Assembly: GCA_022705045.1 (NCBI GenBank)
Contig: JAKJFE010000020.1
Span: 1 to 34,360, forward strand
Origin: Pseudomonadota bacterium
GTDB taxonomy: Bacteria; Pseudomonadota; Gammaproteobacteria; Xanthomonadales; Ahniellaceae
Reading direction: 5' to 3'
Length of the DNA: 34,360 nucleotides
Shown here: one piece after another, positions 1 to 34,360 of the stretch
Layout of the letters: each line of letters starts with the position of its first letter
Numbering within the stretch: position 1 is the stretch's first letter
Position numbers and translations under genes: made by a program
The notes under the pieces: generated by a model
Told to the model about the DNA's origin: nothing
What the model saw: the letters and a program-made list of their open reading frames with translations, nothing else
The model's database searches: none

Positions 1-75
1 CTCGTCCCGCCGCACGACGAAGCCCGCGCACACGCTGCTAGCGTCCGGCGCTTCGCTGCTGCCGGAGCCGTGCCG

Positions 76-1722
76 ATGTCGTCCCGCGTCTGCTTCACCC
101 TCGTCGCGTCGTTGTTGCTCGCTGCCTGCAGCGATCCGCAGGGGCAGTCCGCAACCACCGCCGATACCGCGGCACCCGGTCGCATCGAAGCCGACGTGCG
201 CTTCCTCGCCGACGACCTGCTGGAAGGACGCGAGGCTGGCACCCGCGGCTACGACCTCGCGGCGCTGTACGTCGCCAGCCAGTTCCGCAAGCTCGGACTG
301 GCACCGGCGGCGAATGACGGATTCCTGCAGCCGGTGCCGCTGCTGCGTGCACGCGCTTTGCGCGAGGGCGCGCGTTTCGCCCTGGACCGTGACGGCGCCC
401 ACAGCGAATTCGTCTTCGAAGACGACTACGTGGTGTCCGCGAACTTCAACGAGGCCGCCGGCGACATCACCGCGCCCCTGGTCTTCGTGGGCCAGGCCGT
501 GCATGCGCCGGAACTCGGCCAGGATCATTTCGCCGGTGTCGATGTGCGCGGCAAGATCGCGGTCGTGCTGGCGAATGCGCCGTCGAACCTGTCGAACGAC
601 GAGCGCGCCTTCCACGCCTCGCGCATGGAGAAGGCGAAGCTGCTGGCCGAACGCGGCGCCATCGGCACGATCTCGATCGGCGACCCGCGCGACGAGGAGA
701 AGCGGCCGTGGGCCATGGGCGCGAAGAACTGGGGTTCGGCCGGCATGCGTCTGCGTGATGCCAATGGCCGCGCCGTCGACAGCTTTCCGGCACTGCGCGT
801 GCGTGTGTCGCTGCGCGCGGCACTGGCCCAGACCCTCTTCGCAGGTTCCCCGCACAGCGCCGACGATGTGTTCACGATGATGCGCGAGAACCGCTTGCAG
901 GCCTTCGACCTGCCCGGCACCGCGACGCTGGCGCAGGCGACACACACGGAGACGGCCGAGAGCGTCAACGTCGTCGCGCGACTGCCCGGCACCGATCCGA
1001 CGCTGGCCGCCGAACACGTGGTGCTGACCGCCCATCTCGATCACCTCGGCATCGGCGCGGCCGTCGATGGCGACAACATCTACAACGGCGCCATCGACAA
1101 CGCCCTCGGCGTGGCCGTGCTGCTCGAAGCGGCGCGGCGCATGAGCACGGCGCCGCAACGTCCGGCGCGATCGGTCCTGTTCGTCGCGCTGACCGGCGAA
1201 GAGAAGGGCCTGCTCGGCGCGCAGCATTTTGTCGCGACGCCGCCGGTGCCGAAGTCGAGCCTGGTCGCGAACGTCAACATGGACATGCCGGTGGTGCTCG
1301 GCGACCTCGTCGACGTGGTGCCGGTCGGCATCGAACACTCCAGCCTCAAGGCCGTGGTCGAAACGGCGGCGCGCGAGTCCGGCATCGTGTTGTCGCCGGA
1401 CCCGAAGCCCGAGGAAACCGTGTTCGTGCGCAGCGACCAGTACGCCTTCATCCGCGCCGGTATTCCGGCGGTGTATCTGGATGGCGGCGTGAAGGGCCGC
1501 GATCCGCACTTCGACGGTCTGGCCAGCCTCGACGGTTTCCTGAACCAGCACTACCACCGTCCGAGCGACGACGCGGACCAGCCGATCCACTATCCGACCG
1601 CGGCGCGGATCGCTGCCGTGAACGCGCTGATCGGCGAACGCGTCGCCAACACGCCCGAACGTCCACGCTGGAACGACGGCGATTTCTTCGCCCGCATGTT
1701 CGCCGCACCGGCCGCCGACTGA
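76..1722 (+). CDS. M28-family zinc metallopeptidase, lipoprotein
   Basis: Predicted di-zinc aminopeptidase-type exopeptidase (548 aa). Residues 1-20 are a lipoprotein signal ending in the lipobox LLAAC, so the enzyme is probably lipid-anchored in the envelope. A PA-like insert spans about residues 120-265. The M28 metal ligands are all visible: H320 and D322 in AHLDHLG, D341 in DNALG, catalytic E375 with ligand E376 in GEEKG, D403 in NMDMP, and H494 in the terminal YHRPSDD block. Length is normal for PA-containing M28 enzymes. I chose ATG 76 because GGAG at 64-67 lies 8 bases upstream; an in-frame GTG at 70 is too close to that site. The substrate is unknown. The family is certain; aminopeptidase activity is inferred. 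Confidence 0.93.
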   Translation: MSSRVCFTLVASLLLAACSDPQGQSATTADTAAPGRIEADVRFLADDLLEGREAGTRGYDLAALYVASQFRKLGLAPAANDGFLQPVPLLRARALREGARFALDRDGAHSEFVFEDDYVVSANFNEAAGDITAPLVFVGQAVHAPELGQDHFAGVDVRGKIAVVLANAPSNLSNDERAFHASRMEKAKLLAERGAIGTISIGDPRDEEKRPWAMGAKNWGSAGMRLRDANGRAVDSFPALRVRVSLRAALAQTLFAGSPHSADDVFTMMRENRLQAFDLPGTATLAQATHTETAESVNVVARLPGTDPTLAAEHVVLTAHLDHLGIGAAVDGDNIYNGAIDNALGVAVLLEAARRMSTAPQRPARSVLFVALTGEEKGLLGAQHFVATPPVPKSSLVANVNMDMPVVLGDLVDVVPVGIEHSSLKAVVETAARESGIVLSPDPKPEETVFVRSDQYAFIRAGIPAVYLDGGVKGRDPHFDGLASLDGFLNQHYHRPSDDADQPIHYPTAARIAAVNALIGERVANTPERPRWNDGDFFARMFAAPAAD

Positions 1723-1810
1723 ACCCGTGCGGGTCGGGCATCTTGTCCGGTCCGACACCGATCCTGCGTATCCCGGATCAAGCGGCCACCCGCCGCGGAT
1801 CCGGAGCGCC

Positions 1811-2422
1811 ATGAACCACCTCCAGGCTTCACCCCATCGCGAACGTGCCGCCGGCGCCGGGGCGACCTTGCTGGCCGGCGAGACCGCACTCGCCGACCTG
1901 CCGCTGTGGGCGCAGGTGCTGGTCGCCGCACGCTTGCTGCAACGCGCGGCCCTGACCCTGCGCCGTGAATGGCCGGTGCCGCTCGGCGCACTCGTCGACG
2001 CGGCGATCGCGGCGATGCACGACTGCGCGCGCGAAGGCGGCGGCGTGCATCGCCTGCGCGACCTGATCGACGCCGCCCGCAACGAGCGTGGCACCGACGC
2101 CGCGACGGCGCCGGTACGCGGACTGCTGTGGTACGCGCTCGACGCACTGCGCGCCGCCGAGGCCGCCCAGGACTTCCCGGTCGACGCCACCGTGACGCAG
2201 TCGACCTTGCGCGCGCTGCGCGAACTCTGCACCGATGCCCGCGTCGTGCCGCTGCAACTGCGCGTGCTGATGGCCGGCGACATCGACCTGTTGCGCTTCG
2301 CCTGCACCGAAGCCGGCCTGCATCGCTATGCCGCCCTGCCCGACGCGGTGTTCCTGCAGCTGGCGCCGGCGCATGCGTTGACCCTGATCGACCCGCCGCC
2401 GGCGCAACCGTCATGGCGCTGA
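1811..2422 (+). CDS. Hypothetical protein, mostly helical, cytoplasmic
   Basis: A 203-aa protein that I do not recognise. It has no signal peptide or membrane segment. It is rich in Ala, Leu and Arg and appears all-helical, with a proline-containing C-terminus (IDPPPAQPSW). ATG 1811 is preceded by GGAG at 1803-1806. The gene ends 20 bases before the next gene, which has the same kind of GGAG ribosome-binding site, so the two are probably one operon with the membrane protein. It is 88 bases downstream of the M28 peptidase. The frame is supported by strong third-position GC and by two well-placed Shine-Dalgarno sites in tandem. No function can be assigned. Confidence 0.72.
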   Translation: MNHLQASPHRERAAGAGATLLAGETALADLPLWAQVLVAARLLQRAALTLRREWPVPLGALVDAAIAAMHDCAREGGGVHRLRDLIDAARNERGTDAATAPVRGLLWYALDALRAAEAAQDFPVDATVTQSTLRALRELCTDARVVPLQLRVLMAGDIDLLRFACTEAGLHRYAALPDAVFLQLAPAHALTLIDPPPAQPSWR

Positions 2423-2442
2423 TCGCGCATCCCGGAGCACGC

Positions 2443-3522
2443 ATGTTCCTGTCCCTGCTCGCCACCGCTGCCGCCCTGCTCGCCGGCCTGCTGCTGCTCG
2501 CCAACCTGCTGATGAGTGGCGCCTACGCCGGCCGCGTGCCGAGCGGTGACGCGGCCATGGGTCTGGTCGTGCCGTTCTTCTGCGCGGTCGGCGCGGTGAT
2601 CCTGCTGCTGGTCGCCACCGGCCTGCTGATCGCGAACGGCCGCCTCGACTGGCTTGGCGCGCGCGGCGGCTGGCTCGCGATGGCCGTGATGCTCGGCGTC
2701 GGCCTCGCTGCCGGCGCCGTGCTCGTCGCGTGGATGGAACGCATGGGCGTGTGGGTGACGCCGCTGGGCTGGTTCTGCGGCGTCATTGCGCCGATGTCCG
2801 CCATCGTGTTGCTGGTCGCCAGCGCCTGGCGCGATGGCGCGACGCTGCAGTCTGCGGGCTGGGTGCGCGGTGTTCTGATCGTGCTCGTGTTGTCGGCGCT
2901 GTGTGGCCTGGCGATGGGTCTCTGGGGTGGCGTGCGGCAATGGCAGCAGAGTGCCGAGAATGCCGCACGCGCGCGTGCCGAACAGGCGCAGCGCGACTCG
3001 GAATCGGCGCGCCGCGACGCCTTGTCGCCGGTCGAACGCCTGCGTGAGGACTATGCCCGATTCAGTCCGACCACACCGCTCTGGGTCTTCATCGCCGGCC
3101 TGCCCGACCCGACCGAGGCCGACGTGCGCGACTTCATCATCGCCCGCGCGCTGCAGGTGCCGGAGCTCGACGCTGATCTTGCAGCCACGATCACCGATGC
3201 GCATCCGCGTTATCGCCACGGCGCCTCCGAATTCGTGCGCTACGCCCCCGCAACCGCGCTGAAGCCGGCCTGGGCCGTGGCCGTGGCCGCGTCGATGCGC
3301 GTCACCGCCGCACAGATCGCATCGAACCCCGAGTGGCTGCAACCCGACGACTTCGCGAATCCCGATCCCGTCGCGCACCTCGCCAGCCTGGTCGCGACGG
3401 CCGCACGATTTCCAGGCCATGCCGACCTGCAGGCGGCACAGTCCGAACTGCGCGCGGTCCTCTCGCACTTGCCCACCAGCCCGCAACGCGAACGCGCCCT
3501 CGCCGCCGTGCCCGCGCCCTGA
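2443..3522 (+). CDS. Hypothetical five-helix membrane protein with cytosolic C-terminal domain
   Basis: A 359-aa protein of unknown function. Five hydrophobic segments lie at about residues 3-25, 42-64, 77-98, 106-128 and 140-162. A charged, Ala/Arg/Glu-rich stretch follows (about 165-192, possibly a short coiled coil), then a soluble alpha-helical domain of about 170 residues. ATG 2443 is chosen because GGAG at 2434-2437 is 5 bases upstream. An alternative ATG at 2413 would overlap the preceding gene by 10 bases. It sits directly behind the gene at 1811-2422 and probably shares its transcript. I recognise no family. Confidence 0.78.
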   Translation: MFLSLLATAAALLAGLLLLANLLMSGAYAGRVPSGDAAMGLVVPFFCAVGAVILLLVATGLLIANGRLDWLGARGGWLAMAVMLGVGLAAGAVLVAWMERMGVWVTPLGWFCGVIAPMSAIVLLVASAWRDGATLQSAGWVRGVLIVLVLSALCGLAMGLWGGVRQWQQSAENAARARAEQAQRDSESARRDALSPVERLREDYARFSPTTPLWVFIAGLPDPTEADVRDFIIARALQVPELDADLAATITDAHPRYRHGASEFVRYAPATALKPAWAVAVAASMRVTAAQIASNPEWLQPDDFANPDPVAHLASLVATAARFPGHADLQAAQSELRAVLSHLPTSPQRERALAAVPAP

Positions 3523-3531
3523 GCAAGCCGC

Positions 3532-4248
3532 TCAGCGCTGGCCGCGCGCTGCCTTCTTCGCCGCCACCTTCTTCGCCAACGCTTTCTTGGCCACCCCACC
3601 CGTTCGCCCTGAGCCTGTCGAAGGGCGCTTCGACACGGCCGCTTTCTTCTTGGCAGGTGCCTTCTTCGCCACCACCGTCGTTCGCCCTGAGCCTGTCGAA
3701 GGGCGTTGCGACACGGCCGCCTTCGCCGCCTTGCGCTCGGCCATCATCGCCTGGATCTCGGCACGCGATTTCGGCGTGTACGCGGCCCGCGCCGCCTCGT
3801 ACAACGCGACGAACTTGTCGGTGCTCATGCGCCGGAACGATTCGGCGATCACGTCGAGCGCGAGGTCATCGAGCTTTTTGAAGCGGATGCAGCTCTTGCC
3901 CATGTCGAGTTTCTTGCCGGTCTTGGCCCAGGCGGTGCGGAACCAGTCCGCTTCGGCGTCGGCTGCGGCATTCGGTTCGCCCATCGACGGCGGGCAGATG
4001 TACAGCGACATGTGGTTCTTCTGCGACGCGAGCCCGGCGAACGGCAGCGGGTCCTTCGGATTGCAGTGATACCCGGCCGGATAACGCGAATGCGGCACCG
4101 ACCAGCCGATCATGCCGTAGCCGATGCCCTCGCTGAACCCGGGATCGATGTGGGCGCGAATCAGGTCGCGCACCGCACTCAGCGCGGCGCGCCGGTCCTC
4201 CGGCAATTCGGCCAGATACTGCGCGACCGTCGTTGCTTTCGACTGCAT
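3532..4248 (-). CDS. DUF1801 domain protein with repetitive Lys/Ala-rich tail
   Basis: A 238-aa cytoplasmic protein. The first ~150 residues fit the DUF1801 / YdhG-like fold, with typical blocks: LPEDRRAALSAVRDLI, the GIGYGMIGWSVPHSRYPAGY region, QKNHMSLYI, and GKSCIRFKKLDDL. The function of the family is not established. From about residue 175 the protein becomes a basic tail of Lys/Ala blocks like those of histone-H1-like proteins. The tail holds a 26-residue unit twice, each with RPSTGSGRT; this peptide is encoded by a genomic palindromic repeat (see the repeat entry). ATG at 4248 is fixed by a strong GGAGGT 5 bases upstream. Longer in-frame starts further upstream have no such site. It is divergent from the SRPBCC gene. 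Confidence 0.88.
   Translation of the reverse strand: MQSKATTVAQYLAELPEDRRAALSAVRDLIRAHIDPGFSEGIGYGMIGWSVPHSRYPAGYHCNPKDPLPFAGLASQKNHMSLYICPPSMGEPNAAADAEADWFRTAWAKTGKKLDMGKSCIRFKKLDDLALDVIAESFRRMSTDKFVALYEAARAAYTPKSRAEIQAMMAERKAAKAAVSQRPSTGSGRTTVVAKKAPAKKKAAVSKRPSTGSGRTGGVAKKALAKKVAAKKAARGQR
3601..3705. repeat. Two in-frame copies of a CGCCCTTCGACAGG-type palindromic repeat inside a gene
   Basis: A 27-base element with outer arms CGCCCT/AGGGCG occurs at 3601-3627 and 3679-3705, exactly 78 bases (26 codons) apart. The flanks are duplicated as well, so the 78-base unit is a tandem duplication. Read on the minus strand it encodes RPSTGSGRT inside the tail of the DUF1801 protein without breaking the frame. 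From memory, similar palindromes recur in many proteobacterial genomes; I could not check this. Confidence 0.85.
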
Positions 4249-4300
4249 GGCACACCTCCGACAGGGGGACGCGGGCGAGCATAACCCGGTGCTGGACAGC

Positions 4301-4807
4301 ATGACGACGACGGCCGAGACTGCGGCCATGCCCATCGACCTGCAGGCCACATCGCATTTCGCCGCCGCGCCGGACACGGTGTTCGCACTTGCGGTCGACG
4401 CCGAACGATTTCCGTCACTGTTCCGTGGCTACGGACCGATTCCGGCGCTGCGCCGCATCACCCTGCACGGGCCGCTCGCGCTCGGCGTGACGCGTGATGT
4501 CGAAGGCGAGGATGGCGTGGTGATGCTGGAAACCGTCACCGCATTCGAACCCGACCGTCGTCATGCCTACACCTTGAGTCGCTTGCGTCCGCCGCTGTCC
4601 TGGCTGGTGCGTGTCGGTCACGCGGACTGGACCTTCGCACCGCGCGACGGCGGCACCGATGTGGTCTGGCGTTATCGCTTCGAATTGACCTCGCCGCTGG
4701 CCTGGCCGATCGCCGCACTCTTGCTGCGCGTGTTCATGCAGGGCGCCATGCGGCGTTGCTTGCGCGCAATGACGGTGGCATTGGATCGCGAAAGGCATCG
4801 CGGCTGA
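4301..4807 (+). CDS. SRPBCC family protein
   Basis: A 168-aa soluble protein of the START/Bet v 1-like (SRPBCC) superfamily, which binds hydrophobic ligands in a helix-grip fold. The N-terminus has the usual opening (ATSHFAAAPDTVFALAVDAERFP), followed by alternating strands and the WTF-GGTDVVWRYRFEL segment, and a long amphipathic C-terminal helix. Nothing in the sequence identifies the ligand. ATG 4301 has only a weak GGA upstream; ATG 4328 is an alternative that starts just before the domain. The TGA stop falls in the left arm of a 23-base inverted repeat. It is divergent from the DUF1801 gene and converges on glpK. Confidence 0.8.
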   Translation: MTTTAETAAMPIDLQATSHFAAAPDTVFALAVDAERFPSLFRGYGPIPALRRITLHGPLALGVTRDVEGEDGVVMLETVTAFEPDRRHAYTLSRLRPPLSWLVRVGHADWTFAPRDGGTDVVWRYRFELTSPLAWPIAALLLRVFMQGAMRRCLRAMTVALDRERHRG

Positions 4808-4856
4808 AGCCGCTCCAACATCATTCCGGCTCCGTTGGAGCGGCTTCAGCCGCGAT
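4797..4856. repeat. Perfect 23-base inverted repeat between convergent genes (possible bidirectional terminator)
   Basis: Arms at 4797-4819 and 4834-4856 are exact reverse complements around a 14-base loop. The core is GCGGCTGAAGCCGCTCCAAC. It sits between the ends of the SRPBCC gene and glpK and includes the SRPBCC stop codon. The hairpin could stop transcription from both sides, though there is no T-run. The composition resembles a REP family distinct from the other three here. Confidence 0.85.
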
Positions 4857-4860
4857 TGCT

Positions 4861-6348
4861 TCAGCCGCGCTCCAGCACACGCTGCACGGCCGCAGCCCAG
4901 CCGCGATACAGCGCCTCGCGTTCGGCGGCCGCCATCTGCACCTCGAAGCGGCGTTCGCGGCGCCAGTGTGTGGCGATCTGGTCGAGCGAGTCGTACCAGC
5001 CGATGCCGAGTCCGGCCATGTAGGCGGCGCCGAGCGCCGTGGTCTCGATGACCTCGGGACGATCGACCGGCACGCCGAGCAGATCGGCCAGCGATTGCGC
5101 GAACCACTGATTGGCGGCCATGCCGCCGTCGATGCGCAAGGTGCAGGCACCGTTCGCGCCGTCGCGTTGCATCGCTTCGAGCAGGTCGCGGGTCTGGAAA
5201 CACACGGACTGCAATCCGGCGGTGACGATTTCGGCGATGCCGGTGTCGCGCGTCAGCCCGAGGATGGCGCCGCGTGCATGCGGGTCCCAATGCGGTGCAC
5301 CGAGTCCGGTGAAGGCCGGCACCAGATAGACGCCGTGATTGCCGCGCGCACCGCGGGCGATGGCTTCGGTCTGCGCCGCCGAGTCGATCAGCTTGAGGCC
5401 ATCACGCAACCACTGGATGGCCGCACCGGCGACGAAGATGCTGCCTTCGACCGCGTACGTGGTGGTGCCATCGATGCGATACGCGACCGTCGACAACAGG
5501 CGGTTCCGCGACTGCACGCGTTCGCCGCCGGTGTTCATCACCAGGAAACAGCCGGTGCCGTAGGTGCTCTTGATCATGCAGGGCGCGAAGCAGGCCTGGC
5601 CAACCAGCGCGGCCTGCTGGTCGCCAAGCACGCCGCGAATCGGCAAGGCTGCGCCCAGCCACGCGGCATCGATGTGGCCGAAGTCCGCATTCGAATCGCG
5701 CACCTCGGGCAGCACGGCGCGCGGCACGTCGAACAGCGCGCACAACGCGTCGTCCCACTGCTGCGTCTGCAAGTCGAACAGCAAGGTGCGCGAGGCATTC
5801 GTCGCATCGGTCGCGAAGCTGCGGCCACCCGTGAGTTTCCACAACAACCAAGTGTCGATGGTGCCGAAACAGAGTTCGCCGCGTTCGGCGCGCGCGCGTG
5901 CTTCGGGCACATAGTCCAACGTCCACGCGATCTTGGTCGCCGAGAAATACGGATCGAGCAGCAGCCCGGTCTGCGCGGCGACCGCGGCTTCGTGGCCCTC
6001 GGCACGCAGCCGTTCGCACACGTCCGCGGTGCGCCGGTCCTGCCAGACGATGGCGCGATGAATGGGCTGTCCGCTGGCGCGGTCCCACAACACCGTGGTC
6101 TCGCGCTGGTTGGTCAGACCGACCGCAGCGATACGCGAAGCATCGATCGCAGCTTCCGCCAACACGCGCCGCAGCACCACCAGCGTCGTCGCCCAAATCT
6201 CGTCGGCGTCCTGCTCGACCCAGCCGGGCTGCGGAAAATGCTGCGTGAATTCCTGCTGCGCCGTCGCCTGCACGCGACCGCTGCGATCGAAAAGGATGGC
6301 GCGGATGCTGGTGGTGCCGGCGTCGATGGCCAACAGGAATTCGGACAT
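4861..6348 (-). CDS. glpK: Glycerol kinase
   Basis: A 495-aa FGGY-family kinase that phosphorylates glycerol to sn-glycerol 3-phosphate with ATP in the cytoplasm. The length is typical. Diagnostic segments include the N-terminal phosphate-binding [17 protein letters not shown], the glycerol-contact region [54 protein letters not shown] and the C-terminal ATP-site block [15 protein letters not shown] 6348 is preceded by GGAG about 9 bases upstream. The reading frame runs further upstream, but only through REP sequence. No glpF, glpD or glpR lies beside it in this window. The gene is bounded by repeats on both sides and is probably transcribed alone. Confidence 0.97.
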
Positions 6349-6394
6349 GGTGCGGCACTCCGGGAGCTCGGGTGATTCTAGGCAATCGGCAAGA

Positions 6395-6562
6395 GCATCG
6401 CGGGACAGAGCCCGCTCCCACAAGAGCAAGCTTCACAGCAAGAGCAAGCTTCACAGCAAGAGCAAGCTTCACAGCAAGAGCATCGCGGGACAGAGCCCGC
6501 TCCCACAAAAAGCCAGAAACCTGGTCTTCGCTCTTGTGGGAGCGGGCTCTGTCCCGCGATGC
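6395..6562. repeat. REP family A cluster, three copies, downstream of a RAYT
   Basis: Three copies of a 27-base palindromic element (core GTGGGAGCGGGCTCTGTCCC then GCGATGC) lie at 6395-6421 (minus), 6480-6506 (minus) and 6536-6562 (plus). The last two face each other and form a long inverted pair. Between the first two lie three 18-base direct repeats. The cluster separates the glpK start from the end of the RAYT gene; the TAG stop of the RAYT lies 1 base beyond the last copy. Confidence 0.92.
6422..6475. repeat. 18-base tandem repeat, three copies
   Basis: The unit AAGAGCAAGCTTCACAGC occurs exactly three times in a row at 6422-6439, 6440-6457 and 6458-6475, between two REP family A copies. 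Exact identity suggests recent slippage expansion. I see no gene or regulatory role. Confidence 0.93.
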
Positions 6563-6563
6563 T

Positions 6564-7016
6564 CTACAACCTCGACCAAGAGTGAGGCCACTCCGAAGCC
6601 GTCGCCACCAGTCCCGCCCGCACCGGATTCTGCAGGCAGTAGTCGATGGCGACAGCCAATTGTGCGTCGCTGTGGATGCGGCGGTCGTGATACTGCGTCT
6701 GCCAAAGCTTGCCGTCGTACTGCAGGCACTTGCCGACCCGGTTCGCGGTGAAACTCTTCATCATGCGCAGCAGCGACGGCCAATCGCCGCCGAGCGGATC
6801 GGCGACGAAATGCAGGTGGTCGGGCATGACCACGGCGACATGCAGCAGCAACCGCTGCGCCGCGTCCAGCCACTGCAACGATTCGAGCACGAGAGCCGCG
6901 GCGACGGGATCGGCGAGCAGCGGCTGTCGATCCGCGCAACACGTGGTGATCAAGGCCCTGCCCGACGTTCGATGCAGTCGCAGCCGATGGCTGCCGCGGG
7001 TGATGTGGGTGTCCAT
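6564..7016 (-). CDS. REP-associated tyrosine transposase (RAYT), group next to REP family A
   Basis: A 150-aa Y1-transposase (IS200/IS605-like, TnpA_REP) domain protein. The metal-binding HUH-type motif is H-L-H in VVMPDHLHFV. The probable catalytic tyrosine lies in the C-terminal block IDYCLQNPVRAGLV, aligned from memory with the tyrosine of E. coli RAYT (DYIYINPVKHG). LWQTQYHDRRIHS precedes it. RAYTs process REP hairpins as single-stranded DNA and usually exist as domesticated single-copy genes. I place the start at ATG 7016; upstream in-frame sequence is REP DNA. The gene is flanked on both sides by family A REPs, and its TAG stop abuts one. It is shorter than the second RAYT here and clearly a different subgroup. 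Confidence 0.88.
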   Translation of the reverse strand: MDTHITRGSHRLRLHRTSGRALITTCCADRQPLLADPVAAALVLESLQWLDAAQRLLLHVAVVMPDHLHFVADPLGGDWPSLLRMMKSFTANRVGKCLQYDGKLWQTQYHDRRIHSDAQLAVAIDYCLQNPVRAGLVATASEWPHSWSRL

Positions 7017-7092
7017 GCACCCAAGATGTTGTCCCGGCGAGCGGCGGTCGTTGGGCGGTAACCGAAAAGGGTGAGGGAAATTTCTCAGAAGT

Positions 7093-7241
7093 GCATCGCG
7101 GGACAGAGCCCGCTCCCACCAAAGCCAGAAACCTGGTCTTCGCTCTTGTGGGAGCGGGCTCCGTCCCGCGATGCTTTCGCTCCCACCAAAGCCAGAAACC
7201 TGGTCTTCGCTCTTGTGGGAGCGGGCTCCGTCCCGCGATGC
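7093..7241. repeat. REP family A cluster, three copies, with a 67-base tandem duplication
   Basis: Copies lie at 7093-7119 (minus), 7148-7174 (plus) and 7215-7241 (plus). The segment 7112-7178, holding a spacer plus one REP, is repeated at 7179-7245 almost exactly, so the third copy arose by tandem duplication. The cluster lies between the divergent starts of the RAYT and the lipoprotein gene, and any promoter for the lipoprotein must lie in or next to it. Confidence 0.92.
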
Positions 7242-7276
7242 TCTTGCGCGATGCCCCACTGCCAGGCTCGCCGCCC

Positions 7277-8611
7277 ATGCGCCACATCGCCATCTTCGCA
7301 CTGTGCCTGTCCCTCACCGCTCTGTCGGGATGCAGCCCGCCGCCTGCCGATGACGTCGCGAAGACGACGAAGTCGATTCCCGTCGAGGTGAAACGCAGCG
7401 CCAGCACCTTGCCGGCCCGGTACGACACCGCCCTGCCGGACTCGTCCGCCGCGATGAAGGCCTGGTTCGAGGGTGACGCGACACCGCCGCCGCAGGCCCA
7501 TGTGTTCGATGCCCTCGCGCGCGGCGATGCGGTGATGTTCGAGCGCCTGCAGGCCGCCGCGACGCGCGTGGCCGAAGCCGACGCCACCGCCTGGGCGCAG
7601 GCCTGGCATCAGGGCCTGCACTATCGCGACATCGGGCCGTCGTTCTGCAGCACCGCGCAGGCCATCGTCGATGCGCCACCGTCGCATCTGCGCATGGCCA
7701 TCGTCGGAAGTTATGCCGAACATTGCGCGCAGGCCGATGCGCTGGCGCTGATCGTGCGCGCCGACACGCCGGACTGGGCGGTGCTGGCCTGGTATTCGCC
7801 ATGGCGCGATCGCGCGCTGGGCGCCGCGATGCCGTACGACACGCGACTCGCCGATGTCCTGCACGCCGCCATCGCGCGCAATGACCGCAGCATGGCCTAC
7901 GAGGCGGCGCTGTCGATGGCGAAGTTGTCCGATCCGGCCGCGATGACGGCGCTGCGTGCCGAACACGCGGCGATCCAGGACGCAGAGTTCTCGAACTATC
8001 TCGCACAGGCGATGCAGCCGCTCGCCTCCACGCCGCAAGCCGCAACTGCGGCGACGGCAGACACGCGTGCACTCGCCGCACGCCTGCGTGATCTCGGCTT
8101 CAGCCGCGTCGATCCCGATCATCCCGGTGACGCGACTACGGCCGACGACCTGCTGGTCGAGGCGGGTCACGGCTACTGGTTCGACGTCGAGACCGGCACC
8201 TTCCCGAACGAACACGATTCGCTGCTGCGATCACTCGCCGACACGGTGCGCCCGGCGCTCGACGGCGTGGTGTTCGAGGAGATCGCGCCGGACATCGACG
8301 CCGAGGACGGCAGCTACGTGCTGCGCGCCTATGTCGATGGCCAGATGCTGGAAACAACGGCCGAGAATCTGGGCGACTGGTACGACGTCGATGCCGTGTT
8401 GCGCCTGCTCGATGCCGCGCTGCTGGAACGCCGCTCTGACCAGCGTTTCATCCTGCTCGAAACCATGGACCAGACCGCGACAATTGTTGGCGGCAAGGCC
8501 GACGTGCTGCGCGCCGCACTCGACGCCGGCCTCATCACGAGCGGCGACCCGAAGGCTGCGGAGTCGCTTGGCAAGGCCTTCGAGGACCGTGTGAAAGCAT
8601 CGCTGGACTGA
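7277..8611 (+). CDS. Hypothetical lipoprotein
   Basis: A 444-aa protein with a lipoprotein signal: MRHIAIFALCLSLTALSGC, with lipobox LSGC. The mature protein begins with a Pro/Lys-containing linker. It is followed by a helical, Ala-rich part (about residues 60-270) that resembles helical-repeat proteins, and an alpha/beta C-terminal part (about 285-444) with DLLVEAGHGYWFDVETG and FEEIAPDIDAEDGSYVLRAYVDG. I recognise no domain. ATG 7277 is chosen because it begins the signal peptide; the frame upstream reads through REP DNA. REP clusters lie on both sides, so it is probably monocistronic. Confidence 0.82.
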   Translation: MRHIAIFALCLSLTALSGCSPPPADDVAKTTKSIPVEVKRSASTLPARYDTALPDSSAAMKAWFEGDATPPPQAHVFDALARGDAVMFERLQAAATRVAEADATAWAQAWHQGLHYRDIGPSFCSTAQAIVDAPPSHLRMAIVGSYAEHCAQADALALIVRADTPDWAVLAWYSPWRDRALGAAMPYDTRLADVLHAAIARNDRSMAYEAALSMAKLSDPAAMTALRAEHAAIQDAEFSNYLAQAMQPLASTPQAATAATADTRALAARLRDLGFSRVDPDHPGDATTADDLLVEAGHGYWFDVETGTFPNEHDSLLRSLADTVRPALDGVVFEEIAPDIDAEDGSYVLRAYVDGQMLETTAENLGDWYDVDAVLRLLDAALLERRSDQRFILLETMDQTATIVGGKADVLRAALDAGLITSGDPKAAESLGKAFEDRVKASLD

Positions 8612-8619
8612 GCGCAAAA

Positions 8620-8808
8620 GCATCGCGGGACGGAGCCCGCTCCCACAAAAGCCGCTTGCACCGGAGCCAGCATCACTGTTTCTGGAATACCGAATCACCG
8701 CTCTTGTGGGAGCGGGCTCTGTCCCGCGATCTTTCACAAGAGCCAGCCCCACTGTTTCTGGAATACCGAATCACCGCTTTTGTGGGAGCGGGCTCTGTCC
8801 CGCGACGC
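8620..8808. repeat. REP family A cluster, three copies, with a 76-base tandem duplication
   Basis: Copies lie at 8620-8646 (minus), 8706-8730 (plus, end altered) and 8782-8808 (plus). A spacer containing ACTGTTTCTGGAATACCG plus a REP is repeated with period 76 (8664-8739 and 8740-8815, with a few differences). It separates the convergent ends of the lipoprotein and cupin genes and may act as a transcription barrier. Confidence 0.92.
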
Positions 8809-8817
8809 TCTACAACC

Positions 8818-9228
8818 TCAATGCTTCATGCCGTCATACAACGGCTTGTTCTTGTCGACGATGTGCACGGTCACCAGCTTGATCGGTGCATCCGACAGCA
8901 CCTTGAATCCGCCATGCATCACGCCGCGCGCATTCATCAGCGGCGCACCGGTGACCAACTCGAACTCGGGCTTGCCTTCGACGACCACACGCCCGCCTTC
9001 GAGCACATAGCCGGTCTCGACGCCATGATGGAAATGCGCCGGCATCACCTCGCCCGGCTGGATCACCACCACCGACGTGATCACCTCCATGCCCGGCGCG
9101 CCGTCGAGATCGGCGCGCTTCAACTCGGTGCGCCCAGGCAGATCGTCCGCCACCGTCGATGCCGCGGCGCCGGCGCAAGACAGCGCAAGCACCCCCATGA
9201 ATCCGATACCGAGTGCTCGCTTGTTCAT
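8818..9228 (-). CDS. Secreted cupin-domain protein
   Basis: A 136-aa single-domain cupin with an N-terminal signal peptide (about residues 1-24, cleavage near AAAS), so probably periplasmic. Cupin motif 1 is PAHFHHGVETGYVLEGG, with His, His and Glu as likely metal ligands. Motif 2 is weaker (around NARGVMHGGFKV), with one candidate His. A small beta-barrel of this type may be an enzyme or a binding protein; the sequence does not decide. GAGG lies just upstream of ATG 9228. The stop TGA is 7 bases from a REP element. The next gene, 58 bases upstream on the same strand, may be co-transcribed. Confidence 0.87.
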   Translation of the reverse strand: MNKRALGIGFMGVLALSCAGAAASTVADDLPGRTELKRADLDGAPGMEVITSVVVIQPGEVMPAHFHHGVETGYVLEGGRVVVEGKPEFELVTGAPLMNARGVMHGGFKVLSDAPIKLVTVHIVDKNKPLYDGMKH

Positions 9229-9286
9229 CGCCTCGTCCTCGACCCGTCGGTCGATCTGTTGTGGTTCACGCCCGCGGTTCCGCCGA

Positions 9287-9718
9287 TCACTGCGCGACAG
9301 GCTCGGGCGCCGCCTCTTCCCAGAGCACTTCGTCGGGCGCTTCCCCCGGAAACAGCCGAATCCGCTTCGGCCCGGGGCGGCGATTCAGGCCATCGAACAC
9401 CAGCGCCGCTTTGTCGTCGAAGCCGCCTGACAACACGATGCGATCAAGATAGCCCACGTCGATGGAGGTCGCATCGAGCGCGCGAATCGGCTCCGGCAAG
9501 CGCGCATCGTTCCCCTCAAACTGCCAGCCGTCGGGCGGCAACTTGCGCTGCAACTCTTCCATGCCACGAAAGATCGCCGTCAACTCCTCCGCCGACAACG
9601 CCCGCGCCCGCCTGATCCCGGGTTCACTCGACAAGTACTTGCACGCGCTCACGGCAAAGCCGAGCAACACGACCAAGGCCAGCTTCACCACGCTTGAAAT
9701 CGCATCTCGACGATTCAT
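9287..9718 (-). CDS. Small hypothetical lipoprotein
   Basis: A 143-aa protein starting MNRRDAIS, with a hydrophobic segment and lipobox AVSAC near residue 26, so probably a lipoprotein. The mature part is about 115 residues, with ELTAIFRGMEELQRKLPPDG and a C-terminal run of strands ending in acidic PDEVLWEEAAPEP. I recognise no family. An alternative ATG at 9730 would add MAVD; neither start has a clear Shine-Dalgarno, and 9718 gives the more normal signal peptide. It is on the same strand as the cupin gene. Beyond its start the composition shifts to lower GC. Confidence 0.72.
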   Translation of the reverse strand: MNRRDAISSVVKLALVVLLGFAVSACKYLSSEPGIRRARALSAEELTAIFRGMEELQRKLPPDGWQFEGNDARLPEPIRALDATSIDVGYLDRIVLSGGFDDKAALVFDGLNRRPGPKRIRLFPGEAPDEVLWEEAAPEPVAQ

Positions 9719-9919
9719 GTCCACCGCCATCAGGTTTGCGCGACGATCCTATCGCGCAACTTTGCGCAATCGCGAATGCGCCGCGCTCCTTACAAGCCCT
9801 CGAAGTCTCGAAGAAGCAGATGCAATCGATGCATCAAAGCTTGAGACCTTGTCTAAAAGATTGACGACGATGTGCCGCTCGAATGAACATGGCATCAGCG
9901 CAACCAGAGGGGAATTTGG

Positions 9920-10882
9920 GTGTTCACTTTTCGCATCCGATTCGACATTTCCTCCCCAGACAGCATCAACATCGACTCAGATCGTGAAGAAGTAGCCCGC
10001 ATTTCCGGGCAACCAGTCGAACTGGTTTCGTCGGTAGAAGCGAAACTCATACATCAGGCGGAGCGATTGAGCATTCGGGCAGCCGGATTCGAAAGCGAGC
10101 GTGTCGCTCTCGAAAGCGGCTCAGTGGTCATGACTGCCGCCCAGATTGCACTAGCACGCCAATGTGTCGGCGCAGATTTTGGCAGTCGCGCACCCGAGTC
10201 CAAGCTAACGGAACACGGGCTCGACGCCGTCAGTGCGTCCGAAGGACGCCGTTGCTTGAACGACCGACACGGATTGTGTGCATTCGAATCCGAACCACCT
10301 CCACGCTTCATACGATTCAATGCCAAGTTGGGCAGAAGAATTGACCCAGCGATACTGTCACGCAATTTGGGAGCACTGCTTAAGGACTCGCCGTCACTAG
10401 ACGCCGGTGAAAGTGTCGCATTCGAGCTTTTCAATAGCTCGTTCTTTGAGCGTGGACCAGATGGCCGATTCATGCTGCTGATGATGGCGATTGAAGCACT
10501 GATCCGTCCTGCAGACCGCGAGTCGCAGTCTGTTCGAGTAATCGAATCATTCATCGCGCAGGTCAGGTCTTCAGACATTCCATCCTCTGACAAGCAATCC
10601 ATCATGGGAAGTCTCTCCTACATGAAGCAGGAGTCCATTGGTCAAGCGGGGAGGCGAATGGTGCAAGAAAGACTTGGCGGCAACAAATACTCTGGAAAAG
10701 CCGCGGCAAAGTACTTTACTGATTGCTATTCGTTACGAAGCCGGTTGGTGCATGGACATGATCCCTTTCCGCAAGCCGACGAGATCAGACAGGCTTGCGC
10801 AACACTTGAAGTCTTCGTTTCTGATCTGCTTACGACTCCCTTCTTGGGACCTCGATTGTCTGAGCGGATGCACAAGAAATAA
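9920..10882 (+). CDS. HEPN (Apea-like) domain protein on a lower-GC island
   Basis: A 320-aa protein. The C-terminal third looks like an Apea-like HEPN domain: the helix LLMMAIEALIRP (about residues 188-199), then a Tyr-rich helix leading to R273-S-R-L-V-H278, the Rx4H motif of HEPN RNases. The N-terminal 180 residues are not recognised. HEPN proteins often act in phage defence or toxin-antitoxin systems; that role here is inference. The start is GTG 9920, supported by AGAGGGGA about 7 bases upstream; no ATG competes. The gene is about 50-53% GC against about 67% around it, uses TAA and many AT-ending codons, and stands alone, all of which suggest horizontal transfer. Confidence 0.8.
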   Translation: MFTFRIRFDISSPDSINIDSDREEVARISGQPVELVSSVEAKLIHQAERLSIRAAGFESERVALESGSVVMTAAQIALARQCVGADFGSRAPESKLTEHGLDAVSASEGRRCLNDRHGLCAFESEPPPRFIRFNAKLGRRIDPAILSRNLGALLKDSPSLDAGESVAFELFNSSFFERGPDGRFMLLMMAIEALIRPADRESQSVRVIESFIAQVRSSDIPSSDKQSIMGSLSYMKQESIGQAGRRMVQERLGGNKYSGKAAAKYFTDCYSLRSRLVHGHDPFPQADEIRQACATLEVFVSDLLTTPFLGPRLSERMHKK

Positions 10883-10961
10883 CGTGACTGCTGACAACGA
10901 TGGTGTCCGTGATTGGCGCCTGACAATGGCGACCAAGTTTGTTGTGTACGGTGGGAGTGCA

Positions 10962-11061
10962 GATCGCGGGACAGAGCCCGCTCCCACAAAAGCCAGGAGC
11001 AGGTCTCTGGGTCCTGTGGGAGCGGGCTTGGCTCTTGTGGGAGCGGGCTCCGTCCCGCGAT
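10962..11061. repeat. REP family A cluster, two full copies and one truncated
   Basis: Copies lie at 10962-10987 (minus), 11016-11028 (plus, truncated after the first arm) and 11037-11061 (plus). The cluster separates the HEPN island from the S-formylglutathione hydrolase gene. The TAG stop of the latter (11064-11066) lies 2 bases from the last copy. The stretch 10883-10961 before it holds no gene that I can see. Confidence 0.9.
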
Positions 11062-11063
11062 CT

Positions 11064-11894
11064 CTAGCGACTCAACGCCGCCGCATGCCAGGCCATGTGT
11101 TCACCGATGAAGCTGGCGATGAAGTAGTAGCTGTGGTCGTACCCGGGTTGCAGGCGCAGGGTGAGCGGATGCTGCGCGGCGCTGCAGGCCGCCTGCAGCA
11201 GATCGGGGCGGAGTTGGGTGGCGAGGAATTCGTCGGCGTCGCCCTGGTCGACGAGCAAGGGCAGGCGCTGCGTGGCGTGCTCGATCAGGGCGCAGCTGTC
11301 CCATTCGCGCCACGCCGATTCATCGTCGCCGAGATAGGCGCGCAGAGCCTTCTGGCCCCACGGCACCTGGGTCGGCGCGACGATCGGTGCGAAGGCCGAG
11401 ACGCTGCGATATCGACCGGGATGGCGCAGCGCGATGACGAGTGCGCCGTGCCCGCCCATCGAATGGCCGCTGATGCTGCGCGCATCGCTCGCTTGAAAGT
11501 TCGCCTCGATCCACGCGGGCAATTCGCGCGCGATGTAGTCGTGCATGCGGTAGTGCGCGGCCCAAGGCGCCTGCGTCGCATCGACGTAGAAACCGGCGCC
11601 GAGGCCAAGATCGTAGCCATCGGCATCGGCCACACCGGCACCGCGCGGGCTGGTGTCCGGCGTCACCACGATCAAGCCGTGTTCGGCTGCGTAACGCTGC
11701 ATGCCGGCCTTGGTGATCGCATTCTGTTCGGTGCAGGTGAGGCCGCTCAGCCAGTACAGCACCGGGCAGCGCTGCGTCGCGGCCTGCGGCGGCAGATAGA
11801 CGCCAATGTTCATGTCGCAATCGAGCGTGTCGCTGCGATGGCGATGGACGTCCTGCCAGCCGCCGAAACAGGCGCGATGTTCAATTCGTTGCAT
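11064..11894 (-). CDS. fghA: S-formylglutathione hydrolase
   Basis: A 276-aa esterase-D-type alpha/beta hydrolase that cleaves S-formylglutathione to formate and glutathione, the second step of glutathione-dependent formaldehyde detoxification. The nucleophile is S145 in GHSMGG. The acid is probably D221 in DQGDADEFL, and the catalytic His is H254 in YDHSYYF. The family-typical WLSGLTCTEQNAI and DTSPRG blocks are present, and length is normal. It lies 52 bases downstream of the class III alcohol dehydrogenase on the same strand, so the pair is probably one operon in pathway order. A hairpin in the gap may tune expression. The TAG stop abuts a REP. Confidence 0.95.
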   Translation of the reverse strand: MQRIEHRACFGGWQDVHRHRSDTLDCDMNIGVYLPPQAATQRCPVLYWLSGLTCTEQNAITKAGMQRYAAEHGLIVVTPDTSPRGAGVADADGYDLGLGAGFYVDATQAPWAAHYRMHDYIARELPAWIEANFQASDARSISGHSMGGHGALVIALRHPGRYRSVSAFAPIVAPTQVPWGQKALRAYLGDDESAWREWDSCALIEHATQRLPLLVDQGDADEFLATQLRPDLLQAACSAAQHPLTLRLQPGYDHSYYFIASFIGEHMAWHAAALSR

Positions 11895-11915
11895 GGTTCC
11901 CCCTCTCCCTCGATC

Positions 11916-11937
11916 CCTCTCCCACTTGGGAGAGGGA
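11916..11937. repeat. Hairpin in the formaldehyde operon gap
   Basis: CCCTCTCCCA and TGGGAGAGGG form a perfect 10-base inverted repeat around a 2-base centre, 22 bases before the fghA start when read on the minus strand. With no T-run it may act as an RNA stabiliser or attenuator between adhC and fghA rather than a terminator. CCCTCTCC-type palindromes also occur as dispersed repeats. Confidence 0.7.
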
Positions 11938-11946
11938 AGACCAGCG

Positions 11947-13083
<1,137 letters not shown>

Positions 13084-13113
13084 CTAAAGTAGCCGCCCGA
13101 CTGCGAAGACGCC

Positions 13114-13386
13114 ATGAGCCCGGAACCCAAGCCCTGGTGCCTGTACCTGATCGAATGCCGCAACGGCGCCTGGTACGCCGGCATCACCAACGACATCGAA
13201 CGCCGCTACGCGATGCATGCGTCCGGCCGCGGCGCGAAATTCACCCGCGCCCATCCACCGCTGCGCCTGCTCGGCACACGCACCTACCCGGACCGCAGCG
13301 CCGCGGCGAAGGCCGAACACGCCATCCGCAAATTGCCCAAGGCGAAGAAGCTCGCCTTCCTCTCGGATCACCCCACCGGAATGTAG
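13114..13386 (+). CDS. GIY-YIG domain protein (UPF0213-like)
   Basis: A 90-aa single-domain GIY-YIG protein. The motif reads CLYLIECRNGAWYAGITND, with the usual ERRYAMHASGRGAKFTRAHPP helix after it, as in the small YhbQ/UPF0213 group. Nuclease activity is known for the fold but not established for most of these small proteins. The start has no clear Shine-Dalgarno but gives the standard length. The stop codon TAG (13384-13386) is part of GTAG at the foot of a family B REP repeat, so the gene ends exactly where the repeat begins. It is divergent from adhC. Confidence 0.9.
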   Translation: MSPEPKPWCLYLIECRNGAWYAGITNDIERRYAMHASGRGAKFTRAHPPLRLLGTRTYPDRSAAAKAEHAIRKLPKAKKLAFLSDHPTGM

Positions 13387-13535
13387 GTCGGCCCGAATGT
13401 AGGTCGGATCAAGCGAAGCGGATCCGACGACGGTTGGATGTCGCGATGCATGGTGATGTCGTCGTCGGATCCCTCGCTGCGCTCGTTGATCCGACCTACA
13501 TTCATGGCATCGACATTCATGGCGTCGACATTCGG
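13383..13535. repeat. REP family B module, inverted orientation, upstream of the second RAYT
   Basis: A truncated element starts at 13383 (GTAGGTCGGCCCGAAT). A full pair follows: 13399-13428 (plus, GTAGGTCGGATCAAGCG core) and 13464-13499 (minus), enclosing a 35-base loop. Next come two 15-base units of type ATTCATGGCATCGAC at 13500-13529 and a partial one. The loop is close to the reverse complement of the loops in the two modules downstream of the RAYT, so this module is inverted relative to them. Confidence 0.9.
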
Positions 13536-13603
13536 AGATTTCGCGGACGGATTTGCGAACACACCGATCGCACCATCGGCGACGATGGTCGACCCTCGTG
13601 GTT

Positions 13604-14077
13604 ATGCGTTATCGGCGACTGCACATTCCGAATGCCCTGGTGTTCCTGACCGTGGTCGCGCATCGGCGCGAACCGGTGCTGCTGCGGCCCGAGGTGCGCG
13701 ACGCGTTCCGGCGCGCCTTCGCGCACGTCGCCGCGCGCCATCCGGTGCGCATGCATGCGTATGTGGTCCTGCCGGATCATTGCCATCTGATCTGGGCGAT
13801 GCCGCAGGAGGACGGCGACTATTCCCGCCGCATGCGCCTGCTCAAGCACCACATGAGCTGCCAGCCCGGGCTGCCCACACGCATCTGGCAGAAGCGGTTC
13901 TGGGATCACGTCATCCGCGACCCCGTCGATCTGGCCCGGCACATGGATTACATCCACCACAACCCGGTCAAACACGGCTGGGTCCAACGCCCGACCGATT
14001 GGCCCGACAGCTCCCTCGCCGCCTGGATCCGCCGCGGCGCCTATCCCCCCGATTGGCACCCCGCCCCGCCAACGTAG
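13604..14077 (+). CDS. REP-associated tyrosine transposase (RAYT), group next to REP family B
   Basis: A 157-aa Y1-transposase domain protein of the YafM-like RAYT group. Features are the opening MRYRRLHIPNALVFLTVV, the HUH-type motif H-C-H in VLPDHCHLIW, IWQKRFWDHVIRD, and the block MDYIHHNPVKHGWV holding the likely catalytic tyrosine. It ends with the group-typical RGAYPPDW. All expected motifs are present, so it may be active. The start at 13604 matches the conserved N-terminus. Stop TAG 14075-14077 is part of the GTAG foot of the downstream REP. Family B REP modules lie on both sides, in opposite orientations. It differs clearly from the RAYT at 6564-7016. Confidence 0.92.
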   Translation: MRYRRLHIPNALVFLTVVAHRREPVLLRPEVRDAFRRAFAHVAARHPVRMHAYVVLPDHCHLIWAMPQEDGDYSRRMRLLKHHMSCQPGLPTRIWQKRFWDHVIRDPVDLARHMDYIHHNPVKHGWVQRPTDWPDSSLAAWIRRGAYPPDWHPAPPT

Positions 14078-14399
14078 GTCGGCCCGAACGTAGGTCGGAT
14101 CAACGAGCGCAGCGAGGGATCCGACGATGGCATCACCATGCATCGCGGCATCCAACCGTCGTCGGATCCGCTTCGCTTGATCCGACCTACATTCATGGCA
14201 TCGATATTCATTGCATCGACATTCGGTTTGCCACCACCGAACCGAACGTAGGTCGGATCAACGAGCGCAGCGAGGGATCCGACGATGGCATCACCATGTA
14301 CCGCGGCATCCAACCGTGGTCGGATCCGCTTCGCTTGATCCGACCTACATTCATGGCATCGATATTCATTGCGTCGACATTCGTTGCGTCGACTTTCGG
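14074..14399. repeat. REP family B array: two 158-base tandem modules with 15-base subrepeats
   Basis: After a truncated element at 14074-14089, two modules follow at exact period 158: pair 14090-14125 / 14161-14190, and pair 14248-14283 / 14319-14348. Each encloses a 35-base loop. Each is followed by 15-base units of type ATTCATGGCATCGAT: two at 14191-14220, three at 14349-14393. The array fills the whole gap between the RAYT stop and the uppP stop. I see no gene in it. Confidence 0.93.
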
Positions 14400-14403
14400 T
14401 TGG

Positions 14404-15207
14404 TCACCGCAAATACACCAACCCCAACACCACCACCCCGAGCGCGATGCGGTACCAGACGAAGGGCATCAGGCCGAGGCGGCGCAGGAAGTGCAGCAGG
14501 AAGTGGATGCAGGCGATGCCGGCCACCGCAGATACGCCGGCGCCGATCGCAAAATCCGCCCAGGCGAAGGTTTCGCCGCTCTTGTACAACTCGAGCGCGC
14601 CATGTGCGCAGGCCGCAGCCGTCACCGGCACGCCCATCAGGAAGCTGTAGCGCGCCGCCTCATGGCGGTTCAAGCCGAGGAACAGGCCAGCGCTCATGGT
14701 GATGCCGGAGCGCGAGGTGCCCGGGATCAGCGCCAGCGCCTGCGCGGCACCGATCAGCAGCGCTTCCTTGATCGACACGTCCATCACGCCTCGGGTCTGG
14801 CGGCCGGTGCGGTCGGCGATGCCGAGCACGATGCCGAAGACGATCAGGTTGACCGCGATCAGGGCCGGCAGGCGCAGCGCGTTCGCGGTCTCCTCGCCCA
14901 TCGCGAGACCCACGACCACGGCCGGAATGATGCCGAGCGCCAGGCCGATGCCGAGCCGATGCTGGGCACGGCCCTGCTCGCTGCGATCGCGCGTCAGCAT
15001 CGCCGTCGCGATCGCGGTCAGGTCGCGGCGGTAGTAGACGAGCACCGCCATCAGCGTGCCGAAATGCAGGGCCAGGTCGAAGGTGACGCCCTGGTAGGCC
15101 CAGCCGAACAGGAAGCCGACCAGGCCGAGATGGCCCGAGCTCGAGATCGGCAGGAATTCGGCCAGCGCCTGCACCAGCGCGAGCAAGAGGATGTGGCTGA
15201 GTTCCAT
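14404..15207 (-). CDS. uppP: Undecaprenyl-diphosphate phosphatase
   Basis: A 267-aa polytopic inner-membrane enzyme (BacA/UppP) that dephosphorylates undecaprenyl diphosphate, recycling the lipid carrier for peptidoglycan and other cell-wall polymers. The two signature regions are present: ALAEFLPISSSGHL near the N-terminus, with Glu and Ser residues, and IPGTSRSGITMSAG in the middle, with the catalytic Arg/Ser motif. About eight hydrophobic segments are visible. Length matches the family (265-275). It is divergent from the NtrX-like regulator with 137 bases between starts, and it ends just after the REP family B array. Confidence 0.96.
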   Translation of the reverse strand: MELSHILLLALVQALAEFLPISSSGHLGLVGFLFGWAYQGVTFDLALHFGTLMAVLVYYRRDLTAIATAMLTRDRSEQGRAQHRLGIGLALGIIPAVVVGLAMGEETANALRLPALIAVNLIVFGIVLGIADRTGRQTRGVMDVSIKEALLIGAAQALALIPGTSRSGITMSAGLFLGLNRHEAARYSFLMGVPVTAAACAHGALELYKSGETFAWADFAIGAGVSAVAGIACIHFLLHFLRRLGLMPFVWYRIALGVVVLGLVYLR

Positions 15208-15344
15208 GGTCGGACCTGCGGCAAAGAAGCCGATTGTGCCAGCCCGGTTTCGTCCGGCTGGTTCAAATTCGGTGTCGAAGCGGGGGCAGCGTGGCCGACG
15301 GCGGTTTCGCTTCGCTATGCTCGGGACCGTTTCACGAGGTCCGC

Positions 15345-16721
15345 ATGAACCAGAATCGCGTGCTCGTCGTCGACGACGAGCCGGACATCCGTCAACTGAT
15401 CGGCGACATCCTGCTCGACGAGGGTCACCAGGTCGAGACCGCCGACAGCGTCACCGCCGCACGTGCGGCCCTGCCGGCCTTCAAGCCGGACCTGGTCCTG
15501 CTCGATGTCTGGCTGCCGGACGGCGACGGCGTCGCCCTGTTGCAGGAATGGCAGGAACAGGGTGCCCTGCATGCGCCGGTGGTGATGATCTCCGGCCACG
15601 GCACCATCGAGACCGCGGTCAGCGCACTCAAGCTCGGCGCCTACGACTTCCTCGAGAAGCCGGTATCGCTCGCGAAGCTGCTGGCGACCGTGCAGCGCGG
15701 TTTCGAACATGCCGCACTGAAGCGCGAAAACATCGGGCTGCGCGCACGCGTGGCACCGCCGCCGCCGATCGGTGGCAGCACCGCGATGCAGATCCTGCGC
15801 ACCCAGCTCGAACGCGCCGCACACGTCGACGCACCGCTGCTGGTCCGCGGCGAAACCGGTACCGGCAAGGAAGCGCTGGCGCGCTACGTGCACGGCCATG
15901 GCCCGCGCGCCGCCGCGCCCTTCGTGCATTTCGCGGCGGCGACGATGGCCGGCGAACGCGGCGTCGGTGCACTGTTCGGCCGCGAGACCGCGCACGGCGA
16001 GGAAGCCGGCGCGATCGCGCAGGCGGCGAATGGCACGCTCTACGTCGATGACGTCGCCAGCCTCGACGCCACCACCCAGGCGCGACTCGCCTCGGCCATC
16101 GCCGCACGCCAGTACGTGCCCGAGGGCGGCCAGAAGCCGCGCGCGTTCAATGCCCGCGTCATCGCCTCGAGCACACGCCCGCTCGAACACGAATTGCAGG
16201 CGGGCACCTTGCGCGAAGACCTGTTCTTCCAGCTCAACGTGCTGACCGTGCATGTGCCGGCGTTGCGCGAACGGCCCGAAGACATCGCCGCCCTGCTGGG
16301 TGCGCATCTGGAACAGGTGGCCGCGCGCGACAGCCTGCCGGCACGGACCTTGAGCGCGCCCGCGGTCGAGCGCCTGCGTCGCCACGCCTGGCCCGGCAAC
16401 CTGCGCGAACTGCGCAACCTGGTGCAACGCCTGCTGATCATCGGCGGCGACGGCGAGATCGACCTCGACGAAATCGAGGACGCACTCGGCATCATCACGC
16501 CGAACCCGGCCAAACCCGCCGGCGATTTCCTGCTCGACCTGTCGCTGCCGCTGCGCGATGCCCGCGACCGCTTCGAACGCGCCTACCTGATGCGCCAGCT
16601 CAAGCACTGCCGCGGCTCGGTCTCGCGCCTCGCGCAGATTTCCGGCATGGAGCGCACCCACCTCTACCGCAAGCTCAAGGACCTCGGCGTCGACCCGAAG
16701 GCGCTGGATGCGAGCGAATGA
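15345..16721 (+). CDS. NtrX-like response regulator with AAA+ and Fis-type HTH domains, lacking GAFTGA
   Basis: A 458-aa response regulator. The receiver domain (1-120) has acidic D10/D11, phospho-acceptor D54 and K105. The AAA+ domain has an intact Walker A (GETGTGKE, 169-176) and a Walker B-like NGTLYVDDVASL where the usual Asp-Glu is Asp-Asp. The segment that should hold GAFTGA reads RETAHGEEAGAIAQ, so the sigma-54 contact loop is missing. The C-terminus (about 405-455) is a Fis-type helix-turn-helix resembling NtrX (SRLAQISGMERTHLYRKLKDLGV). It therefore probably works without activating sigma-54. GAGG lies 5 bases before ATG 15345. No sensor kinase gene is adjacent. Its stop overlaps the next start (ATGA). 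Confidence 0.9.
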   Translation: MNQNRVLVVDDEPDIRQLIGDILLDEGHQVETADSVTAARAALPAFKPDLVLLDVWLPDGDGVALLQEWQEQGALHAPVVMISGHGTIETAVSALKLGAYDFLEKPVSLAKLLATVQRGFEHAALKRENIGLRARVAPPPPIGGSTAMQILRTQLERAAHVDAPLLVRGETGTGKEALARYVHGHGPRAAAPFVHFAAATMAGERGVGALFGRETAHGEEAGAIAQAANGTLYVDDVASLDATTQARLASAIAARQYVPEGGQKPRAFNARVIASSTRPLEHELQAGTLREDLFFQLNVLTVHVPALRERPEDIAALLGAHLEQVAARDSLPARTLSAPAVERLRRHAWPGNLRELRNLVQRLLIIGGDGEIDLDEIEDALGIITPNPAKPAGDFLLDLSLPLRDARDRFERAYLMRQLKHCRGSVSRLAQISGMERTHLYRKLKDLGVDPKALDASE

Positions 16722-17155
16722 AGCGCTGCATGCGCACGCTCGCTGGCCTGATGCTGATCGTCGCGGGAGCAACGACGGCTGAGACCGCAGCGGCCGTCGC
16801 GTCTCCGCTGGATCCGCTGGAATCGGGCTTGAACGGCGCCGGTTGCGAATACCGCGATCTCGACTCGGGAGATCTGCTGATGGTCACCGAATCCAGGTCC
16901 TTGCCGGACGACGGTCGCGGTGTCGCACGCGTTTCGGTGAAGGGCGAGGAACAGCGACTCGACCGGATCGACACCGGGGAAAGCGGACGTCAGGTGTTTG
17001 GCAATGAGCACGTGCACATCGTCGCCCGCGACTTCGGTCCGGTCGATGCCTGTGCCGGCAGCGAATGCGAAGGCAGCCGACAGCGCGCCGTGCTCGACAT
17101 CACGCTGGGGGCAGAACGCAGCCGCATGACGGTGGAGGCGCACTGCGGCGCCTGA
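16718..17155 (+). CDS. Small secreted hypothetical protein
   Basis: A 145-aa protein with an N-terminal signal peptide (about residues 1-27, MKRCMRTLAGLMLIVAGATTA then an Ala-rich cleavage region). The mature part is about 115 residues with four Cys (positions near 43, 112, 117 and 143) that could form disulfides in the periplasm, and acidic beta-rich sequence. I recognise no family. Its ATG overlaps the TGA of the NtrX-like regulator by four bases, so the two are probably translationally coupled and co-expressed. Whether it acts with the regulator is unknown. Confidence 0.78.
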   Translation: MKRCMRTLAGLMLIVAGATTAETAAAVASPLDPLESGLNGAGCEYRDLDSGDLLMVTESRSLPDDGRGVARVSVKGEEQRLDRIDTGESGRQVFGNEHVHIVARDFGPVDACAGSECEGSRQRAVLDITLGAERSRMTVEAHCGA

Positions 17156-17224
17156 CGCCACGGTCGGCGACTTGATGTTGACGCCACCGGTGCGATGATC
17201 GGAGCCTCGCCACCGGAGAGCGCC

Positions 17225-18829
17225 ATGAGCCAGAACCACGATCCGCGTCGTCGCGATTTCATCGCCGGCACTGCCGCGCTGGCGGCCGCGTCGACCTTGC
17301 CCAATGCGGCGCAGGCCGGACACGGCGAACATGCGCACCTCGGCGAATTCGAACTCGCCGGCAAGGACCGTGAAGCACTGACGCTTGGCTTGCAGAACGG
17401 CGAGTACACGGCACTCGGCCTGACCCGCGCCTACCTCGAACGCATCCAGGCGCACGATGTGCGCACGGTCAACGCGGTGATCGAACTGAACCCGGATGCC
17501 GAAGCCATCGCCGCGGCGCTCGATGCCGAGCGCAAGGCCGGCCAGGTCCGCGGCCCGCTGCATGGCCTGCCGGTGCTGATCAAGGACAACATCGATACCG
17601 GCGACCGCATGCACACCACCGCCGGTTCGCTGGCGCTGTCGGACTGGCGTGCGCCGGTCGATGCACCGGTCGCGGCCAGCCTGCGTGCGGCCGGCGCCGT
17701 CATTCTCGGCAAGACCAATCTCAGCGAATGGGCGAATGCGCGTTCGACGCGTTCGACCAGCGGCTGGAGCGCGCGCGGCGGACAGACCACGAATGCCTAT
17801 GACCGCACGCGTTCGCCGAGCGGTTCCAGCTCGGGCACCGGCGCGGCCATCGCGATGGAATTCGCCGCGCTCGGCATCGGCACCGAGACCGACGGTTCGA
17901 TCATCTCGCCCGCGAATGCCAACGGCCTGGTCGGACTGAAGCCGACGCTCGGGCTGGTGCCGCGCACCGGCATCATCCCGATCGCGCATTCGCAGGACAC
18001 CGCCGGCCCGATGACGCGCAGCGTCGCCGATGCGGCCGCCCTGCTCGCCGCGATCGCGCAGCCGAACAACGAGCCCGGCACGATCGCGCCGCCCGCGTCC
18101 GGCTTCGACCGCAACTATCTCGGCGCGTTGAAGGCGCGCGCCGCACAGGGTGCACGCATCGGCGTGGCACGCGGCCTGTTCGGTTTCCATCCGGAGGTGG
18201 ACAAGCTCGCCGACCAAGCGATCCGGGCATTGAAGGAACTCGGCGCCGAGATCATCGACGAGGTCAAGATCGACACCCTCGGCCAGTTCGACGAGAGTGA
18301 ATTCGAGGTGCTGAGCTATGAGCTCAAGGCCGACCTCAATGCCTATCTGTCGCGCCTGCCCGTCACCGCGCCGGCGCGCACGCTGGCCCAGCTGATCGAG
18401 TTCAACCGCGCCCGCGCCACGCTGGAGATGCCGCTGTTCGCCCAGGAATGGTTCGAAAGCGCCGAAGCCAAAGGCGCACTGACCGACCAGGCCTATCGCG
18501 ATGCGCTGGAGAAGAACCACGAGCTGAGCCGCGCCAAGGGCCTGGACGCGGCGTTCGCGGCCCATCGCCTCGATGCCCTGATCGCACCGAGCGGCGGCCC
18601 GGCCTGGCTGATCGACACCATCAATGGCGATCAGTACAGCGGCGGCAACACCTCGCTCGCTGCGGTCGCCGGCTATCCGCACCTGACCGTGCGGATGGGT
18701 TTCGTGCGCCATCTGCCGGTCGGCCTGAGTTTCATGGGCCTGCCCTATTCGGAAGCGAAGCTGCTCGGCCTCGGCTACGCGTTCGAGCAGGCGACGAAGG
18801 CGCGACGATCGCCCTTCCATTCGCGCTGA
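17225..18829 (+). CDS. Exported amidase (amidase signature family)
   Basis: A 534-aa amidase-signature hydrolase. It starts with a twin-arginine-type leader (DPRRRDFIAGTAALAAAS), so the folded enzyme is probably exported by Tat. The Ser-cisSer-Lys triad is visible: K120 in LIKDNIDTGD, the Ser cluster at 201-203 in SGSSSGTGAA, and nucleophile S225 in TDGSIISPA. The following block NGLVGLKPTLGLVPRTGIIPIAHSQD is diagnostic. It is related to GatA, but the leader and lack of gatB/gatC neighbours argue for a catabolic or cell-wall amide rather than tRNA amidation. ATG 17225 follows GGAGAG. The substrate is unknown. Confidence 0.93.
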   Translation: MSQNHDPRRRDFIAGTAALAAASTLPNAAQAGHGEHAHLGEFELAGKDREALTLGLQNGEYTALGLTRAYLERIQAHDVRTVNAVIELNPDAEAIAAALDAERKAGQVRGPLHGLPVLIKDNIDTGDRMHTTAGSLALSDWRAPVDAPVAASLRAAGAVILGKTNLSEWANARSTRSTSGWSARGGQTTNAYDRTRSPSGSSSGTGAAIAMEFAALGIGTETDGSIISPANANGLVGLKPTLGLVPRTGIIPIAHSQDTAGPMTRSVADAAALLAAIAQPNNEPGTIAPPASGFDRNYLGALKARAAQGARIGVARGLFGFHPEVDKLADQAIRALKELGAEIIDEVKIDTLGQFDESEFEVLSYELKADLNAYLSRLPVTAPARTLAQLIEFNRARATLEMPLFAQEWFESAEAKGALTDQAYRDALEKNHELSRAKGLDAAFAAHRLDALIAPSGGPAWLIDTINGDQYSGGNTSLAAVAGYPHLTVRMGFVRHLPVGLSFMGLPYSEAKLLGLGYAFEQATKARRSPFHSR

Positions 18830-18908
18830 TCGCGGGCGGGTGACAATTTTCGCGGCGGATCTTCGTACTGGGGCGCACCAGTCGTTGCCACCCCACCGGA
18901 AATCCGCC

Positions 18909-19946
18909 ATGAACCGTCGCTCCTCGTTGCCGTTGTTCGTCCTGTCGATCCTGTCGCTGGCCACGCCGGCCTACGCCGACGTGCTCGCCGGCAAGATCTG
19001 CGAAGCGAGTTGCGACCGCTTCCGCACGATCTCGATCTTCGGCGACACCATGAATGGCAACACCGAGCCGCTGTCCCTGCTCGGCGGCCCGGCCCAGAGC
19101 GGCATGCTCGACGCGTCGGCCATGGTCTACGACCCCGGCGAGAAGACCGTGCTGGTCGCCGATTTCTACGGCCAGAGCATCCACGTCTTCCCGGCCGCCG
19201 CGCGCGGCGACGTGGCGCCGCTGCGTTCGTTCTCGAGTGCGCACATGGGCCAGCCGCGCAACATCGTGCGGGTGAGCGGACAGGACGAATACATCGCGCT
19301 GAGCGCCAGCTTCCTGCTCGCGTTTCCGCGCACCGCGACCGGCAGCCAGTTCCCGCTGCGCATGACCACGTATGCGCCGACCGTGATCGGCAACGCCAGC
19401 GGTCTCGCCTACCTGCCGGCCAGCGACGAGGTCGCGGTCGGCGACTACGAGGACCTCGGTCCCAATCTGTACGGCGGCGAAGTGCTGATCTTCCCGCGCA
19501 CGATCAGCGGTACGCCGGTGCCGTCGCGACGGATCGCCGGCCCGCTGACGCAGCTGGGTTCGTTCGTGAACTCGCTGGCCGTCGACACGGCCCACAACGA
19601 GTTGTTCGTGCTCGTCACCGATGCCGATTCGCGCAGCCGCATCGTCGTGTTTCCGACCAGCGCGGACGGCAATGTCGCGCCGCTGCGGGTGATCGGCGGC
19701 GACAACACCCGGATGACGAATGCCTCGGGCCTCGACTACTACGCCTTCCGCGACGAATTGCTGGTCGCGAGCGGCACCTACAACAGCGCGACGACACAGG
19801 TGCTCGGCTTCGCGCGGACCGCGCAGGGCAACATCGCGCCGAGCCGGGACATCAGCGGTTCGAACACCGGCGTGAGTGCCGCATCGGGCTGGCTGGCCGT
19901 GGTCGGCGTGCCGCTGGCGCAGGTCTTCGGCGACGGCTTCGAATAG
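18909..19946 (+). CDS. Secreted beta-propeller (NHL/lactonase-like) protein ending in GDGFE
   Basis: A 345-aa secreted protein. The signal peptide covers residues 1-23 (cleavage after AYA). The mature part has about five or six repeats with the pattern I-x-V/I-F-P-R/T then G-x-x-x-P-x-R-x-I-x-G, each carrying a short ADGNVAP / ARGDVAP-type turn, as in NHL- or lactonase-like propellers. A Cys pair near the mature N-terminus (KICEASCD) may form a disulfide. It ends abruptly with AQVFGDGFE. A paralog lies at 24468-25454 with the same ending motif. ATG 18909 begins the signal peptide. Function unknown; the family is a structural inference. Confidence 0.85.
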   Translation: MNRRSSLPLFVLSILSLATPAYADVLAGKICEASCDRFRTISIFGDTMNGNTEPLSLLGGPAQSGMLDASAMVYDPGEKTVLVADFYGQSIHVFPAAARGDVAPLRSFSSAHMGQPRNIVRVSGQDEYIALSASFLLAFPRTATGSQFPLRMTTYAPTVIGNASGLAYLPASDEVAVGDYEDLGPNLYGGEVLIFPRTISGTPVPSRRIAGPLTQLGSFVNSLAVDTAHNELFVLVTDADSRSRIVVFPTSADGNVAPLRVIGGDNTRMTNASGLDYYAFRDELLVASGTYNSATTQVLGFARTAQGNIAPSRDISGSNTGVSAASGWLAVVGVPLAQVFGDGFE

Positions 19947-20030
19947 TCGACCTGTTCGTTCGGACCGTTGCGTTTTCGCGAAACGCATGCGAGCGTCCCG
20001 GCTCGGGGAAATTCGGCGAAGGACGGCAGG

Positions 20031-23000
20031 ATGCAGGGTTCCGAGCGAACGGAGGTGCCGTTCCGGCACAGCCTCAGGGCGAAGTTGCTGGTCGGCCTGG
20101 TGCTGGCGCTGGCGATGCTGCTGGCCGCCGTGCTCGTGGTCTTCTATCTGCGCGGTTACGAACTGCTGATGGCCCGCGAGCGCGAAGCCGCCAATGTCGC
20201 GGCCCAGCGCCTGGCCAGCGACATGGGCAAGGAACTGGCGCTGGCCGAAGGCCTGGCGGTGGCGCTGGAAAACCTGGGCGAGCGCCTGCCGCGCGACGAA
20301 GCCCTGTGGCGCGATGTCATTCCCGGCGTGCTCGACCTCGACGGCCGTGGCGACCTGATCGCCGGCGGCGGGCTATGGCCCGAACCCGATGCCTTCGCGC
20401 CCGGCGTCGCCCGCCGCAGTTTCTTCTGGGGCCGCGACGCCGGCGGCGTGCTGCGCTACTTCGACGACTACAACGCGCCCGACGGTCCCGGTTACCACGG
20501 CGAGGAATGGTACGTGCCGGCCCGTCACCAGCGCGAAGGCCGCTGCTACTGGTCGCGGTCCTATCAGGACCCCTACAGCGGCGAGAAGATGGTGACCTGT
20601 ACGGCAGCGATGCGTGTCGACGACCGCTTCATCGGCGTCAGCACGGTCGATTTGAAACTGTCGGGCCTGCAGGGCTTCCTGGACCGTCGCGGCGCCGCGA
20701 TGCAGGGGTATGCCTTCGCCGTCGATCGCAATGGCGTGTTCATCACCGTGCCGCCGATGCGCCGCGTGCCATTGGCCGGCACCAGCGCTCCGACACCCGC
20801 GGGCAAGGTCTTCGGCATCGCCGACTTCGCCGCCCACCATGCCGACTTCGGTGAACTCGCACGCTTCCTGCAACAGCCGCTGGATGCGCCGCGCGATCCG
20901 CGCCAGGCCGAGATCGCCGAACAGATCGACGCCGCCACGGCCGGCATCGACCGCCCCGAAGCGGAACGCATCGCCGCCCAGTTGCTCGACGACGACGAAC
21001 ATGATCCCGAGGTCCGCCAGGTCACGCTGCCGCGCGATCCGTTCCTGAAGGAAGCGGGCCTCGTCACCGCGATCCGCCTGCCCGGCGCGCATTGGCAGCT
21101 GGTGCTGGTGCAACCGGCACGGTTAGTGCACGAAGCGGTGATGTCGGTGATGACCCGCGTGGCCTGGGCACTGGGCCTGGCCGTCGTCGTCGTGGTCCTG
21201 ATCGCCGGCTGGCTGCTGCGCTGGACCCTGGTGCAGCCGATCCAGCGCATCACCGAACAACTCGCAGCCACCGAACACTCGGTGGTGCCCGGGCGCATCG
21301 ACGAGCGCGGTCGCGACGAACTGGCGCAGCTCGCACGGACCTTCAACCGCTATGCCGAGCAGATCGCCGAAAACCACGCCGACCTGCATGCATCGGCGGA
21401 ACAGTTCCGCGCCGTCACCGAACTGGCGCACGACGCCCTGATCCAGATCGACGACGACGGACGCATCATCAGCATGAACCGCGCCGGCGAGCAGATGTTC
21501 GGCTGGCGCGAAGCGGATCTGGTGGGCGCCGAATTCAAGCGCCTGATGCCCTGGGACCCGCGCGGCGAACGGTTCGGCGAAAGTGATGGCCACGGCGCCA
21601 GTCGCGCCGCCAGCCGCGTGCTGGAACTCAGCGCACAACGCCAGGACGGGCGCGCCTTTCCGGCCGAAGTCTCGGTCAGCTATTGGCGCGGTCCGAGCCA
21701 TGGCCTCTACAACGTGCAGGTGCGCGACGTGACCGAACGCCAGCGCGCCGAAGAACGCGTACGCATGCTGGCCACGCACGACACCCTGACCGGGCTGCCG
21801 AACCGCACCCTGTTCAACGATCGTCTGAAACGCGCGGTCGAACGCTGCCAGCTCGACGACAGCGCGATGGCCCTGCTCTTCCTCGACCTCGACCACTTCA
21901 AGGTCGCGAACGACAGCCTCGGCCACAGCGTCGGCGACGCCCTGCTGCGTGCGGTCGCGGAACGCCTGCAGGATTGCATCCGCCCGGGCGACACCGTCGC
22001 GCGTCTCGGCGGCGACGAGTTCGCGATGCTGATGCCGAACCTGCTCGATGCCGGCGAAGCGGCCTGGATGGCACAACGCATCATCGACCGCATCGGCGAC
22101 GAGTTCGAAATCGACGCACACCGGTTGCAGGTCGGCGTCAGCATCGGCATCACCCTGTGTCCGGGCGACGACCGCCAGGCCGAACAGCTGCTGCGCAAGG
22201 CCGATCTGGCGATGTATCACGCCAAGTCCGAGGGCCGGAACACCTTCCGTTTCTTCACCGACCGCCTGCATGCGGAACTGGTCGAACGCAAGGCCATGCT
22301 CGACCAGCTGGCGCTGGCGCTGGCGCAGCAGCAGTTCGAACTGCATTACCAGCCAGTGATGAATGCGCGCGGCAACGAGTTGCACGGCATCGAGGCACTG
22401 GTGCGCTGGCGCCACCCGACATTGGGTCTGGTCACGCCGGACCGGTTCATTCCGCTGGCCGAACAGAGCGGACTGATCGTGCCGCTCGGTCACTGGATCC
22501 TGACCCAGGCCATCGCTGATCTCGCCCGCTGGGACCAGGCCGAACTGCCGCCGGTGCGGCTCGCGATCAACTTGTCGCTGGCGCAGTTCCGCGATCCGGC
22601 CCTGGTCGAACGATTGCAGTCGGCGCTGAGCGTGCATCAGGTGACGGCGGCGCGGGTCGAGCTGGAACTGACCGAGACCGTGCTGATGCACGACCTCGAC
22701 GACGCCATCGCGATCATGGCCCGGTTGCGCGGCATCGGCCTCGGCCTCGCCGTCGACGATTTCGGCACCGGTTATTCGTCGCTGTCCTACCTCAAGCGCT
22801 TCCCGGTGCAGAAGCTCAAGATCGACAAGAGTTTCGTGCGCGGCGTGGCGGTGGACGAGGATTCGGCCGCGATCTGCCGCTCGGTCATCGCGCTCGGCCA
22901 CAACCTCGGCCTGAATCTGGTCGCCGAGGGCGTGGAAGAACGCGCCGACCTGCAATGGCTGCAAGGCCACCACTGCGACTACGTGCAAGGCTTCCTGATC

Positions 23001-23060
23001 AGCACGCCGCTGCCATTGGACGAGCTGCAGCGCTGGACCGCATCGCGACGCCCCACGTAG
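20031..23060 (+). CDS. Membrane-bound Cache-HAMP-PAS-GGDEF-EAL cyclic-di-GMP protein
   Basis: A 1009-aa sensor for c-di-GMP turnover. Order: TM1 (about 20-42); a large periplasmic Cache-type region (about 43-365, with FFWGRDAGGVLRYFDDYN and WYVPARH-YWSRSYQDPYSGEKMVT); TM2 (about 370-395); HAMP (about 397-450); PAS (about 455-575); GGDEF; EAL. The cyclase motif GGDEF is intact at 660-664, with an inhibitory RxxD (RPGD) five residues before it. The phosphodiesterase has EALVRW (from E788), INLS, DDFGTGYSSL, KIDKSFV and AEGVEE, so both activities look possible. Similar Cache regions bind small molecules; the ligand here is unknown. The stop TAG lies in the GTAG foot of a REP family C element. 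Confidence 0.95.
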   Translation: MQGSERTEVPFRHSLRAKLLVGLVLALAMLLAAVLVVFYLRGYELLMAREREAANVAAQRLASDMGKELALAEGLAVALENLGERLPRDEALWRDVIPGVLDLDGRGDLIAGGGLWPEPDAFAPGVARRSFFWGRDAGGVLRYFDDYNAPDGPGYHGEEWYVPARHQREGRCYWSRSYQDPYSGEKMVTCTAAMRVDDRFIGVSTVDLKLSGLQGFLDRRGAAMQGYAFAVDRNGVFITVPPMRRVPLAGTSAPTPAGKVFGIADFAAHHADFGELARFLQQPLDAPRDPRQAEIAEQIDAATAGIDRPEAERIAAQLLDDDEHDPEVRQVTLPRDPFLKEAGLVTAIRLPGAHWQLVLVQPARLVHEAVMSVMTRVAWALGLAVVVVVLIAGWLLRWTLVQPIQRITEQLAATEHSVVPGRIDERGRDELAQLARTFNRYAEQIAENHADLHASAEQFRAVTELAHDALIQIDDDGRIISMNRAGEQMFGWREADLVGAEFKRLMPWDPRGERFGESDGHGASRAASRVLELSAQRQDGRAFPAEVSVSYWRGPSHGLYNVQVRDVTERQRAEERVRMLATHDTLTGLPNRTLFNDRLKRAVERCQLDDSAMALLFLDLDHFKVANDSLGHSVGDALLRAVAERLQDCIRPGDTVARLGGDEFAMLMPNLLDAGEAAWMAQRIIDRIGDEFEIDAHRLQVGVSIGITLCPGDDRQAEQLLRKADLAMYHAKSEGRNTFRFFTDRLHAELVERKAMLDQLALALAQQQFELHYQPVMNARGNELHGIEALVRWRHPTLGLVTPDRFIPLAEQSGLIVPLGHWILTQAIADLARWDQAELPPVRLAINLSLAQFRDPALVERLQSALSVHQVTAARVELELTETVLMHDLDDAIAIMARLRGIGLGLAVDDFGTGYSSLSYLKRFPVQKLKIDKSFVRGVAVDEDSAAICRSVIALGHNLGLNLVAEGVEERADLQWLQGHHCDYVQGFLISTPLPLDELQRWTASRRPT

Positions 23061-23153
23061 GAGCGCCATTCATGGCGCGATGGAGGTCGCGACAAGGTTC
23101 GGCGCGATAGACGCCGCGACAAGGTTCGGTCGCGCCATGAATGGCGCTCCTAC
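23057..23153. repeat. REP family C inverted pair between convergent genes
   Basis: GTAGGAGCGCCATTCATGGC-GCGA lies at 23057-23080 (plus) and its reverse complement at 23130-23153. The 49-base spacer holds a GCGACAAGGTTCGG unit twice. Both outer GTAG ends supply the TAG stop codons of the flanking convergent genes: the GGDEF-EAL gene (23058-23060) and the TMEM43-like gene (23150-23152). Confidence 0.93.
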
Positions 23154-24334
23154 ATGGCAGGGGGTGGCGGTGGCGTCGTCGCGACCACCGGCGCCGGCGC
23201 CGGCTTGCGCCCGCTGCGCGACCAGAAAAACAGCACGATGACGCCGAGGATGATGGCGCCGCCGAGCAGCGGCCGATAGAACACCCAGGCGATGCCGATC
23301 GTGGTCAGCGACAGCAGCAGCGAGATCAGGCCGGTCACGAGGCCGATGCCCCAGCTGCCGATGGTGCCGAGCATCGGCAACACGTCGAGCACACGGCTGA
23401 TCGGCGCGAACACCATCGACAGACCGATCCACATCAACACGGTGCCACCGAGCCGCACCAGCCAGGTGATCAGGCTGTTGCGCGACTGCGCGCCTTCGAA
23501 CATTTTTGCTGCAGGCACCGAACCGTCCTCGACCAGCAGCACGTCGCGGCCATTCGATGCGACATAACGATCCAGCATCGCACCGGTCTGTTTGGCGACG
23601 ATCGAATAGGTCGCCTCCGGCTGGTATTCGTAGCGCACGCGCATGTCGCCGACCTGCGGACGTTCCGGATCGGCACCGCGATACAGCACGCCACTGGCCA
23701 GGCGCCGGAACTCGCCGAACTGTTCCGGCAACTGCGCGGTGATCTGCGCCGGCAGGTCCTGCCAGCGTCCCAACGCATCACGCACCGGCTGCGCCAGCGT
23801 GAACGCCCCGAGTTTCACTTCGCCGGCAGCGAAGCGGTCCGAGCGCAGCGGCCATTCGCTCGGGTTGGCATGGGTCTCGTATTTCTTGAAGTCGCTGGAA
23901 TCGATCGGATCGTCGTTCCATTCCTGCGCGTATTCGTAGACGGTGACGGTTTCGCTCCCGCCACCGATCTTCTTCTCTTCCTTGCTGCTGCGCTTCTCGA
24001 CCCACTGGTACATCTCGACGACGCGACGCAGCTGCAAGGCATCGACGGCGATGCCGGTGGCCTCGTCGCGCGCCTCGGGGCTGGCGTCGACCGCGCCGGT
24101 CACATGCAACAGCTTGCCTTCGAGTTTGGGATCGACCGCATCGATGCCGACATCGACAACCGCACCCGCACCTTCCTCGAGCGCGCGCGCCTCGCCGATG
24201 GCACGGCCCTCGTTCCACCACAGCAAGGCGAACGAGGCCAGGAACAACAGGCCGCCGATCAAGGCGCCGGACAAGGACTGCCCGATGCGTTTGCCCCAGC
24301 CGGTGCGGGTGACTTCGGTGTAACGGTCGGCCAT
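23150..24334 (-). CDS. TMEM43-like membrane protein
   Basis: A 394-aa protein resembling the TMEM43/LUMA family. It has one N-terminal membrane segment (about 23-42, with FALLWWNEGRA), a large soluble domain (about 50-290) and three or four C-terminal segments (about 288-375), then a Pro-rich tail. Typical blocks are FALLWWNEGRAI, EWNDDPIDSSDFK, HANPSEWP and the terminal MWIGLSMVFAPISRVLDVLP. In animals the family sits in ER/nuclear-envelope membranes; the bacterial role is unknown. ATG 24334 follows a strong GAGGGGAA. Its TAG stop lies in a REP. It is divergent from the second propeller, and an FNR-type box lies between them. Confidence 0.88.
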   Translation of the reverse strand: MADRYTEVTRTGWGKRIGQSLSGALIGGLLFLASFALLWWNEGRAIGEARALEEGAGAVVDVGIDAVDPKLEGKLLHVTGAVDASPEARDEATGIAVDALQLRRVVEMYQWVEKRSSKEEKKIGGGSETVTVYEYAQEWNDDPIDSSDFKKYETHANPSEWPLRSDRFAAGEVKLGAFTLAQPVRDALGRWQDLPAQITAQLPEQFGEFRRLASGVLYRGADPERPQVGDMRVRYEYQPEATYSIVAKQTGAMLDRYVASNGRDVLLVEDGSVPAAKMFEGAQSRNSLITWLVRLGGTVLMWIGLSMVFAPISRVLDVLPMLGTIGSWGIGLVTGLISLLLSLTTIGIAWVFYRPLLGGAIILGVIVLFFWSRSGRKPAPAPVVATTPPPPPAM

Positions 24335-24401
24335 GGCGGTTCCCCTCGTGGATGGCACGCAATCTAGCGTGATGCGGCCGGTTCGGACATGCCTTGCCGG
24401 T

Positions 24402-24443
24402 TTGATCGGAATCAAGCCGGGCCATCTGCGTGACGTCTAGTCT
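24402..24443 (+). promoter_or_regulatory. FNR/Anr-type box with class II promoter geometry
   Basis: TTGATCGGAATCAA at 24402-24415 is a perfect match to the FNR/Anr consensus TTGAT-N4-ATCAA. If centred at -41.5 on the plus strand, transcription would start near 24450, and the -10 region would fall on TCTAGTCT (24436-24443), a passable -10. The leader to ATG 24468 would be about 18 bases with its Shine-Dalgarno. This predicts oxygen- or CRP/FNR-family control of the propeller gene. It lies 68 bases before the TMEM43-like gene on the other strand. Confidence 0.62.
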
Positions 24444-24467
24444 TGCGTGGACAGAGGAGATGCCGCC

Positions 24468-25454
24468 ATGACCCGTGCGGATCGCTGGATTCGAATCCCG
24501 CTCGCCCTGCTGCTGACGCTGGCAATGCCAGGCGCGAACATCGCGGCCGCGGCGGCCTTGCCACCCGGCCAGGAAATCGCCGTCGCGAACTTCGGCAATC
24601 ATCGGGTGCAATGTTTCGCCCGCGACGCCGCCGGCAATGTCACGCCGACCCGCAGCATCGCCGGCCCCGACACCCTGCTGAATCAGCCGAACGGCGTCGC
24701 CTTCGGCGTCGATGCGATCTTCGTCGCCAACCACGAGGGCCGCAGCGTGCTCGCCTTTCCGCGCGAGGCCGACGGCAATGTCGCACCGCTCCGCGTGTTG
24801 TCGGGCGCCCTCACCGGACTGGGTCGCGCGACACACCTGCGCGTGTACGGCGACGAATTGTTCGTCGCCACCTACGACGGCGCGCCGCTCGCGGTGTTCG
24901 ATGTCGGCGCCAGCGGCAACACTGCGCCGAAGCGTGTGCTGAACACGATCAGCAGCGTCTACGGCATCGCCATCGACGGCGAGGAAATGTTCCTGTCGCG
25001 GCACCCGGACACCGGCGATCACGCCATCTACGTCTTCGCGCGCACCGCTGCCGGCACCGACGCGCCGCTGCGCGTGATCCAGGGGCAGTCCTTGAATTTC
25101 CCGGCCGGCCTGGCCCTGACACCGACCGAGCTGATCGTCGCGGACTACTTCAACCACGCCGTGCGCGTGTTCGACCGGTCCGCATCGGGTGTGACGGCGG
25201 CGCTGCGTGTCATCGAGGATCCCGCCGGCCTGTCGAACCCGATCGAGGTGTTCCACCGCGACGACGAGATCTACGTCGCCGCACGCGCCAGCAACAGCAT
25301 TCGCGTCTATGGCATCGGCGACCACGGCAGCGTCGTCGCCCGACGCGTCATCGCCGGTGCGGCCACCCAGATCGACCAGCCGCTGGCCTTGGTCGATTCC
25401 GCGTTTCCGGCCGCGTCCGATCCCGTCTACGCGGACGGTTTCGAGTCTCCGTGA
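24468..25454 (+). CDS. Secreted beta-propeller protein, paralog, ending in YADGFESP
   Basis: A 328-aa secreted protein. The signal peptide is about residues 1-34 (Ala-rich cleavage region), with the mature part starting near LPPGQEIAVANFGNHRVQ. Repeats of about 45 residues follow (AVANFGNHRVQCF, FVANHEGRSVLAF, FVATYDGAPLAVF, LIVADYFNHAVRVF, YVAARASNSIRVY), the NHL-like propeller pattern, each linked by A-x-G-N-x-A/T-P-x-R-x-I/L. The C-terminus DPVYADGFESP matches the ending of the paralog at 18909-19946. GAGGAG precedes ATG 24468, and the FNR-type box lies upstream. Its last 28 bases overlap the end of the convergent gene. The function is unknown. Confidence 0.87.
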   Translation: MTRADRWIRIPLALLLTLAMPGANIAAAAALPPGQEIAVANFGNHRVQCFARDAAGNVTPTRSIAGPDTLLNQPNGVAFGVDAIFVANHEGRSVLAFPREADGNVAPLRVLSGALTGLGRATHLRVYGDELFVATYDGAPLAVFDVGASGNTAPKRVLNTISSVYGIAIDGEEMFLSRHPDTGDHAIYVFARTAAGTDAPLRVIQGQSLNFPAGLALTPTELIVADYFNHAVRVFDRSASGVTAALRVIEDPAGLSNPIEVFHRDDEIYVAARASNSIRVYGIGDHGSVVARRVIAGAATQIDQPLALVDSAFPAASDPVYADGFESP

Positions 25455-26149
25455 GCGGGGGCCTGGGCGGCCAGCGCCTGCATCTCGTCGTGATGGTGGA
25501 TGCGGTCTCCGGCGACGCCGTTCTCGCGGATCAGCTGCGCCATCGCTTCGGCGACGGTGCCGGCGTCGATGCCGCGATAACGCGACAGGCCGCCCTTCAG
25601 CCACGGGCTGTAGAGACGCGCGGCGGCCTGGGCGATGCGTTCGACCGGGCGTGATTCGCCGCGCTCGCCGAGCAGTTGCCCGGGGCGCAGCACATCGATG
25701 CGCGGAAAGCCGAGTTGCGCCAGGTCGCGTTCGACTTCGCCCTTCACACGCAGGTAGAACGAGCGTGAGTTCGGGTCGGCGCCGACCGACGACACCAGCA
25801 GCACCTGGCGCGCACCGCGCGTGCGGGCGACCCGCGCCCAGCGCAGCACCAGGCCATGGTCGATGCTCTGGAACACGACCCTGGACCCCGCCTTGGCGAG
25901 CGTCGTGCCGAGGCAACAGGCATAGGTGTCGATGTGGTCGACGCCATCGTTGGCCAGGACGTTGAGCAGACCGAGGTCGCCAAGTGTCATCGCATCGAGG
26001 ACCGGATTGACCAGCTTCGGATGCGACAGGCCGATGGCGCGCCGGGTCGGTGCGACGACGCGGCCGTCGAAGGCTTCGTCGCGCAACAGTCGCCCGAGCA
26101 GTTCGATGCCGATCAGGCCGGTCGCGCCAGCCAGCAGAACGGTTCGCAT
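25427..26149 (-). CDS. NAD(P)-binding atypical SDR oxidoreductase (HTATIP2/YbjT-like)
   Basis: A 240-aa Rossmann-fold protein of the extended/atypical short-chain dehydrogenase group. The dinucleotide-binding turn is GATGLIG at residues 8-14. LLVSSVGAD at the end of a central strand and Y-L-R-V-K (YxxxK) are as in HTATIP2-like proteins, and IDVLRPGQLLG follows. These proteins bind NADPH, and many have no known substrate. GGAGGA before ATG 26149 fixes the start. It converges on the second propeller gene and overlaps it by 28 bases, tail to tail. It is divergent from the TPR gene with 130 bases between. Confidence 0.88.
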   Translation of the reverse strand: MRTVLLAGATGLIGIELLGRLLRDEAFDGRVVAPTRRAIGLSHPKLVNPVLDAMTLGDLGLLNVLANDGVDHIDTYACCLGTTLAKAGSRVVFQSIDHGLVLRWARVARTRGARQVLLVSSVGADPNSRSFYLRVKGEVERDLAQLGFPRIDVLRPGQLLGERGESRPVERIAQAAARLYSPWLKGGLSRYRGIDAGTVAEAMAQLIRENGVAGDRIHHHDEMQALAAQAPAHGDSKPSA

Positions 26150-26279
26150 GCAGTCCTCCGCAAGAGTCGCCGAAACCCTAGCGCAAACCGGTGCAGGCCG
26201 GGCTTCCGGCACGCTTCGCGCCAGCGCGCGCTGACTACACTGGCCGCGCAATCGGACACGGGTCGCGCGGGACGGGACG

Positions 26280-27308
26280 ATGAACGGGCGAATGGGACGA
26301 AGCTGGCTGGCGATCCTGCTCATCGTCTGGGCGGGCAGCGTCGTCGCCGTGCCAGCACCGGCCCAGATCCTCGCCCTGCCCGGGGCCTTGCGCGACGATT
26401 TCCATGCACGCGTGCTCGACGTCGAGCACGGCGAGGCGCAACGGCTGCAGCGTCTGGTCGACTACCTGTTCGCGCCTGAACTGCTCGGCATGCAATACCA
26501 GCCCGACGCCACCTACACCGTGGCCGAGGCGTATGCGACGCGACGCGCGAACTGCCTGAGCTTCACCCTGCTCACGATCGCGCTCGCGCGCGAAGCCGGG
26601 CTCGATGCCTACGGCCAGGAGATCGCCGAAACCCTGGCCTGGCGCAAGGTCGACCAGACCATCTACCGCTCGAACCACGTCAATGCCGGCGTGACCGTGC
26701 GGCGCAAGCGATTGACCGTCGACGTCGCCTGGGACGAGGTCATCGCCACCGAACCGCCGCGCGCCATCGACGACGCGCGCCTGTTCGCGCACTACTACAA
26801 CAACCGCGCCGTGGACCTGATGCAGGCCGGCCAGCTCGAGGCCGCGCTCGCCCACGCAGAAGCCTCGCTGGCGCAGGATGCGGATTTCGCCACCAGCTGG
26901 AGCAACCTCGGCGTGCTGCGTCGCCATGCCGGCGACGACGCGCGCGCACGCGGCGATTTCGAACACGCCCTGATGCTCGATCCCGCGCACCCCGGCGCGC
27001 TGTCGAACCTCGCGATGCAGCGCCGGCGAGACGGCGACAGCGCAGGCGCGGACGCATTGCTGCGACAACTCGAGTCGGTGCAATCACGCGATCCGCTGCA
27101 CCAGTTCATGCTCGCGCTCGACGCCGAACAGGCCGGCGATTTCGAGCGCGCTGCCACGCACTACCGCCGCGCCATCAAGCTGCACGAGGGCGAACACAGC
27201 TTCCACTTCGGCCTCGCCCGCGTCTATCTGCACCTCGGTCGAGACCGCGCCGCCGCCCGCGAACTCGAACGCGCCCGCGCGCTCAGTGAAGACACCGAAC
27301 GTCTGTAG
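26280..27308 (+). CDS. Exported protein with transglutaminase-like domain and TPR repeats
   Basis: A 342-aa protein with an N-terminal signal peptide (about residues 1-28, ending VPAPAQ). Residues about 70-150 look like a bacterial transglutaminase-like domain: RRANCLSFTLLTIALAREAGLDAY contains the candidate catalytic Cys and SNHVNAGV the candidate His. Residues about 180-335 are four or so TPR-type helical pairs (NNRAVDLMQAGQLEAALAHAEASL, WSNLGVLRRHAGDDARARGDFEHAL, and others). The combination suggests a periplasmic scaffold that may act on or bind peptides; no substrate is evident. The start ATG 26280 follows GGGACGGGACG. The stop TAG (27306-27308) is part of a REP family C element. Confidence 0.83.
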   Translation: MNGRMGRSWLAILLIVWAGSVVAVPAPAQILALPGALRDDFHARVLDVEHGEAQRLQRLVDYLFAPELLGMQYQPDATYTVAEAYATRRANCLSFTLLTIALAREAGLDAYGQEIAETLAWRKVDQTIYRSNHVNAGVTVRRKRLTVDVAWDEVIATEPPRAIDDARLFAHYYNNRAVDLMQAGQLEAALAHAEASLAQDADFATSWSNLGVLRRHAGDDARARGDFEHALMLDPAHPGALSNLAMQRRRDGDSAGADALLRQLESVQSRDPLHQFMLALDAEQAGDFERAATHYRRAIKLHEGEHSFHFGLARVYLHLGRDRAAARELERARALSEDTERL

Positions 27309-27375
27309 GAGCGCCATTCATGGCGCGACCGAATCGCGCCGCAAGCACGGGTCGCGCCATGAACGGCGCTCCTAC
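27305..27375. repeat. REP family C inverted pair between convergent genes
   Basis: Copies lie at 27305-27328 (plus) and 27352-27375 (minus, one base different in the arm) with a 23-base spacer. The GTAG foot of the first provides the TAG stop of the TPR gene. The second ends 11 bases from the TonB receptor stop. It probably forms a strong hairpin between the two convergent genes. Confidence 0.93.
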
Positions 27376-27386
27376 ATGGGGCGAGA

Positions 27387-30300
27387 TCATTCCAGCGGTG
27401 CGCCGTCCATCTTCCAGGTGACGGTCAGGAAGTAGCTGCGGCCGACCGAGTCGAACCACGAGGTGTCGTAGTACGGATAGTTGGCCCAGGTCGCGTCTTT
27501 CGGCGGCATCTTGTCGAGCAGGTTGTTGACCGACAGCGACAGGCGCAAATGGTCGTTCACGTCGTAACGCGTACCGGCGTTGAAGCGCCAGGTGGGCTGC
27601 GTCCAGGCGTCGTTGTTGTAGTTGGCGACGCGGCCGAGATAGTTGCCGAACAGGCTGGCGCCCCAGGCGTCCTTGTCCCAGTTCACGCCGAGGTTGCTCT
27701 TCACGCGCGGCAGCGTCGTCGCGGCGAAGCTCACGTCCAGCATGTCTTCGACCGGATCGCCCGGATACTGCTGGCGGGTGTGCTTGTGCGCGAAGGTGTA
27801 GTTGCCGCTGAAGGCGAAGTTGCCTGCCTCGGCCGTTTCCAGCCGATAGTTCGCGGTGACATCGATACCCGAGGTCTCTTCGCGCGCGATGTTGATCGGC
27901 GTGAAGTGCACGCTGGTGATGGCGCTGAGCGGATCGGCGGGATCTTCGCGGATGACCCGCGCCAGCGCGTCGACGCAGGTCGGCGAATTGATGTCGACGG
28001 ATTCGCCGGTATCGGTCACGCCGAGTCGGCAATCGGCCTCGGTGGCGCGCAGACGTTCGCGATCCTGCGACTGCACCTGGTTCGAGATCTCGATCTTGTA
28101 GTAGTCGACGGCGAGGTCGAAGTTGTCGATCGGCGACCACACCAGTCCGGCGGTGAACGACTTGCTGGTCTCGACGTCCAGTTCCATGTTGCCCTGATAG
28201 ACGTCGAAGGTGCTGCCGTCCCAGCTGCCGTCGTCGTAACACTCGCCGTCGCTGTAGCCCGGCTCTTCGGTGCGGCAGGCGTAGTAGTCGGTGGCGAAGG
28301 TGGTGCGGTAGTAGTCGAGACCGGCGAACAGATAGTGCATGTCCGGCGCACGGAAGCCGGTGCCGTAGGAGCCGCGCACCAGCAAGGTGTCGAGCGGGCG
28401 CCATTCCAGACCGAGGTTGTAGGTGAACTTGCCGGGGCTCTGGCTGGCGTAGCTGTACTCGTCGTAGCGACCGGCGACGCTGGCCTGCAGGCTCTCCAGC
28501 AGCGGCAGGCGGAATTCGCCGGCCACGCCCCAACGGTCGCGATCACCGTTGCCGTCGCCATACCGCGGGCCGTAGTAGGCGTCTTCGGTCAGCGCCAGCG
28601 GATCGGGATTCACGCGATAGGACTGCTGGCCGTATTCGATCGCGCCGGCGAAACCGACGTCGCCGGCGGGCATCGAGAACAGCGCGGCGTTGTCGATGGT
28701 GAAGCTGAGGTTGTCGTTGCCGGCCTTCGGATGCCAGGTCGACATCGTCGAGATCGACGCGAACTGGGCCGGCGTCAGCGGCGTGAACAGGCGCGCCGGA
28801 TCCGGGTTGTAGATCGCGTAGCCGTCCTCGTCATAGCCGAGCAGCGGGCCGAGGAAGAAGGCGTTCGCGGCCGCGGCCTTGATGCGCGGCATCTTGACGA
28901 TGGCCTTGTACTGCGAGTGGTTGTAGGCCGCTTCCCAGTTCCAGTCCTCGCCGAAACTGCCGGTGAAGCCGGAGGTGAGCGCGAAGGTCTTCTCGGTGGT
29001 CTGGTTCATGCGGTTGCGCAGGCCGCCGACTTCTTCCGGCGAGAACTGGCGCGACCAGATTTCGTAATGGCCGGTGCCGGCGTTGAAGAACATCTTGCGG
29101 CGGAAGTTGCGCGCCGATTCCGGATCATGGAATTCCCAACCCATGTGGTCGCTGGCGACGTCGTTGCCATTGGTGCCGGTGAGCAGGTTGACGTTCTGGT
29201 GGCCGAGTTGCACGTCGGCGAACCAGGCCAGGCCGTCTTCGAAGCGGTACTCGAACGAACCGTAGGCCATGCCGCCTTTGCGTTCGTTCTCGATGGTGCG
29301 ATACGCGATCGCGCGATCGCTGCCGCACAGCGGCTCGCCCCAGCGGTCTTCGCTCAGCCCGGTGGTGCCGTCGTTGAGTCCGGCCATCGCCGCGCAATCG
29401 TCGGCGGGGCCGATGTTGACGTCGTCGTCCCAGTCGTAGCGTTGCGCGATCAGGCGCGGCAGGCGACGGCGCGACGTCGGTGCGTCCAGCGTCGAATCCT
29501 GGATCTCGCGCTCGTAACCCCACAGCGGCGACTTGTCGATCAGTTCCAGGCCAACGATGCCGGTGAAGCCGCCAAGATCGAAGCCGTCGGTCAGGGTGAA
29601 ACGGTGCGATTCGCCGCCGCCGCGTTCGGTATCGCCGTAGCGATAGTCGAGCGTCAGGCCATCGGCGGACTTCTTCAGGATGAAGTTGATGACGCCGGCC
29701 ATCGCATCCGAGCCGTACACCGCCGAAGCACTGCCGGTCAGCACTTCGACACGGTCGATCATGCCGAGCGGGATGTTGCCGATGTCGGTGAAGTTGCTGC
29801 GGCTGTTCAGCGGCAGCGGGAAGTCGGCGATGCGGCGGCCATTGACCAGCACCAGGGTGTGGTTGGAACCGAGGCCGCGCAGGTCGACGGCCTGTGCACC
29901 CGGCGTGGACTGCGCATTCGTCGTGTTCTGCTGGCCGTACACGCTGCCGCTGTTCTGGCTGAGCGAGCGCAGCACTTCCGGCACGCTGGTGAAGCCGGCG
30001 GCCTGGATGTCCTCGGCGGTGACGATGGTGATCGGCGCCGGGCCCTCGGTCTGCGCGCGCGCGATGCGCGAGCCGGTGACCAGGATGGTTTCGAGATTCT
30101 GCGGCGCCGCTTCGGCCTCGGATTCGGCCTGTGCCGGCGTACTCGTCGTTGCACCTGGTGTGGTCGCCGCCGCAGCAGGTGCCGCCGCCTGGGCCACGAT
30201 CAGAACCGCGCCGCTGTCATCGCGCTGGGCGCGGAAGCCGCTGCCGGCGAGCAGGGCATCGAGCGCCTGCGGCGACGCCGCGTCGCTGCTCAGGCCAGGG

Positions 30301-30491
30301 CTGCGTGCGCCCTGCAGTTGATCGGCGCGGTAAACCAGTTGCACACCGCTCTGGCGCGCGTACGCATCAAGCGCGGCGGCGAGGTCGCCGGCGGGGATGT
30401 CGATGCGGGTAGCGGCTTGCGCCTGCGCGACGAGCGCGGCGGAACAGGCCAAGGACAACAGCAGGGCACGCAACGGGCGCGGCGATTTCAT
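27387..30491 (-). CDS. TonB-dependent receptor with N-terminal STN (secretin/TonB) signalling domain
   Basis: A 1034-aa outer-membrane active transporter. The signal peptide is residues 1-26. An STN domain follows (about 28-80, IDIPAGDLAAALDAYARQSGVQLVYRADQLQG), which in FecA-type systems contacts the FecR anti-sigma factor. After an Ala/Thr/Pro/Glu linker and a TonB-box-like ETILVTGSRI come the plug (about 140-250, DLRGLGSNHTLVLVNGRRI) and a 22-strand-size barrel ending YFLTVTWK plus a few residues. AGGGGAA precedes ATG 30491. It lies 80 bases after FecR on the same strand. The substrate is not shown by sequence; the context (divergent cyanophycinase fusion) suggests peptide or amino-polymer fragments. 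Confidence 0.94.
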   Translation of the reverse strand: MKSPRPLRALLLSLACSAALVAQAQAATRIDIPAGDLAAALDAYARQSGVQLVYRADQLQGARSPGLSSDAASPQALDALLAGSGFRAQRDDSGAVLIVAQAAAPAAAATTPGATTSTPAQAESEAEAAPQNLETILVTGSRIARAQTEGPAPITIVTAEDIQAAGFTSVPEVLRSLSQNSGSVYGQQNTTNAQSTPGAQAVDLRGLGSNHTLVLVNGRRIADFPLPLNSRSNFTDIGNIPLGMIDRVEVLTGSASAVYGSDAMAGVINFILKKSADGLTLDYRYGDTERGGGESHRFTLTDGFDLGGFTGIVGLELIDKSPLWGYEREIQDSTLDAPTSRRRLPRLIAQRYDWDDDVNIGPADDCAAMAGLNDGTTGLSEDRWGEPLCGSDRAIAYRTIENERKGGMAYGSFEYRFEDGLAWFADVQLGHQNVNLLTGTNGNDVASDHMGWEFHDPESARNFRRKMFFNAGTGHYEIWSRQFSPEEVGGLRNRMNQTTEKTFALTSGFTGSFGEDWNWEAAYNHSQYKAIVKMPRIKAAAANAFFLGPLLGYDEDGYAIYNPDPARLFTPLTPAQFASISTMSTWHPKAGNDNLSFTIDNAALFSMPAGDVGFAGAIEYGQQSYRVNPDPLALTEDAYYGPRYGDGNGDRDRWGVAGEFRLPLLESLQASVAGRYDEYSYASQSPGKFTYNLGLEWRPLDTLLVRGSYGTGFRAPDMHYLFAGLDYYRTTFATDYYACRTEEPGYSDGECYDDGSWDGSTFDVYQGNMELDVETSKSFTAGLVWSPIDNFDLAVDYYKIEISNQVQSQDRERLRATEADCRLGVTDTGESVDINSPTCVDALARVIREDPADPLSAITSVHFTPINIAREETSGIDVTANYRLETAEAGNFAFSGNYTFAHKHTRQQYPGDPVEDMLDVSFAATTLPRVKSNLGVNWDKDAWGASLFGNYLGRVANYNNDAWTQPTWRFNAGTRYDVNDHLRLSLSVNNLLDKMPPKDATWANYPYYDTSWFDSVGRSYFLTVTWKMDGAPLE

Positions 30492-30571
30492 GGTGAGTTT
30501 CCCCTGGCGCTCGACGTGGCGCCGTTCCAGTGGCAAGACGAACGAAACGGAAAAATCCCTACGCCGCCGGC

Positions 30572-31621
30572 TCAGGGCGAACGCAGCACGATGCGCTGGT
30601 CGTCGATCTCGGCGCGTACCGGGAAACCGCGTTCCAGCAGGCGCACGAAAGCGTCGACGTTGTCCCAGCGGAAATGGCCGCCGACCCGCAATTCCGCCGC
30701 ACGCGCGTCGGCAACCACGATCTTGCGGGTGTTGTAGCGGTTGAACTCGGCGACCGCGTCACGCAGCGAGGTGTTGTGGAAGAACAGCAGGCCGTCGCGC
30801 CATTCCAGCAATTGCTCGGCATCGGCGACCGCCATGCTCCGCACCAGTTCGTTGCCGCCCTCGATCCGGGCGACGCTGCCGGCCGGCAACAGCGACGACG
30901 GCTGGTCCGCGGCGCCATCGGCCGACTGCAGCCGTACCGTGCCTTCGGTCACCACCACACGCAGCTCGCCGGCATCGCGGCGCACCGAAAAACGCGTGCC
31001 GACCGCGACGATCTGGCGCGCGCCGGCGTCCACGACGAAGGGACGACCGGGGTCCTTGGCGACGTCGAAGATGGCTTCGCCGCGAAGCAGTTCCACCCGC
31101 CGCTCGCGCCGCGACAGATGCACGTCGAGCGCGCTGTCGCTGGCCAGCGTCGCCTGCGACCCGTCGCCCAGCGACTGCGTTTCGATGGCACCGAGCCGGG
31201 TCGACAGGCTGACCGAATCCACGCGCGTGTAGGCGTGCCAGCCGAGGCCGGCGGACACGATGCAGACCAGCATCGCGGCAACCGCGAGCACTCGCGTCAT
31301 GCGCGAACGACGCACGCCGGAGGGCGGCGCCTGAGTGCGTTCGAGCGCCTGCAGCAACTGCTCGCGGCGGGTTTCAGGCGGTGCCTGCCAATGGCCGCGC
31401 GGCGGCGGTCCGGAGTGCTTCCAGCCGGCGCCGAGCGCCTGCAGTCGCTCGCCTTGCTGCCAGGCCGCTTCCAAGCGCAGGAAGGCGACGCGATGCGCGA
31501 CGTCCGCCGCCAGCCAGGCCTGCAGCGCCGCTTCGTCGGCGTCCGACCAGGCCTCGCCGTCGCGCTGCGCCAACCACTGCGCGGCGCGCTGCTCGATCTC
31601 AGTCCGCGTGCCGGCGTTCAT
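30572..31621 (-). CDS. FecR-type anti-sigma factor / sigma regulator
   Basis: A 349-aa inner-membrane regulator. The N-terminal cytoplasmic part (about 1-100) has the DUF4880-like opening AAQWLAQRDGEAWSDADEAALQAWLAADVAHRVAF. One membrane segment follows (about 110-128, VLAVAAMLVCIVSAGLGW). The periplasmic FecR domain comes next (about 140-235, LGDGSQATLASDSALDVHLS, RRVELLRGEAIFDVAKD, FVVDAGARQIVAVGTRFSVRR). A C-terminal STN-like part (about 260-349) follows. It should relay occupancy of the TonB receptor to the sigma factor. Its start overlaps the end of the sigma gene by 23 bases, so translation is probably coupled. Confidence 0.93.
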   Translation of the reverse strand: MNAGTRTEIEQRAAQWLAQRDGEAWSDADEAALQAWLAADVAHRVAFLRLEAAWQQGERLQALGAGWKHSGPPPRGHWQAPPETRREQLLQALERTQAPPSGVRRSRMTRVLAVAAMLVCIVSAGLGWHAYTRVDSVSLSTRLGAIETQSLGDGSQATLASDSALDVHLSRRERRVELLRGEAIFDVAKDPGRPFVVDAGARQIVAVGTRFSVRRDAGELRVVVTEGTVRLQSADGAADQPSSLLPAGSVARIEGGNELVRSMAVADAEQLLEWRDGLLFFHNTSLRDAVAEFNRYNTRKIVVADARAAELRVGGHFRWDNVDAFVRLLERGFPVRAEIDDQRIVLRSP

Positions 31622-32171
31622 CGCGCTGATCCCGGACCGCGGTGTGCTTCTCGGCCGACGCATGGCCGCCGAACCAGTGGTCGGCCAGCAAGCGCATGCC
31701 CTTGGCGATGTGTTTTTCCACGGTCTTCTCGGTGATGCCCAAGCGCGCTGCCACGTCCTTCTGCGACAGCTCCTCGACGCGGCGCAGCCACACGACTTCG
31801 CGGCAGCGGTCGGGCAACCGGTCGAAGGCTTCGGCCAGGTGCTTCAGCGCCTGGCGTCCGCCGCACCAGCGTTCCGGCGACACGTCATCGATCAAGACGA
31901 GCGAGGGCTCGAAATCACCCATCGGCTCGATCGACACCACCTTGGCCCGCCGCGCGCGGTCGGCCAGCAGGTTGCGCGCGGTCGCGAACAGGAAGGCTTT
32001 CGGCTGCGTCGGCAACGCGTTGCCCGCGGCCTCGTAGACGCGGGTGTAGATGTCCTGGCGCAGGTCGTGCGCTTCCTCGAGCGTCGGACAGGCCTGACGC
32101 AGATAGCGCAGCAGCGCCTCCTCGTGCACGAGGATCTCGTCGGTGAACCATCTGTCCAGCGCTCGGTGCAT
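31599..32171 (-). CDS. FecI-type ECF RNA polymerase sigma factor
   Basis: A 190-aa ECF sigma-70 factor. Region 2 is at about residues 20-80 (LLRYLRQACPTLEEAHDLRQDIYTRVYE, then AFLFATARNLLADRARR, which binds core and the -10). Region 4 is at about 110-160 (LPDRCREVVWLRRVEELSQKDVAARLG, ITEKTVEKHIAKGM), the helix-turn-helix for -35 recognition. Length and the TEKTVEKHI block are typical of FecI-like factors. I chose ATG 32171; longer in-frame starts upstream cross the divergent promoter region. It forms one transcript with the FecR-type and TonB receptor genes and probably activates the receptor. It is divergent from the cyanophycinase fusion (73 bases between starts). Confidence 0.93.
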   Translation of the reverse strand: MHRALDRWFTDEILVHEEALLRYLRQACPTLEEAHDLRQDIYTRVYEAAGNALPTQPKAFLFATARNLLADRARRAKVVSIEPMGDFEPSLVLIDDVSPERWCGGRQALKHLAEAFDRLPDRCREVVWLRRVEELSQKDVAARLGITEKTVEKHIAKGMRLLADHWFGGHASAEKHTAVRDQRDERRHAD

Positions 32172-32244
32172 CACGCCAAAATAGCGCAAGCGGGGGGGAT
32201 TGCGCCTTGCTTCGTCTTGTGAAGAACCATTTCCGCCGGAGTGA

Positions 32245-34182
32245 ATGATGATGTTGCGACGCACATGCTGGTCGATGCTGTTTTCCGCCCTCAGCCTGTG
32301 CAGCGCGTCCGCGCTCGCGGCGGACTACGGCCACTACGTGATCGGCGACACCTCCACGAAAACACCGGGCAAGGTGCAGCCCGGCCTGTTGCTGATGGGT
32401 GGCGGCGACCGCAATTTCGCGGCGATGCGCTGGTTCATGGCACGCGCCGGCAACGGCCACATCGTCGTGTTGCGCGCGTCGCAGGCGGGCGAGATCGGCG
32501 AGGAATTCTTCAACGAGGTCGGCGGCATCCAGTCGGTCGAAACCTTCGTGTTCACGGATCGCGAGCAGGCCAGCGACGAACGCATGCTCGCCGCGTTGAA
32601 GCGTGCCGACGGCATCTTCATCGCCGGCGGCGACCAGGCGCGTTATGTGCGTTTCTGGCGCGGCACGCCGGTGGGCGCGGCACTGGATGCACACGTGCAG
32701 GCCGGCAAACCCTTGGGTGGCACCAGTGCCGGCCTCGCGATGCAGGGCGAATACCTGTACGGCGCGATGGACGGCGGCAGCCAGATCAGTCCGCGCGCGC
32801 TCGCCGATCCGCTCGGCCCCGAGAACACCATCGAAACCGGCTTCCTGCATCTGCCGCTGCTGAAAGGCATCATCACCGACACCCATTTCAGCGAACGCGG
32901 GCGCCTCGGCCGACTGATCGCCTTCGTCGCCAAGGCGGAAGCGATGGCCGGTCGTCCCCTGCTCGGACTCGGCGTCGACGAAGACGCCGCCGTCGCGGTG
33001 GAAGCGGACGGCACCGCGCGCGTTTACGCGACCGCACCTCAGGCCGGCGCGATCCTGGTGAAAGGCGGTCTCGCGAAGCAGATCGAAGACCTGCCGATGA
33101 ACGTGGCGCGCGTCGAGACCATCGGCGCTGGCGTCGATTCGGTGTTGCACCTGCCCGACGGCCGCATCGACCGACCGGCGTTCCAGCGCGAATACGCGGT
33201 GCGCGAGGGCGTGCTGGTCGCGCTCGACCGGCCCTTGCTCGTGCTCCACGGCGGCGCCGGCATCGAACCCGGCGACATGACGAAGGACGAGGAGGCGGCG
33301 GCACGTGCGGCGCTGGAAGCGGCGCTGAAAGCCGGCCACGCGAAGCTGCAGGGCGGCGCGTCGTCCGTCGATGCGGTGAGCGCCGCGATCACCGTGCTGG
33401 AAGATGCACCGATGTTCAACGCCGGGCGTGGCGCGGTGTTCACGCATGACGGTCGCAACGAACTCGACACCTCGATCATGGACGGCGCCAGCGGCAAGGC
33501 GGGCGCGGCGGCCGGTCTGCATCGGGTGAAGAATCCGATCACGCTGGCGCGCGCGATCATGGATCGCTCGCAGCACGTGATGATGGTCGGTGACGGCGCG
33601 GAGGTCTTCGCGAAGGATCAGGGCATCGAACTGGTCGATCCGTCCTACTTCCGCACCGACAAGCGCTGGAAGGCGTTGCAGAAGGCGCTGGACGAGGAGA
33701 AGAACGCACAGGCCGCGAACACGTCGATGGTGCTGCCCGGCAAGGCCTACTTCGGCACCGTCGGTGCGCTGGCGCTGGATGCACAGGGCCGCCTCGCCGC
33801 GGGCACCTCGACCGGCGGCATGACCAACAAGCGTTATGGCCGCGTCGGCGATTCGCCGATCATCGGCGCCGGCACCTGGGCCGATACGCGCTGCGCGGTG
33901 TCGGGCACCGGCTGGGGCGAGTTCTACATCCGCGCCGCCGCCGCGCACGAGATCTGCGCACGTGTGCGTCTGGCCGGACTGCCGCTGTCACGCGCCGCGG
34001 ACGAGGTCATCAACATCGACGTGCCCAAGGCCGGTGGCGACGGCGGTGCGATTGCGCTCGGCGCCGATGGCTCGATCGCGTTCCCGTTCAACACGCCGGG
34101 CATGGCCCGCGGCTGGATCGGCGACGATGGCGTGCCGCACGTGGCCCTGTACAAGACCGACACGCTCGAACTGCCGCGCTAA
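32245..34182 (+). CDS. Exported cyanophycinase-isoaspartyl peptidase fusion
   Basis: A 645-aa two-enzyme fusion. Signal peptide 1-26 (ASALA). Residues about 45-330 are an S51 cyanophycinase: nucleophile S161 in GGTSAG, Q131 in GGDQ, D212/H214 and R218/R220/R223 in DTHFSERGRLGR, E246 in GVDEDAAV. Residues about 331-645 are an isoaspartyl peptidase/plant-type asparaginase Ntn hydrolase: LLVLHGGAG, autocleavage site G504/T505 in YFGTVGALALD, T523 in GTSTGG, R533 and D536 in GRVGDSP, T555-G556. The first activity releases beta-Asp-Arg from cyanophycin; the second splits such dipeptides to Asp and Arg. Together they would complete degradation outside the cytoplasm. Three ATGs stand in a row (32245, 32248, 32251); GGAG at 32238-32241 favours the second or third. 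It is divergent from the FecI/FecR/TonB module. Confidence 0.93.
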   Translation: MMMLRRTCWSMLFSALSLCSASALAADYGHYVIGDTSTKTPGKVQPGLLLMGGGDRNFAAMRWFMARAGNGHIVVLRASQAGEIGEEFFNEVGGIQSVETFVFTDREQASDERMLAALKRADGIFIAGGDQARYVRFWRGTPVGAALDAHVQAGKPLGGTSAGLAMQGEYLYGAMDGGSQISPRALADPLGPENTIETGFLHLPLLKGIITDTHFSERGRLGRLIAFVAKAEAMAGRPLLGLGVDEDAAVAVEADGTARVYATAPQAGAILVKGGLAKQIEDLPMNVARVETIGAGVDSVLHLPDGRIDRPAFQREYAVREGVLVALDRPLLVLHGGAGIEPGDMTKDEEAAARAALEAALKAGHAKLQGGASSVDAVSAAITVLEDAPMFNAGRGAVFTHDGRNELDTSIMDGASGKAGAAAGLHRVKNPITLARAIMDRSQHVMMVGDGAEVFAKDQGIELVDPSYFRTDKRWKALQKALDEEKNAQAANTSMVLPGKAYFGTVGALALDAQGRLAAGTSTGGMTNKRYGRVGDSPIIGAGTWADTRCAVSGTGWGEFYIRAAAAHEICARVRLAGLPLSRAADEVINIDVPKAGGDGGAIALGADGSIAFPFNTPGMARGWIGDDGVPHVALYKTDTLELPR

Positions 34183-34360
34183 CCGCGGCCGTAGACCTGG
34201 TCGCCGTCGACGCCGGGTTGGGCCGAGTAGCGTTTGTAGGTCCACTGGTATTGCGTCGGCGCGAGGCGCACGCAGGCTTCGATGCCGCGATGCAGGGCAG
34301 CGACCGCGACCGTGCGGTCGCTGCTGGCGATGTCGGGTTCGGCGGGCAGGAAATGCAGGT
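34179..34360 (-). CDS. LpxL/HtrB-family lipid A acyltransferase, C-terminal end only
   Basis: Partial gene cut by the window edge; only the last 59 residues are present. They read LHFLPAEPDIASS, then ALHRGIEACVRLAPTQYQWTYKR, and end QVYGRG. RGIE-CVR-AP-QYQWTYKR is the hallmark C-terminal end of the lysophospholipid/lauroyl acyltransferase (LpxL/HtrB) family, which adds secondary acyl chains to lipid A at the inner membrane. The TAG stop overlaps the TAA of the cyanophycinase fusion by four bases, tail to tail. Which paralog (LpxL or LpxM-type) cannot be told from this fragment. Confidence 0.85.
   Translation of the reverse strand, partial: LHFLPAEPDIASSDRTVAVAALHRGIEACVRLAPTQYQWTYKRYSAQPGVDGDQVYGRG

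Follow-up and report, generated by a model that had tools for sequence, protein, structure and literature searches.

REPs of the GTAG superfamily are short palindromes tagged by GTAG, often found as dimers beside the 3′ ends of genes, and according to Di Nocera et al. (2013) they "often provide" TAG (PMC3733652). The repeats described here share all of these traits; counts, a frame analysis and ancestral stops, which we measured in one genome and its relatives, are absent from the available passages of that paper. Nunvar et al. (2010) reported REPs directly after the stops of rayt genes, and BIMEs that had captured rayt 3′ ends (PMC2817692). In the REPtrons of Stenotrophomonas and E. coli (TnpA-REP; PMC2817692, PMC8266576), as in the present locus, a RAYT (REP-associated tyrosine transposase) gene is flanked by its own REP family with a REP on or beside the stop of the rayt gene; here, however, it is a duplicated REP foot that gives the rayt gene its TAG stop. 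Cleavage by RAYTs takes place at CT or CA, guided by the GTAG to which they bind (PMC8266576); GTAG is not thereby a landing site. The QMITEs of Coxiella burnetii are likewise small mobile repeats overlapping gene 3′ ends, and ubiB and CBU_2020 are tabulated with a STOP conferred by the element, although QMITEs are an unrelated class, longer than GTAG REPs and equipped with terminal inverted repeats and direct repeats (PMC5896051).

REP families and REP-borne stops in the window

The window, the whole stretch of 34,360 nt that was analysed, is one entire contig of a 3.35-Mb metagenome-assembled genome. The closest publicly named relatives of this genome are Lysobacterales and Rhodanobacteraceae bins. 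Three REP families occur in the window: A, with a GTGG foot; B, which begins GTAGGTCGGATC; and C (GTAGGAGCGCCATTCATGGCGCGA). Families B and C, together with a third GTAG family (GTAGGCTGG), carry GTAG at one end of the palindrome and are dispersed in many, mainly extragenic copies, with ∼76 non-coding GTAG REPs in 1.32 Mb, a modest number by REP standards. Families B and C alternate in orientation as BIMEs, forming inverted pairs with GTAG outward at 13399-13499, 14090-14190, 14248-14348, 23057-23153 and 27305-27375. BIMEs of families B and C are each predicted to form one long hairpin (z −7.6 to −9.7), the BIME at 13399..13499 having z −7.6 and the whole BIME between the EAL and TMEM43 genes reaching −69.1 kcal/mol (z −9.7). 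Between family B BIMEs lies a gene that matches NCBIfam NF047646 with 151.6 bits against a cut-off of 80, the REPtron arrangement of an IS200-like Y1 transposase gene with its own REPs on either side (Table 1). Seven RAYT-like genes were found in the genome, most of them adjoining a REP family.

Table 1. Genes and REP-derived repeats of the window, with positions in the 34,360-nt stretch.
Feature	Position	Strand	Basis	Remarks
RAYT-like gene	6564..7016	-	tblastn and HMMER match to RAYT	beside family A (GTGG-foot) REPs
Esterase gene	11064..11894	-		TAG merely abuts family A repeat
GIY-YIG domain gene	13114..13386	+	Pfam PF01541	ends ...GGA ATG TAG
Duplicated 9-base family B foot GTAGGTCGG	13383..13391	+		source of the GIY-YIG gene's TAG
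Family B BIME	13399..13499	+	sequence	two REPs, GTAG outward on both
Predicted RAYT gene	13604..14077	+	NCBIfam NF047646; Pfam Y1_Tnp
Duplicated family B foot	14074..14082	+		source of the RAYT gene's TAG
Family B BIME	14090..14190	+	sequence, fold
Second family B BIME copy	14248..14348	+	97% identity across 142 nt
PAS-GGDEF-EAL gene	20031..23060	+	Pfam	ends ACG TAG at family C foot
Family C REP GTAGGAGCGCCATTCATGGCGCGA	23057..23080	+
Second family C REP of the 23057-23153 BIME	23130..23153	-		TAG terminates the convergent TMEM43-like gene
TMEM43-like gene	23150..24334	-	Pfam PF07787	ends ATG TAG at REP foot
TPR gene	26292..27308	+		shortened by REP: ...LSEDTERL, then TAG
Family C REP	27305..27328	+		source of the TPR gene's TAG
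Partner REP of the 27305-27375 BIME	27352..27375	-		TAG 15 nt beyond the convergent gene's TGA (offset +15)

At five sites in the window the TAG of a REP GTAG foot is the stop codon of a gene: 13384-13386 (+), 14075-14077 (+), 23058-23060 (+), 23150-23152 (-) and 27306-27308 (+). An earlier note on this DNA had placed five TAG stops in family B or C feet, and direct reading shows all five of its coordinates to be correct. The five TAGs belong to GTAGGTCGG in family B or to GTAGGAGCGCC in family C, and trace to some three insertion loci, namely a RAYT locus, a BIME that separates convergent genes and one further BIME. Those at 13383 and 14074 lie inside a 9-base second copy of the family B foot (GTAGGTCGGCCCGAAY), and complete family B REPs begin 16 bases beyond these duplicated feet, at 13399 and 14090. 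The last codon and stop of the GIY-YIG gene thus fall within a family B unit (GAATGTAG), and the RAYT gene's own TAG is that of the next family B foot.

The earlier note had counted seven TAG stops at a REP edge, adding two cases next to family A; these differ in kind from the five. Because the family A foot is GTGG it is unable to supply TAG, and family A was ruled out as a source, the two adjacent TAGs (6564(-) and 11064(-)) being of other origin. The TAG at 6564(-), the stop of a RAYT-like gene, lies within AGGTTGTAGAGC, a flanking sequence that recurs at 8818(-). Independent gene calling returned the same nine TAG-ended genes as the earlier note and, at the edge of the window, one further ORF that is doubtful; TAG accounts for 9-10 of the 29 window stops (the tenth being this doubtful ORF) compared with ∼10% genome-wide.

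Position and reading frame of REP feet at gene ends

We counted REP feet around gene ends, predicted with a codon-model gene caller, in 1.32 of the 3.35 Mb, a sample made up of most contigs with known feet and an odd-numbered contig sample; an unbiased sample comprised 467 kb. A homology check covers most REP-ended genes, and an ORF at C17:1080 is doubtful. TAG makes up 113 of 1108 stops in the 1.32-Mb set and 9.6% of 386 in the unbiased sample. Of 27 complete sense GTAG feet lying 0-31 nt from a stop, 8 had a TAG that coincided with it, against a uniform expectation of ∼0.8 (binomial P=1.2e-6). Outside the window the figure was 5 of 21 (P=4e-4), or 4 of 20 when the doubtful ORF at C17 is left out. 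The excess at offset 0 is therefore present across this genome, where the earlier note's question of a genome-wide enrichment is answered in the affirmative. In the unbiased sample REP feet formed 3 of 37 TAG stops, one of the three being the doubtful C17 ORF, and the window is an outlier in REP-borne TAG stops. In five window genes and in four elsewhere in the genome the flanking ORF ends with the TAG of a REP terminus, the latter four, all with plausible coding ends, being an FmdB-like gene, a histidine kinase, a SulP transporter and a small gene on contig C230.

The offsets of complete sense feet in the 1.32 Mb are one-sided. Eight lie at 0, followed by 5, 5, 6, 7, 8, 8, 12, 15, 15, 16, 16, 19, 21, 22, 24, 27, 28, 28 and 31, and no complete REP foot was found at offsets −48 to −1, where a foot would lie within the gene end in the wrong frame. 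From the foot density just downstream of stops (0.61 per nt), ∼10 in-frame landings would be expected in the last 16 codons and 8 were seen, or 10 with the duplicated feet at 13383 and 14074; ∼20 out-of-frame landings would be expected and none was seen. The events are few (9-10) and not independent, some lying within one BIME or one RAYT locus. These counts fit neutral landing followed by removal of the out-of-frame cases, with no attraction to stops needed. Several REP-borne stops nevertheless lie ≤2 codons from the ancestral stop, nearer than uniform insertion over 16 codons predicts, and REPs may therefore have some preference for the stop itself. The earlier note's suggestion that selection keeps REPs where they re-create a stop holds in one form, as the want of REPs running out of frame into gene ends (0 against ∼20).

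Ancestral ends of REP-ended genes

REP-free orthologs of seven REP-ended genes, taken from the same genus and family and thus from separate species rather than from strains with filled and empty sites, stop with TGA or TAA in 19 of 21 cases and with TAG in 2 of 21, which equals the ∼10% genome background. The stops are TGA and TGA for the histidine kinase, TGA in all four SulP orthologs, TGA in three and TAG in one for both FmdB and TPR, and TGA and TAA for EAL; the GIY-YIG gene ends with TAA in G008 and TGA in G006, and TMEM43 with TGA in G002 and G003 and TAA in G004, just past the same proline-rich tail. No ortholog of the small C230 gene was found. Because TAG appears in REP-free orthologs only at background, REPs bring the TAG rather than having settled on old TAGs. 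This bears out the earlier claim that REPs supply TAG stops, the proteins ending where the REP starts.

The REP-free ends are found between 1 codon before and 16 codons after the REP-borne ones. Relative to the REP-free orthologs the REP-ended proteins have changed by ∼−16 codons (TPR), ∼−8 (FmdB), −4 (EAL, whose ortholog in REP-free G002 ends four codons later with TGA), ∼−2 (histidine kinase), ∼0 (TMEM43) and +1 (SulP). In G001, where the TPR ortholog has no REP, the protein continues for ∼16 codons to a TGA through a segment (RYxAKLxxLR) conserved in several relatives; the REP has therefore cut TPR short and removed this segment.

We think it probable that REPs and BIMEs insert at or just past gene 3′ ends, that landings in the TAG frame survive, and that a TGA or TAA end is thereby turned into TAG. 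The REPs, presumably moved by RAYT and mostly as BIMEs with both GTAG feet outward, would insert at and just beyond the ends of genes. One landing downstream of the stop would leave the gene unchanged, whereas one landing within the last codons would replace the gene end. If its foot lay in the frame that reads TAG, translation would halt at once, and since only a few residues would be lost the insertion would survive; with the foot in either remaining frame, ribosomes would be led into or through the hairpin and the insertion would be purged. The filter on frame would thus be the work of selection, not of targeting. As the REP carries its own TAG, an ancestral TGA or TAA end would become TAG.

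Alternative origins and wider significance

In a first alternative, which we consider unlikely, a REP first lands in frame past the stop, and its TAG takes over once the original TGA has disappeared, making the protein slightly longer. SulP is indeed ∼1 codon longer than its G002 ortholog, and the in-frame downstream REPs at offsets 6, 12, 15, 21, 24 and 27 would serve as back-up stops for such an event. Most REP-ended proteins, however, are equal in length or shorter, TPR and FmdB by the margins given above.

REP-borne stops can, judging from the comparison of related sequences, outlast species splits, since each of the three congeneric species compared has the family B TAG at the end of its GIY-YIG gene and the EAL and TMEM43 TAGs are kept in G001. 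In congeners G001 and G002 the GIY-YIG gene likewise ends ATG TAG with a family B BIME, and in G002 its TAG sits in the foot of a complete REP. At the RAYT locus G001 has the same BIME between the same neighbours and no RAYT. The EAL/TMEM43 convergent pair retains the same double stop in G001 although the BIME at that place is of a different sequence subfamily, an observation that would suit positive selection for a hairpin tight behind the stop, useful in termination, mRNA stability or translational damping, with GTAG-as-stop as the tightest arrangement. The very stable predicted folds of BIME transcripts point the same way, and work cited in PMC12306157 reports that E. coli REPs <16 nt from a stop down-regulate translation. 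We regard this explanation as quite improbable nonetheless: the neutral count fits without it, the reading draws on sequence and predicted folds, and GTAG feet are not placed on stops in E. coli, the very species in which the translational effect was reported.

Steering by RAYT into an existing GTAG or TAG at gene ends, so that the stop would be older than the REP, is very unlikely. This had been put forward in the earlier note, as REPs inserting after or replacing GTAG at gene ends, and would account for the strong over-representation of offset 0; related IS200/IS605 transposases use short target motifs, and GTAG guides the choice of cleavage site in REPs (PMC8266576). The ortholog stops led us to reject it, however, as TAG before insertion shows no excess (2 of 21). 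Where a REP sits a few bases past the stop TGA is mostly retained (15 TGA and 4 TAG among 19 genes, two of the four TAGs belonging to window genes already ended by a duplicated foot). The sites cleaved by tested RAYTs are CT or CA, not GTAG (PMC8266576), and the ∼16-codon loss in TPR means that its old stop lay elsewhere. That the pattern arises from wrongly predicted gene ends, since an ORF that meets a GTAG foot in frame will always seem to stop there, is hardly credible: it does hold for the ORF at C17:1080, which has the look of an antisense artefact, and gene calls in relative G005 that were self-trained on long ORFs picked antisense ORFs (TAG 35%) and are unreliable, but the genes concerned belong to recognised families, and their orthologs align with them almost as far as the C termini, which contradicts it for seven genes.

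REP feet on stop codons are not found wherever REPs occur. E. coli K-12 REPs, like those described here, have a GTAG foot and a RAYT partner, but their feet are not on stops: in 350 kb of annotated MG1655 sequence REP feet made 0 of 17 TAG stops, and the nearest foot lay 9 nt beyond a stop. In G005, whose gene calls were seeded with the G000 codon model (TAG 16%), REP copies exceed 400, the commonest dimers have GTAG inward and only two TAGs are REP feet. The enrichment seen here is thus lacking in E. coli K-12 and nearly lacking in G005, and since it is absent in the one and weak, with GTAG inward, in the other, it requires feet that face outward and tight packing; REPs alone are not enough. 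More speculatively, and with considerable doubt on our part, outward-GTAG REPs could be self-terminating mobile elements that invade 3′ ends, fix TAG and are then locked in as stops. An amber stop on each REP edge would make one in three gene-tail landings harmless, and this advantage, besides transposase binding, would be part of the reason why GTAG is kept.

Given the precedents of Di Nocera et al., Nunvar et al. and the Coxiella QMITEs, the REP-borne stops described here are a better documented new example of a known effect. What is added is the ancestral stops, the one-sided frame pattern and conservation across congeners; a literature search found no published counterpart to these three, which is not proof of absence. 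A tiny mobile repeat can alter the end of a gene without killing it, converting TGA or TAA to TAG and trimming up to ∼16 residues. A simple numerical rule, that in-frame landings survive and out-of-frame landings do not, is open to testing in any REP-rich genome and, in annotation, a TAG stop at a REP foot is the mark of a rewritten C terminus.

RAYT locus beside the GIY-YIG gene

In the source genome G000, a REP-associated tyrosine transposase (RAYT) gene and extra copies of the inverted REP pair (BIME) stand between the GIY-YIG gene and the gene that follows it. The congener G001 has a single BIME and no RAYT between these two genes. Either the RAYT came in within a pre-existing BIME, or recombination between repeats removed it from G001.

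Coordinates of features in the window
Feature	Position	Strand
Tandem 78-bp units	3560-3715	
Predicted gene containing them	3532-4248	minus
Tandem 18-bp units	6421-6482	
Second RAYT	6564-7016	minus
AGGTTGTAGAGC, RAYT 3' end	6572	minus
AGGTTGTAGAGC, second occurrence	8818	minus
RAYT with extra BIME copies, beside the GIY-YIG gene	13383-14390	

Repeats in the window and in relatives

The 3' end of the second RAYT recurs flanking a family A REP behind a different gene, as would be seen if a BIME had taken up a rayt end. Also flanked by family A copies is CAAGAGCAAGCTTCACAG, present three times in tandem; the 78-bp units are 79% alike, with GTTCGCCCTGAGCCTGTCGAAGGGC in each.

REP dimers in the relative G005 (for example at loci L204, L206 and L211) have their GTAG feet facing inward, with ∼13 nt between feet, the opposite of the window's arrangement. 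At the histidine kinase locus of the congener G002 (L175, G002:C11), on the convergent side beside an rpmG-like gene, lies a REP whose foot, GCAGGAGC, is decayed, the G000 counterpart being GTAGGAGC.

RAYTs and their REP families

The incomplete 3.35-Mb G000 genome holds seven RAYT-like genes (contigs named are C94, C167, C131, C161, C104 and C70), most of which each adjoin a different REP family, with few copies per family. The second RAYT of the window adjoins REPs of family A, which have a GTGG foot instead of GTAG. Since mutating the foot to GTGG moved cleavage by a Marinomonas RAYT to CC (PMC8266576), this natural pair would be a good test of the model in which the REP foot guides the transposase to its cleavage site.
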